A stretch of 64,000 nt of DNA from Syntrophaceae bacterium (GCA_013177825.1 JABLXX010000010.1:1-64000); one strand, 5' to 3'; positions 1 to 64,000 are shown, counted from the stretch's first letter. Numbers and translations: made by a program. Notes: a model not told the origin generated them from the letters alone.

Positions 1-2180
1 ACAACGGCGAAGACGGACGCAGGGGCGTCCTCGGTACCGGCTGGACTCACGACTACATGGAGACCCTCACGGCCGTTCCGGAGGAGGACCGGTACGTCTG
101 GCGGGACGGCCAGGGAGGCCGGCTGGTCTTGTACCGGAACGGCGAGGTCCACACCCCGGAGCATGCCTCCTATCCCGCCCTGACGAAGAACGCCGACGGG
201 ACCTTCGATCTCTTTTCCCGGGACCTGACCCACCGCCTGTTCGACGCCTCCGGCAGGCTCACGGCCATCCTGGACCGGAACGGCAACGCCGTCACCCTGA
301 CGTATGATGCGGGAAAGAATCTGGTGGCTGTCACCGACCCGGCGGGCCGGAAGATTGCCTTCGAGTATGATGCCGCCGGCCTCCTGGGGATGGTCACCGA
401 TCCCAACGGCAACACCTACGCCTTTACCTACGCTGGCGACACCCTGACCGGGATCGCGACTTCCAGGCCCTCGGGTGCGCACTTCTGGGGATTTGCATAT
501 GACGATCAGGGCTTCCTGGTAGCGAAGACGGACCCCCGGGGGTACGAGACCCGGTACACCTACGATGAGAACCGCCGCCTCGTCGGGACGACGGATCCCG
601 AGGGAAAGAGCCAGGCGATCCGGTACGATCCGGAATCCTCTCTCTCCACCCTGACGGAGAAGGACGGGGGGACCTGGACGTTCCGGTACGACCCCGTTCT
701 CGGCGTCCTCCTGGAGAAGACGGACCCCCTGGGCCACACGACCCGCTACGGCTATGACGGGAACCGGAACTTGGTCCAACAGACCGAGCCCGACGGGAGC
801 GAGAGCGTCTACACCTACGACGGCTACGGCAACCTCTCCTCGGTCACGGACCCCCTGGGGAAGACGACAAGCTTCGCCTACAACGGCCAGGGCCAGGTCA
901 CGTCAATCACGGACCCCCTGGGGAATGCCACCTCTTACGGCTACGACGACCGGGGGAACCTCCTCTCCATCACCGATCCGTCCGATGCCGCCACCCGGTA
1001 TGCCTATGACGACCGAGGCAACATCACCGCCATCACCGACGCCCTGGGGCGGAACTTGACACTCCGCTATGATGTTTCGGGCAATCTCATCTCCGTCACG
1101 GACCCGGAGAAGAACACCGCTACCCTGAGCTACGACAGCCTGGGCAACCGGGTCCGGATGAAGGACGCCCTGGGGAACGCCACTACGTTTAACTTCGACA
1201 GCCTGAACCGGCTCATCCGGATCGCCGATCCCCTGGGGCACGTCACCCGCCTCACCCGGGATGCCGCCGGGAACCCCCTGACGGTCACCGACCCCAACGG
1301 CCACGCCACGGGCTACACCTACAGCTACCGGGACCGGGTGACCGGGATCACCGACGCCCTGGGGCAGCATACGGCCCTGACCTACGGCGGGTCGTCCTGC
1401 CCCTCCTGCGGCGGCGGGGCGGACCGGCTGACGGCGGTGACGGACGCGAAGGGACAGACCACGACCTTCGAATACGACCGGGTGGGGAGGATGACGAAAG
1501 AGACGGATCCCCTGGGGAACGCCACCTCTTATGCTTACGACGCCCGGGGAAACCTCGCCGCCCTGACCCGTCCCGACGGGCGGACCATTGCCTACCGGTA
1601 TGACGGGAACGGGAGGCTGATCGAAAAGGTCTTCTCCGACGGCTCGACCGCCGCCTTCCGGTATGACGACGCGGGGAACCTGGTCTACGCCGGGAACCGG
1701 CACATCGCCTACCAGTTCACCTACGATGTAAACCGCCGTGTTACGGAGGTCGTTGATTCCGAGGGCCGGCGGATCCGCTATGCCTACGACGCCCTGGGGA
1801 ACCGGACCCGGATGGACACGCCGGAGGGGAAGGCCGTCTCCTACACGTATGACCTCAACGGCCGCCTCACCGGGATCGGGACGGCAAACGAAGAGGAGAC
1901 TGGCCCGGAGAGCGGCGGCGTGAACGATGCAGACCGTGGAGCTTACCGCTTCACCTACGACGCAGCGGGGAGGAGGACCCTGCTGGCCCGGCCGAGTGGG
2001 ACAGCCACAACCTACCGCTACGATGCCGGGAGCCGCCTGCTGACGGTCCTCCCCACCGGGACAGGGCCGGCAGGACCCTCGACACCGTCGGCTATGCCCA
2101 CGACAGGGCCGGCAACCGGGTCACCCGGGAGGAGAAGGACAGGACCGTCTCCTACGGCTATGACGCCGTGGACCGCCTGA
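1..2180 (+). pseudogene. Rhs/YD-repeat protein, N-terminal and central part (5' end outside window; frameshifted)
   Basis: The frame is open from the window edge; the ATG at 57 is only the first internal methionine, preceded by GTGWTHDY, typical of the start of an Rhs shell. About twenty YD repeats (YDxxGNLxxxTDPxG type) run through nearly the whole product. In known Rhs proteins such repeats form a hollow cage that encloses a C-terminal toxin, which is delivered to neighbouring cells. Between about 2058 and 2075 the repeat signature leaves this frame and continues in another one (RTLDTVGYAHDRAGNRV), so the last ~35 residues before the stop at 2180 are missense. The delivery domain upstream (for example PAAR or a signal region) cannot be seen. 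A sequencing indel is the alternative to a real frameshift. Confidence 0.85.
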
Positions 2181-2510
2181 CGGAGGCATCCCCCAAGCCG
2201 AAATCCGCAAAGGGGATCCTGGGGAGGCTCCTCGAGGAGATTGCGAAGAAGCTGAAGGAAGGCTATGAGTACGACGCCGTGGGGAACCGGGTCCGGGGCC
2301 CCGGAAAGAAAGACAGCCAGGCCCATGACGCGGGGAACCGGCTCCTGGAGGACCGGGATCACCGCTACGAGTATGATGCCAACGGCAACCTCGTCCGAAA
2401 GACTGGAACGGGTCCCCTTGGTGCCGTCACCACCTACCGCTACGACGACGAGAACTACCTGACCGGGGTGGAAACAACCCTGGGTCCCCTCACCACGGAG
2501 ATCGAGTATC
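2075..2510 (+). pseudogene. Rhs/YD-repeat protein, middle segment in shifted frame
   Basis: This is the continuation of the upstream Rhs repeats, read one frame away: motifs such as VSYGYDAVDRLTEA, YEYDAVGNRVRG and YEYDANGNLVRKTG are regular YD repeats. The segment lies between two frameshifts. Removing the second one, a 7-bp tandem duplication at 2501-2514, would bring it back into frame with the C-terminal core. As the two shifts cancel each other, the third segment is again in the frame of the first. The gene as printed cannot give one full-length Rhs protein. Confidence 0.8.
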
Positions 2511-2514
2511 GAGT
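2501..2514 (+). repeat. 7-bp tandem duplication (ATCGAGT x2) causing a frameshift in rhs
   Basis: ATCGAGT occurs twice head to tail. With one copy the text reads through as EIEYAYDPFGRR, a normal Rhs motif; with two, the frame shifts and the expected peptide is lost. This is what replication slippage would leave. Confidence 0.85.
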
Positions 2515-3536
2515 ACGCCTACGATCCCTTCGGGAGGCGGATCGCGAAAACAGTCAAACGGGAGATCGAGCTGGGAGACCGGGAGTTCAGCATCCCGGCG
2601 CCCCGGACGGTCCGGTACGTCTACGACAGCGAGGACGTGATCCTGGAGTACGTGAGGCACGGAGACAGGGAGGCGCGCACGGCCTCCTACCTCCATGGCC
2701 CCGGGATCGACGAGCCCCTGGCGGTGGAGAGGCGTCGGCCCCCGCTCTTCGGGAACGGCGGGTTTGAGACTTACAATTACCTGGCTGACGGACTGGGCTC
2801 CATCACCGGCCTGGCCGATTCCAAAGGCCGGCTGGTCCAGCGGTACGAGTACGACTCCTTCGGGAACCCGGGGGCGATCCATCCGCTGATCAACCAGCCC
2901 TATGCCTTCACCGGCCGGGAGTACGACCCCGAGACGGGGCTGTACTACTACCGGGCAAGATATTACGATCCCAAGGCGGGACGGTTCATCACAAGGGACC
3001 CGATCGGCTTCGCCGGGGGGGATGTGAACCTGTTTTCATATGTCTGGAACGGGCCTGCCACTCATGTCGATCCCTTTGGTCTGGCGGGCGACGGGCAGAA
3101 GGCATTTGACGAGTACTACAACAACCCGGCGAACTGGATCACCGGCGGCCTGGGACCTTATATACAAGTGTCGAAGGGGCACAGTGATTTCTATGCAAGT
3201 GACCGGTTCGACTGGACGAAGGAGGATAGAGGCTTAACTGCCCCTGAGCTTCCGTGGATAGGGACCTATTGGCACTTCCGTAGTCTTCATGAAACGGTAG
3301 GCGACATTTTGGATGCCATTGCGAAATGCAATAAAGATTCATTTGAAAGGGCTATACACGATATGCATGATGTCACCTTTCATTATGATAAAGGGTATCG
3401 ATGGTGGACTCTCGGGCACTTGAAAGAATTCCCAACCCCTTACGACCCAGATAATGATTTGGCTGCTTGGAATAAGTCTCAGAAGAGAACTCTATATTTT
3501 GTGAATATGTGGAACAATAAATGTGGGTGTAAATAA
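2511..3536 (+). pseudogene. Rhs C-terminal core plus toxin tip (RhsCT), separated by frameshift
   Basis: The segment holds the Rhs-associated core: LGSITGLADSKGRLVQRYEY, then FTGREYDPETGLYYYRARYY and ending DPIGFAGGDVNLFSY...HVDPFGLAG, where toxin tips usually begin. The ~150-residue tip after it contains CNKDSFERAIHDMHDVTFHY, then KGYRWW, GHL, PDNDLAAW and a WNNKCGCK end. Its H-x3-D-x3-H (HDMHDVTFH) resembles the metal site of zinc-dependent phospholipase C/S1-P1 nuclease folds; that function is inferred. The tip family is repeated downstream at 3894, 4674 and 5344. An in-frame GTG at 2637 exists but has no role as a start in an intact Rhs gene. The tip is AT-richer than the core, as usual for exchangeable RhsCT modules. 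Confidence 0.8.
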
Positions 3537-3578
3537 ATACTAACATAATTGTGCTTGGATAGCGAAAGGATTAGGAAG

Positions 3579-3887
3579 ATGCAACTAAAAAAGAATTATC
3601 CTTGGATATTCTGGTCCATTTTGATTACCCCTCCACTTGCGTTCCTATCTCTAACATCTGTTCTTGGGGAAGGAACGAGGGGGGGCTTCTTTCTGCAATT
3701 GTTTTTCCCTTATACATATCTTTTTTTCAATATTGACTATTCAATTCTTATAGGGTTCTTCCTATACATCTTCTACGGAATAATCATAACGATAGCGGAG
3801 AAATATGGAAGAAAAAAGGAAGCCATTAGAATTATTGTTATATCGCATGTATCATCGCTATTGTTTTGCATCTTTTTAACTAGATAA
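3579..3887 (+). CDS. Small membrane protein, putative immunity protein 1 for the Rhs tip
   Basis: A 102-residue hydrophobic protein with about three membrane segments that follows the tip by 42 bp, the standard position for an RhsI immunity gene. The ATG at 3579 is chosen over a GTG at 3549 because AAAGGA lies 8 bases before it. It has KNYPWIFWSILITPPLAFLS, then GEGTRGGFF..FFPYTYLFF, a pattern that recurs in the genes at 5589, 6040 and 6454 (YPxxYxSxxWxPxLF...GxGHGTYFFF). These therefore look like one diverging family. Membrane location fits a toxin that attacks membranes, but toxin neutralisation is inferred from context only. Confidence 0.6.
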   Translation: MQLKKNYPWIFWSILITPPLAFLSLTSVLGEGTRGGFFLQLFFPYTYLFFNIDYSILIGFFLYIFYGIIITIAEKYGRKKEAIRIIVISHVSSLLFCIFLTR

Positions 3888-3893
3888 CTATAA

Positions 3894-4202
3894 CCTTATA
3901 GAAATCCTGAACGTCATTTCCGTGATTTATCTGTATCAGAACGCGATGTTTCTGCAGCCATAGCAATATGCAATAAGGACTTATTCCAAAGGGCGATGCA
4001 TCGACGTCAAGATTATTTCTCCCACTATGCGAAAGGCTACCGTTGGGCACCCTTCCGAATCCTGAAAAATCTTGGTTTTGGACATATCTTTGATTTTAAT
4101 GCACCGGATGAAGATGTTCGCGCGTGGCAACTGGCACAGAAATGGACAAATAAGGGTTGGCTAAAGCAATGGAACATAAATTGTAACTGCAAGAAAAGAT
4201 GA
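3894..4202 (+). pseudogene. Orphan RhsCT toxin tip 2 (no start codon, no Rhs core)
   Basis: The frame is open from 3894 to the TGA at 4200-4202 and is clearly homologous to the tip of the Rhs protein: RHFRDL, AAIAICNKDLFQRAMH, QDYFSHYAKGYRW, DEDVRAW and a Cys-rich NINCNCKKR end. The H-x3-D-x3-H motif is kept as HRRQDYFSH. The first ATG is at 3996, inside the conserved domain, so the piece has no proper start and lacks its Rhs shell. Such displaced tips are known downstream of rhs genes, where they act as a reservoir joined to the core by recombination. It may be silent or may become active after rearrangement. Confidence 0.65.
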
Positions 4203-4212
4203 GAGGCAGTCG

Positions 4213-4659
4213 ATGAATAAGCAAAAACGTCTAGCCCGTATAGTATTCTTCGTTGTTTTAACATTTGTGATTTCATTTTCAATGAGTGGAAAGAGTTTTG
4301 CGAAGGACATTCAATACACCGTTACAAAAAGAACCGACGGCGGATACACACTAAAAATTGTATGTAAAAAGAGGATTTGGAAACCAATCACAGCAGAAGG
4401 CTTTTTCCCGGTACAGGAAACAAATCACGAGATCGATTTTATTGGAAGAGGAGAAGATTTGTCTTACCGGGCCAGACCCGGTTATTACTATTCGCTGAAC
4501 AAGATAGAGAGTAAATCCAAGTCTTGGGACCTTGGTTACGCATGGGTCGATCCGGAGCGAAAGTATCTATATCTGAACCTTTATTGGATTAAGGTTCCCG
4601 ATGATCTGGCGCCCATAAATGCCAATGGCCGCTATCGGTTGGATGAAAAAGTAGATTGA
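4213..4659 (+). CDS. Secreted small protein, putative immunity protein 2
   Basis: A 148-residue protein with a clear N-terminal signal (KR-rich start, hydrophobic FFVVLTFVISFSM, likely cleavage near SFAKD), so probably periplasmic. A GAGAGG ribosome site lies just before the ATG, and the gene starts 10 bases after orphan tip 2. The mature part is rich in aromatic residues and beta-type strands (YYYSLNKIES, YLYLNLYW). I do not recognise the family. Its position between tips 2 and 3 makes it the candidate immunity gene for tip 2, although it is unlike the polytopic proteins of the other positions. Confidence 0.6.
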   Translation: MNKQKRLARIVFFVVLTFVISFSMSGKSFAKDIQYTVTKRTDGGYTLKIVCKKRIWKPITAEGFFPVQETNHEIDFIGRGEDLSYRARPGYYYSLNKIESKSKSWDLGYAWVDPERKYLYLNLYWIKVPDDLAPINANGRYRLDEKVD

Positions 4660-4673
4660 AAGTATGGATTTAA

Positions 4674-4865
4674 ACTGCTCAATTTCAAAGACATATGCAT
4701 CAAGGTCAGGATTATTTCGTTCATTAACGAAAAAACCTTGGCAGAAAATGGTACTATCTGATTCCTGACCCTAATAATGACAACAATTCTTGGAATGATG
4801 CACACTTAGGGACAATAAAATCGGTAAAGAAATGGAAGGCAAAATGCGGTTATTGCGAAAAGTGA
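4674..4865 (+). pseudogene. Orphan RhsCT toxin tip 3, decayed (internal TAA)
   Basis: The forward frame reads FQRHMHQGQDYFVH, a TAA at 4725-4727, then WYYLIPDPNNDNNSWND and a WKAKCGYCEK end before TGA. This matches the other tips in order: FxRAxH, H-x3-D-x3-H, PDxND, and Cys-x-x-Cys near the C terminus. The N-terminal half of the tip is gone, and the internal stop makes it a dead remnant. Its last 22 bases overlap the next gene in another frame. Confidence 0.6.
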
Positions 4866-5290
4866 TATTCTTGTTCATTGGCTTTGCAATTGCAGAGATA
4901 CTTTACAAGTATCTATTTATGAATATTTTCGGCGGATTGCTTTCCAATGTGGATGTTCCAGGAAGCAGTCTTATCATTCTTTCACTATATATAGTTAGGC
5001 CAATATGTATTCTGGCCGGAAGTGTTGTCACTGGTTATAACTTAAACATGGTGTACGATGAAACATATTGGGGGAAATATGTTTATAATCCAGGCATACT
5101 AGTTTCACTTATTATGTTAATTGATTTAATAACGCCTATCTATAACTATGGTTTTGGTAAATTGGCACATCGAATGGATGATATCATGGGATGGCTTATA
5201 TGTTCATTAATCTATGTAATAGTGTCATCATTTGGAGTTTATTGCGGAAATAAAATGAGGATGAGAAAGAATGGTATAATAAAAAATTAA
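4844..5290 (+). CDS. Polytopic membrane protein, putative immunity protein 3
   Basis: A 148-residue protein with about four membrane helices (residues ~5-25, 38-62, 85-105 and 115-137). ATG 4844 is preferred to ATG 4832 because GGAAGG sits 5-6 bases before it; both are in frame. It overlaps the end of tip remnant 3. I see no clear similarity to the GGGHG-type immunity candidates, so it may be a second family or just a cargo gene. The base composition is strongly AT-rich, as in the whole 3.2-6.7 kb stretch. Confidence 0.55.
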   Translation: MRLLRKVIFLFIGFAIAEILYKYLFMNIFGGLLSNVDVPGSSLIILSLYIVRPICILAGSVVTGYNLNMVYDETYWGKYVYNPGILVSLIMLIDLITPIYNYGFGKLAHRMDDIMGWLICSLIYVIVSSFGVYCGNKMRMRKNGIIKN

Positions 5291-5343
5291 ATACATGACT
5301 AAGAATTCCAGATTTTCCATAAGTATTAACGCAGAGGCATTTC

Positions 5344-5592
5344 ATGGACGCTTATGACAGCATCATGGACATTCGAAGCGCCATAAACATTTGTCACAAA
5401 AATAAATTTGAAAGGGCGGGACATCGGCTTCAAGACTATCCGTTTCATGCAAAGAAAGGGTATGGAAAAATTTGGGGGCATTTATTCGCTATATCAAATC
5501 CGGATAATGACCCTGCTGCTTGGGAATGGTCAAATAAAATGACAAAGATGTTTGTCGACGAGTGGAATAAGAAATGTGGCTGTAGAAAATGA
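5344..5592 (+). CDS. Orphan RhsCT toxin tip 4, free-standing small ORF
   Basis: An 82-residue protein made almost only of the tip domain: RSAINICHKNKFERAGH, then RLQDYPFHAKKGYG, GHL, NPDNDPAAW and WNKKCGCRK. The H-x3-D-x3-H motif is intact (HRLQDYPFH). It has its own ATG with AGAGG just upstream, and its stop overlaps the start of the next gene (ATGA at 5589-5592), the mark of a coupled toxin-immunity pair. It is shorter than the tip of the Rhs protein at the N-terminal side. Whether it is made without an Rhs shell, or is only a spare cassette, cannot be told from sequence. Confidence 0.65.
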   Translation: MDAYDSIMDIRSAINICHKNKFERAGHRLQDYPFHAKKGYGKIWGHLFAISNPDNDPAAWEWSNKMTKMFVDEWNKKCGCRK

Positions 5593-5969
5593 TTGTTCAC
5601 CAATACAAGGTTATCGCTGAAATGGATTACATAAATAAATCAAAACTATTCAAAATTCAGTATCCCTGTATTTATAAGTCTATTGTTTGGATGCCGACTC
5701 TGTTCCTGTTGGTATTTCTGACTGCTGGGGCAGGTCATGGAACATACTTCTTTTTCAAACTGGTTTACCCGTACACGATGCTATCGGCTCTTCACTTTGG
5801 AGAGATGCAGCCAACAATCATTGTTGCTGGAATATTTCAGTATGTATTTTACGGACTCTTGCTTACATATGTTAAAAGTGTAAATCAGTTCAAATTTATG
5901 TCCATCATGCTTTTTGCAGTTCATTTTTTCTCTTTTTGGTTATGTTTATATATTTTCAGAGATTTTTAA
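5589..5969 (+). CDS. Membrane protein, putative immunity protein 4 (GxGHGTYFFF family)
   Basis: A 126-residue protein of about three membrane segments whose ATG overlaps the stop of orphan tip 4 by four bases, which implies co-translation with it. The motif IQYPCIYKSIVWMPTLFLL, then TAGAGHGTYFFFKLVYPYTM, is shared with the gene at 6040 (IRYPYLYRSFIWTPVLIFI..TAGGGHGTYLFF) and more weakly with 3579 and 6454. The pairing is the best evidence in the array that this membrane family is the immunity partner of the tips. No enzyme motif is visible. Confidence 0.65.
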   Translation: MIVHQYKVIAEMDYINKSKLFKIQYPCIYKSIVWMPTLFLLVFLTAGAGHGTYFFFKLVYPYTMLSALHFGEMQPTIIVAGIFQYVFYGLLLTYVKSVNQFKFMSIMLFAVHFFSFWLCLYIFRDF

Positions 5970-6039
5970 AATGAAATGGCAAAAGATTGTGTGCATCCGG
6001 TTATAAAAAGCCATTCGATTGTTTGAAAAATGAGAAGAC

Positions 6040-6406
6040 ATGAAAACCATAACAAGGTTTAAGATACGCTATCCGTACCTTTATCGATCGTTCATATGGA
6101 CACCGGTACTGATCTTTATAGCACTTGCGACAGCAGGAGGTGGCCATGGAACCTATCTTTTTTTTTACATTAATATTCCCGTTTTCCATATTGGTTCCCA
6201 TCATCTTTTCTACAGAGGATAATAAGTGCTTCGATATTTTGATGTTGTCTCTTTTTGTCATGCCAGTTGTTTATGGCCTGATTCTGACTGTTGTTGAAAG
6301 ACGTGGCTTCCCCGTGAAAGACGCCGCAATAATGATAGGGCTTGTGCACCTTGCAGCTGCTCTAATATGCAGAATAATGGCTGAAAAACTTTTTTTTGAA
6401 GGATAA
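6040..6406 (+). pseudogene. Membrane protein, putative immunity protein 5, frameshifted at a T9 tract
   Basis: A close paralogue of the gene at 5589: it starts MKTITRFKIRYPYLYRSFIW and runs to TAGGGHGTYLFF. At a run of nine T the signal moves to the next frame, which continues FFFTLIFPFSILVPIIF..VVYGLILTV to the TAA at 6404-6406. Joined, the product would be about 121 residues, close to the 126 of its neighbour. A slip of one base in the T tract would restore or destroy the gene, so this may be a phase-variable switch, a recent pseudogene or a sequencing error. No toxin tip directly precedes it. Confidence 0.6.
6158..6166 (+). repeat. Homopolymer T9 tract at the frameshift point
   Basis: Nine consecutive T inside the membrane-protein gene, exactly where the coding frame changes. 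Tracts of this length slip easily in replication. Confidence 0.7.
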
Positions 6407-6453
6407 AATACTCCTGGTGAAAGAAGAGCAGGATGGTTACTAGCATTTAGTCT

Positions 6454-6756
6454 ATGAAAAACGGAATGTTATTCCAAAAAATTGTCATCTATTATGTGGC
6501 CGGCTGCTACCTCTTACTGTTGCTGACTCTTGGATTTATAGTGATGTATGGTGGAGGGGGGCACGGTCCTTTTGTTTATCCAGGCTGGTTTCTGACTATT
6601 CTCTTCTGCTTGGTATCGTTTCCGGCCTCACTTATTACGCTCTTTGGTTTTATGACCGGTGGTGATTCAGAGGTCATAATCACCCTTCTTGACATTTCGC
6701 CCTTCTTGAATGGAATGTTCATTGGTTGGTATCTCTACTTGAGAAAACGTCGGTAG
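6454..6756 (+). CDS. Membrane protein, putative immunity protein 6
   Basis: A 100-residue protein with about three membrane helices and the motif MYGGGGHGPFVYPGWF, which recalls the GGGHGTY..YP motif of the genes at 5589 and 6040. No toxin tip stands before it, and a scrap of Rhs core follows it directly. It is the last member of the immunity-like series and may protect against a tip that has been lost from this locus. Confidence 0.55.
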   Translation: MKNGMLFQKIVIYYVAGCYLLLLLTLGFIVMYGGGGHGPFVYPGWFLTILFCLVSFPASLITLFGFMTGGDSEVIITLLDISPFLNGMFIGWYLYLRKRR

Positions 6757-6803
6757 GACGGCAGTCCCAATCCTTCGGGAACGGTGGGACTGAGACTTAC
6801 GAC
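6748..6803 (+). pseudogene. Scar of Rhs core sequence
   Basis: Bases 6773-6800 match 25 of 28 positions of the Rhs core at 2747-2774 and would encode SFGNGGTETY against LFGNGGFETY there. CGTCGG precedes both. It appears to be the edge of a lost or recombined Rhs copy and marks the right border of the tip/immunity array. Confidence 0.6.
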
Positions 6804-7080
6804 CAGAATTCCTTAAATATCCATTTGTCCCCAACTATGTCCAACATATCTACATACAGCCATCATCCATCCTTTGCGGTCCTGAATTACGCCCTGTTGC
6901 CTCAACCGGACGAATAGCCGCTTCCAAGTAGGGCATGCTCCCGGCGGATCTTCTTCCCATACGGAGGATCCGCAAGGGGATTCTATTGCCTGAAACCGGC
7001 GGCGGGCAGGCTCATCCAATCGGTTGAGGGGCGGATCGCGGGCCGATCCTTTCGTTTCTGTCACGGAAAGGATTGGGTGA
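6804..7080. other. Intergenic region after the Rhs array
   Basis: I see no convincing gene. An inverted repeat GCGGATC (6944-6950) / GATCCGC (6967-6973) could form a 7-bp stem. Base composition changes from AT-rich to GC-rich inside this stretch, consistent with a border of acquired DNA. GGAAAGGA near 7064-7072 is the ribosome site of the next gene. Confidence 0.4.
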
Positions 7081-8583
7081 ATGATTCCAGATCGTTATCG
7101 AATGTTTCTCGCGGCCCTTCTGCTGTCCGTCCTGGTGCTCGCCGTATACTTCAACGTGCAGCATTTCGATTTCATCCAAATGGACGATCCCCAGTACGTC
7201 GTGCAGAGCGACATCGTCACCGGAGGCCTGAGCTGGGACAGGATGCTAAAGGCTTTCTCGACGGTTCAGGTTGCGAACTGGCATCCTTTGACAACACTTT
7301 CCTTCATGTTGGACTACCAATTCTTTCGATTGAATGCCGCGGCATACCACTGGAACAACGTTCTTCTGCACCTGCTCGGCAGCCTCCTGCTTCTGGCTGC
7401 CCTGAACCGCATCACGAAGGCGTTCTGGCAGAGTTTCTTCGTTACGCTGCTTTTCTCCCTTCATCCCCTGCATGTGGAGTCGGTCGCCTGGATATCGGAG
7501 CGTAAGGACGTCCTGAGCGCCCTTTTCTGTTTCCTGACGATCTATGCCTACAGCCGATACACGGAGAAGCCCTCCATCGCGAACTATTCAGCGTTGATTC
7601 TGATTTATGCGGCCGGGCTGATGACGAAGCCCATGCTGGTCACGCTGCCATTCGTCTTGCTGCTCCTGGATTACTGGCCCCTGAAGCGTTTTGACATGAG
7701 CCTGACGAAGAAAAATCTTCATCTCGTCTATGAAAAGATTCCGCTCTTCGTCCTGTCCGCTGCCTCCTGCATCGTGACTTTCTGTGTCCAGAAAAGCAGC
7801 GAAGCCGTCGTCTCCGTGGATTTGATCTCCCTGCCGGCGCGAATTTCCAACGCCCTGATTTCCTATGCCAAGTACCTGGCGATGACGTTCCGGCCGGTCG
7901 ATCTGGCCGTTTTCTATCCGCATCCGGGAATGCCGTCCCTCGAACAGCTGCTGCCGAGCATCGCCGTTCTGGTCCTGATCACGGCCGCCGTTCTGTTTCT
8001 TGCCTCCCGCTACCCGTATCTGTTTGTCGGCTGGTCCTGGTATCTGGGCACCCTGGTTCCCGTGATCGGCCTCGTGCAGGTCGGTGTCCAGGCCATGGCG
8101 GACCGTTATACGTATATTCCGCTGGTCGGTATCTTCATCATGATCGCCTGGGGGATCCCGGATCTCCTCAAAACGTGGCGCCATCGGGGCATTGCCATGG
8201 CAACGGCCGGCTCCGTCGTGCTCTCTGTCCTGGCGGTCCTTTCCTGGCGGCAGGTCCAGGTGTGGGAAAACAGCCACACGCTCTTCCGGCACGCCGTCGA
8301 GGTTACCCGTGAAAACTCCGTAGCCCACAGCAATCTGGCCTTTGCCTATGCCCGGCAGGGAGATATCGATAGGGCCATCCGGCATTTCGACCTGGCATCG
8401 AAAATGACGCCCCATTTTCCCGATACCCATAACAATCTTGGAGTTCTCCTGGCGCAGGTCGGGAAATACGAAGAGGCGATCCGGGCATTCCGGACAGCCT
8501 TGAACGAATATCCGGGCTACGAACTGGCCAGGAAGAACCTGAATGTCTCCCTTGACCTTCTGGCCAAAGAAAAGCGCAATTGA
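7081..8583 (+). CDS. TMTC-like GT-C family glycosyltransferase with C-terminal TPRs
   Basis: A 500-residue protein: about ten membrane helices in residues 1-385, then a soluble tail with two to three tetratricopeptide repeats (NSVAHSNLAFAYARQGDIDR, HNNLGVLLAQVGKYEEAI). The acidic pair in QMDDPQYV of the first loop and HPLHVESVAWISERKDVL near residue 130 are hallmarks of the bacterial relatives of TMTC O-mannosyltransferases, which use lipid-linked sugars at the outer face of the membrane. The acceptor is unknown. It stands alone between the Rhs array and the polysaccharide genes. GGAAAGGA precedes the ATG. Confidence 0.75.
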   Translation: MIPDRYRMFLAALLLSVLVLAVYFNVQHFDFIQMDDPQYVVQSDIVTGGLSWDRMLKAFSTVQVANWHPLTTLSFMLDYQFFRLNAAAYHWNNVLLHLLGSLLLLAALNRITKAFWQSFFVTLLFSLHPLHVESVAWISERKDVLSALFCFLTIYAYSRYTEKPSIANYSALILIYAAGLMTKPMLVTLPFVLLLLDYWPLKRFDMSLTKKNLHLVYEKIPLFVLSAASCIVTFCVQKSSEAVVSVDLISLPARISNALISYAKYLAMTFRPVDLAVFYPHPGMPSLEQLLPSIAVLVLITAAVLFLASRYPYLFVGWSWYLGTLVPVIGLVQVGVQAMADRYTYIPLVGIFIMIAWGIPDLLKTWRHRGIAMATAGSVVLSVLAVLSWRQVQVWENSHTLFRHAVEVTRENSVAHSNLAFAYARQGDIDRAIRHFDLASKMTPHFPDTHNNLGVLLAQVGKYEEAIRAFRTALNEYPGYELARKNLNVSLDLLAKEKRN

Positions 8584-8613
8584 ACGATGCCGCACCGGGC
8601 GTCCCGAACCTCC

Positions 8614-8637
8614 GGATCTTTTATTTCTTGAAGATCC
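8614..8637 (+). terminator. Hairpin downstream of the TMTC-like gene
   Basis: GGATCTT (8614-8620) pairs with AAGATCC (8631-8637) around a 10-base loop, 30 bases after the stop codon. There is no T run behind it, so a role as a terminator or an mRNA end stabiliser is uncertain. Confidence 0.3.
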
Positions 8638-8805
8638 CCGGAAAGATCGTTATTCTCCCGCCGACTGTGCGGAGGGGAAGACACAAACAGCGGGCACGCG
8701 GTCTCGATGTGAAAAGAGATTCCCTGTGCGCCGGGGATCCACCGGAACACCCGTACGGACATGCTAAAAAACCCGTAAACGAGACCGGAGGACCGCCTTC
8801 ATTCC

Positions 8806-9981
8806 ATGGAAATCCCCGAAAAAAACAACATGCCCTGGCGACGCTGGATTTTCCTTTCAGTGGGGCTTACGGTTCTGGTCGTCGGGCTCTTCGCGGCCTT
8901 CAACCTCTACACCGACACCTACGGAATCCGCTGGACGTACTGCGGCCTGATCCTGCGGGGAGAGGACCCGGCGGTGGTCCGGACGGGGATGGAGCTGAAC
9001 CAGCATCTCTACAAGCCCGCTTACATCCTGGCCCACCCGGGGCGATTTGATTCACTTCTCTTCGGCTCCTCCCGGGCGGGGGCGATCGACGTGGCCTCGA
9101 TTCCCGGGGGGCGCTATTACAACATGAACTACGCCGCGGGCCTTCCGGCCGAGCACCTGGAGATCCTGAAGGTTCTGCTCGCCAGGGGGGTCCGCGTCCG
9201 GAACGTCGCGGTGGCCCTGGACGAGTTTTCTTTCCGGATTCGCCCGGAGGATCACCGGAAGGAGCTTCTTCGGATTCCCCACCCGCTTGTCACGGGGGAG
9301 TCCTGGCTCCGCCTCTTTGGCCGGTATTTTCTCCGGGTGCCCGAGGGGTTCGAGGTGACCGGCGCGGGACGGAAGCTCAGGGGGAAGACGAGGATCCATC
9401 CCTTCGAGATGGACAACCGGGGCATGATGCGCATCTGGGGATCCTTCGAGGAGCAGGTCGGGAAGGACCCCGAGGCCTACCGGCGGTCCCCCGTGTTCCG
9501 GGAGGAGTCGCCTTCCTACCCCGGCCTTTACATCCCCGAAACAATCGCCGTCCTCCGGGAGATGTCCGACTTGTCCAGGAAATACGGTTTCCGCCTGATC
9601 CTGTTCATCAATCCCATCCATTGGCGGGTCTACCTGAAGAACGCCGACGACCTCCAGACCTTCAAGCGGGAACTGGTGAAGGTCTCCCCTTTCTACGACT
9701 TCAGCGGACTCAACGCGGTCACGACGGACAACCTGAACTACTACGAGACGTCCCACTACCGCTACGGGATCGGGGACCGGATTGTGGAGCGTATCTTCGG
9801 ATCCGGTGCGGCGGGATCTGCCGGGGACTTCGGACGATACGTCACGGAAGAAAACGTGGAGGACGTCCTGGCCCGGGAGCGGGACGAAACGGCCCGGTTC
9901 CTGGCGTCGCACCCGGAGGCGCGAGCCTCAGCGGTCCAGCCCCAGAAAAACAATCCTCAAGGGCTTGTATCGCCGCAATAG
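8806..9981 (+). CDS. Membrane-anchored SGNH/DltD-like protein, putative glycan acyl-transfer partner
   Basis: A 391-residue protein with one N-terminal membrane helix (about residues 12-32) and an extracytoplasmic body. FGSSRAG at residues 86-92 resembles the serine block of SGNH/DltD-like proteins, and a second block near the C-terminal part (YYETSHYRYG) could supply the histidine. Members often work with MBOAT or acyltransferase-3 proteins in O-acetylation of glycans. It converges with the acyltransferase-3 gene on the other strand, the two coding ends overlapping by 54 bp. The ATG at 8806 has GGAGG about 13 bases upstream, a little far. Assignment to the fold is tentative. Confidence 0.55.
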   Translation: MEIPEKNNMPWRRWIFLSVGLTVLVVGLFAAFNLYTDTYGIRWTYCGLILRGEDPAVVRTGMELNQHLYKPAYILAHPGRFDSLLFGSSRAGAIDVASIPGGRYYNMNYAAGLPAEHLEILKVLLARGVRVRNVAVALDEFSFRIRPEDHRKELLRIPHPLVTGESWLRLFGRYFLRVPEGFEVTGAGRKLRGKTRIHPFEMDNRGMMRIWGSFEEQVGKDPEAYRRSPVFREESPSYPGLYIPETIAVLREMSDLSRKYGFRLILFINPIHWRVYLKNADDLQTFKRELVKVSPFYDFSGLNAVTTDNLNYYETSHYRYGIGDRIVERIFGSGAAGSAGDFGRYVTEENVEDVLARERDETARFLASHPEARASAVQPQKNNPQGLVSPQ

Positions 9982-11010
9982 AAGGAGGGACAGGGCCAGG
10001 GACAGGAAAAAGCCCGCCCCCGCTGAAGTCAGGTATAGCGTCCATCCCCGCCCGACGCCCGTCAAAAACAGGGCGTGGCTCACGTAGATATCCAGCGTCA
10101 ACGTTCCCAGCCGGCAAAGCGTCGTATGGATCCGGCTTCTTTCCGCCGACTGCAGAACGAAGGCCGCCATACCGATTCCGGAGAAGGCGACGAGGTCCTT
10201 GTAGACTGAAGCGACGAGCCGGGCCGGACCCGCGGCTCCGAGAAAATCCACGAGCCACGGATAGAACCGGGGCAGCTCGTTCTGGCGCCAGAAGGGCGCC
10301 AGGAGCGGAAACAGGACAGCCGCCGCAATCGGCAACCGATTCCACGAGGGGGACAGGGCGGACCGGTATTTCGAGACCAGAAAACCGGCGGCGTAGAAGA
10401 TCAGGTGGTGCTGGACCTCCGGGACGGCCAGCCAGTCCGTCCGGATCAGGCGGACGGCAAAGACCGCCAGGATCACCGCCGCGTCCTCCCATTTTTCCAA
10501 GCTAGCCCTCCGCATTCCCCGGATCGTCAGGAAGAGGATGCCGCTGGCCAGGAAGAGAACCCAGAGGAACCACAGGCCGACGGCCGGGGCGTGGAGAAGC
10601 TCGATGTACGATCCGGCGAGGCTCTCCGATGCATAGCTTCCCCGAACGGCGTAGTAGACGGCATGCCAGGCGAGAAAGGGAACGACCAGGCGGCGGAACT
10701 GCCGCCCCAGGTAGGCTGACGCCGGCCGGTCGAGGGACCGGGGCAGGACCCAGCCGCTGAGGAAGAAGAACAGCGGCATCGTGAAGGAAAAGACGAAGAT
10801 GAACAGGGGGTTGTCGCGGAACCGCGGGTCGTGGGCCAGGACGGCGTGCCCGAAGACAACAAGCAGAATCCCGGCGCCCTTCATGGCGTCTATGAGGCGG
10901 TCGCGGTTTCCCTCCGGGTAGGGCGGCATGGCGAACAGGGACCGGAGGCCGGCGGCGATGGAACGGTCCCCGCCTTTCCGCTTCCCGGGGCTTCCGGAGC
11001 GTTCAGCCAT
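9928..11010 (-). CDS. Acyltransferase family 3 membrane protein
   Basis: A 360-residue protein with about ten membrane helices. RDRLIDAMKGAGILLVVFGH near residue 40 carries the conserved histidine of the acyltransferase-3 (OafA/WecH) family, followed by FSFTMPLFFFLSGW. These enzymes move acetyl or other acyl groups from the cytoplasm to sugars of surface glycans. The start at 11010 overlaps the end of the upstream glycosyltransferase by 8 bp, so the two are one transcript. A shorter start at the MPPYPEG methionine is possible. The 3' end overlaps the convergent gene by 54 bp. Confidence 0.85.
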   Translation of the reverse strand: MAERSGSPGKRKGGDRSIAAGLRSLFAMPPYPEGNRDRLIDAMKGAGILLVVFGHAVLAHDPRFRDNPLFIFVFSFTMPLFFFLSGWVLPRSLDRPASAYLGRQFRRLVVPFLAWHAVYYAVRGSYASESLAGSYIELLHAPAVGLWFLWVLFLASGILFLTIRGMRRASLEKWEDAAVILAVFAVRLIRTDWLAVPEVQHHLIFYAAGFLVSKYRSALSPSWNRLPIAAAVLFPLLAPFWRQNELPRFYPWLVDFLGAAGPARLVASVYKDLVAFSGIGMAAFVLQSAERSRIHTTLCRLGTLTLDIYVSHALFLTGVGRGWTLYLTSAGAGFFLSLALSLLLLRRYKPLRIVFLGLDR

Positions 11011-11875
11011 GGTTTCGGATCTCCTCGAGGACGGTCCGGTAGCGGTCTCTCTTCCGCTTCGTTTCTTCCTTCCCTGGTGACAAAAGGGTTGAGAGCCCCA
11101 GCGTCCAGAGGCGCCAGCGGGCCTGGAGATCCTGGAGGCGTCGGATCCGCGCGACCGATTCGGGCCGGTAATGCTTCCGGTAGAAGAGGTACTCGGCCCG
11201 GACTTTCCGCCGGACGACGTCCGCCGAGGGCGAGTCCTGCTCGCTCCCGCCGCCGGCGTGAAAGATCACCGCGTCGTCGATGAAGCCGATCTCCCGCCCC
11301 GCCCGCCGGATCCGCAGGCAGAGATCCTGGTCCTCCCCATAGAGGAAAAAGCCTTCGTCGAATCCCCCGAGACTCCGGATCAGGTCCGCCGGGGCGAACA
11401 TGGCCGCTCCCAGGACGGCGGCAATCCGGCCGGGCAGGTTCGCCAGTTCCCCACGGGTATGCCGCTCGCCGGGATAGCGAAGGGAAACCGACTCCTGGGG
11501 CGTTCCGTCGGGATTGATCATCCGGGCTCCCGCCAGGCCCACAGCCGGGTGGGTGTCAAGGTAGGCGATCCCGGCGATCAGGGCGCCGGGCCGGACCTCG
11601 GTGTCGGGATTGAGGTAGAGCAGGCAGCGCCCCCGGCACAGCGGCAGGGCCTGGTTGTTCGCCGCGGCGAATCCCCGGTTCTCCGCATTCCGGATGAGAC
11701 GGACTTGCGGGAAGTCCCGCTCCACCATGTCCGCACTGCCGTCCCGCGAGGCGTTGTCGACGACGAAGACCTCCTTGTCCGCCGGATCCGCCGCCAGGAC
11801 GGAGGAAAGGCAGGGGCCGAGGAATTGCAGCGTATTGTAAGTGACGATGATGACGGAGAGTTCCATTGCATGCAT
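11003..11875 (-). CDS. Family 2 glycosyltransferase (rhamnosyltransferase-like)
   Basis: A 290-residue GT-A enzyme: ELSVIIVTYNTLQFL at the N terminus, VVDNASRDGS near residue 38, ENRGFAAANNQAL, the DXD-like LNPDTE at about 88-93, and GGFDEGFFLYGEDQDLCLR at the acceptor side. Such enzymes add single sugars, often rhamnose, to lipid-linked glycans in the cytoplasm. ATG 11866 (MELS) is an alternative to 11875. First gene of a two-gene minus-strand unit with the acyltransferase. It is close in type to the glycosyltransferase at 19931. Confidence 0.85.
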   Translation of the reverse strand: MHAMELSVIIVTYNTLQFLGPCLSSVLAADPADKEVFVVDNASRDGSADMVERDFPQVRLIRNAENRGFAAANNQALPLCRGRCLLYLNPDTEVRPGALIAGIAYLDTHPAVGLAGARMINPDGTPQESVSLRYPGERHTRGELANLPGRIAAVLGAAMFAPADLIRSLGGFDEGFFLYGEDQDLCLRIRRAGREIGFIDDAVIFHAGGGSEQDSPSADVVRRKVRAEYLFYRKHYRPESVARIRRLQDLQARWRLWTLGLSTLLSPGKEETKRKRDRYRTVLEEIRNHG

Positions 11876-12013
11876 CCTTAACGGACCGGGCGGATACCGT
11901 CAAGGGGGATTGAGCGGGAGCATGCGCCGGCTGATCCCGTTGTTGACTCTCCGCCTGAAAAGGGATAGCAGAGAAGCCCTTGAAAGATGGACCTGCACGG
12001 GAAAGGAAGGGGT

Positions 12014-12409
12014 ATGTTCAGAAAAACGATCTCACCGAGAATATCCGAGACGAACGCGGCGCGGCACATCGGCCACAACGCGATCCCGGTCTGGCTGGAA
12101 GAGGGGTTCATCGAGATTTTGCGGCTCTTCAGCGACGACCCCACGGGGGATCCGGCCGTGGCCATGGTGAACCTGAATATCGATTTCCTGGGGGAAATTT
12201 TCTTCGGCACGGACGTGGAACTTACGACGGCCGTGAAGAAGCTCGGCAACACCAGCGTCGTTCTGCACCAGGAGATTTACCAGAAGGGCAAGCTCTGCGT
12301 GCGTGCGGCCGTGACCTTTGTCCACTTCGACTTCCAGACGAAGAAATCGAAACCGGTCTCGGAGGAGGCCCTCCGGAGACTCCGGGAGCACCTGGTTACG
12401 GAAAACTGA
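12014..12409 (+). CDS. Hotdog-fold acyl-CoA thioesterase (4-hydroxybenzoyl-CoA type)
   Basis: About 131 residues from the ATG at 12014; a further in-frame ATG lies at 11987. ISETNAARHIGHNAIPVWLEEG matches the motif in which 4HBT thioesterases normally have an Asp as catalytic acid (D-x-x-G-H-x-N); here the residue at that point is an Asn/Arg-rich stretch, so activity may use another residue. QEIYQKGKLCVRAAVTFVHFD is the second strand pair. It stands alone between minus-strand sugar genes and has no obvious tie to the glycan pathway. Confidence 0.7.
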   Translation: MFRKTISPRISETNAARHIGHNAIPVWLEEGFIEILRLFSDDPTGDPAVAMVNLNIDFLGEIFFGTDVELTTAVKKLGNTSVVLHQEIYQKGKLCVRAAVTFVHFDFQTKKSKPVSEEALRRLREHLVTEN

Positions 12410-12443
12410 GCATGCGATTCGGCCGGCCCTACTCCGGCGGTCT

Positions 12444-13595
12444 TCAGACGTTCCGGGTATTCAGCAGCCGGCGGTAGTGCTCCGCCACCCGCGCCGCCGC
12501 CTTTTCCCAGGTGTGCTCCAGGGCCGTGCGTCGGGCCGCCTCGCCCATGCGCTCCCGCTCCCGGGGGTTGAGAAGGGTGCTCAGGATCGCCGCCACCTCG
12601 GCGGGCCGCTGGGGATCCTCGATGACGTAGCCGTTCTCCCCCGGGATCACGATGTCCCGGGCGCCGACGGTGCCGCTGACGGCCACGGGGAGACCCGCCG
12701 CCATGGCCTCCAGGACCACCATGCCGAAGGTGTCGAACGTGGAGAGCATGGCATAGACATCCGAGGCCAGGTAGACCTTCGCCAGTTCCTCCCTCGGTAT
12801 CGGCCCGGTGAAGAGGACCCGGTCGTCAATGTCCAGCCTCTGGGCGATTCCGCGGTACTTCTTTTCGTTCCCCCGCCCCACCACCAAGAGCCGGAAGGGC
12901 TCCGTGGGCCGCCGGAGCTTGATCTCCGAGAGTCCGGCCATGATCCGGTCGAGGCCCTTGACCTCGAAGTTCATGGAGACGAAGAGAATGACCGGTTCTT
13001 TAAGGCCGATCTGCAGGTGCTGCCGCACGTCCCGGCGGCACTCCTCACGGTCCAGTCCCTCGTACATTCCCAGGTCCACCCCGGGATGGTGCACTTCGAC
13101 CCTTGAGGGTTCCAGCCCGTATTCGTCGATGTAGAGTTTCCGGGTCAGCTCCGAGACGGCGAAGAACCCGGAACAGCGGTTCCCGGTGACGAGCTTCCGC
13201 TCCACCCAAGCGGTGGCCCGGTCGAAAAGGCTCATGAACGGCTTCTCCCGGACTCCGTAAACCCAGTAGCTGTGGGGTGTTCCGTGCATCGTGAAGAGGT
13301 CCGCCGCAAAAATCCTGTCGTGGGTGTGAATGAGGTCGATCCCCAGGGATTCCATCTCCTTCGCAGCGTAGAGGGCAAAGCTGGGGGTGACGAAGAACCG
13401 GGGGAAGGGAATGACGGAGACGCGGTGGAACGTCACATTGTCGGAGCGCCGCACCCACCGGTTGGCGAAGACGTGCATCTCCCACTCGGGGTTCAGGGCG
13501 AGCCGCTCCGTGAGCTCCGCCACAAAGCCCTCGGCGCCGCCCACCGTCCCGTACTTGGGAATGACCACGCCGATCCTCTTCCGCCGTTCCTTCAT
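12444..13595 (-). CDS. Family 4 (GT-B) glycosyltransferase
   Basis: About 383 residues from the ATG at 13595, which has GAAAGGG a few bases upstream and is preferred to an upstream in-frame ATG at 13646. Features: RIGVVIPKYGTVGGAEGFVAE at the N terminus, LIHTHDRIFAADLFTMHG, and the donor-site region TFDTFGMVVLEAMAAGLPV with GARDIV after it, all typical of GT4. The enzyme probably extends the surface glycan in the cytoplasm. It is the last gene of the minus-strand group FkbM - MBOAT - SGNH - GT4. Confidence 0.85.
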   Translation of the reverse strand: MKERRKRIGVVIPKYGTVGGAEGFVAELTERLALNPEWEMHVFANRWVRRSDNVTFHRVSVIPFPRFFVTPSFALYAAKEMESLGIDLIHTHDRIFAADLFTMHGTPHSYWVYGVREKPFMSLFDRATAWVERKLVTGNRCSGFFAVSELTRKLYIDEYGLEPSRVEVHHPGVDLGMYEGLDREECRRDVRQHLQIGLKEPVILFVSMNFEVKGLDRIMAGLSEIKLRRPTEPFRLLVVGRGNEKKYRGIAQRLDIDDRVLFTGPIPREELAKVYLASDVYAMLSTFDTFGMVVLEAMAAGLPVAVSGTVGARDIVIPGENGYVIEDPQRPAEVAAILSTLLNPRERERMGEAARRTALEHTWEKAAARVAEHYRRLLNTRNV

Positions 13596-13649
13596 ATGAT
13601 TTCCCTTTCGCGGGCGTCCCCAGGCAGGCGGTCCGCGTCTTTCCACCCG

Positions 13650-14717
13650 TCAGCGGTCGTCGAACCGAACTTCTCGAAAGATCCGCTCCGAGGCCCTCCA
13701 GGTCCAGTGGGAATCGTCGGGGTGGTAGAGGTCAACGGTCCCCTTTTTCAGCTCGTCCCCGAGAATCCGCTTTGTGTCGATGAAACCGTAGTCCTTCGGC
13801 AGCTCCCGGAGCAGCTCGAAGAACCGGCTCTCAGGGTATTTCTTCTCTGCCAGGTATTCCCGGTAGAGGTTGTATTTATCCGGCGCGGGCATGAACATCA
13901 AGCGGATGTTTCGCTCTTTCAGCATCCCTGCCAGGCGGTTCATGTTTTCGTTCAGCTTCCCGACGGTGGCCTCGTTGGATTTCGGCAGGTCCAGGAGGTC
14001 GAAGGCGCCGAAGAGGAGAGTCCGGCCGTCGCCGGCCGAGAAAAGGGGCCGGTCGGTCTTTACCTTGTAGACCTTGGAGAAAAAGGCGTGATCCGAAACA
14101 GGGTAGAGCAGGCCGTAGAGGACGTATTTGAAGTTGCCGTCGTTGACGAAGCCGACGGCGGGAAGGGTCGTTTCGTAGTCATAGACCCGCCGGCGATAGT
14201 CCCGGTCGATCCTCTCCATGGGCTCCACGGCCTTGAAATCCATCTCCCGGGCGAAGCTCCCAATGCAGGCCCGTTCCACCGTTTCGATGAGGACGAAACG
14301 GGGCTTGACCCGGTCGAGCCAGCCGTTGTTGAGGAGATAGATCACCGTCTGGGCCGGGTCTTCCCGGTAGATGGGGATGTTCAGGACGTTCCGGCCCTGG
14401 AGGGAGGCGATGTAGTCCTGGTAGAAGGCGTTCCGGCCACGGCCGCCGCCGAAGGAGAAGGAGTCGCCCACCGTCAGGACGTCCACCCGTTCGCCCTTCC
14501 AGAGGCGGTAGTCGAAGTGCCGGCGCGGCAGATCGACATGGAAGCGCTTCGGGACGAGGACCTCCGTGATGTATCCGATCCGGGCGAGATCCCCGGGGCA
14601 GTAGCCGTTCCGGCAGGTCAGGAGGTCCCGCGTGGCGAGGTTCCAGACGATCACGTTGAAGGCCGCGACGGCCAGGAAGAAGGTGAGAAAATAGAGGAAG
14701 AAGCGCTTGCTTGTCAT
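13650..14717 (-). CDS. SGNH/AlgX-AlgJ-like protein, partner of the MBOAT acyltransferase
   Basis: A 355-residue protein with one N-terminal membrane helix (residues 5-27). VLTVGDSFSFGGG at about 81-92 carries the SGNH serine and DDSHWT at 334-339 the Asp/His pair, an arrangement known from AlgJ/AlgX and related O-acetyltransferases. The start lies one base after the stop of the MBOAT gene (TGA-C-ATG), so they are translated together. Expected role: receives acyl groups moved across the membrane by the MBOAT protein and places them on an exported glycan. Confidence 0.8.
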   Translation of the reverse strand: MTSKRFFLYFLTFFLAVAAFNVIVWNLATRDLLTCRNGYCPGDLARIGYITEVLVPKRFHVDLPRRHFDYRLWKGERVDVLTVGDSFSFGGGRGRNAFYQDYIASLQGRNVLNIPIYREDPAQTVIYLLNNGWLDRVKPRFVLIETVERACIGSFAREMDFKAVEPMERIDRDYRRRVYDYETTLPAVGFVNDGNFKYVLYGLLYPVSDHAFFSKVYKVKTDRPLFSAGDGRTLLFGAFDLLDLPKSNEATVGKLNENMNRLAGMLKERNIRLMFMPAPDKYNLYREYLAEKKYPESRFFELLRELPKDYGFIDTKRILGDELKKGTVDLYHPDDSHWTWRASERIFREVRFDDR

Positions 14718-14718
14718 G

Positions 14719-16176
14719 TCAGAAATTAAAGTAAAGGAATTCCGATACCTTTGCCAGTTGGAACAGGCCGGCCAGGGACAGGGCGATGAGGAACCAGAGA
14801 GTCGCCCGGCCGGGCCGGAACCGCTCGGCCATCTCGTTTGAGTTCTTCAGGAGCAGGCAGAGCAGGCCGAACCCGAGGATCATCCAGACGGCCCGGGTGC
14901 CCCCCGGGAGGGTGATCCACTTGCCGAAACGGACGCCGTGTTCCGCCAGGAACCCCAGGGGTCCTCGAAGGTGCTCCGAGACGACGATGCCGTTCAGGCC
15001 GAGCATCCCCTTGAGGACCAGCCACGCCCGGTCCCACGATTTGGCCCGGAAGAAGATCCAGGCGACGTTCACGAAATGAAAGGTGACCAGCCACGCCGCC
15101 CAGTTCGGCAGCGTCCGGCCCGTCCGTTTCCAGAGGCGGTGGACGCCCATGGCGGCGCCGTGGAGGAAGCCCCAGAAGACGAAGGTCCAGCCCGCCCCGT
15201 GCCAGAGCCCGCCGATGAGGAAGGTGAGGAGGAGGTTTGCCGTCACCCGGGCCTCCGTTCCGCGGTTCCCGCCGAAGGGGATGTAGAGGTAGTCCCGCAT
15301 GAAGCGGCTCAGCGTCATGTGCCAGCGGCGCCAGAATTCCTGGATGTCCAGCGAGCGGTAGGGGCTGTTGAAGTTTACCGGGAGCCGGATGTTGAACATC
15401 CGGGCGGTTCCGAGGGCCATGTCGGTGTAGCCCGAAAAGTCGAAGTAGAGCTGGAGCGTGTAGGAGAGGCTGGTGATCCAGGCCTCCATGAAGGCCAGGT
15501 TCTCCGCCGTATCGAAGCCGCTGTTCGCCCAGGGGGCGAAGGAGTCGGCGATGACGACCTTCTTCACCAGACCGATGAAGAAGAGGTAAACCCCGACCGA
15601 GAGGTTTCCGTAATCGATCCGCTTGTTTCCCTCGTCGTCGAACTGGGGCATCATCTCCCGGTGGTGGAGGATCGGGCCCGCCAGGAGGTGGGGGAAGAAG
15701 GAGACGAACAGGGCGTAGTTGGTGAAGCTGTACTCCTTTGCCCGGCCCCGGAAGGCGTCCACCAGGTAGGCGATCTGGGTGAAGGTGAAGAAGCTGATGC
15801 CCAGGGGGAGGACGATGTGCAGCAGGGGCAGGTGAAGGCCTGACGAGCTGTTGATGTTGGCGATGAAAAAGTCGGCGTACTTGAACCATCCCAGGAGCAG
15901 GACGTCCCCGGCGATTCCCGCTGCCAGGAGCCGTTTCCGCCATGATTCCGGCTTCTCCCCGAAGTGGGACAGGGTCCGGCCGACGGCGTAGTTGAACAGG
16001 ATGCTCCCCAGGATGAGCGGCAGGTACCGCGGGTCCCACCAGCCGTAGAAGAAGAGGGACGAGAAGACGAGGGAGACCTTGGCCGCCTTCGTCCAACCCC
16101 GGCGGCTCAAGAGAAAAAAAAGGACCAGGGCGGCCGGCAGGAAGATGAAGATGTATTCGTAGGAGTTGAAGAGCAT
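14719..16176 (-). CDS. MBOAT family membrane O-acyltransferase (AlgI-like)
   Basis: A 485-residue polytopic protein. The family signature is clear: LPLGISFFTFTQIAYLVD, FDFSGYTDMALG, EFWRRWHMTLSRFMRDYLYIP and LWHGAGWTFVFWGFLHG, with the catalytic-type histidine at about 326 and a second at 339. AlgI-type proteins carry acyl groups from cytoplasmic donors to a periplasmic partner. The SGNH gene follows directly. Acyl modification of the exopolysaccharide of this island is the likely role; substrate not visible. Confidence 0.92.
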   Translation of the reverse strand: MLFNSYEYIFIFLPAALVLFFLLSRRGWTKAAKVSLVFSSLFFYGWWDPRYLPLILGSILFNYAVGRTLSHFGEKPESWRKRLLAAGIAGDVLLLGWFKYADFFIANINSSSGLHLPLLHIVLPLGISFFTFTQIAYLVDAFRGRAKEYSFTNYALFVSFFPHLLAGPILHHREMMPQFDDEGNKRIDYGNLSVGVYLFFIGLVKKVVIADSFAPWANSGFDTAENLAFMEAWITSLSYTLQLYFDFSGYTDMALGTARMFNIRLPVNFNSPYRSLDIQEFWRRWHMTLSRFMRDYLYIPFGGNRGTEARVTANLLLTFLIGGLWHGAGWTFVFWGFLHGAAMGVHRLWKRTGRTLPNWAAWLVTFHFVNVAWIFFRAKSWDRAWLVLKGMLGLNGIVVSEHLRGPLGFLAEHGVRFGKWITLPGGTRAVWMILGFGLLCLLLKNSNEMAERFRPGRATLWFLIALSLAGLFQLAKVSEFLYFNF

Positions 16177-16463
16177 GACAATCCAGGGGGCGTCGGCTTC
16201 TAAAGCTTAACCGATTTTCACATGTGAATTGCCCTTGTCGCATCACGCGCCGGATGGTTGCATTGGGGCGCGGGGGCTGTCACGGGGATTTCCGCCGTCG
16301 CGGAGGCTTTTCCGCAGGAAGCTTTGCCGGAGCGGATTGCATCCGGGTGGAAAAGCCTCCCCATTGCTCCTCTGGAAAACCCCGGCCGCGCCCCCGCGAA
16401 GATCGGCCTGTCCGGGGCGCGGGGGTCGTCACGGGGGCTCATCAGGAGGTGCTGTCGCCGCTG
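16177..16463. repeat. Intergenic region with inverted and direct repeats
   Basis: There is no convincing gene. A perfect 12-bp inverted repeat GGAGGCTTTTCC (16302-16313) / GGAAAAGCCTCC (16349-16360) encloses 35 bases. Two near-identical 22-base blocks, GGGGCGCGGGGGCTGTCACG (from 16265) and GGGGCGCGGGGGTCGTCACG (from 16415), lie as direct repeats on either side. The region separates fkbM from the MBOAT gene on the minus strand and could act as a terminator, an attenuator or a small mobile repeat. Confidence 0.5.
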
Positions 16464-17282
16464 TCAGCCCGCTTTCTCGAACAGGAAATTGCTGAACCCG
16501 TCCGTGGACTGCTCCTTGAGCCAGGCGGCGACCTCCTTCTCCGTCACCGGGACGGTCTCCCGACCCACGGTCCTGGAGCGGTAGCCGAGAGACCAGAAAA
16601 GCTCGAAGATCTCCCGGAAGCGGCTGTCGTGGCTCTCCGGGCACCAGCCGCCGATCCCCGTCTCGACGATCCAGACGGGAGGCAGATCCCGGCGAAGGGT
16701 TTCCCCGGCCCCCTGGAGGAGGTCGAACTCCACGCCCTCGACGTCGACTTTTATGAAGAGCTTGCGGGCACGGAAGCGCCCCGCCAGCAAAGCGTCCAGG
16801 GTGGTGAGCGGGATCGGCCGGTGCTTCGTGGACGGGCCGGCCCACCCCTCCACGAGGGAGGCCGCCGTGCCGGTTCCGTGAAGAACGGCCAGGCCCGGTG
16901 CAGCCGAGAGGCCCAGGGGGTGCACCTCCACGTCTCGCCAGCCGTTTGCCTCCAGGTTTGAATAGAGGAATTGGAGGTTCTGGGACAGCGGCTCCACGGC
17001 GATCACAATCCGGCCCAGGGAGCGGGCGAGACAGGTATAGTATCCCACGTTGGCCCCGACGTCGATGAAGACATCCGCCCGGGAGATGCAATCCCGTATG
17101 ACCTGGGCCTCTTCCTTCTCGAAGCGGCCCTCCTGCATTTCGACCGGTCCGATAAAACGGAAACCCCAGGGCGTTTCGCGGACGCCGGCCTTCCGGATGG
17201 ACCGGACGGCGGAGTAGGCTTCGCTGGCGGCGGCCAGTTCCGGCCAGCGCCGGTAAAGAAACGATTTGAGTCGTTTGGGCAT
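16464..17282 (-). CDS. FkbM family methyltransferase
   Basis: About 272 residues from the ATG at 17282, which has AAAGGA 6 bases upstream (an earlier in-frame ATG at 17342 lacks a site). FIDVGANVGYYTC at about residues 72-83 is the SAM-binding motif I; VIAVEPLSQNLQFL and FIKVDVEGVEFDLL, with WIVETG, are the FkbM landmarks. These enzymes O-methylate sugars of surface glycans. First gene of the minus-strand group; divergent from the glycosyltransferase-like gene at 17409. Confidence 0.88.
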   Translation of the reverse strand: MPKRLKSFLYRRWPELAAASEAYSAVRSIRKAGVRETPWGFRFIGPVEMQEGRFEKEEAQVIRDCISRADVFIDVGANVGYYTCLARSLGRIVIAVEPLSQNLQFLYSNLEANGWRDVEVHPLGLSAAPGLAVLHGTGTAASLVEGWAGPSTKHRPIPLTTLDALLAGRFRARKLFIKVDVEGVEFDLLQGAGETLRRDLPPVWIVETGIGGWCPESHDSRFREIFELFWSLGYRSRTVGRETVPVTEKEVAAWLKEQSTDGFSNFLFEKAG

Positions 17283-17330
17283 GGGTTCCTTTGCGGAAGG
17301 TTGGTTTTCCGGCCGTCTACCACAGTGACG

Positions 17331-17342
17331 GTGAAAATTCAC
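17331..17342. promoter_or_regulatory. Palindrome GTGAAAATTCAC in divergent intergenic region
   Basis: Perfect 5-bp arms around AA, within the 126 bases between the divergent fkbM and GT2 genes. It could be an operator for one or both. No experimental or family support. Confidence 0.25.
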
Positions 17343-17408
17343 TATTTAATTCAGGCCTTATTTGTGATATGCATGCAACCCCCGCGTCGAAGGAGGGGGT
17401 TTCCCGGC

Positions 17409-18329
17409 ATGATTCCCGACGTTACGTACCTGATCCTGAACTACAATCCCCGGGGGGAGGAGACGGCCCAGGAGATCCTGGGCGAGACCATCCGCTCCTT
17501 CCATGAACGGAAGAGCCCCCGGCTGAGGGCGGAGGTGCACCTGCTGGATCAGGGGACGACGGAGGGGCATCGGGACTGGCTGCGGGAGCAGGCCGCCCGT
17601 TTCGGGTTCTCCCTTCTTCTCCTGGAGGAGAACATCGGAATCAGCGGTGCCATCAACCGGCTCGTTCGCATGGCGAAATCGCCGGTGGTGGCGCTGGTCA
17701 CCTCGGATGTGATGGTCACCACGGGGATGGACGAGGACCTCTTCGAAAAGGTGCAGATCCCCGAGGTCTTCCAGGCGCTGCCCTTCACCGACAAGAGCGA
17801 CGTCCTGCGCCACACCTGGACCCCGGCGGAGCCCTTCGGTTCCGACGGCCTCGACCTGGCGCCCCTCCGGGAAAAGGAGTTGTCCCTCCTGGGGCGCCTT
17901 GCCGGGCGCAAGCGGAGGGGTTATCTGCGCTGCATCGGCGTGGAGCTGAACGTCATGTTCTGGCGCCGCTCCGTCTTCGACGAGGTCGGGTTCTTCGACG
18001 AGCGCTGGAAGGCCTGTTACGAGAACAATGACTTCTCCCTCCGGTGTTTCCTGGCGGGAGGATGTACGGCCGTCAGCTACGACTCCTTCGTCTGGCACCA
18101 TCACAAAGTGACGGAAAAGAACGATTCGCGGCAGCTCGTCTTTGCCTGTTACGGCGAGGACGGAACGGCCGTGATGAAGGCCCTCTGGGACGAGAAGTGG
18201 CCGGATCTGAACCGGCAACTGGACATTTACCGGTCCCTGGGCGACCGGACGATCCGGGATTTTCCGGAAGTGGCCCGGCGGTACGGCCACAATCGGTACC
18301 TGGCGGATCCGCGGGGCGAAGAGCGCTGA
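17409..18329 (+). CDS. Family 2-like glycosyltransferase
   Basis: 306 residues from the ATG at 17409, chosen because AAGGAGGGGG stands about 10 bases before it; the frame is open far upstream but reads antisense to fkbM there. DVTYLILNYNPRGEE is the GT-A start, EENIGISGAINRLV and VALVTSDVMV the nucleotide-sugar region, and RRSVFDEVGFFDERWKACYE the acceptor-side motif. SGAINR and VTSD replace the more usual GxxxARN and DXD patterns, so this is a diverged member. First gene of a plus-strand group ending at 20845. Confidence 0.75.
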   Translation: MIPDVTYLILNYNPRGEETAQEILGETIRSFHERKSPRLRAEVHLLDQGTTEGHRDWLREQAARFGFSLLLLEENIGISGAINRLVRMAKSPVVALVTSDVMVTTGMDEDLFEKVQIPEVFQALPFTDKSDVLRHTWTPAEPFGSDGLDLAPLREKELSLLGRLAGRKRRGYLRCIGVELNVMFWRRSVFDEVGFFDERWKACYENNDFSLRCFLAGGCTAVSYDSFVWHHHKVTEKNDSRQLVFACYGEDGTAVMKALWDEKWPDLNRQLDIYRSLGDRTIRDFPEVARRYGHNRYLADPRGEER

Positions 18330-18450
18330 TCCGGGGGATCGGAACCATGCACCGGCTGGGACAGGCGGTTCAAGGAATCGCCGTGGCCGGTCGAGTGGTT
18401 GAGCCCGGTCCCTGTCTTCAAGGCGACAGGTGCGGGAAGGAGCGATTCGG

Positions 18451-19152
18451 GTGGGAAAATTTGAGAAAACATGGGCCCTGCGGAAGACCCCGTCGGGGGC
18501 GCTCCATAAGACCCTCGATGAAGTCCGGCAGCGTGCCGCCCGGCCGACGGACATCTGCGACCATCTGGAGGAGCTCTTTCTCCTCTGCCTGGACAAGGAG
18601 CTGCGTCTGATCGTGGAGTTGGGCGTGGGGGACGGCGAGTCGAGCTTCGTCTTCGAGCGGGCCGCGAAGCTCTGGGATGCCGTCCTCGTGAGCGTCGACA
18701 TCGAGGACCGCGCGAACGTCTCGACCTACGGGAAGCGGCACTTCCTCCACGGCGACGACGTGGCCTTCGGCGACGACTTCCCCTCCTGGTGCGCAGGCCG
18801 GGGCCTTTCACCGGAGATCGATCTCCTCTTCATCGACACGAGCCATCTCTACGAACACACCGTCCAGGAAATCCGTGCCTGGTTTCCCCATCTGGGCGCA
18901 GCGTCGCGCGTCGTTTTCCACGACACGAACATGAAAGAGAGCTTTGTCCGGCGGGACGGGAGCATCGGCGCCGGCTGGGACAACGCCCGGGGGGTCATCC
19001 GGGCCGTCGAGGAATATGTGGGACAGTCTTTTCCGGAAGAAACGGACTTCACCCGGATCATTCCCAGCGGGCAGAGTGAGCCCGGCGGGGCCGGCTGGCT
19101 CGTCCGCCACCGGGCATCCTGCAACGGGCTCACGATTCTGGACCGGTTATGA
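18451..19152 (+). CDS. Class I SAM-dependent methyltransferase (Methyltransf_24/CmcI-like)
   Basis: 233 residues from a GTG at 18451 with GAAGGAG 8 bases upstream; GTG 18430 is the alternative. LIVELGVGDGESSFVFERA at about residues 53-70 is motif I, followed by LVSVDIED, then LLFIDTSHLYEHTVQE and VVFHDTNM. The pattern fits the cephalosporin-hydroxylase-like methyltransferases found in polysaccharide loci. The stop overlaps the ATG of the next glycosyltransferase (ATGA), so they are translated together. Confidence 0.7.
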   Translation: MGKFEKTWALRKTPSGALHKTLDEVRQRAARPTDICDHLEELFLLCLDKELRLIVELGVGDGESSFVFERAAKLWDAVLVSVDIEDRANVSTYGKRHFLHGDDVAFGDDFPSWCAGRGLSPEIDLLFIDTSHLYEHTVQEIRAWFPHLGAASRVVFHDTNMKESFVRRDGSIGAGWDNARGVIRAVEEYVGQSFPEETDFTRIIPSGQSEPGGAGWLVRHRASCNGLTILDRL

Positions 19153-19931
19153 TCATCAAGGTTCCCCTTTCCGTTGCCATCATCACGAAGAACGAGGGCG
19201 AGAACCTCCCGGGATGCCTGAAGAGCGTGCGCTTCGCCTCCCAGATCGTCGTCGTCGACTCGGGAAGCACCGACGACACGATCCGTGTCGCCGAGGAGGC
19301 GGGCTGCCAGGTCTTCACGCGCAGCTGGGAGGGGTTCGGCGTCCAGAAACAGTATGCCATCGACCGGTGCACCGAGCCCTGGATCCTGGTCCTGGATGCG
19401 GACGAGCGAATCCCTCCCGAGACGGCGTCCTCCATCCGGGAAGTCGTTACCAGGCCGGAGAAAGAGGGGCATCCGGTTGGATACACGTTCCCGCGGCGCA
19501 ACTACTTCCAGGGCCGCTGGATCCGCCACAACGGCTGGTGGCCCGACCGCATCCTCAGGCTCTTCCGGCGGGAGAAGGGGCGCATGAGCCCCGCCCGGGT
19601 CCACGAGGGACTGGAGGTGAAAGGGCTCGTGGCTGCCCTGGAGGACCCCATCGACCACTTCACCGAGAGCCGCCTGAGCGCCGTCCTCCAGAAAATCGAT
19701 CGCTATTCCACCCTGGGCGCCCTGGAGGCATACGAGGAGGGCAAACGGGCCACCGTCTGGGCCGCCTTTTCCCGGGCGGGTTTCACCTTTCTGCAGGGGT
19801 ACTTCCTCCGGCTGGGGATGCTCGACGGGGTCCAGGGGCTGACCCTGGCCATGACCGACTCAATCAACAAGTTCTTCAAGTACGCCAAGCTGAGCGAGCT
19901 TTCCCGCCAGCAGGACCGGGTGAAGCGGTAG
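19149..19931 (+). CDS. Family 2 glycosyltransferase (WaaE/KdtX-like)
   Basis: A 260-residue enzyme. PLSVAIITKNEGENLPGCL, VVVDSGSTDDT, the DXD at 83-85 (VLDADERIP), FPRRNYFQGRWIRHNGWWPD and VHEGLEVKG are the signature of the beta-1,4-glucosyltransferase-like WaaE family of lipopolysaccharide core and capsule loci. A C-terminal hydrophobic helix (FLQGYFLRLGML) probably sits on the membrane. It overlaps the methyltransferase before it by 4 bp and the next GT2 by 1 bp. Confidence 0.88.
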   Translation: MIIKVPLSVAIITKNEGENLPGCLKSVRFASQIVVVDSGSTDDTIRVAEEAGCQVFTRSWEGFGVQKQYAIDRCTEPWILVLDADERIPPETASSIREVVTRPEKEGHPVGYTFPRRNYFQGRWIRHNGWWPDRILRLFRREKGRMSPARVHEGLEVKGLVAALEDPIDHFTESRLSAVLQKIDRYSTLGALEAYEEGKRATVWAAFSRAGFTFLQGYFLRLGMLDGVQGLTLAMTDSINKFFKYAKLSELSRQQDRVKR

Positions 19932-20845
19932 TGGACCTCTCCATCGTCATCATCAACTGGAACACCCGGGATCTCCTCCGCGACTGCCTCCGCTCGGTTT
20001 ACGGCACGGTGCGGGACCTCGCCTTCGAGATCATCGTCGTGGACAACGGCTCTTCCGACGGCAGCGCAGCCATGCTCCGCGAGTCCTTTCCGGCTGTCCG
20101 GATCGTTGAAAACCACGAAAATCGAGGATTCGCCGCCGCCAACAACCAGGCCTTCCGGATCATGGATGGCCGGTACGCCCTTCTCCTCAACACCGACGCA
20201 GTCCTGACGGAGGGGGCCGTGGAAGCGCTGTTCCGGTTCATGGAAGGACATTCCGACGCCGCCATGGCCTGCGGCCAGCTCCTCAACCGGGACGGGAGCC
20301 TCCAGAATTCCATCGCCGCTTTTCCCTCCCTGCTTACCCTTGCCGCCAACATGCCCCTCCTGGAGATCCTTTTTCCCCGGCGGTTTCCCAGCAAGCGGTA
20401 TCGGCACGCGGAGCCGGTGCAGGTGGACTCGGGCGTGGGGGCCTGCCTGCTGGTCCGCCGGGATGCCATGGATGATGCGGGCCTCCTGGACGAGCGGTAT
20501 TTCTTCTACTTCGAGGAGACCGACTGGGCCTATGCCATGTCCCGGAAGGGCTGGAAGGTCTTCCACGTGCCAGCGGCCCGGATTTACCATCTCCAGGGCC
20601 AGAGCGTGGGCACCGGAATCGCCTCCCGGATGGCCTTCTACCGCTCCCGCTACGCCTTCTTCCGGAAGTGGTTCGGAAGGCCTTATTATTTCACGGTCTG
20701 CTGCATGCTCTTCGTTCGCCTCGCCGTCAACGCCTTCCTCAGCACCGCGGGAATGCTCCTCACACTGGGGCAGCACGCGGAACTGCGCCGGAAGGCGGAC
20801 GTGTATCAGGAATTGCTGGCGTGGCATTTGAGGGGACTTCCCTGA
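19931..20845 (+). CDS. Family 2 glycosyltransferase (rhamnosyltransferase-like)
   Basis: 304 residues from a GTG at 19931 that shares its G with the TAG of the preceding gene; the longer open frame upstream is antisense noise. DLSIVIINWNTRDLL, VVDNGSSDGS, ENRGFAAANNQAF, the DXD-like LLNTDAV at 85-91 and LLDERYFFYFEETDWAYAM match the enzyme at 11003 closely. It probably adds a rhamnose-type residue. C-terminal hydrophobic segment (CCMLFVRLAVNAFL). Last gene of its group. Confidence 0.88.
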   Translation: MDLSIVIINWNTRDLLRDCLRSVYGTVRDLAFEIIVVDNGSSDGSAAMLRESFPAVRIVENHENRGFAAANNQAFRIMDGRYALLLNTDAVLTEGAVEALFRFMEGHSDAAMACGQLLNRDGSLQNSIAAFPSLLTLAANMPLLEILFPRRFPSKRYRHAEPVQVDSGVGACLLVRRDAMDDAGLLDERYFFYFEETDWAYAMSRKGWKVFHVPAARIYHLQGQSVGTGIASRMAFYRSRYAFFRKWFGRPYYFTVCCMLFVRLAVNAFLSTAGMLLTLGQHAELRRKADVYQELLAWHLRGLP

Positions 20846-21417
20846 CGTCCTTAGAGTCCTGACAAAATCCTTGACTTTTTATTCAAGGAATGGGGCAATT
20901 TCAAATATATCGGGTCTCTTTAATCTCGATCGAAAATGCCCGGCGGGAGGCCTGTGTCCGTGATCCCCGGGTAATTATGCGGAAGACACGGATGATTTTA
21001 TGCTCTTTCACAATCCATGGAATTTGGACTGCACCGGGAGGAGGAAAGATTGTGATTCCTGGTCGATGCAGAAAGAAGACCGATGTGTTGAATCACGTTC
21101 AGTGAAAGTGATTCGCTTGCATGGTGTGGAACTTGCATATCGGTACCCTGAACTCCGTTTGCAATGGAGTCCGTGTCCGGCGAACGGCTATGTATGCGCC
21201 GCCGGAAGGTCCATCCGGCAAGACCCGGGGAGCAAAAGATCTGGGGTTGTGAGCCATGTCCATACTTCGACACCTGCATGATGAAACATTGACGGTCTGT
21301 GGTCCTTTTCAGGAAAACACGATGCAGGCGGGACAGTATATGACGGGTGACTTTCCAGTGCAGAAACTCCGGGCGAAACATCGGTCATGCTGACCATGCA
21401 TCATTAAGGAGTGCAAC
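20846..21417. other. Long intergenic/leader region before block A
   Basis: 572 bases without a supported gene; the short frames in it lack recognisable motifs or ribosome sites. TTGACT at 20871-20876 follows a C as part of the octamer CTTGACTT, which also stands in both candidate promoters before the MarR-type gene, and is followed by TCAAG, giving a small CTTGA/TCAAG palindrome. ACTCC/GGAGT at 21152-21170 is a weak hairpin. AAGGAG before 21418 is the pseB ribosome site. A long 5' leader, perhaps with a regulatory role, is plausible. Confidence 0.45.
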
Positions 21418-22398
21418 ATGTTGAACGGAAGAACAATTCTCATCACCGGGGGCACGGGTTCCTTTGGGAAAAAATGTGCTGAAATTATTCTGCAACGATA
21501 CAAACCTCGACGCCTCATCATTTTCAGCCGAGATGAACTCAAGCAGTTCGAAATGTCGCAAAATCCCGTATTCGCAAACAATACGTCCGTCAGCTTCTTC
21601 ATCGGAGACGTACGCGACAAGGAGAGACTGCACCGGGCCTTCCGGAACGTGGACTACGTGATCCACGCCGCCGCTCTAAAACAGGTTCCTGCGGCGGAAT
21701 ACAATCCCTTCGAGGCTGTAAAGACGAATATTCTCGGAGCCCAGAATATCATCAACGTGGCCATCGACCAGGGAGTGAAGCGGGTCATCGCCCTCAGCAC
21801 GGACAAAGCTGCGAACCCGATCAACCTCTATGGGGCGACGAAGCTCTGTTCGGACAAACTGTTCATTGCGGGGAACTCTTACGTTGGGATGGGTGATTCC
21901 TGCTTCAGTGTTGTCCGATACGGCAACGTCATTGGCAGCAGAGGAAGCGTGATCCCATTCTTCATCAAGTGCCGCAAGGAAGGATCCATTCCCGTGACGG
22001 ATCCTCGGATGACGCGCTTCTGGATCACGCTTGATCAGGGCGTTGATTTCGTTCTGGAAAGCCTGAATCGCATGGTTGGGGGGGAGATGTTCGTACCGAA
22101 GCTGCCAAGCATGAACATTATGGACCTTGTAAAAACCATCGCCCCGGACTGTCCCGTCCGGGTCATCGGCATCCGGCCGGGCGAAAAGCTCCATGAACTC
22201 ATGATACCCAGAGATGAGGCGCGGCGAACCCTGGAGTTTGATTCGCATTACCTTATCCAGCCTGACTTCCGGTTCTGGGAAAAAAGATATATATCCAACG
22301 GAGCAAAGACCCCGCCGGAGGACTTCGAGTACAGTTCCGACACGAACCCCTGGCGCCTGAGTGTGGAAGATATGAAAGAGATCATCCGTAGGCTATGA
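21418..22398 (+). CDS. pseB: UDP-GlcNAc 4,6-dehydratase (inverting), copy A
   Basis: A 326-residue short-chain dehydrogenase. ILITGGTGSFGKKC at 8-20 binds NADP; IFSRDELKQ, HAAALKQVPAAEYNP, ALSTDKAANPINLYGATK (T128-D-K130, Y138, K142 as catalytic set) and GSRGSVIPFF define PseB. It turns UDP-GlcNAc into the 4-keto-6-deoxy-L-arabino sugar, the first step to pseudaminic acid. Strong AAGGAG site. The stop overlaps the start of a pseC scar (ATGA), the same junction as in the intact pair at 43803. A second copy is at 42826, with most residues identical. Confidence 0.93.
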   Translation: MLNGRTILITGGTGSFGKKCAEIILQRYKPRRLIIFSRDELKQFEMSQNPVFANNTSVSFFIGDVRDKERLHRAFRNVDYVIHAAALKQVPAAEYNPFEAVKTNILGAQNIINVAIDQGVKRVIALSTDKAANPINLYGATKLCSDKLFIAGNSYVGMGDSCFSVVRYGNVIGSRGSVIPFFIKCRKEGSIPVTDPRMTRFWITLDQGVDFVLESLNRMVGGEMFVPKLPSMNIMDLVKTIAPDCPVRVIGIRPGEKLHELMIPRDEARRTLEFDSHYLIQPDFRFWEKRYISNGAKTPPEDFEYSSDTNPWRLSVEDMKEIIRRL

Positions 22399-22460
22399 TA
22401 CTCTACGGCAGGAAGATGGTGGACGATGACAACGTCCTGAATGTCATCAAGGCGCCGTGA
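22395..22460 (+). pseudogene. Remnant of pseC N terminus
   Basis: The ATGA junction after pseB opens a 21-codon frame starting MILYGRKMVDDDNVLNVIK, which lines up with the start of the intact PseC at 43803 (MIPYGRQCLDESDIKAVIE). It then stops; a shifted frame up to 22509 reads MTGPPDGRVERV, which recalls LTTGPKVAEFE of PseC. The other ~330 residues are missing and an aldo/keto reductase follows. This is a deletion scar of a former pseB-pseC pair. Confidence 0.65.
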
Positions 22461-22528
22461 TATGACCGGTCCACCAGATGGTCGTGTGGAACGCGTGCAG
22501 GTGACGTGAACCTGGCAATCGAATACCG

Positions 22529-23434
22529 ATGAAGAACTCTTTGGAAAGACTGATCCTCGGTACGGTGCAACTGGGGATGCCCTACGGGGTGGCAAACCGG
22601 AGCGGCCGGCCCGAAGCGGCCGATGCCAGGGCGATTATTGCCGCTGCCTGGGAAGGCGGGATCCGGACCTTCGACACGGCCCAGGGGTATGGAGACAGCG
22701 AGACCGTCCTTGGGTCGATCATCCACGATCTCGGTCTTGAGAACGAGATTCGTGTGATTACGAAACTGCATCCCGGAATCGACCACCGAAGGCGCGATGT
22801 TCTTGCCGAGGCAGTCGATCACAGCATGCGCTGCCTTCAAGTCCCTCGAATTCACGCCCTTCTCCTTCATCGCGAAGAGCATCTGGATCTGTTGAAAGAC
22901 GGTTTGGCGGAAAGCCTTTTTCACTTCGTCGCCGAGGGGAAAGTGGGCCGCATCGGCGTCTCGGTCTATTCTCCCGAAAGGGGCCTGGCGGCTTTGGACG
23001 AGGATGTGATCGACATCGTCCAGTTGCCGGCCAGCATCGTTGACCAGCGGGCCGCAAGGGCAGGCATCGACGCAAGGGCGAAAGAGAAAAACAAGGGAAT
23101 TCACATCCGCAGCATTTTCCTGCAGGGACTCCTCCTGCTGGATCCTATGGACGTGCCGCCAAGAGTTGCATTTTCCGTTCCCATTCTTGAGGAATATGGC
23201 CGGCTGATCGCCGGGTTCGACTTGACCAGACGCGAAGCGGCCATCGGATACATCAAGAAGCGCTTTCCGGAGTCCCCGGTTCTTTTCGGCGCGGAGACAA
23301 CGGAGCAGGTGCGGGAGAATATCCGTTCCTGGCATAGCGATGTACCGGAGGCGCTGATCGAAGCGGTTGAGAACCTCTTCCCGGAAGTGGACGAACGGGT
23401 CGTCAACCCATCCCAATGGAGGGACAGCGGATGA
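22529..23434 (+). CDS. Aldo/keto reductase family protein
   Basis: A 301-residue TIM-barrel oxidoreductase. LGTVQLGMPYGVAN at the N terminus, FDTAQGYGDSE with the Asp49/Tyr54 pair, ITKLHPG for the Lys and VGRIGVSVYSPE for the cofactor side match the aldo/keto reductase family seen in nonulosonate and O-antigen clusters. It probably reduces or oxidises a keto-sugar; the substrate is not evident. It stands where pseC would be expected, and its stop overlaps the next start (ATGA at 23431). Confidence 0.85.
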   Translation: MKNSLERLILGTVQLGMPYGVANRSGRPEAADARAIIAAAWEGGIRTFDTAQGYGDSETVLGSIIHDLGLENEIRVITKLHPGIDHRRRDVLAEAVDHSMRCLQVPRIHALLLHREEHLDLLKDGLAESLFHFVAEGKVGRIGVSVYSPERGLAALDEDVIDIVQLPASIVDQRAARAGIDARAKEKNKGIHIRSIFLQGLLLLDPMDVPPRVAFSVPILEEYGRLIAGFDLTRREAAIGYIKKRFPESPVLFGAETTEQVRENIRSWHSDVPEALIEAVENLFPEVDERVVNPSQWRDSG

Positions 23435-25515
23435 AAACAGTGGCCATTATTCAGGCCCGCATGAGTTCAAGCCGCCTGCCGGGGAAAGTCCTGGCGGACA
23501 TCCTGGGCAAGCCGCTGCTCTGGCATATGGTCGGACGCGTGGCACGGGCGCGGAGTATCGATCTGGTCGCCGTCGCCACATCGACCGACGGCGAAGACGA
23601 TGCAATCGAGGCCCTCTGCCGGCAGGAGCGGATCCCCTGCTTCCGCGGCAGTCTGGACGATGTCCTTGATCGCTTTTACAAGGCCGCACTTCATTACGAG
23701 GCGGATATCTGCGTCAGGCTGACAGCCGACTGTCCACTCATCGATCCGGAAATTGTGGACCGGGTCGTCGCCGCCTTCAGGGAGCAGGATCCGGATTACA
23801 TATCCAACGCCATCGAACCGACATTTCCCGACGGTCTCGATACGGAGGTCTTCCGGATGGAGGCCCTGACAGCCGCATGGACCGAGGCTACCCTCAAGTC
23901 GGAGCGGGAGCACGTGACGCCGTTCATCCGCAGCCACCCGGAACGGTTCCGGGTAGCGAAATTCAAAAACAGCCGGGATCTCTCCGCCTTGCGCTGGACG
24001 GTGGACGAGGAGCCCGACCTCGCCTTCGTGAGGAAAGTCTACGAGGCTCTGTATCCCGGGAATCCGTCTTTCTCCATGGACGACATCCTCACGCTTCTAA
24101 AGGAGAGGCCCGAACTGTCCGCGATGAACCGTCACATTTCCCGGAACGAGGGTTTTCGGAAATCCGTCATGGAAGACCGACCGGTGAATGGGACGGGTAA
24201 GACATTGACGAAATCGCTCGCCATGCAGGAGCGGGCGAAGAAGCGCATCCCGGGGATGACCCAGCTTCTTTCCAAGCGGCCCGATCTGTTCTCGATGGGT
24301 GTCTGGCCCGGTTATTTCAGCAGGGCCAGCGGTGTCGAGGTATGGGATCTGGACGGGAACCGGTACATCGACATGAGCATTGGAGGGATCGGGGCAAACG
24401 TCCTCGGCTATGCCGATCCCGATGTCGATGCCGCCGTCCTGACCGCCGTCCGCCAGGGAAGCTCTTCCTCCCTCAACTGCCCCGAAGAGGTTTTTCTTGC
24501 CGAGCTCCTGTGCGAACTTCATCCGTGGGCACAGAAAGTCCGTTTTGCCAGGACAGGCGGAGAGTCCATGACGGTTGCCGTACGCATAGCCCGGGCCGCC
24601 ACGGGACGCGACAAGGTCGCCTTCTGCGGATACCACGGCTGGCATGACTGGTACCTGGCTGCCAACGTGGGGACGGAAAATGCACTCGGAGAACACCTGC
24701 TGCCCGGACTCGATCCGGCGGGCGTCCCGAAGGTCCTGGCCGGGACCGCCATTCCTTTCCGCTACAATCAGCCGGAGGAAATCGCGGCGATCATGAGCGG
24801 GCACGGAAAGGATGTCGCGGCCATCATTATGGAGCCAATCCGCAATGACCGGCCGGATCCGGGATACTTCGACAAGATCAGGATGCTCGCGGACACGTAC
24901 GGTGCCGTTCTTATCATGGACGAGATATCGGCGGGCTTTCGCATGAACACCGGGGGCGCTCATCTCGAACTCGGCATCCGGCCCGACATCGCCGTTTTTT
25001 CCAAGGCGTTGGGCAATGGCTATCCCATCGGCGCCATCATCGGTCGGGAAACGGTCATGGACGCGGCCCAGAAGACCTTTATCAGCAGCACGTACTGGAC
25101 GGAGCGGATCGGGCCGGCGGCCGCCCTCGCCATGATTGCAAAGCACCGGCGCATGAATGCCGGAGCGCACCTGATGGCCGTCGGAGAGAAGATCCAGGCC
25201 GGGTGGAAGGCGATTACGGCCAGGCACGGCCTCTCCATTGACGTAGGCGGCATCCCGCCGTTGAGTCATTTCTCCTTTGCCGATTCCGGGCAGGCCGTGC
25301 TGAAAGCCCTTTTTGTGCAATGGATGCTGGAAAAGGGATACCTCGCCTCGACGTCCTTCTATTCCATGCTGGCCCATACGGAAGAGCATGTGGAGGGCTA
25401 TCTTGCCGCGGCGGATTCGATCTTTGAGCGAATCGCCGAGGTCTGCCGGGAAGGCAGGCCCGAGAAGTATCTGAAAGGGAATCCGGCCGTTGCCGGCTTC
25501 AAGCGGCTGAACTAA
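23431..25515 (+). CDS. Fusion: SpsF-type cytidylyltransferase + class III (GSA aminomutase-like) aminotransferase
   Basis: 694 residues from the ATG at 23431. Residues 1-245 are an SpsF/NeuA-type nucleotidyltransferase: AIIQARMSSSRLPGKVL, FRGSLDDVLDRFY, RLTADCPLIDPE and DGLDTEVF. Residues ~265-690 are a fold-type I, class III PLP enzyme of glutamate-1-semialdehyde aminomutase type: VWDLDGNRYIDMSIGG, ARTGGESMTVAVRIARAATG, GYHGWHDWY, IMDEISAGFR and the PLP lysine K525 in FSKALGNGYPIG. The first half would activate a sugar acid with CMP; the second would move an amino group on a sugar or side chain. Both genes exist separately in other clusters; here they are one frame. ATGA overlap with the reductase. 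Confidence 0.85.
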   Translation: MKTVAIIQARMSSSRLPGKVLADILGKPLLWHMVGRVARARSIDLVAVATSTDGEDDAIEALCRQERIPCFRGSLDDVLDRFYKAALHYEADICVRLTADCPLIDPEIVDRVVAAFREQDPDYISNAIEPTFPDGLDTEVFRMEALTAAWTEATLKSEREHVTPFIRSHPERFRVAKFKNSRDLSALRWTVDEEPDLAFVRKVYEALYPGNPSFSMDDILTLLKERPELSAMNRHISRNEGFRKSVMEDRPVNGTGKTLTKSLAMQERAKKRIPGMTQLLSKRPDLFSMGVWPGYFSRASGVEVWDLDGNRYIDMSIGGIGANVLGYADPDVDAAVLTAVRQGSSSSLNCPEEVFLAELLCELHPWAQKVRFARTGGESMTVAVRIARAATGRDKVAFCGYHGWHDWYLAANVGTENALGEHLLPGLDPAGVPKVLAGTAIPFRYNQPEEIAAIMSGHGKDVAAIIMEPIRNDRPDPGYFDKIRMLADTYGAVLIMDEISAGFRMNTGGAHLELGIRPDIAVFSKALGNGYPIGAIIGRETVMDAAQKTFISSTYWTERIGPAAALAMIAKHRRMNAGAHLMAVGEKIQAGWKAITARHGLSIDVGGIPPLSHFSFADSGQAVLKALFVQWMLEKGYLASTSFYSMLAHTEEHVEGYLAAADSIFERIAEVCREGRPEKYLKGNPAVAGFKRLN

Positions 25516-26618
25516 TGAACGTTGCGATTCGCACCGACGCCTCGATGGAGATCGGGACCGGCCACGTCATGCGCTGTCTGACGCTTGCCGGCGCCCTCAA
25601 GGCAGGGGGAGCGGACGTCACGTTTGTATGCCGGGAGATGCCGGGGAATCTCTGTTCATGGATCGAGAAAAAGGGCTTCCGGGTGTACCGGCTGACCGGG
25701 ATATCGGACGGCCTTTCTTCGGCTGTTCCTCCGGCCGGAACAGTTCATGCCGATTGGCTCGGGGCGGACTGGGAGACGGATTCAAGGCAGACGATCGACG
25801 CGCTTGTTTCTCCCGGGAATGGAACAGACTGGCTCATCGTCGATCACTACGCCCTTGACCGGCGCTGGGAGTCGTCACTGCGAAAGATCGTGAAGAGGAT
25901 CATGGTCGTCGACGATCTGGCGGATCGCCCTCATGACGCTGATCTCCTCCTCGACCAGAACTACTACATGAATACCGCCGGTCGTTATGAGCGACTGGTC
26001 CCTGAACATTGCCGCCTGCTGACCGGTCCAGGTTTTGCGCTCCTCAGAGACGAGTTTGCAAACGCGGTGTCGCCTGGAATCGAAAAAGATGGCTGTATCC
26101 GCCGCATTTTTGTTTTTTTCGGAGGAAGCGATCTGACAAACGAAACGGGAAACGTTCTGCAAGGCCTTTCCCTGCCTGGTGGCAGGTTGAATATTGAAAC
26201 AGATGTTGTAATCGGTCCCAACAACGCAAACAGGAGAACCATTGAAGCACTCGCCTCGGGAATGCCGTGCGTGCGTATCCATGAAGGTGTGGAGAACATG
26301 GCTCGTTTGATGGCCCTGGCCGATCTTGCCGTCGGCGCCGGCGGGATCACGACATGGGAGAGGTGTTGTGTCGGTTTGCCGGCCCTGGTAATTTTCACGG
26401 CATTCAACCAATTCGAGGCCATCCGGGACTTGGCGGCTGCAGGATGCATTCATCTCCTGGGTGAAAGCGGGCGGGTAACGCCTGAAAAGATCCGCGATAC
26501 GATTGAAGAACTTACCGGACATCCGGAACGGGTGCTGGAAATGGCCAGGAAAGGAAAGTCGCTGGTGGACGGCCTGGGGACGAAGCGTTGCCTGGAGGCC
26601 ATGCTTCAATCCTCATGA
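25515..26618 (+). CDS. pseG: PseG-like UDP-sugar hydrolase
   Basis: A 367-residue GT-B-like protein. AIRTDASMEIGTGHVMRCLTLA holds His17, the position of the catalytic histidine of Campylobacter PseG; VDDLADRPHDADLLLDQNYY, FVFFGGSDLTNET and AVGAGGITTWERCCVGLPAL are also typical. PseG removes UDP from the diacetamido-trideoxy-altrose intermediate before condensation with phosphoenolpyruvate. The start shares one base with the stop of the fusion gene. Length is longer than the ~275 of Campylobacter PseG, mainly in the middle and C-terminal part. Confidence 0.85.
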   Translation: MNVAIRTDASMEIGTGHVMRCLTLAGALKAGGADVTFVCREMPGNLCSWIEKKGFRVYRLTGISDGLSSAVPPAGTVHADWLGADWETDSRQTIDALVSPGNGTDWLIVDHYALDRRWESSLRKIVKRIMVVDDLADRPHDADLLLDQNYYMNTAGRYERLVPEHCRLLTGPGFALLRDEFANAVSPGIEKDGCIRRIFVFFGGSDLTNETGNVLQGLSLPGGRLNIETDVVIGPNNANRRTIEALASGMPCVRIHEGVENMARLMALADLAVGAGGITTWERCCVGLPALVIFTAFNQFEAIRDLAAAGCIHLLGESGRVTPEKIRDTIEELTGHPERVLEMARKGKSLVDGLGTKRCLEAMLQSS

Positions 26619-28186
26619 TGTCGTCAGGCCAGGGTGAATTTATGATGGACAAGAAGAACCGGCTGTTGCTGCTTTTCCCCAATCCCATCGCCACCATACC
26701 GGGCGGACTGACATACGTGGGCAAGCGCTTCAAGAGAAACGGATTCGATGTGAAAATACACATCAACACGTTTCGAAACTTCCGCTCCGTCGATCAGCTC
26801 CTGCAAGAGATCGTCCGGCCCTTCGCTCCCGATGTCGTCGGGCTCTCCTATGCTACGTTCAACGTTTTGGAGGTCTACCGGCTGCAGCGGATGCTCAGTG
26901 AAACGGGTTACTTTGTCATTGCCGGAGGCAATCACCCTACCATCTGCCCGGAGGAAGCCCTGCGCAACGGGGCCGATCTTGTCGTCCGCGGGGAAGGGGA
27001 GCTTGCCATCGACGACTTCTCTGCATGGTTCGGGGCCGGCCGGGACCCGGCCGGGCGGGCGGGGCTTCGCGGAACAAGCTACATCGACCCGGAGGGCCAT
27101 GTCGTCCACAACGCGAAGCCGCCGAGGCTGACGGACCTCGATGATTTGGGGGAAATGGACTTTTCCGCCATCGATCTGGATGAATTCCAGGTTGCCGACG
27201 GCTCAATCAAGGGTCTCAATGTCATCAGCTGCGGCAGGGGGTGCCCTTTCCAGTGCAGCTTCTGTTCCCACAGGGACTGGATGAAGCATGCGAAGCGAAG
27301 CACGGACAGTATTCTTGAAGAGATGGTCCGGCGGAACGAGGCACACGGCATCACGGACTTCTGGATGTCTGATGAGACCTTCACCGTCGACCGGGACCAC
27401 ATCCACGAATTCTGCGACAAATTCATCGCGGCGAAGCTTCCCTTCCGGTGGATGATGGGTACGAGGGCGACGAGTGTCGATGAGAAACTGCTCAAGAAAA
27501 TGATGCAGGCCGGTCTGACCCAGGTTACCTATGGTATCGAGAGCGCGAATGACGAGACTCTGAAAAAGACCAGGAAGGGATATACAGCCAGACAGGCCCT
27601 GGAGACGGTCGTCATGACGGGAAAGCTGAGGCTTCCCATGTACGTCAATCTTATGACCGGTTTTCCCTGGGAGACACCGGACCACGTCGAAGACGACGTC
27701 CGGTTCATCAAGGCCGTCGAAAAGTATGTGAACTGCTTTCAGCTGTACGGCGCGGTCATTCCGTACCCGGATACGCCGATCTACGAGGACTACCATGAGA
27801 AAGAGGGATTCACGGACTTCTGGCTGCAGGAGAAGTTCCAGAACGCAGGCATGGTCATCTATCAGAACGTAGCGAATCCTTACAAGGTGAGCACCTATTT
27901 TCAGCGCAACCTCTACGACGACACGTATGTGGCGGAGGATTATTTTTTCCGCTTCACACCGGAGTACAAACGCGCCGTTGCCAGGATGGGGCTTCTCATC
28001 GGCCGCAAGGCGATCGAGGCGCAGAGCCTCTCCCGCATCCGGCGGCACGGGAAGTATGCACTGGGTTGGGCGTCTCATGCGCTCTACCGGTTGAATCCGC
28101 GACTCGAGCAAAGGATCGTGGGATCACTGGTCAAGGTCAATCGGGTGCATGACAGCCGATTGACGGGTAAATTCATCAAAAAGTGA
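26615..28186 (+). CDS. B12-binding-domain radical SAM protein
   Basis: About 523 residues. An N-terminal cobalamin-like Rossmann domain (PDVVGLSYATFNVLE, VIAGGNHPTICPEEAL, VVRGEGE) precedes a radical-SAM barrel with C210-P-F-Q-C214-S-F-C217 for the 4Fe-4S cluster, followed by FWMSDETFTVDRD and YGIESANDETLKKTRKGYT. Such proteins methylate unactivated carbons or rearrange sugars and lipids. The ATG at 26615 overlaps the pseG stop (ATGA), the usual junction in this operon; ATG 26642 is an alternative start. One of three radical-SAM genes in block A. Confidence 0.85.
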   Translation: MMSSGQGEFMMDKKNRLLLLFPNPIATIPGGLTYVGKRFKRNGFDVKIHINTFRNFRSVDQLLQEIVRPFAPDVVGLSYATFNVLEVYRLQRMLSETGYFVIAGGNHPTICPEEALRNGADLVVRGEGELAIDDFSAWFGAGRDPAGRAGLRGTSYIDPEGHVVHNAKPPRLTDLDDLGEMDFSAIDLDEFQVADGSIKGLNVISCGRGCPFQCSFCSHRDWMKHAKRSTDSILEEMVRRNEAHGITDFWMSDETFTVDRDHIHEFCDKFIAAKLPFRWMMGTRATSVDEKLLKKMMQAGLTQVTYGIESANDETLKKTRKGYTARQALETVVMTGKLRLPMYVNLMTGFPWETPDHVEDDVRFIKAVEKYVNCFQLYGAVIPYPDTPIYEDYHEKEGFTDFWLQEKFQNAGMVIYQNVANPYKVSTYFQRNLYDDTYVAEDYFFRFTPEYKRAVARMGLLIGRKAIEAQSLSRIRRHGKYALGWASHALYRLNPRLEQRIVGSLVKVNRVHDSRLTGKFIKK

Positions 28187-29331
28187 CCGGCATCATGGAT
28201 TGCCCTTCCATTCTCATTGCCTGCCACGACGCAGGCGCCGCCAACGCCCTGTCCAGGCTTGTCGGGCCCTGGAAAAGCGAGGGAATGTTCGTTCAGGCGG
28301 TCACGATGCAATACGCCTCTGAGGTTTTCTCGAGGTCCGGAATCCGGCCGGATCGTGCTTATGATGCGGATATGACGAACGACCAGGTCTGTGAGGTACT
28401 CGATCAGATAGAGCCGGATGCTGTTCTGCTGGGGTCCAGCCTCGATTCGCAGGGGGAGCGGCTTCTGGCGGCGGAGGCACGAAAGCGTGGGATCCGCACG
28501 GCAGGACTGGTGGACTGGTGGTCCAATTTCGGGCAGCGGTTTTCCGCGCCCGGGACCCGGGATCTCCGGTTCCTGCCGGACATCGTTGCCGTTCCCGATG
28601 ACGACGCGAGAGAGGGGTGCATTGCGGAAGGCATTCCAGCCGAATCCATCCGCATCACCGGGAATCCCTACTGGGAGGACCTGATCGGGATTTCCCGTTC
28701 GCTCTGGGAGTTCACCCGGAACAACGTGCGGACGTGTCTCAACGTTCCTCCGGAGAGCCGGCTTATCCTGATCGTATCCGGCAACATCCGGAATCTTGGA
28801 CTCGATCTGGGCTACGACGAAGGCGATTTGTTCGGGGCGATTGCCTCGCTATCCAGGAGCAACGGTATCCGCCGGCCGGTCTGCTGGGCCGTCAAGCCGC
28901 ACCCGCGGGAATCCCTGGCCGATTTACGTGACCTCATGGCGGCTTCCGGACTCCGGGAGCCGCTGATTCTCGCAGATACGGAACCCCTTGACGCAGTCTG
29001 CGCTGCTGACGGCGTTTTCGGCATGTGTTCCAGCCTTCTGTTCGAAGCGGCCCTTCTGGGGAAGAGAGTGGTCTCTTTTCAACCGAACCTCAACCGGGAC
29101 AAGCTCGAATATTTCCGAATATTCAGACACATCGGGATTCCCGTTCTCACGGATACCGATCCGGTCCGTGATGTGCTTGCCACCCTTGCCGGCGACCAGG
29201 GGCAGGTTCCGGATTTGAGCCGGCTGCCCCGACCGATCGGCAGGGGGACTGCCGGGATGAATCTGAAACAGATCCTGATGGGTGACTGGATGACCAGGAG
29301 GAGCCATGGACAACCGCTTCCGTCTTGTTGA
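28183..29331 (+). CDS. GT-B-fold protein (CDP-glycerol transferase/2-epimerase-like), function unknown
   Basis: About 382 residues from a GTG at 28183 overlapping the previous stop (GTGA); ATG 28195 is the alternative. ILIACHDAGAANALSRL at the start, CWAVKPHPRESLADL and DGVFGMCSSLLFEAALLGKRVVSFQ resemble the C-terminal nucleotide site of GT-B enzymes such as UDP-GlcNAc 2-epimerase and CDP-glycerol transferases. The gene at 49021 in block B is of the same type, so both blocks carry one. It may be the sugar-acid transferase; I do not recognise a named family. Confidence 0.6.
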   Translation: MTGIMDCPSILIACHDAGAANALSRLVGPWKSEGMFVQAVTMQYASEVFSRSGIRPDRAYDADMTNDQVCEVLDQIEPDAVLLGSSLDSQGERLLAAEARKRGIRTAGLVDWWSNFGQRFSAPGTRDLRFLPDIVAVPDDDAREGCIAEGIPAESIRITGNPYWEDLIGISRSLWEFTRNNVRTCLNVPPESRLILIVSGNIRNLGLDLGYDEGDLFGAIASLSRSNGIRRPVCWAVKPHPRESLADLRDLMAASGLREPLILADTEPLDAVCAADGVFGMCSSLLFEAALLGKRVVSFQPNLNRDKLEYFRIFRHIGIPVLTDTDPVRDVLATLAGDQGQVPDLSRLPRPIGRGTAGMNLKQILMGDWMTRRSHGQPLPSC

Positions 29332-30196
29332 CGACCCGGTGTACGGATATCTGCGCGTCGATCCCATTCCGACCCAGGAGGAAGTCGACCGCTACTACAG
29401 GGAAGAATTTTATTCCGCTCTTCCCCATTTCAACGACTCGGAACTGGCGGTTCAGGAAGAAGAAAAGGCGTTCTTCGACAGCCGCTGGGAGGCGATCTGC
29501 AGGATCTGCGAACGCCACTTCGGTCGGCTGGCCGGTCTTTCGGTCTTCGACATCGGCTTCGGATTTGCGCAGGCCCTGCTGTATTTCCGTACCCGGGGGA
29601 TGAACGTCAGCGGTCTGGAGCCGGCTCCGGAGGGCGTGGCCTATGCGCGGGACCGGGGCCTCGATGTTTTTCAGGCAAACATCGAGGATATTGAATGCGT
29701 GGGGGAACGGCGCTTTGATGTTGTGACGATCATCAATGTGCTCGAGCACTTGAGGCAGCCCGCAGAGACCCTCCTGAACGTGCGCAACAGGCTTCTTCAT
29801 GGGGACGGCCTGCTCATCGTCGATGTAGCCAACGAGTTCAACGACTTTCAGACGGCCGCCGACGCGGAGTTCCAGCTCGGACAGTGGTGGCTGTGCCCGC
29901 CGAACCACATCAACTACTTCTCGGGATCGAGCCTGTGCCGCCTCCTGGAAGCTTGTGGATACCGGATCGTCCATCGGGAGGCCTCCTTTCCGATGGAGAT
30001 GTTTCTCCTGATGGGGGACGTATATGTCGGAGACGAAGGCGTGGGCAAAGCCTGTCATCAGAAAAGGGTGTCCTTCGAGCACGTCCTTCGGAAGAGAGAC
30101 AGGGGGGAGAAACTGTCCCGGTTCTATCAGGCCCTTGCCGATCTGGATCTCGGGCGGCAGATTGTTGTTTTCGCCACACCGGGGCGTTCCGAATGA
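29306..30196 (+). CDS. Class I SAM-dependent methyltransferase
   Basis: A 296-residue protein with an N-terminal YYREEFYSAL region and motif I VFDIGFGFAQALLYF (about residues 89-104), SGLEPAPEGVAYAR, VVTIINVLEHLRQP and LLIVDVANEFNDF, a Methyltransf_23 arrangement. The late block WWLCPPNHINYFS is typical of small-molecule or sugar methyltransferases of polysaccharide clusters. AGGAGG lies just before the ATG, which overlaps the upstream gene by 26 bp. Confidence 0.85.
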   Translation: MDNRFRLVDDPVYGYLRVDPIPTQEEVDRYYREEFYSALPHFNDSELAVQEEEKAFFDSRWEAICRICERHFGRLAGLSVFDIGFGFAQALLYFRTRGMNVSGLEPAPEGVAYARDRGLDVFQANIEDIECVGERRFDVVTIINVLEHLRQPAETLLNVRNRLLHGDGLLIVDVANEFNDFQTAADAEFQLGQWWLCPPNHINYFSGSSLCRLLEACGYRIVHREASFPMEMFLLMGDVYVGDEGVGKACHQKRVSFEHVLRKRDRGEKLSRFYQALADLDLGRQIVVFATPGRSE

Positions 30197-30234
30197 AGTC
30201 CGGCCGGACGATGAAACGTTGAGGATTGTATCAA

Positions 30235-31302
30235 ATGGAATTAATTCATCTTTCACGCTATTTGACTGTGGAGCAGCCGAGGTTGCTTCCCTTTGCGGAA
30301 TTGAGGAAAATGCCCCCTCTTTTCTTCACACAGGATCTGAATCTCGATGGTGAGGAAGAAAACCGGGAGTATGCGATAGAGCTCGCATCCCGGGGATTGG
30401 CGGTCGTTCCGATCCGCCGGCGGCCCCCGAAGTCGAACTACTTGGATAGAAACACCTTTCCGCGTCGCGTCATTCTTGAAATGACGAGCCGATGCAATTT
30501 CTTCTGCCGCATGTGTCCGCAACAGAACCTGACACGACCCCGGATGGACATGCCGGGCGAGGCCTGCTGCAGGGTCATCGACGAAATCGATGCCCATGGC
30601 ATAGAAGGCCTCTGGCTCTATCATCTGGGCGAATCCCTTCTTCACCCCGAGTTCAGGGACAATATCCGCCACATCAGCACCAAAAAGAACCTTGGGGTGA
30701 TCTGGATGAGCACGAACGGACAATATTTTACCGAAGAAAACATCCGCTGTGTTCTCGATTCAAACATCGACTACATCAATTTCTCGGCCCATGCGGTAAC
30801 GGAAGAGACGTATAAGACCGTCGCGTCCCAGGGTGATTTCCATATCGTGCAGGGGAATCTCGAAACCTTCTATCGCCTGAAAGGGAGCGAGGCGCTTCCC
30901 AGGAAGCCGTATCTCCATTGTCAGATGATCGAGCAGGAGACGACGGCCCATGAGGTCGATGCCTTTATCGCCCGGCATTACCAGAGGGGTGAAATCGTCA
31001 GCGTCAACATGCTTGAATACGTGAACCTGCCGAACAACAGATACGGACTGCGCCAGCGGGAAAGAAAGCCCCTGACTTCGTGTCTGAGGGTGTCGCGGAA
31101 CGACTGTTTCATCTGTTCGAACGGCCACGTCACGCTGTGTGACGCCGCCTACAACGGCGAGCTGTACCTCGGAAATATCCATGAATCCTCTCTCCATGAC
31201 ATCTGGAACGGGGAGCAGCGCCGTCGGATTCTTGACCTCAACAGACAGGGGAGGATGGCGGAAATCCCCTTCTGCAGGGATTGTACGGATTATGACATAT
31301 GA
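30235..31302 (+). CDS. Radical SAM protein with C-terminal SPASM-type domain
   Basis: 355 residues from ATG 30235 with GAGG 10 bases before it. ILEMTSRCNFFCRMCPQQN supplies C87-x3-C91-x2-C94. The C-terminal part has CLRVSRNDCFICSNGHVTLC, DAAYNGELYLGNI and FCRDCTDY, the extra cysteines of a SPASM/twitch domain that holds further Fe-S clusters. Related proteins modify peptides, sugars (for example deaminating dehydratases) or act on alcohols. Its stop overlaps the next start (ATGA at 31299). Confidence 0.85.
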   Translation: MELIHLSRYLTVEQPRLLPFAELRKMPPLFFTQDLNLDGEEENREYAIELASRGLAVVPIRRRPPKSNYLDRNTFPRRVILEMTSRCNFFCRMCPQQNLTRPRMDMPGEACCRVIDEIDAHGIEGLWLYHLGESLLHPEFRDNIRHISTKKNLGVIWMSTNGQYFTEENIRCVLDSNIDYINFSAHAVTEETYKTVASQGDFHIVQGNLETFYRLKGSEALPRKPYLHCQMIEQETTAHEVDAFIARHYQRGEIVSVNMLEYVNLPNNRYGLRQRERKPLTSCLRVSRNDCFICSNGHVTLCDAAYNGELYLGNIHESSLHDIWNGEQRRRILDLNRQGRMAEIPFCRDCTDYDI

Positions 31303-31802
31303 AGGACCGGATCCGTCTTGCCTTTTTTTCCGAGACCCATGTCGGCAGGACGTTTGAATGGGTCAGGGAACCGGATTTCCAGAGGCTCTTCCTCATGCGG
31401 CAGGCGCCGACCTGGGAGGGGCACCTGGATTATTTCCACAGGGTTCTGGCTGACGAAGGTCAGCGGGTATATGCCATTGTGGAGGAAGACCGGCATATCG
31501 GCAACGGCGGCATCAAGAACATCCGTATGGACGATCATTCGGGAGAGCTCTGGGTTTATATCGGCGATCACAAAGACCGGGGAAAAGGCGCCGGATCCAG
31601 GGCTACGGAACTCCTGCTGCAGGAAGGATTCCGGAATCTGGGGCTGCGGACCGTCTATGTCCATGTTGCCGATTTCAATGAACAGGCCGTTCGCATGTAC
31701 CGGAGGCTGGGGTTTACCGAATCGAGATTGCTGGGAAACGATGAGGAATGGATGGACCGGGGCTGTACCGTAATCCGAATGGAAGCGAGGAACGATTCAT
31801 GA
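31299..31802 (+). CDS. GNAT N-acetyltransferase (PseH-like candidate)
   Basis: A 167-residue GNAT protein: FEWVREPDFQRLFLMRQ at the start, VEEDRHIGNGGIKNI, IGDHKDRGKGAGSRATELLL (acetyl-CoA pyrophosphate loop) and ADFNEQAVRMYRRLGFTES. Position in a pseB-G-I operon makes it the likely enzyme that N-acetylates the 4-amino sugar (the PseH step). The GNAT at 50120 in block B could do the same. ATGA overlap at both ends. Confidence 0.85.
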   Translation: MKDRIRLAFFSETHVGRTFEWVREPDFQRLFLMRQAPTWEGHLDYFHRVLADEGQRVYAIVEEDRHIGNGGIKNIRMDDHSGELWVYIGDHKDRGKGAGSRATELLLQEGFRNLGLRTVYVHVADFNEQAVRMYRRLGFTESRLLGNDEEWMDRGCTVIRMEARNDS

Positions 31803-32578
31803 AAGTCTCCATGATGCAACCATCCTTCATGCCGTGGCAGGGTTTCTTTGATCTGATCCGCCAGGTGGATTGCTTCATCCTGCTGGACGATTTTCAATTT
31901 TCCGTCCAGAGCTATCACCAGCGCAACCGCCTGTTTGTCAACCCGGGCCAGATCGACTGGTATTCGGTTCCGGTAGTGAAGTCCGTATCGTTTCAGGCAC
32001 CGCTGAATAAAGCAAAGATCGACGAGAAGGGGCCATGGCGGAAGAAGATGTGGAAGCGGGTCGAGCAGAACTATCGAAAGACGCCCCATTACAACGATCT
32101 GGCAGGCTCCCTGGAGAAATGGCTTCTGCAGCCCTGGGACAACCTGGCGGATCAGAACATGGCCTTCATTCACTGGGTCTGCGATCTCCTTGGTTACACT
32201 CCGGAGTTTCGAACGAGTTCCAGACACCCCGGAGCCGAAGAACGTTCCCTCCGGGTCGTCGAACTACTGAAGTGGGCAGGCGGAGATTCCTATTATTCGG
32301 CCCGCGGCTCTTTCGAATACATGAAAGAAGATGGCGTATTCCCGCTACCGGACATCCCCGTTTACTTTCAGCATTTCATTCCCCGACCCTATGTCCAGGT
32401 TGGCTCTCCCGGGCAATTTGTCCCCTATCTGTCTATCGTGGACGCCCTAATGAACGTGGGGCTCGCCGGAACCAGGGATCTGATCGAAAACAGCAATGTG
32501 GGATGGTCGAAATGGGACGACATGGTCTCCGTCACAGCCAATGATTACTCCTCTGCAACTGAGCCGACGGATGTCTGA
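31799..32578 (+). CDS. WbqC-like family protein
   Basis: 259 residues from the ATG at 31799 overlapping the GNAT stop. KVSMMQPSFMPWQGFFDLIRQ, FILLDDFQFSVQSYHQRN and WLTxPV-like WYSVPVVK are typical of the WbqC family (PF08889) found in O-antigen and nonulosonate loci. The biochemical role of the family is not settled; a ligase- or transferase-type role in modification of sugars has been proposed from context. It lies between the acetyltransferase and pseI. Confidence 0.85.
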   Translation: MKVSMMQPSFMPWQGFFDLIRQVDCFILLDDFQFSVQSYHQRNRLFVNPGQIDWYSVPVVKSVSFQAPLNKAKIDEKGPWRKKMWKRVEQNYRKTPHYNDLAGSLEKWLLQPWDNLADQNMAFIHWVCDLLGYTPEFRTSSRHPGAEERSLRVVELLKWAGGDSYYSARGSFEYMKEDGVFPLPDIPVYFQHFIPRPYVQVGSPGQFVPYLSIVDALMNVGLAGTRDLIENSNVGWSKWDDMVSVTANDYSSATEPTDV

Positions 32579-32591
32579 GGGGGCATCGGAA

Positions 32592-33632
32592 ATGAATATC
32601 GCCGGAAGAAATATCGGACCGGGGCATCCCGTTTACATCATCGCGGAGATGTCCGGAAATCATAATGGAGATTATCACACGGCCGAGAAAATCGTACGTG
32701 CAGCAAAAGACAGTGGGGCGGATGCCGTAAAGCTCCAGACCTACACGGCGGACACCATCACGATCGATTGCGACAGCGGCCTGTTCCGGGTCGGCTCCGG
32801 GAACCTCTGGTCGGGGCGAACCCTCTATGACCTGTATCAGGAAGCCTACACACCCTGGGAATGGCAACCCCGGCTGAAGGCACTGGCGGAAGAACTCGGG
32901 ATGCACTGCTTCAGTTCACCTTTCGACGCCTCTGCCGCTGACTTCCTTGAGCAGGTGGATGTTCCCGCGTTCAAGATTGCATCCTGCGAGCTCGTCGATC
33001 TCCCACTGATCGAGTATGTCGCCCGGAAGGGGAAGCCGATGATCCTGTCGACGGGAATGGCCGGCCGGGAAGAGATCGCGGATGCCCTGAATGCTGTTCG
33101 GAATGCAGGCATGCCCCATGTCGCCCTGCTGAAATGCACGACAGCGTATCCATCGCCTCCGGAAGAAATGAACCTGCTCACCATCCGGCAGATGGCGGAG
33201 GATTTCGGCGTTCCCGTCGGCCTGTCGGATCATTCCCTGGGCATCGAAATCCCCGTGGCCGCCGTGGCTGTCGGTGCCTGCATCATCGAGAAGCATCTGG
33301 TTTTGGACCGTTCGTCCGGGGGGCCCGATCATGCCTTTTCGCTCGAGCCGCACGAGTTCAAGGCCATGGTCGATGCCGTCCGGACTGTCGAAAAGGCTCT
33401 GGGACGCGTCCAATATGGGCCCGGGGACCAGGAGGAGGCCAGTCTGGCATATCGCCGGTCGCTGTTTGTCGTCCACGATGTGAAGAAGGGCGAGGTATTT
33501 ACTCCGGAGAACGTCCGATCCATCCGTCCCGGCCATGGCCTTCCGCCGAAGTATCTGCCGGATGTCCTGGGAAAAAAGGCCGCGAAGGACCTCACAAGAG
33601 GAACCCCGCTGTGTTGGGAAATGATTCGTTGA
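32592..33632 (+). CDS. pseI: Pseudaminic/sialic acid synthase family protein (NeuB/PseI) with SAF domain
   Basis: 346 residues from the ATG at 32592 (GAGGGGG upstream; ATG 32571 also in frame). The TIM barrel shows VYIIAEMSGNHNGDYHTA, KLQTYTADTITID, CFSSPFDASAADFLE, ILSTGMA, LLKCTTAYPSPPEEMNL and GLSDHSLGIEIPVAAVAVGA; EKHLVLDRS..GPDHAFSLEP is closer to PseI than to NeuB. The C-terminal SAF (antifreeze-like) domain is RRSLFVVHDVKKGEVFTPEN. It condenses a 6-deoxy-diacetamido hexose with phosphoenolpyruvate to the nine-carbon acid. Confidence 0.88.
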   Translation: MNIAGRNIGPGHPVYIIAEMSGNHNGDYHTAEKIVRAAKDSGADAVKLQTYTADTITIDCDSGLFRVGSGNLWSGRTLYDLYQEAYTPWEWQPRLKALAEELGMHCFSSPFDASAADFLEQVDVPAFKIASCELVDLPLIEYVARKGKPMILSTGMAGREEIADALNAVRNAGMPHVALLKCTTAYPSPPEEMNLLTIRQMAEDFGVPVGLSDHSLGIEIPVAAVAVGACIIEKHLVLDRSSGGPDHAFSLEPHEFKAMVDAVRTVEKALGRVQYGPGDQEEASLAYRRSLFVVHDVKKGEVFTPENVRSIRPGHGLPPKYLPDVLGKKAAKDLTRGTPLCWEMIR

Positions 33633-33690
33633 TCCAATGGAAGCGGGATCCGTTGAACATCTGTTCTAAAGATGAAAGCAGCAGGAATCC

Positions 33691-35091
33691 ATGAATATTC
33701 TCGTCATGAATGTGTCTTTGAGACCCCAGTCTCCCGTAAAGCTTTTCCCAATCGGATTGGGATTTGTCACGACGGCGATGAAGAGGGCCGGCTTTGAATT
33801 CGATCTGATCGATATCGACGCTCACAGGTATTCGGACAGCGAGGTGAGAAAGAGAATACAAAAGAAGAAATACGACGTTGTCTGCATGGGATGCATTGTC
33901 ACTGGCTATAGAATAGTGAAATCATTATGCGATGTTATAAAGGAAATTCATCCGCATGCCACGATTGTCGTCGGCAACTCGGTTGCAACCTCCGTCGCTG
34001 AAACACTTCTGAAAAAAACCCGGGCCGACATTGCCGTGATGTCGGAAGGAGATGAAACCATTGTAGAATTGCTTGGATTGCTGGCGGGAAACGATTCCCT
34101 CGATGGTGTCAAGGGGATCAGCTTTCTCCGGGACGGAACGTTTGTCAGAAATCCATCCAGACCTTTGATCAAAGACATCTCATCGCTGCCGTTCATCGAT
34201 TTCTCTCCTTATGACATCGATATTTACATCGACGCTTCCAAACAGCACGCGAATGATCCGCTGCCCATGAAAAGGGACGACGTGAGGGCGATGCCCGTGA
34301 ACACGGCAAGAGGCTGCATAGCGAATTGTACATTCTGTTACCATGTCTTTAAAAATTCCCCGTATCGATTCAGGAATCCTGATTCCATCGTTGCAGAGAT
34401 AAGGGAATTAATCTCCAGATACTCGATTAATTACGTTCTGTTCTGGGATGAGCTGACATTCTTTTCGAAGAAGCAGACCATTGCCCTGGTTGACAGGCTG
34501 CTCGCGGAAGACCTCGATATCTACTGGGCCGGCAGTTGCCGGGGAAATCTCTTCGATTGTGAAGAAGATCTGGAAATCATGGAAAAAATGAAAAAATCAG
34601 GATGTGTCAGCATGGCGTATTCACTGGAATCGTCGAACCCCTCGATTCTAAAGATGATGAACAAGCATGTGTCGGCCGAACAATTCAGTACTCAAACCGG
34701 TTTGTTTCATCGTGCCGGCATTCCTGTCGGAACAAGCATCGTGATGGGCTACCCGCAAGAGACGCCCGAGACCATTAGAAGGACGTTTGAGTGCTGTATT
34801 GAAAACAGCATATATCCCTCCGCCGGTTATCTCCTTCCCCAGCCTGGTTCCAAAATGTACGATTACGCCGTTGCCAACGGCTTTATCGGGGATGAGGAGG
34901 AATACCTCCTGAAGATGGGCGACCGGCAGGACCTCCGCCTCAACATGACCTCCATGAGTGACGAGGAATTTGAAATGTACGTCATGGAGGGGCTCAAACG
35001 GTGCAATTCCCTGCTGGAAGTCGGTCTCGACGAGCGATCTCTCATCAAAACAAAGCATTATCGCGCCGGGGGAAAGGTGCTGAGGGCCTGA
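33691..35091 (+). CDS. B12-binding-domain radical SAM protein
   Basis: A 466-residue protein. N-terminal cobalamin-type fold (LFPIGLGFVTTAMKRAGFEF, VVCMGCIVTGYRIVK, ATIVVGNSVATSVAET, MSEGDET) and a radical-SAM barrel with C209-I-A-N-C213-T-F-C216, FWDELTFFSKKQT, MAYSLESSNPSILKMMNKHV and GYLLPQPGSKMYDYA. It differs clearly from the similar protein at 26615. Codon use is somewhat AT-richer than its neighbours. Last gene of block A; 58 bases separate it from pseI. The reaction is unknown; methylation or rearrangement of the sugar acid is possible. Confidence 0.85.
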   Translation: MNILVMNVSLRPQSPVKLFPIGLGFVTTAMKRAGFEFDLIDIDAHRYSDSEVRKRIQKKKYDVVCMGCIVTGYRIVKSLCDVIKEIHPHATIVVGNSVATSVAETLLKKTRADIAVMSEGDETIVELLGLLAGNDSLDGVKGISFLRDGTFVRNPSRPLIKDISSLPFIDFSPYDIDIYIDASKQHANDPLPMKRDDVRAMPVNTARGCIANCTFCYHVFKNSPYRFRNPDSIVAEIRELISRYSINYVLFWDELTFFSKKQTIALVDRLLAEDLDIYWAGSCRGNLFDCEEDLEIMEKMKKSGCVSMAYSLESSNPSILKMMNKHVSAEQFSTQTGLFHRAGIPVGTSIVMGYPQETPETIRRTFECCIENSIYPSAGYLLPQPGSKMYDYAVANGFIGDEEEYLLKMGDRQDLRLNMTSMSDEEFEMYVMEGLKRCNSLLEVGLDERSLIKTKHYRAGGKVLRA

Positions 35092-35377
35092 TCGTTGCTT
35101 GTGCCAGGCGCTGTGCGGGTGGGGGCGCGGAAGCAGAGGCAGCGTGCCTCATCAGGCAGTTGACACTGTGGCAGATTATGTCCGGCGTGTTATTCGTTTC
35201 AAGGCCTGCCTTCCTCTCAGGGAAGCACTGATCTCGACGGTTCCCCGCGTCGCCGCCCGCCTTACCGGGATGCTCTTCTCCGTGGAGTGACGGATGAAAA
35301 GCAATGCGCGCTACAGGGTTGCCGGCCGTGCATCTGACATGATTTCCCTCGGTTTTTCGCCATTATCCTGAAATCCC
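35092..35377. other. Intergenic region between block A and the regulator
   Basis: No supported gene. A forward frame ending at 35290 reads VADYVRRVIRFKACLPLREA and might be the C-terminal scrap of a lost gene, but no family is recognisable. The base composition is GC-rich up to about 35.3 kb and AT-rich from there to the regulator gene. Confidence 0.4.
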
Positions 35378-35407
35378 TTGACTTCAAAAGAATGGATCGA
35401 GTAATTT
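35378..35407 (+). promoter_or_regulatory. Candidate sigma-70 promoter 1 upstream of the MarR-type gene
   Basis: TTGACT (35378-35383) and TAATTT (35402-35407) with 18 bases between them. It shares the octamer CTTGACTT with promoter candidate 2. Confidence 0.4.
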
Positions 35408-35453
35408 TGCCCCGCCTGTGTTCCCCCCGATTCCCATCCTGCTGATAAAAATC

Positions 35454-35483
35454 TTGACTTCCTCATAAAAAATCAAGTAGGTT
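35454..35483 (+). promoter_or_regulatory. Candidate sigma-70 promoter 2 upstream of the MarR-type gene
   Basis: TTGACT (35454-35459) and TAGGTT (35478-35483), 18 bases apart, in an AT-rich stretch 34 bases before the start codon. A CTTGA...TCAAG inverted pair spans the spacer. Confidence 0.45.
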
Positions 35484-35490
35484 CGCACCT

Positions 35491-35505
35491 GTTCATCGAT
35501 TGAAC
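35491..35505. promoter_or_regulatory. Palindrome GTTCATCGATTGAAC, candidate operator
   Basis: GTTCA and TGAAC arms around TCGAT, directly between promoter candidate 2 and the start codon of the MarR-type regulator. A site for autoregulation by a dimeric winged-helix protein would be expected here. Confidence 0.4.
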
Positions 35506-35516
35506 AAACAAATCCA

Positions 35517-35885
35517 ATGCCAGAATCATCCTATTTCAACCTGGAAAACGAGGAAGTCCTGAAGATCCTCCGGGAGATCAAGGAGAGCCCGGAGCTGACC
35601 CAGCGGGAAATTGCGACCCGATTGGGGATCAGCGTCGGGAAGGCCAATTTCCTCATCAAGTCCCTGATCGGCCGGGGATTTGTCAAGGCAAGCAACTTCA
35701 AGAATTCCAACAACAAAGTTTCTTATCTGTATGTTCTGACGCCCCAGGGGATGGAGGCCAAGGCCCGCGCCACCTACCGCTTCCTGAGGCAGAAGATGGA
35801 GGAATACGAGCGCCTGCAGGCGGAGATCCAGCGGCTGGCGCAGGAAGTGCGGGAGAGCGGCATCCCGCCGGACGTGCCCCAATAG
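35517..35885 (+). CDS. MarR family EPS-associated transcriptional regulator
   Basis: A 122-residue winged-helix protein: ENEEVLKILREIKESPELTQ, REIATRLGISVGKANFLIKSL (helix-turn-helix), RGFVKASNFKNSNNKVSYLY (wing) and a C-terminal coiled coil (MEEYERLQAEIQRLAQEV) for dimerisation. This matches the small MarR-type regulators that head exopolysaccharide operons. Ribosome site is weak. Two promoter candidates and a palindrome lie upstream, and a GC-rich hairpin follows, so the gene may control itself and the cluster after it. Confidence 0.88.
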   Translation: MPESSYFNLENEEVLKILREIKESPELTQREIATRLGISVGKANFLIKSLIGRGFVKASNFKNSNNKVSYLYVLTPQGMEAKARATYRFLRQKMEEYERLQAEIQRLAQEVRESGIPPDVPQ

Positions 35886-35891
35886 GGGAGT

Positions 35892-35913
35892 TCCCGCCCC
35901 CGAAGGGGCGGAA
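35892..35913 (+). terminator. GC-rich hairpin after the regulator gene
   Basis: CCGCCCC (35894-35900) pairs with GGGGCGG (35905-35911) around the tetraloop CGAA, seven bases after the stop codon. No T run follows, so partial termination or attenuation before the downstream operon is more likely than a full terminator. Confidence 0.45.
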
Positions 35914-36090
35914 TATTGCCGCGGCAGCAGGAGGAACCATCCATCCTGTTTTTCGGAACAGGCCGGACGGATTTGTAAGTAGCAGATATGATTATTAACA
36001 CCATCATCGAGCGGGGCTGGATGGAATCCAGAGAGCGAAGCTTTGCCCGCCGGCCGACGGTGCAAGCCAAACCTGTTTGAGGTGCACGAG

Positions 36091-37749
36091 ATGGGTTCAG
36101 AAAACGGCGTGAGTGTATCTCCCAACGGCGAAACCTTCCCTCTGCCCGGTCCGGGGGATTACGAGCGGGAGAACCGGGGGCTCCGTCAGTTGGTGGCGGA
36201 ACAGAGAGCTCTGGACCGGGAGATCGTGGTGGTCATGGGCGTCGGCTTTGTGGGCGCCGTCATGGCGGGCGTCGTGGCGGACTCGGTGGACAAGGCAACG
36301 GGAAAACCGGGCAAGTTCGTCATCGGCATGCAGCGGCCGTCGTCGCGCTCCTATTGGAAAATTCCCTTTCTGAACCGGGGGGTTGCGCCCGTGGAGTCGG
36401 AGGACCCGGACGTGGCGCCCATGATCGCCCGCTGTGTCAACGACAAGAAAACACTTGTTGCAACATACAGCTATGATGCCCTGACGCTGGCCGATGTGGT
36501 GGTAGTGGACGTCCAGTGCGACTACTTCAAGGAGAGCCTGGGCAACTGCCGGCAGGGACACGCGGAGATCGCCGCCCTGGAAGACAGTCTGCGCGTTATC
36601 GGCGAACGGATTCGGCCGGAGTGTCTGGTCCTCATCGAGACGACCGTTCCGCCGGGAACGACGGAGTACGTGGCCTATCCTATTGTGAAAAAGGCTTTCG
36701 AGAAGCGGGGGATCCATGCAGAGCCCCTCCTGTCGCATTCCTATGAGCGCGTCATGCCGGGGCGGGAATACGTGGCATCCATCCGGGACTTCTGGCGGGT
36801 CTGCAGCGGCACGAACGAGGAGGCCCGCTGCCGGGTAAAAAAATTCCTCTCGGAAGTCCTGAACGTGGATAAATTCCCCCTCACAGTGCTCGATCGGCCC
36901 ATCGAGAGCGAAACCTGCAAGATCGTGGAGAATTCTTTCCGGGCGACGCTCCTGGCCTTCCTGGATGAATGGAGCCTTTTCGCCGAACGGAACGGCGTGG
37001 ATCTGATGAAGGTCATCAAGGCGATCAAGGTCCGTCCGACCCACTCGAACATGATCTTCCCGGGGCCCGGTATCGGCGGGTATTGCCTGCCCAAGGACGG
37101 CGGCCTGGGTGTCTGGGCGTACCACACCCTGATGGGTTTCGATGACGACATTTTCAAGATCACACCCCTGGCCATCGACATCAACGACACCCGGTCCCTC
37201 CATGCGGCGGAGCTGGTACGCGACGCGCTCCGGAACATGGGGAAGATCATTGCGGCATCACAGGTCACCGTCCTGGGGGCCTCCTATCGAGAGGACGTGG
37301 GGGACACGCGCTACAGCGGATCGGAGATGCTGATCCGCAAGATCACGGAGATGGGAGGCGAGGTGGCCGTGCACGATCCCTACGTGAAGCACTGGTGGGA
37401 GTTCGAGAAGCAGGACACCTACCCGGCAGTCGGCCACTCCTGGTCGCGGTTCTTCAGGAATCAGGAAAAGCTCAAGGACCTCCGGATTCGGGAAAACCTG
37501 GAGGAGGCGCTGAAGGGCGCCGACGCGGTGGTATTCGCCGTCCGCCACGATCCCTACCTGAAGCTGACCCCGGACGCGGTCGTAGCCATGACGGGCCGTC
37601 CCGTGGCGGTCATTGACTGCTTCGGCATTCTCGACGACGATGCCATCCGTCGGTATTTCGAACTGGGTTGTGAGGTGAAAGGCCTGGGGCGGGGACACGT
37701 GAAGCGAATCAAGGACGCAGTGAGGACCCCGGAAAAAAAGGCAACATAA
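36091..37749 (+). CDS. UDP-sugar 6-dehydrogenase (UDP-glucose/GDP-mannose dehydrogenase family)
   Basis: 552 residues from the ATG at 36091, which has GAGGTG 7 bases before it. After a ~45-residue extension, VVVMGVGFVGAVMAG (residues 46-60) is the NAD site; LIETTVPPGTTEY, SYERVMPGREY, KIVENSFRATLLAFLDEW and GPGIGGYCLPKDGG with catalytic Cys332 follow, then the C-terminal domain VLGASYREDVGDTRYSGS. It is longer than usual (~430) through the N-terminal extension and a late insert (HSWSRFFRNQEKLK). With the next two genes it suggests WbpA-like oxidation of UDP-GlcNAc to the uronic acid. Confidence 0.85.
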   Translation: MGSENGVSVSPNGETFPLPGPGDYERENRGLRQLVAEQRALDREIVVVMGVGFVGAVMAGVVADSVDKATGKPGKFVIGMQRPSSRSYWKIPFLNRGVAPVESEDPDVAPMIARCVNDKKTLVATYSYDALTLADVVVVDVQCDYFKESLGNCRQGHAEIAALEDSLRVIGERIRPECLVLIETTVPPGTTEYVAYPIVKKAFEKRGIHAEPLLSHSYERVMPGREYVASIRDFWRVCSGTNEEARCRVKKFLSEVLNVDKFPLTVLDRPIESETCKIVENSFRATLLAFLDEWSLFAERNGVDLMKVIKAIKVRPTHSNMIFPGPGIGGYCLPKDGGLGVWAYHTLMGFDDDIFKITPLAIDINDTRSLHAAELVRDALRNMGKIIAASQVTVLGASYREDVGDTRYSGSEMLIRKITEMGGEVAVHDPYVKHWWEFEKQDTYPAVGHSWSRFFRNQEKLKDLRIRENLEEALKGADAVVFAVRHDPYLKLTPDAVVAMTGRPVAVIDCFGILDDDAIRRYFELGCEVKGLGRGHVKRIKDAVRTPEKKAT

Positions 37750-37800
37750 CAGAGAAGGGGACCGATTTTCCATCAGCCCCCATAAGCAACAGGAAAAGCA

Positions 37801-38973
37801 ATGGATTTTATCGATTTGAAGGCGCAGCAGGCAGGGATTCGGGACCGCCTGGAGGCGAACATGGAGAAGGTTCTGGCCCACGGGCAGTACATCATGGGGC
37901 CGGAGGTGAAGGAACTGGAAGGAAAACTGGCGGCCTACGCCGGGCGGAAATTCGCCGTGGGGTGCGCCTCCGGGACGGACGCCCTCCTGATGGCCCTGAT
38001 GGCCCTGGGGGTCGGCCCCGGCGACGCCGTCTTCACCACCCCCTTCACGTTCATCTCCACGGCTGAGGTGATCAGCCTCCTGGGGGCGACTCCGATCTAT
38101 GTCGACATCGATCGGAGGACCTACAACATCGACCCGGACAAACTCGAGCAGGCCGTCGCCGCCCTGAAAGCGGGAGACCCTCGCCTGGCGCCCCTGCCGC
38201 GTCTGGAGGGCGTCGGGAAGCTCAGGCCGAAGGCCGTCATCCCGGTGGACATGCTGGGCCTGATGGCCGACTATGACGCCATCGGGGACATCGCCCGGAA
38301 ACACGGGCTCACAGTGATCGAAGACGCCGCCCAGTCCTTCGGGGCCGTTTGCAAGGGCAGGATGTCCTGCTCCTTCGGCGACATTGCCTGCACCTCCTTC
38401 TTTCCCGCCAAGCCTCTGGGCTGCTATGGAGACGGGGGGATGATCTTCACCGACGACCCGAACCTGGCGTCGCTGCTCGAATCCATCCGCGTTCACGGCA
38501 AGGGGAGCCACAAATACGACAACGTCCGGATCGGCATCAACGGACGGCTGGACACTCTCCAGGCTGCCATCGTCCTGGCGAAATTCGAGGTATTTCCGGA
38601 GGAGATGGAGAAGCGCCAGGAGGCGGCCCGCCGCTACACCGAGGCCATCCTGGGCATCCCGGGCATCGAGACGCCGTTCGTTCCCGAGGGATACCGCTCC
38701 GCCTGGGCGCAGTATTCGCTCCTGGCCCGCGACGAGGCCCACCGGGCCTTCCTGCAGAAGGGCCTCCAGGAGCAGGGCATTCCGACCATGATCTACTACC
38801 CGCGTCCCCTCCATCTCCAGACGGCCTTTTCGTTCCTTGGTTATAAGGAGGGCGACTGCCCGGCCAGCGAGGACTGTGCCGTCCGGACCTTCAGCCTGCC
38901 CATGCATCCCTATCTGACGGAAGAGCAGCAGGCCTTCGTGGTGAAGGTCCTGCGGGAAAGGAGTGCATCATAA
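37801..38973 (+). CDS. DegT/DnrJ/EryC1 aminotransferase (WbpE-like)
   Basis: A 390-residue PLP enzyme: [74 protein letters not shown] and K204 in [14 protein letters not shown]. The sequence is typical of UDP-3-keto-GlcNAcA 3-aminotransferases (WbpE). It would give the 3-amino sugar that the hexapeptide domain of the next protein acetylates. The stop shares a base with the next start (TAATG). Confidence 0.88.
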
Positions 38974-40571
38974 TGGCCGCCCCGGTGCGAAAGGGAGCGA
39001 AAAAAAACGCGGAGGAGGTCCGCGTGGCGGTGGTGGGAGCGGGCTACTGGGGAAAGAACCTGGTTCGGAACTTCCACCAGCTGGGTGTGCTGGCGGCGGT
39101 CTGTGACGGGAGCGCCGCCGTCCGGGAACAGGTGAAGAAGGACTACCCGGGGACAGTTGCCACCGATGACCTGAAAAAGCTTTTGAAGGACGGGAAGATC
39201 CAGGCCGTGGTTCTCGCCACGCCGGCGGTGACTCATTTCCGGCTGGCCGAGCAGGCCCTTCGGGCAGGAAAGCACGTCTTTGTAGAGAAGCCCCTGTCGC
39301 TGACCTACGGGGACGGAGAGAAACTGGTCCGCCTTGCCGGGGAAAAGCAGCGGACCCTCTTTGTCGGGCACATCCTCCAGTACCATCCGGCGGTCATGCG
39401 GCTCAAGGAAATGGTCCGGCAGGGACAGGTGGGGCGCCTCCGGTACATTTACTCCCGGCGCCTCTCCCTGGGGAAGATCCGGCGGGAGGAGAACATCCTC
39501 TGGTCCTTCGCGCCCCACGACATCTCCGTCATTCTCAGTCTCGTGGGGGAGGATCCCTCGTATGTCGATTCCGTAGGCAGCAACTTCCTCCACGCCCGGA
39601 TCGCCGACGTGACCATGACGAACCTGAAGTTCCCCTCCGGCATCGGCGCCCATATCTTCGTGAGCTGGTTGAATCCTTTCAAGGAACAGCGCCTCGTCGT
39701 GGTGGGCGACCAGGGAATGCTGGTCTTCGACGACACCCAGCCGGTGGAGGCGAAACTGGTCCATTATGCCCACAGCATTCGCTGGCAGGACAATGTTCCC
39801 GTTCCCGAGAAGGGCGAAGGGAGCCCCGTGGACCTGAAGGACGTATGGGAGGAGCCGCTCCGGGCCGAATGCCGGGCCTTCCTGGAGGTGGTCCGGACGG
39901 GGGCGGATCCCGTCACGGACGGCGCGGAAGGACTGAGGGTGCTCAGGATCCTGGAAATGAGCCAGCGCTCCCTGGAGGCGAAGGAAACGGGGATCGTCGA
40001 ACGGGCAGCCGAAGAAGCAGAGGAGAAGCCGTATTTCGTTCACGAAACGGCCATTGCGGAGCCCGGCGCCGTCATCGGGAAGGGAACGAAGATCTGGCAC
40101 TTCTCGAAGGTTCAGGCAGGGGCTTCCATCGGTGAAGACTGCAACATCGGCCAGAACGTCGTCGTCGGTCCCGGCGCCGTCATCGGGAACCGGTGCAAGA
40201 TCCAGAACAATGTCAGCGTCTACCCCGGCGTGACCCTGGAGGACGGCGTCTTCTGCGGCCCCTCCATGGTCTTCACGAACGTCTACAACCCCAGGGCCGA
40301 GATCCCCCGGATGGACGAGGCCAGGCCTACCCTGGTGAAGCGGGGTGCCACCATCGGGGCCAACGCTACCATCGTCTGCGGCCACACCATCGGCCGGTAC
40401 GCCTTTGTCGGCGCCGGAGCGGTCGTGACGAAAGACGTGCCGGACCACGCCCTGGTGGTTGGGAACCCGGCGCGGCGGATCGGCTGGATGTGCCGGTGCG
40501 GCGAGCGGCTGAATGCCCGCCGTGTCTGTACGGTTTGCGGAGAGAAGTGGACCGGAGGCGAGGTTGAATGA
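38973..40571 (+). CDS. Fusion: Gfo/Idh oxidoreductase (WbpB-like) + hexapeptide N-acetyltransferase (WbpD-like) with Cys-rich tail
   Basis: A 532-residue two-domain protein. Residues 1-335: [19 protein letters not shown] (NAD site at 17-35), [15 protein letters not shown] and [17 protein letters not shown], an oxidoreductase of WbpB/WlbA type. Residues ~350-505: left-handed beta-helix repeats ([50 protein letters not shown]) as in WbpD. Residues ~507-527 have C-x-C and C-x-x-C pairs ([15 protein letters not shown]), which look like a small zinc ribbon. Together with its neighbours it makes UDP-2,3-diacetamido-uronic acid. WbpI-type epimerase is not seen. Confidence 0.9.
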
Positions 40572-40616
40572 GTTGTCTGGAGGTTCCAGCGCCCAGGCAA
40601 GAACCCCGGGAGAAGA

Positions 40617-41501
40617 ATGATCGATTCCTGTCCTGACACGTCTGCTGCAACGCAGGCGATAAAGAAGCAACATTCGACCGTGATCCGCCCGAAGACGGGC
40701 TGGTTCGACATCCATCTGGCCGAACTCTGGAATTACAGAGACCTGGTATTTCTGTTCGTGCGGCGCGATTTTGTGTCCGCCTACAAGCAGACGATCCTGG
40801 GACCGCTGTGGTACCTGATCCAGCCGGTCCTGACGACGATCGTCTTCACCGTTGTTTTCGGCAAGATCGCGAAGATCCCCACGGACGGAATCCCCCCGTT
40901 TCTCTTTTACATGGCCGGATACATCGCCTGGGCCTATTTCGCCGATTGCCTCACCATGACGGCCAACACCTTCGTCACGAACGCCCATATTTTCGGAAAG
41001 GTGTATTTCCCGCGCCTGGTGGTCCCGCTGGCCACGGTGATCACGAACATGATGAAATTCGCCGTTCAGTTCTGCCTGTTCCTGATTTTTTACGTATACT
41101 TCCTGCTGTCGGGCGCGTCCGTCCATCCCACCATCTGGATCGCGCTCCTTCCTTTTCTGATCCTCGAGATGGCCCTCCTGGGCATGGGATTCGGGATTGT
41201 CATTTCCTCACTGACGACCCGGTACCGGGACCTGGCATTTCTGGTGGCCTTCGGCGTGCAGCTCTGGATGTATGCCACCCCTGTCGTGTATCCCCTGTCC
41301 CAGATTCCCGGGAAGTATCACCTGTTCTTTATGCTCAATCCCATGACGGCGGTGGTCGAGACCTTCCGCGCCGCCTTTCTCGGATCGGGCGGCGTGAATG
41401 CGACGTTCATGGCAGTGAGCTGGCTGATTACCCTGCTGGTTCTGTTTGCGGGCATCGTCCTGTTCAGCAGAATCGAAAAGACCTTCATGGATACGGTCTG
41501 A
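40617..41501 (+). CDS. wzm: ABC-2 type polysaccharide export permease (Wzm-like)
   Basis: A 294-residue protein: a cytoplasmic N-terminal stretch with LAELWNYRDLVFLFVRRDF and YKQTILGPLWYLIQPVL, the family signature, and six membrane helices to residue ~290. Wzm forms the channel through which lipid-linked O-antigen or capsule passes the inner membrane. The ATPase gene follows after 6 bases. Confidence 0.93.
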   Translation: MIDSCPDTSAATQAIKKQHSTVIRPKTGWFDIHLAELWNYRDLVFLFVRRDFVSAYKQTILGPLWYLIQPVLTTIVFTVVFGKIAKIPTDGIPPFLFYMAGYIAWAYFADCLTMTANTFVTNAHIFGKVYFPRLVVPLATVITNMMKFAVQFCLFLIFYVYFLLSGASVHPTIWIALLPFLILEMALLGMGFGIVISSLTTRYRDLAFLVAFGVQLWMYATPVVYPLSQIPGKYHLFFMLNPMTAVVETFRAAFLGSGGVNATFMAVSWLITLLVLFAGIVLFSRIEKTFMDTV

Positions 41502-41507
41502 GGACGC

Positions 41508-42809
41508 ATGGGAAACCGGGCCGTTCAGATCGAAGACCTCTGGAAGCAGTACCGCCTCGGTGTGATCGGCCACGGTGCCCTCTACCGGGACCTCCAGAGC
41601 TGGTGGGCCCGGAAGCGGGGCAAGGAGGACCCCAATACCCCCGTCGGCTTCCGGCAGGCGGATCCTGTGGCGGGGGGGGACCGGTTCTGGGCCCTCCGGG
41701 AGATCGGCCTGGAGATCGGGCATGGAGAAACCGTCGGGATCATCGGGAAGAATGGGGCCGGGAAGTCGACGCTGCTGAAAGTCCTCTCCCGGGTGACGGC
41801 TCCGACACGGGGAGAGGTCCGGCTCGACGGGAGGGTTGCCAGCCTCCTGGAAGTGGGAACGGGGTTTCACCCGGAATTGACAGGGCGGGAAAACATCTTC
41901 CTGAACGGCGCGATCCTGGGCATGCGGAAGGATGAAATCGGCCGGAAATTCGACGAGATTGTGGATTTTTCCGGCGTTGCAACCTTCATCGACACGCCGG
42001 TGAAGCGTTATTCAAGCGGCATGTACGTCCGCCTGGCCTTCGCGGTGGCGGCTCACCTGGAGCCGGAGATCCTGCTGGTCGACGAAGTGCTGGCCGTCGG
42101 GGACGCGGAGTTCCAGAAGAAGTGCCTCGGCAAGATGGGCGACGTGGCCCGGGAGGGCCGGACGGTCCTCTTCGTCAGCCACAACATGGCGGCGGTGCGC
42201 AATCTGTGCGCCCGGTCGATCCTGCTCGAAGACGGGAGGGTTGCGACGGACGGGACGTCGGAGCAGGCCATCGGTTACTATCTCAAACAGAAGACGATTG
42301 AGAAAGCCGTTGCAGGAGCGGCGGAGATAGAAAAGCGCCAGGAAGGGGTCATCCTCAGGAATACTCCGCACATCCGGTTCGTCGAGGTCGGAGTTTATGA
42401 CGAATCCGGCGAGCCCAGGCGTTCCTTTTATTCCGACGAGCCCATCCGGCTGAAAATAGTGTTCCGTTGCCTGCGGCCGGCCCACGACCTGCGGGTCGTT
42501 GTTCATCTGACAGATGAACGGGATGAGTTGCTGCTTCTGACGCAGCACCTTGACGAACCGGAACTGGTGTCGTCGTTTCAGTACCTGTCCGAAGGGAAAT
42601 ATGAAATGGTCTGTGAAATCCCTCCGAATCTTTTCGGCGGAAAGACCTTCTTCGTTTCGGTCCATTTGGAACTCCCCAAGACGGAGCACCTGATCGCACC
42701 CAAGATCCTCGGGATCGAAGTGACGTTCAAAGGTTATAATAATATCCACGACAACCATCCGTTTTTTTTCAGACCACAGTTACGGTGGCGTATGAATCGC
42801 GTGATTTGA
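41508..42809 (+). CDS. wzt: ABC polysaccharide export ATPase with C-terminal glycan-binding domain (Wzt-like)
   Basis: A 433-residue protein. The ATPase domain has Walker A GKNGAGKST at 80-88, Q/E-loop region TGRENIFLNG, signature YSSGMYVRLAFAV and Walker B EILLVDEVLAVGD. After a linker (~residue 260-275) a beta-rich domain (RFVEVGVYDESGEPRRSFYS, PIRLKIVFRCLRP, FFVSVHLELPKTEH) is the Wzt C-terminal fold that binds the capped end of the polymer. This implies chain-end-specific export, so one methyltransferase of the island may add the cap. Confidence 0.93.
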   Translation: MGNRAVQIEDLWKQYRLGVIGHGALYRDLQSWWARKRGKEDPNTPVGFRQADPVAGGDRFWALREIGLEIGHGETVGIIGKNGAGKSTLLKVLSRVTAPTRGEVRLDGRVASLLEVGTGFHPELTGRENIFLNGAILGMRKDEIGRKFDEIVDFSGVATFIDTPVKRYSSGMYVRLAFAVAAHLEPEILLVDEVLAVGDAEFQKKCLGKMGDVAREGRTVLFVSHNMAAVRNLCARSILLEDGRVATDGTSEQAIGYYLKQKTIEKAVAGAAEIEKRQEGVILRNTPHIRFVEVGVYDESGEPRRSFYSDEPIRLKIVFRCLRPAHDLRVVVHLTDERDELLLLTQHLDEPELVSSFQYLSEGKYEMVCEIPPNLFGGKTFFVSVHLELPKTEHLIAPKILGIEVTFKGYNNIHDNHPFFFRPQLRWRMNRVI

Positions 42810-42825
42810 AACATAGGAAGAAGAT

Positions 42826-43806
42826 ATGCTGAATGACAAAACAATTTTGATTACGGGCGGTACGGGATCGTTTGGCTGCAAGTGCACAGAGATAATCCTG
42901 AAGCGGTACAGACCGAAACGTCTCATTATCTTCAGCCGTGATGAGCTGAAACAATATGAAATGGCCCAAGTCTTCTCCGAGAAGAATTATCCAAGCATAC
43001 GATATTTTCTAGGGGATGTCCGTGATCAGGAGCGTTTGCACAGGGCCTTCCGGGGAGTGGATTACGTTATACATGCGGCAGCCCTGAAACAGGTCCCGGC
43101 AGCAGAGTACAATCCCTTCGAAGCGATCAAAACCAACATTCTGGGGGCGCAGAACATCATCAATGTCGCCATTGATCAGGGGGTACAACGGGTCATTGCG
43201 CTCAGCACGGACAAGGCAGCCAATCCGATCAACCTCTATGGCGCAACGAAACTCTGTTCGGATAAGCTCTTCATTGCCGGAAACGCGTATGTTGGACACG
43301 GGCAGACAATCTTCAGCGTTGTCAGGTACGGAAACGTAGCAGGAAGCCGGGGGAGCGTGATTCCCTTTTTCCTGCAGTGCAGGTCGAAAGGGCTTCTGCC
43401 GATTACGGATCCCAGGATGACCCGTTTCTGGATAACCCTGGAACAGGGAGTGGACTTCGTTCTCTCCTGCCTGGAACGCATGGTTGGGGGAGAGCTCTTT
43501 GTCCCCAAATTGCCGAGCATGAACATCATGACCCTGGCAAAAGCCATCGCACCGGATTGCCCCATTGAAATCATAGGCATCCGGCCTGGAGAAAAAGTCC
43601 ATGAAGTTATGATCCCGCGGGATGAGGCGATTCGCAGCATTGAATTTGAACATTACTACATCATTCAGCCGGATTTCCGTTTCTGGTCGCGCCGATATAA
43701 CGGCCAGGGGGGAGAAACGCTTCCAGAGGATTTCGAATATAACTCCGGCACGAACGCCTGGCAGCTGTCCATCGAAGAAATGCGCGAGATAATTGAACGA
43801 TTATGA
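42826..43806 (+). CDS. pseB: UDP-GlcNAc 4,6-dehydratase (inverting), copy B
   Basis: A 326-residue paralogue of the protein at 21418, aligned without gaps over most of its length (GGTGSFGCKCTEIILKRYRP, ALSTDKAANPINLYGATK with K130, Y138, K142). AGGAAG precedes the ATG. It is followed by intact pseC with the ATGA junction (43803-43806), so this copy keeps the ancestral order. Two dehydratases in one island may serve two sugars or reflect a block duplication. Confidence 0.93.
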   Translation: MLNDKTILITGGTGSFGCKCTEIILKRYRPKRLIIFSRDELKQYEMAQVFSEKNYPSIRYFLGDVRDQERLHRAFRGVDYVIHAAALKQVPAAEYNPFEAIKTNILGAQNIINVAIDQGVQRVIALSTDKAANPINLYGATKLCSDKLFIAGNAYVGHGQTIFSVVRYGNVAGSRGSVIPFFLQCRSKGLLPITDPRMTRFWITLEQGVDFVLSCLERMVGGELFVPKLPSMNIMTLAKAIAPDCPIEIIGIRPGEKVHEVMIPRDEAIRSIEFEHYYIIQPDFRFWSRRYNGQGGETLPEDFEYNSGTNAWQLSIEEMREIIERL

Positions 43807-44933
43807 TTCCTTACGGCCGGCAATGCCTTGATGAATCCGACATCAAGGCAGTCATAGAAGTTCTTCGTTCCGATTGGCTGACCACGGGACCCAAGGTGGC
43901 CGAGTTCGAATCGAGCTTTGCCCGTTGTGCAGGTGTAAAACATGCGGTGGCAGTCAGCAGCGGAACGGCAGCCCTCCATGCAGCCATGTATGCACTCGGC
44001 ATCGGGCCTGGTGATGAAGTCATCGTCCCGGCCATGACATTTGCCGCTTCGGCCAATTGTGTCGTATTCCAGGGTGGGACACCGGTCTTCGCCGATGTGG
44101 ACCGTGAGACGCTCCTGATCGATCCCGGAAGCGTGGAGGAGAGAATCACTCCACGGACCAGGGCGATCGTTCCTGTCGACTATGCGGGGCAACCGTGCGA
44201 TTACGATACCCTGCGCGACATCGCACACCGCCGTGGCCTGCAACTGGTGGATGACGCCTGCCATGCCCTGGGGGCGGCCTACAAGGGCCGGCCAGTAGGG
44301 TCCCTGACCGAACTGAGTTGCTTCAGTTTTCATCCCGTCAAGCATATTACCACCGGTGAGGGAGGCATGATCACCACGGACGATCCTGAACTGGCCCGGC
44401 GCATGCGAACCTTCCGGAATCACGGCATCACGACGGACCATCGAGAGCGGCAGAACACGGGGGCTTGGTTCTACGAGATGGTCGACCTGGGTTTCAATTA
44501 CCGGCTGACGGATTTTCAATGCGCCCTCGGAATCAGCCAGCTTTCAAAACTGGCCGGTTGGATAGACCGGCGCAGGCGGATTGCGAGCCGTTATGACGAG
44601 GCTCTGGCCTCTGTCCCCGGAATCCGCCCGCTTTCTGTGCGCCCCGATGTCGTCCACGCATATCACCTCTATGTTGTGCGCCTGATGGGAGATCGCGATG
44701 AGGTCTTTAGGAGGCTTCGAGAGAGGGGGATCGGTGTGAATGTCCATTACATTCCGGTTCACCTGCACCCCTACTACCGGAAGCACTTCGGTACCGGTCC
44801 CGGCTTATGTCCCGTTGCCGAGGAGGCTTACGGACAGATTCTTTCTCTTCCCCTCTATCCGGGAATGACTGCCGAGGATGTAGAACGGGTCATTGGTGAT
44901 CTTAAGGAGGTTACCGGCTGCTGTGGCACCTGA
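43803..44933 (+). CDS. pseC: UDP-4-amino-4,6-dideoxy-L-AltNAc aminotransferase
   Basis: A 376-residue DegT/DnrJ/EryC1 enzyme. MIPYGRQCLDESDIKAVIEV, SDWLTTGPKVAEFES, AVSSGTAALHAAMYALGIGP, FADVDRETLLIDP, VDDACHALGAAYKG and K180 in FSFHPVKHITTGEGG match PseC. It transfers an amino group to the product of PseB. This is the only intact pseC of the window; block A has just a stub. It overlaps pseB by 4 bp. Confidence 0.9.
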   Translation: MIPYGRQCLDESDIKAVIEVLRSDWLTTGPKVAEFESSFARCAGVKHAVAVSSGTAALHAAMYALGIGPGDEVIVPAMTFAASANCVVFQGGTPVFADVDRETLLIDPGSVEERITPRTRAIVPVDYAGQPCDYDTLRDIAHRRGLQLVDDACHALGAAYKGRPVGSLTELSCFSFHPVKHITTGEGGMITTDDPELARRMRTFRNHGITTDHRERQNTGAWFYEMVDLGFNYRLTDFQCALGISQLSKLAGWIDRRRRIASRYDEALASVPGIRPLSVRPDVVHAYHLYVVRLMGDRDEVFRRLRERGIGVNVHYIPVHLHPYYRKHFGTGPGLCPVAEEAYGQILSLPLYPGMTAEDVERVIGDLKEVTGCCGT

Positions 44934-45187
44934 CGGAGATTTGGGAGAGCGTCTGTCCTTCGATGATCGTTATTGGCTGTTCATCCGACATCGAAGATAG
45001 CAGCATTAGCATTTGTTTTGATTACTTTTCTTACGGAAACACCGCGGCGGGTAGAGGGGAATGTCGATGTCTGGCCGGGGTCACTGTATGGCTCCTGGAG
45101 AAGCCGATTGGATGAAACATTACCTTACTGTGTGTGAACCTGTTGTGAATCCAATCCTATGGCCTGAATGGCAGTGAGGGATAGACC
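44934..45187. repeat. Intergenic region with two 8-bp inverted repeats
   Basis: No gene seen. CTTCGATG (44958-44965) / CATCGAAG (44989-44996) and GATTGGAT (45106-45113) / ATCCAATC (45149-45156) could form stems; the first may end the pseB-pseC transcript. GAGGGA before 45188 is the next ribosome site. Confidence 0.4.
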
Positions 45188-45874
45188 GTGATCGATAAGA
45201 ACTGTATGCAGAAGGAAATTTTCAGATGCTCCGAGGGGGATCGTTATTATCAGCGTAATAAACATGCCTTGGAAGAGGCATTAAAATCATCGGATTGTGA
45301 TCCCATCATGCGGGCGATATCGGAGGTAGAGTTGCATCCTAAATCCATCCTGGAAATTGGATGCAGTAGTGGATGGCGTCTGCATGCACTTGGGGAGCAC
45401 TATCAAGCAAAGTGTTTCGGCATTGATCCATCAATGAGGGCTATTCAGGATGGCATGAATCTCTTCCCTGAACTATCGCTTCAACAAGCTACAGCGGATG
45501 AAATTCCCTATACTGATCAAATGTTCGATCTGGTCATCCTCGGCTTCTGTCTCTATCTCTGTGACAGGAAAGATCTTTTTAAGATTGCCTGTGAAGTGGA
45601 CCGTGTCTTGATGAACCTGGGAAAGCTGATTATCTTGGATTTCCACCCCCCCTTTCCGTATCGGAATGCATATTCACATTGCCCTGGTCTTTTTAGCTAT
45701 AAAATGAATTATGCAAAACTCTTTACATGTAATCCAGCCTATTATCTAATTTACCAGAAAATATTTGCTAGTTCACCGGAGTTAATTAATATTCCAGATG
45801 AACGTATATCCGTAATGATGCTTAATAAAGACTATGATAATGCATATCCCGATTTCCCATACCAAAGAAAATGA
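45188..45874 (+). CDS. Class I SAM-dependent methyltransferase
   Basis: 228 residues from a GTG with GAGGGA 6 bases upstream; ATG 45206 is the alternative. SILEIGCSSGWRLHAL (about 56-71) is motif I, with GIDPSMRAIQDGM, DEIPYTDQMFDLVILGFCLY and RVLMNLGKLIILDFHPP after it. The gene is clearly more AT-rich than its neighbours and stands between two intergenic gaps of 254 and 142 bases, which suggests a separate, recent arrival. Target unknown; sugar methylation is likely from context. Confidence 0.8.
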   Translation: MIDKNCMQKEIFRCSEGDRYYQRNKHALEEALKSSDCDPIMRAISEVELHPKSILEIGCSSGWRLHALGEHYQAKCFGIDPSMRAIQDGMNLFPELSLQQATADEIPYTDQMFDLVILGFCLYLCDRKDLFKIACEVDRVLMNLGKLIILDFHPPFPYRNAYSHCPGLFSYKMNYAKLFTCNPAYYLIYQKIFASSPELINIPDERISVMMLNKDYDNAYPDFPYQRK

Positions 45875-46016
45875 CATGAAAAGCGTTACCATTCATGTTG
45901 TCAATCTAGTTCGACATGCGAAAATCTGTTAAAGACACTAGAATATTTGATTTGTTTGAGGTTGTACCCCCCTGAGTCGGGATCTTATTTCTTAATGGGT
46001 CGAGGATGTTTTACAG

Positions 46017-46766
46017 ATGCTGATTGAAGGCAAAAAGATAGTAGCTACTATTGAAGCAAGAATGACGTCTTCTCGGTTACCCGGCAAAGTTTTGCTGCCG
46101 GCTGACGGCGAGCCGATGCTGAAGCACCTTGTCGATCGGTTGCGGCAGGTTAAATCCATTCATAGCATTGTCCTTGCTACGACCGTAAACAAAGCGGATG
46201 ATTGTCTGGAGGATTTTGCCAAAGAGCAAGCCATTGCCAGTTTCAGAGGCAGTGAGGATGACGTGATGGCCCGGGTTATCGATGCCGCCGATTCCGTGAG
46301 TGCTGATATTGTGGTGGAAATCACTGGAGATTGCCCCGTCATTGATCCATTGCTTGTCGAGCAGACGATACAGATGTTCCTTCGTAACCAGTGCGACTTC
46401 GCAAGTAATTCCTTCATTCGCAGTTATCCTGACGGAATGGATACCCAGGTTCTTTCCCTGAAAACGCTTAAACATTCTGCTGCCCTGACAACAGATCGGC
46501 TCGACCGTGAGCATGTAACGCTCCACATATGCAATCATCCTGAGCTCTTCCGACATGTCTACCTGATAGCATCTCCCGATTTACACTGGCCAGAGTTAGG
46601 ATTGACCCTCGACGAGAGGAAAGATTATGAACTCCTGAAAAAGTTGATCGAACACTTCGGACCGTCAAATCCGTATTTCAGCTGCAGGGACATTATCGCT
46701 CTCCTCAGATCGAGACCCGAATGGGTGGCAATCAACCGGGAAGTGCTGCGGAAAGGAGCTACATGA
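46017..46766 (+). CDS. SpsF-type cytidylyltransferase
   Basis: A 249-residue nucleotidyltransferase: IVATIEARMTSSRLPGKVLL, FRGSEDDVMARVIDAA, EITGDCPVIDPLLVEQT and SYPDGMDTQVLS. It is homologous to residues 1-245 of the fusion at 23431 but free-standing. In pseudaminate-type clusters such proteins (or PseF) load CMP on the sugar acid. The next start overlaps its stop (ATGA). Confidence 0.85.
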   Translation: MLIEGKKIVATIEARMTSSRLPGKVLLPADGEPMLKHLVDRLRQVKSIHSIVLATTVNKADDCLEDFAKEQAIASFRGSEDDVMARVIDAADSVSADIVVEITGDCPVIDPLLVEQTIQMFLRNQCDFASNSFIRSYPDGMDTQVLSLKTLKHSAALTTDRLDREHVTLHICNHPELFRHVYLIASPDLHWPELGLTLDERKDYELLKKLIEHFGPSNPYFSCRDIIALLRSRPEWVAINREVLRKGAT

Positions 46767-47743
46767 GGCGGTTTCGGGCCGCAGTCGTGGGTTTGGGACA
46801 GATCGGACAGGGTTATGATTACAATTTGTCTGATGGTCGAACCGTTCTCACCCATGCTCGTGCCTATACATGTCACGAAGGATATGAGTTCGTAGCGGCT
46901 GTTGATACGGACGCCTCGCAGCGGAAACGGTTCACCGAGTGTTTCGGGCTTCCCGCCTATGCCGATATGGGGACCATGATGGACCGTCTCCGTCCGGAGG
47001 TTGTCTCTCTGTGTGTTCCCACATCATTACATTTATCCTCCTTCCGGCAGATCGTTCATTTCAGCCCCCGGGCGGTCCTGTGCGAGAAACCCATGACCGG
47101 CACGGTGTCCGAGGCAAAGGAGATGCTTCGACTGGCCGAAGAAAACAGATGTTCCCTCCTGGTGAACTACATCCGACGCTTTGAACCCGGCGTACTGGCC
47201 CTGCGGGAGACCCTCCAACGAGGAGATGTTGGAAAAATCGAAAAGGGGGTTTGCTGGTACAGCAAAGGGATCCTGAACAACGGGTCCCATTATATCGACT
47301 TGTGCCGTTATCTCCTGGGTGGCGTTACGGATCTGTTTGTCGAGGAAAATACTTGGAACATTCAGGATTCGGACCCTGAGCCGGATGTTCGAATCTGTTT
47401 CGAACAGGCGCCTGTCTACTTCCTTGCCGCCCGGGAGGAGTGCTTCTCCGTGGGGAGGCTGGAACTGATGGGAACGGCCGGGCAAGTCCTCTATGATGAT
47501 TTCGGCGAAACAATCCGTATCCGAAAGTCCAGTGCTGATGCCCTCTTCGCCGGCTACCGTGTGTTGAGCCGCGAATGCATTGAGATTGCTACGGATATGT
47601 CGCGATACCAGTGGCATGTGATCGATCATCTCTATCGGCACCTGGAGGCAGGCGAGCCGTTTCCGTCCGACGGCCGATCAGCGCTGAAAACCCTCGCTGT
47701 CATCGAAGAGATCAGGAAATTATGCAAGGAGTCCAATCCATGA
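46763..47743 (+). CDS. Gfo/Idh/MocA family oxidoreductase
   Basis: 326 residues from the ATG at 46763 with GAAAGGAG before it. RAAVVGLGQIGQGYDYN is the NAD site, FVAAVDTDASQRKRF and AVLCEKPMTGTVSEAKEML (the EKP motif) follow, and LLVNYIRRFEPGVLAL with GSHYIDLCRYLLGG the catalytic half. It probably oxidises a sugar hydroxyl for the aminotransferase encoded next, whose start overlaps (ATGA at 47740), much as WbpB works before WbpE. Confidence 0.85.
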   Translation: MRRFRAAVVGLGQIGQGYDYNLSDGRTVLTHARAYTCHEGYEFVAAVDTDASQRKRFTECFGLPAYADMGTMMDRLRPEVVSLCVPTSLHLSSFRQIVHFSPRAVLCEKPMTGTVSEAKEMLRLAEENRCSLLVNYIRRFEPGVLALRETLQRGDVGKIEKGVCWYSKGILNNGSHYIDLCRYLLGGVTDLFVEENTWNIQDSDPEPDVRICFEQAPVYFLAAREECFSVGRLELMGTAGQVLYDDFGETIRIRKSSADALFAGYRVLSRECIEIATDMSRYQWHVIDHLYRHLEAGEPFPSDGRSALKTLAVIEEIRKLCKESNP

Positions 47744-49017
47744 GCCAGCTTGCCTTGATGGGGGGGGACCGGACCATCACCAAGCCTTTTTCCCGCTACA
47801 ATACAATCGGGCCGGAAGAATCGTCCACGGTTCAGGAAGTCCTGAAAAGCGGCGTCCTGTCGCGCTTCCTGGGCTGTTGGGATCCGGATTTCTTCGGTGG
47901 CGAGCAGGTGCAGGCCCTGGAAGTGGAATGGGCGGCTTATTTTTCCGTGGGATACGCCGTGACGGTGAACTCCAACACGTCAGGCCTCATCGCGGCCGTC
48001 GGCGCCATCGGGATCGAGCCGGGCGACGAGGTGATCGTCAGCCCCTGGACTATGAGCGCCTCTGCAACATCCATCCTCATCTGGAACGGGATACCGGTCT
48101 TTGCCGACATTGAGGGAGAGACCTTCAACCTGGATCCGCTTTCGATAGAAAGGAACATCACACCCAGGACCAGGGCGATCATGCTGCCGGACATTTTCGG
48201 TCATGCGGCCGATTTGGATGCGATCATGGACCTGGCGGAGAAACACAGCTTGAAAGTCATCGAGGACGCCGCGCAGGTCCCGGGGGCCGTCTACCGGGGC
48301 CGCTATGCAGGCACGATCGGCCATATCGGTGTCTACAGCCTGAATTACCACAAGCACGTGCATACGGGCGAAGGGGGAGTGTGCGTTACCAACGATCCCG
48401 TCCTGGCGGAGCGCCTGCAGTTGATCCGGAACCATGCGGAGGCCGTCGTGGAGGACAAGGGGGTGACGGACCTGACCAACATGATCGGCTTCAATTTCCG
48501 CATGACCGAGATCGAGGCCGCCATCGGCCGGGAACAACTGAAGAAGCTCCCGGCCCTGGTGGGGCAGCGGATTGCCGCGGCAGACCGGTTGACTGCTGGA
48601 ATCCGCGATCTGAAAGGCATCCGGGTACCCGTCGTCAAGGCCGGCTGCACCCATGTTTACTACGTCTATCCGCTCGTCTACTCGGAAAGAGAGACTGGCA
48701 TCCCGCGAAAGACAATCCTGGCGGCGCTCCAAGCTGAAGGTGTTCCCATTGGAGGCGGGTACCAGAATCTGCATCTGCAGCCGCTTTATCAAAAACGGGT
48801 AGCTTACGGCAAAGGGGGATTCCCCTGGACGGCCGAATTCTACAAGGGAAATGTCTCTTACGGGAAGGGGATATGCCCGGTGGCGGAAGCTCTCCAGGAC
48901 AATTCGTTCATTTCGATCGGCCTCTGTTCATACACATTCACGGATCAGGAGGTTGATTCCGTGGTCCGTGCCTTTCGCAAGGTCTGGGATCATCTTGACG
49001 AGTTGAGGAACGTATAG
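47740..49017 (+). CDS. DegT/DnrJ/EryC1 aminotransferase
   Basis: 425 residues from the ATG at 47740. SKITKPF-like TITKPFSRYNTIGPEE, VTVNSNTSGLIAAVGAIGIEP, VIEDAAQVPGAVYRG and K205 in YSLNYHKHVHTGEGG (PLP lysine) identify the family; NMIGFNFRMTEIEAAIGREQL supports it. It is longer than the usual 370-390 residues. The oxidoreductase before it probably makes the keto group it aminates. Confidence 0.88.
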   Translation: MSQLALMGGDRTITKPFSRYNTIGPEESSTVQEVLKSGVLSRFLGCWDPDFFGGEQVQALEVEWAAYFSVGYAVTVNSNTSGLIAAVGAIGIEPGDEVIVSPWTMSASATSILIWNGIPVFADIEGETFNLDPLSIERNITPRTRAIMLPDIFGHAADLDAIMDLAEKHSLKVIEDAAQVPGAVYRGRYAGTIGHIGVYSLNYHKHVHTGEGGVCVTNDPVLAERLQLIRNHAEAVVEDKGVTDLTNMIGFNFRMTEIEAAIGREQLKKLPALVGQRIAAADRLTAGIRDLKGIRVPVVKAGCTHVYYVYPLVYSERETGIPRKTILAALQAEGVPIGGGYQNLHLQPLYQKRVAYGKGGFPWTAEFYKGNVSYGKGICPVAEALQDNSFISIGLCSYTFTDQEVDSVVRAFRKVWDHLDELRNV

Positions 49018-49020
49018 CGA

Positions 49021-50127
49021 ATGGCGGTTGACTTCCTGATCTTTGTGGAAGATCCCGGTCCGGCCCATTACATTGCGCCTTTTCCTGCAGCGCTGGCCGC
49101 GAGAGGCCGGAGGACAGTCGTTCTGGCATCGGGCTTGGCCAGGGATGTCCTGGAAAAACGCAAGGTTGATTTCGTGCCGGCAAGGGAAAATGAATCTGCG
49201 GAGAATCTGATCCTGGAAATGCAGCCCCGTGTCCTTCTGACGGGAACATCGGAGAATCCTGACACCCTGGGCCTCCGGCTCATCGATGCAGCGAGGCGGG
49301 CGGAAATCCCGTCAGCGGCATTCGTGGATGCAGCCATGAATGCTTCGTACAGATTCCGGCAAAGAAGCACGGATGCACTGGCCTCAGCACCGGATTGGAT
49401 CCTGGTCCCGGACGTGTGGACGCGGGATGAATTTGTGCGGATCGGTGCCCGGGCCGACAGGGTGATCGTATGCGGTCATCCGCATTACGACCATGTTCTT
49501 AATCTGTTCAGAACATGGACGGATAATGACCGGGAGGAATTGAGAAAGAAGCTTTTGCCGGGGTTGACGAAGGGCAGGCAAGTCTTGATCTTCCTGAGTG
49601 AGGGATCCGAAAGCGTTCCGCTCCTCCAACCCGTCCCGCTGGATGAATTTGTTATGCGCGGCAGGGGGCTGCGGAAGGGCCGGACGGAGATCATCATGGA
49701 GGAGTTTCTCGATGCGGCAGGGACGCTGCCGCAGAGGCCCTACCTCGTTCTGCGCCTGCATCCCAAGGATCATGGCGATGACTTCAAGGAATATGGCGAT
49801 GAGTTTGACTGCATCGACCAGACATCACCACCTCTGGAACTGGTCTACTGTGCCGATCTCGTGGTGGGGATGACGTCCATGCTTCTGTTGGAGGCAGCCT
49901 TGCTGGGGAGACGTACCCTGTCGATTGTCCCGCGGGAACTGGAAAAAGAATGGCTCCCGACCATTCGGCAGGGGATTACCCCGTGTGTCACGAACCGCGC
50001 CGATCTGGCCGTGACGTTGAAGGGACTCGTTCAAAAAAGTGGTGTCGTGGAGCACCGTCCCTTCATTGCAGAAGGTGCCCTGACGCACCTCCTCGAATTC
50101 ATGGAAAGAGTCTGCAACCATGGCTGA
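49021..50127 (+). CDS. GT-B-fold protein (CDP-glycerol transferase-like), function unknown
   Basis: A 368-residue protein. VDFLIFVEDPGPAHYIAPFP at the start, AAFVDAAMNASYRF, VIVCGHPHYDHVLN, LVLRLHPKDHGDDFKEYGD and ADLVVGMTSMLLLEAALLGRRTLS give the same layout as the protein at 28183. The HPK and S/E-rich late motif is that of GT-B enzymes using nucleotide donors. A sugar-acid transferase is possible but not shown. The next gene overlaps it by 8 bp. Confidence 0.6.
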   Translation: MAVDFLIFVEDPGPAHYIAPFPAALAARGRRTVVLASGLARDVLEKRKVDFVPARENESAENLILEMQPRVLLTGTSENPDTLGLRLIDAARRAEIPSAAFVDAAMNASYRFRQRSTDALASAPDWILVPDVWTRDEFVRIGARADRVIVCGHPHYDHVLNLFRTWTDNDREELRKKLLPGLTKGRQVLIFLSEGSESVPLLQPVPLDEFVMRGRGLRKGRTEIIMEEFLDAAGTLPQRPYLVLRLHPKDHGDDFKEYGDEFDCIDQTSPPLELVYCADLVVGMTSMLLLEAALLGRRTLSIVPRELEKEWLPTIRQGITPCVTNRADLAVTLKGLVQKSGVVEHRPFIAEGALTHLLEFMERVCNHG

Positions 50128-50662
50128 GGGACCGATTCTTGAGACAGGCCGTCTACGTATCGTTCCTTTTGGAGAGGCATATCTGACCTCCCGCTATGTC
50201 GGTTGGCTCAACGACCCCGAGGTGGTGCGTTTCAGTGAGCAGCGGCACCACAAACACTCGCTCGCGTCATGTCGGGAATACTGGCAGTCCTTTTCCGGCA
50301 CGCCCCATTATTTCTGGGCCATCGTTGTTTCCGCGGGGGTACGGGGGCACATCGGCAACATGAATGCCTATGTCGATGAGAAAAACCTTGTCGCCGACGT
50401 GGGCATCCTGATCGGGGAGAAAAAGGCCTGGAGCAAAGGTTACGGACTCGAGGCCTGGTCGGCCGTTTGCTGTTATCTCCTTGGCCCTGCCGGGATGCGC
50501 AAGGTAACGGCGGGGACCTTGGCTCTGAATGCTGCCATGCTTCGCCTGATGAAAAAATCGGGCATGGTCGAGGATGGTCGGCGGATCCGGCATTATCTGT
50601 TCGATTCCTGTGAAGTGGATGTAATCCATAGCGCCCTGTTTCGACAGGATCTCCAGATGTAG
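50120..50662 (+). CDS. GNAT N-acetyltransferase (RimJ/PseH-like)
   Basis: A 180-residue GNAT protein: ILETGRLRIVPFGEAYLTSR, YVGWLNDPEVVRFSEQRHHK, GILIGEKKAWSKGYGLEAWS (acetyl-CoA loop) and NAAMLRLMKKSGMVEDG. WLNDPEVVRFSE is common in PseH- and WbbJ-like sugar N-acetyltransferases. With pseB-pseC upstream it may acetylate the 4-amino group, sharing this step with the GNAT at 31299. GGAAAGAG stands before the ATG. Confidence 0.85.
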   Translation: MAEGPILETGRLRIVPFGEAYLTSRYVGWLNDPEVVRFSEQRHHKHSLASCREYWQSFSGTPHYFWAIVVSAGVRGHIGNMNAYVDEKNLVADVGILIGEKKAWSKGYGLEAWSAVCCYLLGPAGMRKVTAGTLALNAAMLRLMKKSGMVEDGRRIRHYLFDSCEVDVIHSALFRQDLQM

Positions 50663-50676
50663 TCAGGCAATCTCTA

Positions 50677-52263
50677 ATGAAGCATTTCCTAGAACGTATT
50701 CGACAGATCGTTAATTTCTTAAGAATCAACCCAAAGGAAGCCGCCTTCATCCGTCACAATGAAAAACTGTGGCAGGATCATCGGTCCAACCCCGAGGAGG
50801 GTGAGATCCTTCTGGAAGCGAACCCGATGGCCAGTTCCATCATCTCCTTCAGCTACCTGGCAAATGTCCTGGCCCGACGACATCGAGCCTCCATCACGGC
50901 TTTTCTGCTCAAGGAAAAGAACTCCAGGTCGTGGCTGACGGACAGGGGTCTTTTCAGGCTTTACCGTTCCTTCAATGCGGACCGGTTCGTGTACGTGCAT
51001 CTCAGCTCGTCTCAGATGGAGGATCGGGACCGCCTTTTCGAGTCGCTGTATCCCATGCTAAAGACCAAACGTGACGTGGAGGATCTTCAGGCGGATGGTG
51101 TATGGTTTGGCGACCTGCTCTACGATTCTTATTTGATGGCCTGCCGAAAGCCCACGATCGATCTCGAAGATGAAGATTTCCGTCACGCCCTGCGCGATGC
51201 ATTGGGATATCATGTGTTCTGGCGTGATTACCTGGCGACCGGTCGGGTAAAAGCGGTCATCCTCAGCCACTGCGTCTATTACGAGTATGCAGTACTCCTG
51301 CGGCACGCCGTTCAGCGGGACATCCCGGTCTATCAGAGCAACGCCAGCCACGTATACCACCTGAGCCGGGAGCGGTTATGGGCGTACGATGACTTCTACG
51401 ACTACCCGGAGAGATTCGCCATGCTCTCAGCAGAGGAGCAGGAACGAGGCTTGTGGATGGCCGAGGAAAGGCTGCAGCGGCGGTTCTCCGGGGAAGTCGG
51501 TGTAGATATGCACTACTCCACCATGTCCGCATACACCAGGCCGAACGGCCAAAGGATTATCCCGGAGAGTCCCAGGATCAAGATTCTCATAGCCACCCAC
51601 TGTTTTTTTGACAGCCCTCATCCATACGGGGTCAATCTCTTTCCTGATTTCTATGAATGGCTCGTGTTTCTAGGGAATATTTCGGAGCGAACGGATTATG
51701 ACTGGTACATCAAGACGCACCCGGATTTTCTGCCTGGCAACAAGGAGATCCTTGGGGAATTGATCCGTCGTTACCCAAAGTTTACCCTTATTCCTTCGGA
51801 CAGTTCCCATCTGCAGTTGATTCAGGAGGGGATCAATTTCGCCCTGACCGTATACGGGACCATAGGTTTTGAATATGCTGCCCTTGGGGTTCCTGTAATC
51901 CATGCCTCTCTCTGCAATCCTCAGATCCGTTACGGCTTTAATATTCACCCCCGCACGGTGCAGGAATACGAAAACATCCTTCTGAATCTACATGATCAGA
52001 AGCTCGATATCGACATTCGACAGGTCCTCGAATACTACTATATGGCTTTTCTTCATAACAGCGATGACTGGCTGTTTCCCGACTTCAGGAGATTCCTGCA
52101 GGAGGTCGGTGGTTATTACGGACAAATGGGTCCAGAGAGTTACCGGGCCTTCATGGAATCTTTTACTCCTGAGCGCCATAAGCGGATCTTCGAAGGTCTT
52201 GATGAATTCGTTTCATCGGGGGAATACCGGTTCCATTATTCGGGAAACGGAGAGCTCCAATGA
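50677..52263 (+). CDS. Capsule-polysaccharide-synthesis-like protein (putative GT-B transferase)
   Basis: A 528-residue soluble protein. GEILLEANPMASSIISFSYLANVLA, DYLATGRVKAVILSHCVYYEYAVLL, and a second half with IKILIATHCFFDSPHPYG, DYDWYIKTHPDFLPGNKEIL and ALTVYGTIGFEYAALGVPVIHA recall capsule-synthesis proteins and surface-carbohydrate biosynthesis proteins of GT-B shape. I do not recognise an exact family. It is the second GT-B-like gene of block B, and its stop overlaps the next start. Confidence 0.6.
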   Translation: MKHFLERIRQIVNFLRINPKEAAFIRHNEKLWQDHRSNPEEGEILLEANPMASSIISFSYLANVLARRHRASITAFLLKEKNSRSWLTDRGLFRLYRSFNADRFVYVHLSSSQMEDRDRLFESLYPMLKTKRDVEDLQADGVWFGDLLYDSYLMACRKPTIDLEDEDFRHALRDALGYHVFWRDYLATGRVKAVILSHCVYYEYAVLLRHAVQRDIPVYQSNASHVYHLSRERLWAYDDFYDYPERFAMLSAEEQERGLWMAEERLQRRFSGEVGVDMHYSTMSAYTRPNGQRIIPESPRIKILIATHCFFDSPHPYGVNLFPDFYEWLVFLGNISERTDYDWYIKTHPDFLPGNKEILGELIRRYPKFTLIPSDSSHLQLIQEGINFALTVYGTIGFEYAALGVPVIHASLCNPQIRYGFNIHPRTVQEYENILLNLHDQKLDIDIRQVLEYYYMAFLHNSDDWLFPDFRRFLQEVGGYYGQMGPESYRAFMESFTPERHKRIFEGLDEFVSSGEYRFHYSGNGELQ

Positions 52264-53201
52264 CGAAGTTCCAATACCTATCACCTGCATTCAGCAAACA
52301 ATCGGAAGCGGAAAAGGCCTTCCTGGGAGAGATCGACGGTGCCACCGGGTTCAGTCTTTTTTGGTTCGATGCAGTCAAACCGCTGCTGGAGAGGACGGGG
52401 GCAAAATATCTTTTACAAATTGGTGCTTACAAGGGGGAGCACACCAGTCTGCTCCTGGAATACTGCCGGACCTGTGGAGGATTCCTAACAGTGGTCGAGC
52501 CTTTCGTTCTTCCCGAACTCGAGGAGATAATGGAAGGGGACGTCTGTGGTCGCCTTATTGCGAAGAAGAGTCATGAAGCCATTCCGGGGATCATGGATCC
52601 TATCGATGTCGTGCTTCTGAATGGAGACCTGAATTATCATTCCATGCGTGTCGACCTGCAGGACATTGCCGAGATGGCCGAACGAAAGGGAAGAGATTTC
52701 CCCACCCTCATCACCAAAAGTATGTCACGGCCCTATGCGCGACGGGACATGTATTATGATCCGGATGCCATCCCGCCGGAAGCACGGCATGAATATGGGC
52801 GGATAGGGATGAGTCCGTAGTCTCCAGGCCTGGAGGAGAACGCAATCAATGCGCCGTTCTTTAATGCCCGGCAGGAAGGAGGGCTACGAAACGGCGTGAG
52901 GACGGCGGTTGAGGATTTTATCAACACCTCCGGCGTTTCCCTTGAGCTGTTTACCCTCCCCATCAATCATGGAGGGGGGATCATTTACCATCCAGACTCT
53001 CCGGCGGCAGACTTCATAAGCCTGATGCTCCAACCTCCGCCCGCATTGCGTGGGCTTCTTGAAACCTGTGAGATTGCAAGGCTGAACGACATCATGCACC
53101 GTTTGAGACCGCAACAGAACGGAGAAACAGGCCGACTAACTGCAGGACGCCGCCTGTACAGGATCATACGGCGCGTCATCTTACGTATCTTGCCATCATG
53201 A
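52260..53201 (+). pseudogene. SAM-dependent methyltransferase interrupted by an in-frame TAG
   Basis: One continuous reading frame of about 313 codons, broken only by TAG at 52818-52820. The first part (186 residues) has AKYLLQIGAYKGEHTSLLLE as SAM site (motif at 54-59), VVEPFVLPELEEI and IDVVLLNGDLNYHSM; the part after the stop continues naturally: SPGLEENAINAPFFNARQEG, GVRTAVEDFINTSG, LPINHGGGIIYHP and a basic C terminus. Fold and order fit Methyltransf_24-like enzymes. A nonsense mutation is the simplest reading; TAG read-through or a sequencing error are alternatives. Confidence 0.75.
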
Positions 53202-53213
53202 AAAGAGAGAACC

Positions 53214-54434
53214 ATGCATAAATGCCTCATCTGTCAAGAGCCTATTGAACCATTCATGTCGTTCGGACGGATGCCCATCGCCAATGGGTTTTTAAGGGAA
53301 AGCGAGTTTGACGACGAATACTTCTTCGATCTGCGGGTTGCCTTCTGTGGCGCCTGTAAAATGGTTCAGCTGGTCGAGCAACCTGCCAGGGAGATGATGT
53401 TCAACGAAAACTACGCCTTCTACTCCGGTACTTCGAGGAATATGGCCGTTCACTTTAATGAGTTTGCCTCTCACGTGAAGCGGGACTATCTCGGTGGCCA
53501 GGATCCCTTTGTGGTGGAGATCGGAAGCAACGACGGCATTATGATGCAACACTTCGCTCACTGGGAGATCCGGCATCTGGGCATCGAGCCGTCCGCGAAC
53601 GTTGCCGATGTCGCGCGTCAGAAAGGCGTGAACACGACCTGCGCCTTCTTCGATGAAGAACAGGCCAGGCAGATCGTGAGCCGTTATGGTCAGGCCGACG
53701 CCTTCCTGGGGGCAAACGTGATGTGCCACATCCCCTACCTCCACTCGGTCATCCGGGGCATCGATATTCTCCTGAAACCCAGCGGAGTGGTTCTGTTCGA
53801 AGATCCCTATCTCGGCGATGTCATCGAGCAGACCTCCTATGATCAGATCTACGACGAGCACGTTTTCCTGTTCTCCGTCTCTTCCATAAGCCACCTTTTC
53901 GGTATGCACGGCATGGAAGTAGTCGACATCGAGCCTCAGGAAACCCATGGAGGATCGATGCGCTACGTCATCGCCCGTCGGGGGGCCAGACCGATTTCAC
54001 CGACAGTGGAGGCCTGCCTGGCAAAGGAACGCGGCATGGGTCTTTGGGAGGCAGGTGTGTATGATCAGTTCCGTCGGAATTGTGAGCGTTCCAGAGACGA
54101 GTTGATAGGTCTCCTGTCCGGCATCCGGCGTGAGGGCAAGCGCATCGTCGGGTACGCAGCCACGTCAAAGAGCACGACGATCATCAACTATTGCGGCATC
54201 GGCCCCGATCTCATTGAATTTATCTCCGATACAACGCCCATCAAACAGGGAAAATTCAGCCCGGGAGCACACATCCCCGTGCGGCCATATGAGTCATTCA
54301 TGGCCCATTACCCCGATTATGCCCTCCTGTTTGCCTACAATCATGCCCGGGAGATCATGGCGAAGGAGAAACCCTTCATTGAGTCCGGAGGGAAATGGAT
54401 CGTTTACGTGCCACGGGTCACGGTGCTGGAATGA
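53214..54434 (+). CDS. Zinc-binding sugar C-methyltransferase (TylC3/Methyltransf_13-14 type)
   Basis: A 406-residue protein. The N-terminal zinc domain has C4-x2-C7 and C45-x2-C48; VVEIGSNDGIMMQHF (about 102-116) binds SAM; IEPSANVADVARQKG, FLGANVMCHIPYLHS and EDPYLGDVIEQTSYDQIYDEH carry the conserved H/E residues; the C-terminal Methyltransf_14 domain has GYAATSKSTTIINYCGI. The family C-methylates keto-deoxysugars (C-3 or C-5). It would give a branched sugar together with the aminotransferase and epimerase that follow. ATGA overlap with the next gene. Confidence 0.92.
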   Translation: MHKCLICQEPIEPFMSFGRMPIANGFLRESEFDDEYFFDLRVAFCGACKMVQLVEQPAREMMFNENYAFYSGTSRNMAVHFNEFASHVKRDYLGGQDPFVVEIGSNDGIMMQHFAHWEIRHLGIEPSANVADVARQKGVNTTCAFFDEEQARQIVSRYGQADAFLGANVMCHIPYLHSVIRGIDILLKPSGVVLFEDPYLGDVIEQTSYDQIYDEHVFLFSVSSISHLFGMHGMEVVDIEPQETHGGSMRYVIARRGARPISPTVEACLAKERGMGLWEAGVYDQFRRNCERSRDELIGLLSGIRREGKRIVGYAATSKSTTIINYCGIGPDLIEFISDTTPIKQGKFSPGAHIPVRPYESFMAHYPDYALLFAYNHAREIMAKEKPFIESGGKWIVYVPRVTVLE

Positions 54435-55534
54435 TCCTCTGTAGCAATCCCCTGGCCCAGTACCATGCTTTCAAGGAAGGCATCGACGAAGCGATCGCCC
54501 GCGTCCTAAACGGAGGGCGGTATATCCTGGGCGAGGAAGTACGGGCTTTCGAGGAGGAGTTTGCAAGGTACGTGGGCGTTTCCCATGGAATCGGAGTAGG
54601 CAGTGGGACCGAAGCACTACACTTGGCACTTGCGTCCTGCGGCATCGGAGACGGAGACGAGGTCGTCACTGTTTCACATACGGCCGTAGCCACCGTGGCG
54701 GCGATTGAGCTGACCGGGGCACGGCCCGTACTCGTAGACATTGACCCGGGACGCTTTACCCTGGATCCGAACAAATTATTGAAAGTGCTCTCGCCGCGGA
54801 CGAAGGCCGTCATCCCCGTTCACCTGTACGGACAGCCTGCAGACATGGATGCACTTTTAGACCTTCAGCGGCGATTCGGATTCAGAATCATTGAAGATTG
54901 TTCACAGGCTCATGGTGCCATTCATGGGGACCGGCGGGTTGGTTCTTTCGGGGACATGGGGTGCTTTAGTTTTTATCCGACGAAGAACCTGGGAGCCCTT
55001 GGAGATGGTGGGATGGTCGTGACAAATGATGGCGAACTCGCCGGGCGTGCGGCGTCGCTCCGGGAATATGGATGGGTGGAGCGATACGTGAGCTCCCGGA
55101 GAGGCTGGAATACAAGGCTCGACGAACTGCAGGCGGCGATCCTGAGGGTGAAGCTTCCGCACCTGGATCGGAACAATGCCCGCCGGTCTGCCCTCGCCCA
55201 GGCCTACACAGATGGATTGGCGGGGACCCCGCTCCGCTGTCCCGGGATCGCCCCCGGAACAAGCCATGTTTTCCATCTTTACGTGGTTCGTTCAACCGAT
55301 CGGGACCATCTTCTGGATCATCTGCAGAATGAAGGGGTAGGGGCGCTGATCCACTATCCGGTTCCCGTTCACCTGCAGCCCGCCTATGCGGGGCGCCTGT
55401 GCCTGGGAGGCGACGGCCTAACGGAAACGGAGAAGGCTGCCGGGGAGGTCCTATCCCTGCCCCTCTACCCGGAGCTTGAGCAGGCGCAAATCGACAGGGT
55501 CATCAATGTCGTGAGGGATTTTTATGGAGAATAA
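54431..55534 (+). CDS. DegT/DnrJ/EryC1 aminotransferase
   Basis: 367 residues from the ATG at 54431. NPLAQYHAFKEGIDEAIARV, GVGSGTEALHLALASCGIGDG, IEDCSQAHGAIHGD and K185 in FSFYPTKNLGALGDGG show a 3- or 4-keto-sugar aminotransferase of FdtB/QdtB-like type. With the C-methyltransferase before it and the cupin after it, it forms a deoxy-amino-sugar set. Overlaps: ATGA upstream and 11 bp downstream. Confidence 0.9.
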   Translation: MILCSNPLAQYHAFKEGIDEAIARVLNGGRYILGEEVRAFEEEFARYVGVSHGIGVGSGTEALHLALASCGIGDGDEVVTVSHTAVATVAAIELTGARPVLVDIDPGRFTLDPNKLLKVLSPRTKAVIPVHLYGQPADMDALLDLQRRFGFRIIEDCSQAHGAIHGDRRVGSFGDMGCFSFYPTKNLGALGDGGMVVTNDGELAGRAASLREYGWVERYVSSRRGWNTRLDELQAAILRVKLPHLDRNNARRSALAQAYTDGLAGTPLRCPGIAPGTSHVFHLYVVRSTDRDHLLDHLQNEGVGALIHYPVPVHLQPAYAGRLCLGGDGLTETEKAAGEVLSLPLYPELEQAQIDRVINVVRDFYGE

Positions 55535-55994
55535 TTGCATCGACGGAGTGGTCGTCAGAGACCTCGTGACACACTCGGATGAACGGGGGTTCTTTCGGGA
55601 AATCATACGCAGGACCGATGATTTCTTCCAGGAGGGCTTCGGCCAGTGGAGCCATTCCCTCATGTTCGACGGAGTCATCAAGGCCTGGCACTTTCACAGA
55701 ATCCAGACGGACTGGTGGTACGTCGTCAGTGGAGTGATGCGGGTGGGCCTTTGCGACATGCGGGAGAAATCGAAATCATACAAGATGACGATGGATTTCC
55801 TGGCGGGCGATTACCAGCCCGCCAGGATCCTGAAGATCCCTCCCGGTGTTGCCCATGGCTGTAAGGCGATTCAGGGACCTGTACATCTTCTCTATGTGAC
55901 CTCCCATATTTACAACCCGGATGATGAGATTCGGATTCCATATGACGATCCGCAGATCGACTTTGACTGGTTGAAGGGGCCGCCGATTAAATAG
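55524..55994 (+). CDS. dTDP-4-dehydrorhamnose 3,5-epimerase (RmlC)-like cupin
   Basis: A 156-residue cupin: DLVTHSDERGFFREIIRR at the start, FGQWSHSLMFDGVIKAWHFH (catalytic-type His), DWWYVVSGVMRVGLCDMREKS and ILKIPPGVAHGCKAIQG. It is a little shorter than RmlC (~180). It should epimerise a keto-deoxyhexose of the neighbouring pathway. Last gene of block B; the pst-like operon starts 34 bases later. Confidence 0.85.
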   Translation: MENNCIDGVVVRDLVTHSDERGFFREIIRRTDDFFQEGFGQWSHSLMFDGVIKAWHFHRIQTDWWYVVSGVMRVGLCDMREKSKSYKMTMDFLAGDYQPARILKIPPGVAHGCKAIQGPVHLLYVTSHIYNPDDEIRIPYDDPQIDFDWLKGPPIK

Positions 55995-56028
55995 TGGATT
56001 TTCGCTAAATTATACGAGGAGGTACGAG

Positions 56029-57015
56029 GTGATACGTTTTTACGGCAAGATTGTTTTCGTTTTGTTGGTTGTTATGGCCATGGTGCTGGGAAGCCTGGAA
56101 GGGCGGGCGGCAGAGCGCGGACCTGCAGTGGGGAAAGCTCCGGCAACCGTGGACCTTCAAGGTACCATCAGGGTCTCCGGCGCCTGGGCTCTTTATCCGA
56201 TGATGGTCAAGTGGGCCGAGGAGTTCAGAAAACTGCACCCCAAGGTCAGAATCGACGTTTCCGCCGGCGGGGCCGGCAAGGGGGCCGCGGATACACTGAC
56301 AGGAATGGTGGATATCGGAATGGTCTCCCGAGAGATCAGGCAGGAGGAAACCAGGCAGGGTCTCTTCGGGGTTCCCGTTGTCAAGGATGCTGTTTTCCCA
56401 ACGATCAACGGCAACAACCCGGTCCTGGCCACCCTGATGAAAAAGGGCATCAAGAAGAGCGTCTTCACGGATCTGTGGATTATGGGAAAACCCCTCACCT
56501 GGGGATCCGTTGCGGGACAAGCCGTTCCGACAAGGATTCAGGTATACACCCGGTCCGATTCCTGCGGTGCTGCCGAGACCTGGGCGAAATATCTGGGGAA
56601 AAAACAGGAAGACCTCAAGGGAGTTGCCGTTTACGGAGATCCGGGCGTTGCAGAAGCGATCCGGAGGGATCCTGCCGGGATTGGTTATAACAACCTGAAT
56701 TATGCCTATGACATGCGAACGGGCAGGCCCGTTGCCGGTCTCCAGATTGCTCCCATCGATGTCAACGAGAATGGCCGGGTGGATCCCGGCGAGCGACTGA
56801 TGTCGAAGCATGATGCCATCCAGGCCGTCCTTGCGGGGCGATATCCCTCGCCCCCGGCCCGCGATCTGTATCTCGTCGCCAAGGGTAACTTCAAGGGGAC
56901 GTCTCTGGCTTTCGTTCGCTGGATTCTGACGGATGGTCAGCGGTACGCGGAGGAGGTTGGCTATCTGAAGGTTACGCCGGGCCAAGTCAAGGAGTCTCTG
57001 AAGAAGGTGAGATAG
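56029..57015 (+). CDS. PstS-like oxyanion-binding periplasmic protein
   Basis: A 328-residue protein from a GTG with GAGGAGG upstream. A signal peptide (residues 1-~27, cut near GRAAERG) is followed by the PstS fold: IRVSGAWALYPMMVKWAEEF, SAGGAGKGAADTLTGMVDIG and GDPGVAEAIRRDPAGIGYNN. In phosphate-binding PstS the second anion loop is typically R..(G/D)SGT; here it is R175-S-D-S-C-G-A-A (175-182), so the ligand-contacting Thr is changed to Ala. Phosphate is the family ligand, but another oxyanion is possible. First gene of a pstSCAB-cysD-cysNC run; no phoU is present. Confidence 0.85.
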   Translation: MIRFYGKIVFVLLVVMAMVLGSLEGRAAERGPAVGKAPATVDLQGTIRVSGAWALYPMMVKWAEEFRKLHPKVRIDVSAGGAGKGAADTLTGMVDIGMVSREIRQEETRQGLFGVPVVKDAVFPTINGNNPVLATLMKKGIKKSVFTDLWIMGKPLTWGSVAGQAVPTRIQVYTRSDSCGAAETWAKYLGKKQEDLKGVAVYGDPGVAEAIRRDPAGIGYNNLNYAYDMRTGRPVAGLQIAPIDVNENGRVDPGERLMSKHDAIQAVLAGRYPSPPARDLYLVAKGNFKGTSLAFVRWILTDGQRYAEEVGYLKVTPGQVKESLKKVR

Positions 57016-57912
57016 ATGAATGTGCTGAAAAGGCGCCGCCTCCTGGATGCATTCTCCGGTGCCTCCATGCGGTTTCCTCTTCTTTTCGTCCATGTCCTGT
57101 TTCTTGCCATCGGGGTGGGGCTGTTTTTGAAGGCCTGGCCCCTTCTGGCGGAGGTTCCCATCGGGGCCATCCTGGGATCCGAGTCCTGGCATCCCCTGAG
57201 AGGCGACTTCGGGCTGTATCCTTTTATCATGGGAACTCTGGCGGTCACGGCACTGGCTATGGCCATATCAATTCCCGTCTGCCTGTTGAGCGCCGTCTAT
57301 CTGTCCGAGTATGCCGGAACCCGGATCCGGGAGTCCGTCCGATTGGCGGTCGATATCCTGGCGGGCATCCCATCGGTTATTTACGGCCTCTGCGGCATCC
57401 TCGTCATTGTTCCCCTGGTGCGCGAACTGGGAGAGGCAATCGGGATCCAGACCACCGGCTACAGTCTTCTTGCCGGGGGGATCATACTGGCCATCATGGT
57501 TGCGCCGTTCATCATTGCGCTTACGGTTGAGGTCTTCCGGACCATTCCGATCGAAGCCCGGGAAAGCGCCCTCGCCCTGGGAACGACGAGATGGGAAATG
57601 GTCCATCACGTTCTGCTCCGCCATGCCCGCCGGGGGGTCATGGCGGCAGTCGTCCTGGGATTCTCCAGGGCGTTCGGCGAGACGATGGCGGTTCTCATGG
57701 TCGTGGGCAATGTTCCGCAGGTACCCGGTTCCCTGTTTGACCCCGCGTATCCTCTGCCGGCTCTCATCGCCAACAACTATGGAGAGATGATGTCCATTCC
57801 TCTCTACGACGCAGCTCTCATGCTGGCCGCCTTCATCCTTTTGCTCGTTGTGAGCGTGTTCAGCCTGGGAGCGCATTTCACCCTGCTTCGCATCGGGCGG
57901 TTCGGGGTCTGA
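57016..57912 (+). CDS. pstC: PstC-like ABC transporter permease
   Basis: A 298-residue permease with six membrane helices. GDFGLYPFIMGTLAVTALAM, the helix pair around LAGIPSVIYGLCGILVIVPL, and EARESALALGTTRWEMVHHVLL (the EAA loop that meets the ATPase) mark the PstC subfamily. FGETMAVLMVVGNVPQVPGSLF is its later conserved block. The ATG stands directly after the stop of the binding-protein gene. Confidence 0.88.
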   Translation: MNVLKRRRLLDAFSGASMRFPLLFVHVLFLAIGVGLFLKAWPLLAEVPIGAILGSESWHPLRGDFGLYPFIMGTLAVTALAMAISIPVCLLSAVYLSEYAGTRIRESVRLAVDILAGIPSVIYGLCGILVIVPLVRELGEAIGIQTTGYSLLAGGIILAIMVAPFIIALTVEVFRTIPIEARESALALGTTRWEMVHHVLLRHARRGVMAAVVLGFSRAFGETMAVLMVVGNVPQVPGSLFDPAYPLPALIANNYGEMMSIPLYDAALMLAAFILLLVVSVFSLGAHFTLLRIGRFGV

Positions 57913-57917
57913 AGGCA

Positions 57918-58766
57918 ATGGGATCCCGGAAATTTACGGAAAACCTGTTCAAGGTCCTGATGCTGCTTTCCCTGGTTCTGATCCTTTCCACCCTGGTGGG
58001 CATCATGGCCGTCATCGTCGTGAAGGGCTGGAACGCCATGAGCCTTTCCATGCTGATCGAAACGCCGCAGGGCGGGTATTACCTGGGCCAGGGGGGGGGA
58101 GTTGCCAATGCCATCGTCGGTTCCCTGTACCTGGCTTTCGGGGCGTCGATCCTGGCAATGCTGATCAGCCTCCCCGCGGCGTTCGCTCTCCAGCGGGAAT
58201 ACACGAACAGGCGTTTTGCCGATGCAACCCGCTTCGTCCTGGACATCCTGTGGGGTACGCCCTCCATTGTCTACGGTGCTTTTGGCTTTACCCTCATGGT
58301 TTATCTCGGGCTGCGGGCCTCCCTGCTGGGAGGGATCATTGTGCTCACAATGCTGATGCTGCCCATTATGATCCGGTCCATGGAGGAGGTGATCCGCATG
58401 GTCCCGCCGGAACTCAAGGAGATCGCCTATGCCCTGGGAACGACGCGGCTGGAGACCACCTTTGCGGTCGTGTTTCGGCAGGCTTTGCCCGGCATGATCA
58501 CAGCGGTCCTCCTGGCCTTCGGACGTGGGATCGGCGACGCCGCATCGATCCTTTTCACAGCGGGATACACGGACGAGATCCCCTCGTCTCTCCTCGATCC
58601 AGTCGCCTCCCTCCCCCTGGCCGTCTTTTTCCAGGTGGGGACACCGATCCCGGAGGTTCAGGAACGGGCCTATGCGGCGGCCCTGATTCTCCTGGCAATC
58701 GTCCTGCTGGTCAACATCGCGTCGCGCCTGCTGGGGCGGCGTTTTTCAAAGAACATTATCCGTTAG
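57918..58766 (+). CDS. pstA: PstA-like ABC transporter permease
   Basis: A 282-residue permease with six helices: VANAIVGSLYLAFGASILAM, LWGTPSIVYGAFGFTLMVYL, EEVIRMVPPELKEIAYALGTTR with the EAA-type loop and GRGIGDAASILFTAGYTDEI. It pairs with the PstC-like protein to form the membrane channel. It follows pstC by 5 bases and precedes the ATPase by 8. Confidence 0.88.
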   Translation: MGSRKFTENLFKVLMLLSLVLILSTLVGIMAVIVVKGWNAMSLSMLIETPQGGYYLGQGGGVANAIVGSLYLAFGASILAMLISLPAAFALQREYTNRRFADATRFVLDILWGTPSIVYGAFGFTLMVYLGLRASLLGGIIVLTMLMLPIMIRSMEEVIRMVPPELKEIAYALGTTRLETTFAVVFRQALPGMITAVLLAFGRGIGDAASILFTAGYTDEIPSSLLDPVASLPLAVFFQVGTPIPEVQERAYAAALILLAIVLLVNIASRLLGRRFSKNIIR

Positions 58767-58774
58767 AGGCCTAA

Positions 58775-59626
58775 ATGTCCCACATCCGTATCCGTAACCT
58801 GAGCATATCCTACGGCGGCCACCGTGTGCTCCAGGATATCTCCCTGGACATCCCGGACCGCCAAATCATTGCCATTATCGGCCCTTCCGGCTGTGGGAAA
58901 ACCACCCTTCTGAAGAGTCTGAATCGCCTTCTTGACCTTTACGACAGCGTTACGGTAGAGGGGGACGTCCTTATCGACGGGCTCAACATTTATGACCGGC
59001 AGGCCGATCTCCTGGCCCTGCGCAAGAAGGTGGGATTTCTCTCCCAGCGGCCATATCCTCTGCCCATGTCGATCTACGATAACATTGCCTTCGGACCCCG
59101 GATCCATCGGGTGGGGGGAGCGCAGATCCGCAAGCGGATCGAGGAACTGGAGAGAAGCCGGGAGCTTCTGCTGGGTAACTCCATGGAAGGAGAGCGGTCC
59201 ACAGCCCGCAAGAAGAGAGGGAATTCCCTGGACCGCCTGGTTGAATACTACCTCAATCTGGCGGGACTCTGGGACGAGGTGAAGGATCGCCTTCATGCAC
59301 CGGCGTCCCGTCTGTCCATCGGGCAGCAGCAGCGCCTGGCATTGGCACGGGCCATCGCCGTTGATCCGGAGGTCATCCTGGCTGATGAGCCGACATCGGC
59401 GCTGGACCCGGTGTCGGCGCGGCTGGTGGAGAAGCAGTTCCAGTTCCTGAAAAAGGATTATACGATTGTTGTGGTTACTCATATCCTCCGACAGGCCAGG
59501 CGAATGGCGGACTACATCGTATTTCTCTACATGGGCGAGCTTGTAGAGCACGGGCCTGCTGCCGAGTTCTTCAACGCGCCGCGGGATGAGAGGACCCGGG
59601 CCTACATCAGTGGTGAGATCAGCTGA
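58775..59626 (+). CDS. pstB: PstB-like ABC transporter ATPase
   Basis: A 283-residue ATPase: Walker [10 protein letters not shown] at 36-44, [19 protein letters not shown] (Q-loop), signature [20 protein letters not shown], Walker [14 protein letters not shown] and [14 protein letters not shown]. It is about 30 residues longer than typical PstB through a charged insert at about 123-152 ([20 protein letters not shown]) before the signature. The following cysD starts one base after its stop, so transport and sulfate activation are probably transcribed together. Confidence 0.88.
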
Positions 59627-59627
59627 A

Positions 59628-60554
59628 ATGCCTTCCTACAGTCTATCGTATTTAAAACAGCTCGAATCGGAATCCATGTACATCATGCGGGAAGTGGCGG
59701 CGGAGTTCAAGAACCCCGTCATGCTCTACTCGGTCGGAAAAGATTCGAGCGTCATGGTCAGGATCGCCCAAAAAGCCTTTCATCCTGCAAAAATCCCTTT
59801 TCCGCTCATGCATGTGGACACCGGTTTTAAATTTCCGGAGATGTACGCCTTTCGGGACGGATTCTGCCGTGACATTGATGTGACCCTGATCGTGGAGCGC
59901 AATGAAGAATGGATTGCCAAAGGGTGCCACCCCTTGAAAATGGGCGTTGACAAGTGCTGCAGCTATCTCAAGACGGGGGCACTGCTGGAAGCTCTGAACA
60001 AGCATGGTTTTGATGCCGCCATCGGCGGTGCACGCCGCGAGGAGGAAAAATCCAGGGCCAAGGAGCGTGTCTTTTCCCTGAGGGATCGTTTCGGTCAGTG
60101 GGATCCCAAGAATCAACGGCCGGAGCTCTGGGACCTCTATAATACGCGTATCAACGAAGGGGAATCGGTCCGGGTCTTCCCGCTGAGCAACTGGACTGAG
60201 CAGGATATCTGGCAATACATAAAAATCGAGAAGATCCCCATTGTCCCGATATATTTCGCCTTAGAGCGCGAGGTGATTCGACGTCAGGGGATTCTGATCC
60301 CCGTCTCATCTTGTTCCCTTGTGGAGGACAGCAATCAGCTGAAGACCGATGAAGAAAAAATAGAGACGGTTTCTTGTCGTTTCCGCAGCCTGGGTTGCAT
60401 CCCCTGTACCGGGGCAATCCCTTCCAGGGCCTCCGTCATCGACGACATCATCGGAGAGGTCAGGGCGGCCAAGAAGTCGGAGCGTGAAAACAGGGTGATC
60501 GACCTGACCAGCGACTCCTCGATGGAGCAGAAGAAAAAGGAGGGATATTTCTGA
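59628..60554 (+). CDS. cysD: Sulfate adenylyltransferase subunit 2
   Basis: 308 residues from the ATG at 59628. [41 protein letters not shown] (PP-loop at 35-41), [17 protein letters not shown] and [20 protein letters not shown] are those of CysD. With CysN it makes adenosine phosphosulfate from ATP and sulfate. The stop shares its A with the ATG of cysNC. Confidence 0.95.
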
Positions 60555-62467
60555 TGGAGTCGGCGGAAAAATCCCTTCTTCGTTTTACGACTACCGGAAG
60601 CGTCGATGATGGCAAATCGACGCTCATCGGCCGGCTTCTCTACGAAACGAAATCCATATATGTGGATCAGTACGAAGCGATAAAAAAGACCTCAAAACGC
60701 AAGGGATTGAAAGATGTGGACCTAGCCCTCCTGTTGGACGGACTGGCAGCGGAGCGCGAACAGGGAATCACTATCGACGTGGCCCACCGGTACTTCGAGA
60801 CGCCACGCCGTAAATTCATCATCGCTGATACGCCTGGCCATGTTCAGTATACCCGGAACATGGTGACGGGGGCATCGACCGCCGATTGTGCCGTCATTCT
60901 CATCGATGCCCGGAACGGAGTTCTGACGCAATCCAAGCGGCATGGATTCATCGTTTCGCTCCTGCAGATCCCCCACATGATCGTGGCCGTCAACAAGATG
61001 GATCTTGTAGACTACAGCAAGGAGGTCTATGACCGAATTGTGTCGGAATATCAGGCATTTTCCGACAAACTGGACATCCATGACATTGTATTCATCCCTG
61101 TTTCCGCCCTGAAGGGTGACAATGTTGTGGAAAAGAGTGCCAATATGCCCTGGTACGAAGGCACGACGCTCCTGCATTACCTGGAGAATGTCCATGTGTC
61201 GGCAGACCGCAACCTGGTGGACTTCCGTTTCCCCATTCAGTACGTTGTCCGCCCCCATCTGGATTTTCGGGGATTTGCCGGCAAGGTCGTCTCTGGAACC
61301 ATCGGCCCGGGTGAGGAGATCGTAGCTCTCCCGTCTGGCAAGACCAGCGCGGTCCGGTCCGTCGTTACCTACGACGGGGAACTGCAGGAAGCTTTCGCGC
61401 CCCAGTCGGTCGTATTGACCCTGCGGGATGAGATCGACGTGAGCAGGGGGGACATGATCGTCCGGAGGAACAACCTGCCGCAGGTGAGCTCCCGCTTCGA
61501 GGCCATTATCTGCTGGATGGACGAAAAACCCCTTTCCATGGCTGATACTTACGTCCTCAAGCATACGACCCGGACGGTGAAGGCCTTCGTCTCCAGGATC
61601 ATCTACAAGATCGATGTCGACACCCTGCACCGGGGGCAGGCCTCTTCCTTCGGCCTCAACGAAATCGGACGGGTGGAGATAGCAGCGGCCTCGCCCATCT
61701 TCTTTGATCCATATAAGCTTAACCACGGGACAGGTGGCTTCATTCTCATTGATCCCCTGACCAATCAAACCGTTGGGGCCGGGTTGATCCGAGGGGTCTC
61801 CAAAACACTGGAAGAGGTCATCGAAGGGGAGAAGAAGGACGAAGTTCAGCAGAGGAGATCACCCCATGCAGTATGGAGCGGATGGAACATTCCCAGGGAG
61901 GTCAGGGAGGATCGCAACGGCCACCAGGCTGCGGTGCTCTGGCTGACGGGGTACTCCGGCTCGGGGAAATCAACCATCGCCAGGCGTCTGGAGCGTGTCC
62001 TGTTTGATGCGGGGTGCCAGTCGATGCTCCTGGACGGAGACACGGTCCGCCATGGACTCTGCGGGGATCTCGGCTTTTCGGCAAAGGACCGCACCGAGAA
62101 CATTCGCCGAGCAGGCGAGGTGGCGAAGCTCTTTTTTGAAGCTGGCAAAATCGTGATCTGTACTTTCATCTCCCCATTTGCCGAAGACCGGGCATTCGTA
62201 CGCTCTCTTTTCCCGTCGGGCCGCTTCTTCGAGATTTTCGTCAAGTGCGACCTTGATGTTTGTAAAAGGCGCGATCCGAACGGTCTGTACGGGAAGGCCA
62301 TGGTGGGAGAGATCAAGGAGTTTACCGGGATTTCTTCCCCTTACGAGGAACCGCAGCACCCCGAGTGTGTGGTAGAGACCGATCTGCACAGCGTTGAAGA
62401 TATTGTCGGTGCACTTTTGAGACAACTTGAAAAGGACGGGATCATCGAAAGGATCTATCTTAGTTAA
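60554..62467 (+). CDS. cysNC: Bifunctional sulfate adenylyltransferase subunit 1 / adenylylsulfate kinase
   Basis: A 637-residue fusion. CysN GTPase part: GSVDDGKST at 15-23, DTPGHVQYTRNM, VAVNKMDLVDYS, then beta-barrel domains to about residue 435. CysC part from ~445: P-loop GYSGSGKST at 466-474, LLDGDTVRHGLCGDLGFS, IRRAGEVAKLFFEAG and FVKCDLDVCKRRDPNGLY. Together with CysD it yields APS and then PAPS, the donor for sulfotransferases, like NodPQ. No sulfotransferase is seen in the window, and no reductase for cysteine synthesis. Confidence 0.95.
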   Translation: MESAEKSLLRFTTTGSVDDGKSTLIGRLLYETKSIYVDQYEAIKKTSKRKGLKDVDLALLLDGLAAEREQGITIDVAHRYFETPRRKFIIADTPGHVQYTRNMVTGASTADCAVILIDARNGVLTQSKRHGFIVSLLQIPHMIVAVNKMDLVDYSKEVYDRIVSEYQAFSDKLDIHDIVFIPVSALKGDNVVEKSANMPWYEGTTLLHYLENVHVSADRNLVDFRFPIQYVVRPHLDFRGFAGKVVSGTIGPGEEIVALPSGKTSAVRSVVTYDGELQEAFAPQSVVLTLRDEIDVSRGDMIVRRNNLPQVSSRFEAIICWMDEKPLSMADTYVLKHTTRTVKAFVSRIIYKIDVDTLHRGQASSFGLNEIGRVEIAAASPIFFDPYKLNHGTGGFILIDPLTNQTVGAGLIRGVSKTLEEVIEGEKKDEVQQRRSPHAVWSGWNIPREVREDRNGHQAAVLWLTGYSGSGKSTIARRLERVLFDAGCQSMLLDGDTVRHGLCGDLGFSAKDRTENIRRAGEVAKLFFEAGKIVICTFISPFAEDRAFVRSLFPSGRFFEIFVKCDLDVCKRRDPNGLYGKAMVGEIKEFTGISSPYEEPQHPECVVETDLHSVEDIVGALLRQLEKDGIIERIYLS

Positions 62468-62487
62468 TCAATAGAGGGGAATAGAAA

Positions 62488-63606
62488 ATGGAACAGATAT
62501 ACATGGCCGGTCCATGGATCACCGAGCACGAGATTCGTACGGTAGAAGACGCCATGCGCAACGGGTGGTATGAACATGCTTACGATTACTGTGAGGCCTT
62601 CGAGAGGGAATTTGCGAAATATCATGATCGAAAATACGCCCTGATGACGCCTAACTGCACATCAGCCATCCACCTGCTCCTTAGAGGCTTGGATATCCAG
62701 GACGGCGATGAGGTTATCATACCGGAATGCACCTGGATTGCCACCGCGGCGCCCGTAAGTTACCAGAGAGCAAAACCCGTGTTCTGCGACATCGATCCGG
62801 ACCACTGGTGCCTGGATCCCGCGTCGGCGGAAAAGTACATCACTTCACGGACCAAGGCGCTGATTTTTGTCGATCTCTTCGGCAACATGCCCCATATTGA
62901 ACGCATCGAGGAACTCTGTATGAAACGTGGCATTCACCTCATCGAGGATGCCGCGGAGGCTCTGGGAAGCACCTACCGGGGCGTGCGGGCGGGTAAATTC
63001 GGTGTGGGGTCTGTCTTCAGCTTCCATCGGACCAAGACCATCACCACCGGCGAGGGGGGAATCCTCCTGCTTGATGATGACCGGCTCTTTGAGCGGTGCA
63101 AGTTCCTCCGGGACCATGGCCGCGTGGAAGGCATTCCATATTATAACTCGGAAGTGGCCTTCAAATACATGCCCTTCAACGTACAGGCAGCCCTTGGATA
63201 TGCCCAGTTCCAGCGACTCCAGGAACTGGTGGACAAGAAGCGTGAGATATACCGCCTATACAAGGAGAAACTGCAGGATATCCGGGATCTTCAATTTAAT
63301 GACGAGCGAGAGGGAGTTTATAACAGTGTCTGGATCACAGGCCTTGTTTTCGGCCGCAGCCACAATATTTCCAAGCGGGAGGCCATTGCGCGCCTTGAGA
63401 CGCTGGGCGTTCCATCAAGGCCTTTCTTCTATCCCCTGACATCGCTCCCGGCCTATCCAGAATATAGCGAGGATGAATTCCGGCAGCGGAATCCCGTAGC
63501 TTACGATATCGCCTCCCGGGGAATCAATCTACCCGGAGCACTGAACCTGACAGAGGAGCAGATCGATTTCGTCTGCAGCGGGATCAGGAAAATTCTCTCA
63601 CCATGA
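62488..63606 (+). CDS. DegT/DnrJ/EryC1 aminotransferase (perosamine-synthase-like)
   Basis: A 372-residue PLP enzyme: MAGPWITEHEIRTVEDAMRN, LMTPNCTSAIHLLLRGLDIQ, PECTWIATAAPVSYQRAKPVF, IEDAAEALGSTYRGV and K183 in FSFHRTKTITTGEGG, which resembles 4-keto-sugar aminotransferases such as perosamine synthase. AGAGGGGA stands before the ATG, 20 bases after cysNC. It marks the start of a further sugar-nucleotide group with the epimerase that follows (ATGA overlap or 29-base gap, depending on the start). Confidence 0.9.
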   Translation: MEQIYMAGPWITEHEIRTVEDAMRNGWYEHAYDYCEAFEREFAKYHDRKYALMTPNCTSAIHLLLRGLDIQDGDEVIIPECTWIATAAPVSYQRAKPVFCDIDPDHWCLDPASAEKYITSRTKALIFVDLFGNMPHIERIEELCMKRGIHLIEDAAEALGSTYRGVRAGKFGVGSVFSFHRTKTITTGEGGILLLDDDRLFERCKFLRDHGRVEGIPYYNSEVAFKYMPFNVQAALGYAQFQRLQELVDKKREIYRLYKEKLQDIRDLQFNDEREGVYNSVWITGLVFGRSHNISKREAIARLETLGVPSRPFFYPLTSLPAYPEYSEDEFRQRNPVAYDIASRGINLPGALNLTEEQIDFVCSGIRKILSP

Positions 63607-63635
63607 GCGAACACAAAAGGAAAGGGGCGGATTCA

Positions 63636-64000
63636 ATGGCAAAAAAGCGGAGTTTCAAGGTCCCCAGCCTAAAAGGCTTGAGGGTTCTGGTGACGGGAGG
63701 ATTGGGATTCATAGGGAGCAATCTTACTCGCCGCTGCCTTGAGCTGGGAGCCCGTGTGACTGTCTTCGATTGCCTTGATCCTCGTTCCGGCGGGAATTTG
63801 TTCAACGTCCGGGATATCAAGGACGATATTGATCTCTATTTTTACGATATTCTCACATTTGAGAATGTCTGCCAACATATCATCAACAAGGATATTGTGT
63901 TCAACTGCGCAGCATCGACCTCTCATCCTTTCTCCATGCGGGAGCCATGGATCGATCTCGATGTGAACAGCCGCGGCGTGATTAATCTCCTGGAAGCCAT
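63636..64000 (+). CDS. NAD-dependent epimerase/dehydratase, N-terminal part (cut by window end)
   Basis: The frame is open to the last base; about 121 residues are visible. LRVLVTGGLGFIGSNLTRRC is the NAD-binding GxxGxxG motif of extended short-chain dehydrogenases, followed by VTVFDCLDPRSGGN, VFNCAASTSHPFSMREPW and DVNSRGVINLLEA. AAAGGAAAGGGG 8 bases before ATG 63636 supports this start; ATG 63603, overlapping the aminotransferase stop (ATGA), is the alternative. UDP-glucose 4-epimerase-like or related activity; the catalytic YxxxK lies beyond the window. Confidence 0.85.
   Translation, partial: MAKKRSFKVPSLKGLRVLVTGGLGFIGSNLTRRCLELGARVTVFDCLDPRSGGNLFNVRDIKDDIDLYFYDILTFENVCQHIINKDIVFNCAASTSHPFSMREPWIDLDVNSRGVINLLEA

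Follow-up and report, generated by a model that had tools for sequence, protein, structure and literature searches.

In a 64,000-nucleotide stretch of a Syntrophaceae bacterium genome (GCA_013177825.1 JABLXX010000010.1:1-64000; hereafter, the window), one gene of a pseudaminic acid (pse) locus joins an SpsF-type cytidylyltransferase to a class III PLP aminotransferase. The fusion is a recurring variant of a gene arrangement that is widespread among pse loci. We consider it probable (roughly 0.75) that the arrangement carries out an extra step in the pse pathway, in which the aminotransferase is partnered by an oxidoreductase.

A fused gene within a pse locus

The fusion is the 694-aa product of a single open frame without a stop (window 23431–25515, plus strand), with the cytidylyltransferase N-terminal and the class III domain behind it. 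The ATG at 23431 is preceded, seven bases upstream, by the Shine-Dalgarno-like motif GGAGGG (23418–23423); an alternative ATG at 23416 overlaps that motif. The aldo/keto reductase (AKR) gene ends inside the start of the fusion gene, and the start of pseG overlaps its stop as TAATG, so that AKR, fusion and pseG are likely to be coupled in translation, judging from these overlaps. Proteins of full length with this domain order are also found, for instance, in L055 (aminotransferase domains 71% identical), L113, L117, L119, L125, L143, and L160, and one on an isolate plasmid (NZ_CP022416) matches at 47% identity over 100% of the query. Since such full-length proteins recur, a chance or assembly join is ruled out as the origin, and the fusion is real and recurrent.

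Table 1. Features of the window around the fusion gene, with the evidence for each assignment.
Feature	Position	Strand	Evidence
PseB (UDP-GlcNAc 4,6-dehydratase, inverting), first copy	21418..22398	+	TIGR03589 506 bits, cut-off 408
Aldo/keto reductase (AKR), proposed oxidoreductase partner	22529..23434	+	PF00248 87 bits
Fusion: SpsF-type cytidylyltransferase domain	23431..24135	+	residues 1–235; PF02348 119.3 bits, cut-off 22.6
Fusion: low-confidence interdomain linker	24136..24210	+	pLDDT <50, residues 244–281
Fusion: class III PLP aminotransferase domain	24211..25515	+	residues ~262–694; PF00202 Aminotran_3 139.6 bits, cut-off 30.5
PseG	25515..26618	+	TIGR03590 295 bits, cut-off 154
B12-binding radical SAM protein	26588-28186		inside the pse run
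382-aa protein	28183-29331		inside the pse run; no Pfam/NCBIfam match at E 0.001
SPASM radical SAM protein	30226-31302		inside the pse run
PseH-like GNAT acetyltransferase	31299..31802	+	TIGR03585 59.8 bits, under cut-off 93.1
PseI, pseudaminic acid synthase	32496..33632	+	TIGR03586 486 bits, cut-off 340
Second B12-binding radical SAM protein	33691-35091
PseB, second copy	42826..43806	+	TIGR03589 514 bits
PseC (DegT family)	43803..44933	+	TIGR03588 476.5 bits, cut-off 423.5

The surrounding run (21418–35091) is a CMP-Pse locus in that PseB, PseG, and PseI all score above curated cut-offs within it. Its order is pseB, AKR, fusion, pseG, B12/radical SAM, the 382-aa protein, a methyltransferase, SPASM radical SAM, PseH-like GNAT, a 276-aa ORF (no NCBIfam match), pseI, and the second B12/radical SAM gene. 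PseI is present as a single copy in the genome (E<=1e-90). The first pseB is followed directly by the AKR gene rather than by pseC, and no PseC or DegT gene lies within the run; the PseC at 43803–44933 is the only one above cut-off in the 4.24 Mb genome.

That pseC belongs to a second pse-like run (42826–49017), which comprises pseB, pseC, a methyltransferase, a CTP_transf_3 gene (46017), a Gfo/Idh oxidoreductase (46721), and a further DegT aminotransferase (47611). This run also juxtaposes cytidylyltransferase, oxidoreductase, and aminotransferase, the last being of the DegT type. Between the two runs, a 532-aa fusion of a Gfo/Idh oxidoreductase and a hexapeptide acyltransferase (38973–40571) adjoins a DegT gene at 37801.

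Domain architecture and relation to HemL

The original prediction described a continuous frame holding an SpsF domain and a class III PLP domain with its PLP lysine at K525. All of this is borne out: the frame is open, both domains pass their Pfam cut-offs, and residue 525 is the lysine of an FSKALGNGYP motif. The lysine is invariant, as K525 across 17 fused relatives and as K271 (domain numbering) across 29 aligned aminotransferase domains. The N-terminal domain matches a cytidylyltransferase of known structure (6oew_A, residues 1–229, E 7e-37). SpsF takes the place of PseF in pse loci with and without the aminotransferase, including the minimal loci L181 and L184, and by this reading of sequence and position the fused domain is a putative PseF-type CMP-sugar synthetase for a nonulosonic acid.

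The second half of an AlphaFold model of the fusion (mean pLDDT 82.6, pTM 0.57) aligns with class III structures at Z ~38–41 over 340–395 residues. FumI, PctV, and GSA aminomutases are nearly tied as structural matches (the lead of FumI over HemL structures is small, Z 40.7 vs 39.1), and GenB3/GenB4 also appear among the Foldseek matches. FumI, GenB3/GenB4, and PctV, which count among the nearest folds, are class III enzymes that act on amino polyols, aminoglycosides, and cyclic ketones. These modelled neighbours are compatible with an amino or keto polyol as substrate of the class III domain but do not settle the matter.

The same matches raise the question of whether the domain is simply a GSA aminomutase (HemL) for heme synthesis that stands here by accident. 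HemL proteins are among its nearest solved homologues (E ~1e-47), and the best-scoring NCBIfam models, HemL (TIGR00713) and PRK06209 (NF004856), share with it the class III fold and the PLP lysine; the nearest NCBIfam names are those of GSA aminomutase. The domain nevertheless falls under both curated cut-offs, with 189–191 bits against HemL (cut-off 527.3) and 238 bits against PRK06209 (cut-off 486), and the genome encodes a separate HemL at C1:735803 that scores 612 bits. A separate HemL above cut-off is found in 25 of 26 genomes that carry the aminotransferase family. Phylogenetically, the 38 family members sampled group together (support 97/91), apart from the genome's own HemL and from four other class III enzymes placed in the same tree. 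Where HemL has an NSPVR segment, the family has an SK motif with a lysine that does not vary among 29 relatives. On these grounds we reject HemL identity and regard the heme explanation as highly improbable; the exclusive relation to HemL that was named beforehand as fatal to the original prediction is contradicted by the separate enzymes and the separate clade.

Distribution and gene fusions

Relatives of the aminotransferase domain occur in 61 of 395 genomes surveyed from the same phylum, and a scan of named genomes added 80 loci, spread over many bacterial phyla and one Methanoregula genome. PseI or PseB lies within 12 kb in 81 of the 120 loci analysed. The original prediction had called class III enzymes unusual in nonulosonate synthesis, a view that has to be given up: they recur in pse loci, Aeromonas included (PMC7874193). 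Phage records yielded distant class III matches only.

SpsF and the aminotransferase are fused in 23 of the 81 pse-associated loci, and fusion status switches at least 11 times on the aminotransferase tree (ingroup rows only), with gain and loss indistinguishable. Other joins are also seen: L167 encodes Gfo/Idh, SpsF, and aminotransferase as a single 1028-aa chain, in L122 a 566-aa SpsF-AKR protein stands beside an SpsF-aminotransferase protein, and in L086 an SDR oxidoreductase is fused to the aminotransferase. Fusions to the CMP-transferase are what would be expected if the aminotransferase and oxidoreductase act around the activation step of a nonulosonic acid.

Several relatives lie in other settings. 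Those at L118:7656-10040, L147:8702-11287, and L156:8966-11302 stand outside pse loci and are extended at the N-terminus by a long stretch that resembles an amidohydrolase on visual inspection, so the family has further roles. The neighbourhoods of the alphaproteobacterial relatives in L132, L133, L134, L135, L140, and L154, several of them marine, are not pse loci. On a 434-kb plasmid of the halophilic archaeon Halorussus aquaticus (L195:997-12127), genes for Gfo/Idh, an SpsF-like protein, and a class III aminotransferase have a NeuB-family synthase, a DegT enzyme, and SDR genes as neighbours.

An oxidoreductase partner

An AKR or Gfo/Idh oxidoreductase was found in 48 of 53 well-flanked pse loci with the aminotransferase (AKR in 33, Gfo/Idh in 17, both in 2) and in 0 of 20 pseI loci without it, the latter drawn from the same phylum and searched at the same thresholds (Fisher p ~1e-13, a value that ignores the relatedness of loci). 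Restricting the first group to the same phylum leaves the contrast intact at 21/23 vs 0/20 (p ~3e-10, again ignoring relatedness), and looser thresholds give 49/53 vs 1/20. The AKR and Gfo/Idh profile models behind these counts were built from aminotransferase-positive loci, which biases the search towards that subfamily in those loci. Under the strict threshold two same-phylum loci are exceptions: L061 has a weaker AKR, and L086 its fused SDR. AKR and Gfo/Idh replace one another at least eight times on the aminotransferase tree (ingroup rows only), as expected of interchangeable partners.

Two other candidate companions were considered. SpsF was rejected as an aminotransferase-specific partner, since pse loci that lack the aminotransferase have it as well. 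Acyltransferases, considered as a source of acylation for a third amine, gave GNAT matches for 10 of 55 extra ORFs in aminotransferase loci and ~1 of 29 in controls, a difference of limited weight because PseH seems in some loci to form part of a long PseG protein and so escaped the count. Separately, a xylose-isomerase-like TIM barrel protein (AP_endonuc_2) lies near pseI at L055:10673-11437, with relatives in L057, L099, and L105; at least these four loci show no PseG match. Five such ORFs were recorded in aminotransferase loci and none is listed in the controls.

Related loci and an Aeromonas flagellin sugar

The closest described counterpart is the group I flagellar glycosylation island of Aeromonas, pseB-pseC-AKR-pseF-class III aminotransferase-pseG...pseI, which has the same genes as the window in nearly the same order and differs in that they are unfused and that pseC lies within the run (PMC7874193). 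All group I A. hydrophila strains fall into the subgroups with AKR and class III aminotransferase (IA, 27; IB, 2), and that study assigns no function to either enzyme (PMC7874193). In our own survey, A. rivipollensis locus L173 reads pseB-pseC-AKR-SpsF-aminotransferase...pseI. A Vibrio pse cluster with an SpsF-AKR protein has also been published: in Vibrio B9-25K2, oxidoreductase and SpsF-type cytidylyltransferase form a single protein beside pseB, pseC, and pseG, and the excerpt of the account that we cite mentions no class III aminotransferase (PMC7371886). Plasmid pSMR1-1 of Pseudosulfitobacter pseudonitzschiae (NZ_CP022416) carries pseB, pseC, AKR, GNAT, a fused SpsF-aminotransferase (677 aa), pseG, and pseI; unlike the window it has pseC at the locus, and its fusion is annotated only as a class III-fold PLP enzyme.

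A chemical precedent exists in the 8-amino-Kdo (Kdo8N) of Shewanella, where an oxidoreductase and a PLP aminotransferase, KdnA/KdnB, swap a side-chain hydroxyl for an amine before CMP activation by KdsB; the sugar acid differs from the one considered here and so, apparently, do the enzyme families. The occurrence of Kdo8N is documented (PMC6357163); a literature search on the genes of its pathway brought up almost entirely unrelated work on kinetoplasts. The proposed module would resemble the Kdo8N pathway by analogy of mechanism.

The nitrogen rule requires an odd number of nitrogens in any even-electron ion whose mass is even. The flagellin of A. hydrophila AH-1 carries a single nonulosonic-acid-like sugar of 403 Da, with an oxonium ion at m/z 404 and fragments (342, 355, 373) shifted by one unit from those of a known Pse derivative, for which the authors proposed C19H32O9 (PMC4691044). 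The even m/z of 404 implies an odd nitrogen count, which casts doubt on this formula. One composition that computes to 403.16 is a triamino core carrying two acetyl groups and one glyceroyl group; the data are low-resolution, this is not the only composition that fits, and an odd mass would likewise result from an acetamidino group. Strain AH-3, of group II, has an even-mass derivative of 376 Da. From the distribution of subgroups IA and IB within the species, AH-1 presumably belongs to one of them and carries the module.

Alternative reactions

The absence of pseC from the pseB-AKR-fusion stretch suggests that the class III domain might replace PseC non-homologously and aminate C4 of the PseB product, UDP-4-keto-6-deoxy-L-AltNAc. 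The fusion is no PseC by membership, its domain being Aminotran_3 rather than the DegT fold of TIGR03588 (cut-off 423.5 bits). The locus also lacks PseC in a minority of other cases (L060, L087, L092, L113, L139, L148), and two genomes with the family and pseB, G015 (L060; one contig, 99% complete) and G147 (L087; 100% complete), have no PseC above cut-off genome-wide. Against replacement, PseB and PseC both lie within 12 kb in 37 of the 53 well-flanked loci, 25 of the 33 genomes that carry the family encode a PseC above cut-off, mostly at the locus itself, and the window's genome has its own. The PseC-less cases are scattered across the aminotransferase tree, and replacement leaves the oxidoreductase unexplained because PseB already yields a ketone. 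We therefore reject the class III enzyme as a general substitute for PseC, with which it coexists in most loci, and keep replacement as an unlikely reading for the minority without PseC; coexistence instead implies a further amination.

Two other readings were weighed. The pair may run in reverse, the aminotransferase removing an amine and the oxidoreductase reducing the ketone to a hydroxyl, for a net exchange of amine for hydroxyl or an epimerisation. The best structural match, FumI, carries the annotation aminopentol aminotransferase and acts as a deaminase, and AKR and Gfo/Idh enzymes are often reductases. To remove a C4 amine that PseC has just put on would be wasteful, and the odd mass of the AH-1 sugar favours an odd nitrogen count, to which the loss of one nitrogen would also lead; we judge the reverse direction improbable. 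Alternatively, the pair could make or modify an N-acyl substituent, or a small amino-acid precursor, that decorates pseudaminic acid and leaves its carbon chain alone. Class III enzymes, judging from the PDB matches, commonly use amino and keto acids, and methyl- and acyltransferases are common in aminotransferase loci. The fusions, however, join the CMP-transferase and not acyltransferases, and the oxidoreductase likewise sits with SpsF, which makes a role in decoration rather unlikely.

Proposed pathway and implications

The reading that we prefer is a further amination on top of the known pathway. PseB, PseC, PseH, PseG, and PseI would make pseudaminic acid, with PseC supplied in this genome by the second pseBC pair 20 kb downstream. 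The AKR, or Gfo/Idh elsewhere, both of the NAD(P) type, would then act on a free hydroxyl, most likely that at C8, and oxidise this position of the nonulosonic acid to a ketone; the class III domain would transaminate the ketone through PLP at K525 to give a triamino nonulosonic acid; and the fused SpsF domain would turn this into the CMP-sugar. That the pair exchanges a hydroxyl for an amine on the sugar acid has, on the sequence evidence, about even odds, and placement of the amine at C8 is tentative. We infer the direction, the substrate, the stage (free acid or CMP-sugar), the position (C8, not C4), and catalysis by both domains.

The original prediction had proposed an additional amino transfer on the sugar acid or its precursor, for example on the side chain. 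The additional step is upheld by the coexistence with PseC, the specific oxidoreductase partner, and the fusion of aminotransferase and oxidoreductase each to the CMP-transferase, while amination of the side chain stays a conjecture. The prediction had overlooked the oxidoreductase partner and the matter of PseC. Our literature search returned no relevant paper on triamino or triacetamido nonulosonic acids, and the function of the module is not described in the literature searched.

More broadly, it is possible, at somewhat less than even odds, that these loci represent a branch of nonulosonic acid biosynthesis that is widespread but has gone undescribed, leading to triamino sugar acids of the 8-amino-pseudaminic acid type. 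Its enzymes would be a swappable AKR or Gfo/Idh dehydrogenase, a class III aminotransferase, and a CMP-synthetase, frequently joined in bi- or trifunctional proteins, and its products would be odd-mass flagellin and envelope sugars such as the 403-Da sugar of AH-1. The bi- and trifunctional proteins are ready enzymes for in vitro study of the step. Pseudaminic acids decorate the flagella and envelopes of many bacteria; if a large share of the annotated pse loci lead to a triamino sugar acid, the sugar predicted from their genes would be wrong, and an unexplained published flagellin sugar would gain an explanation.
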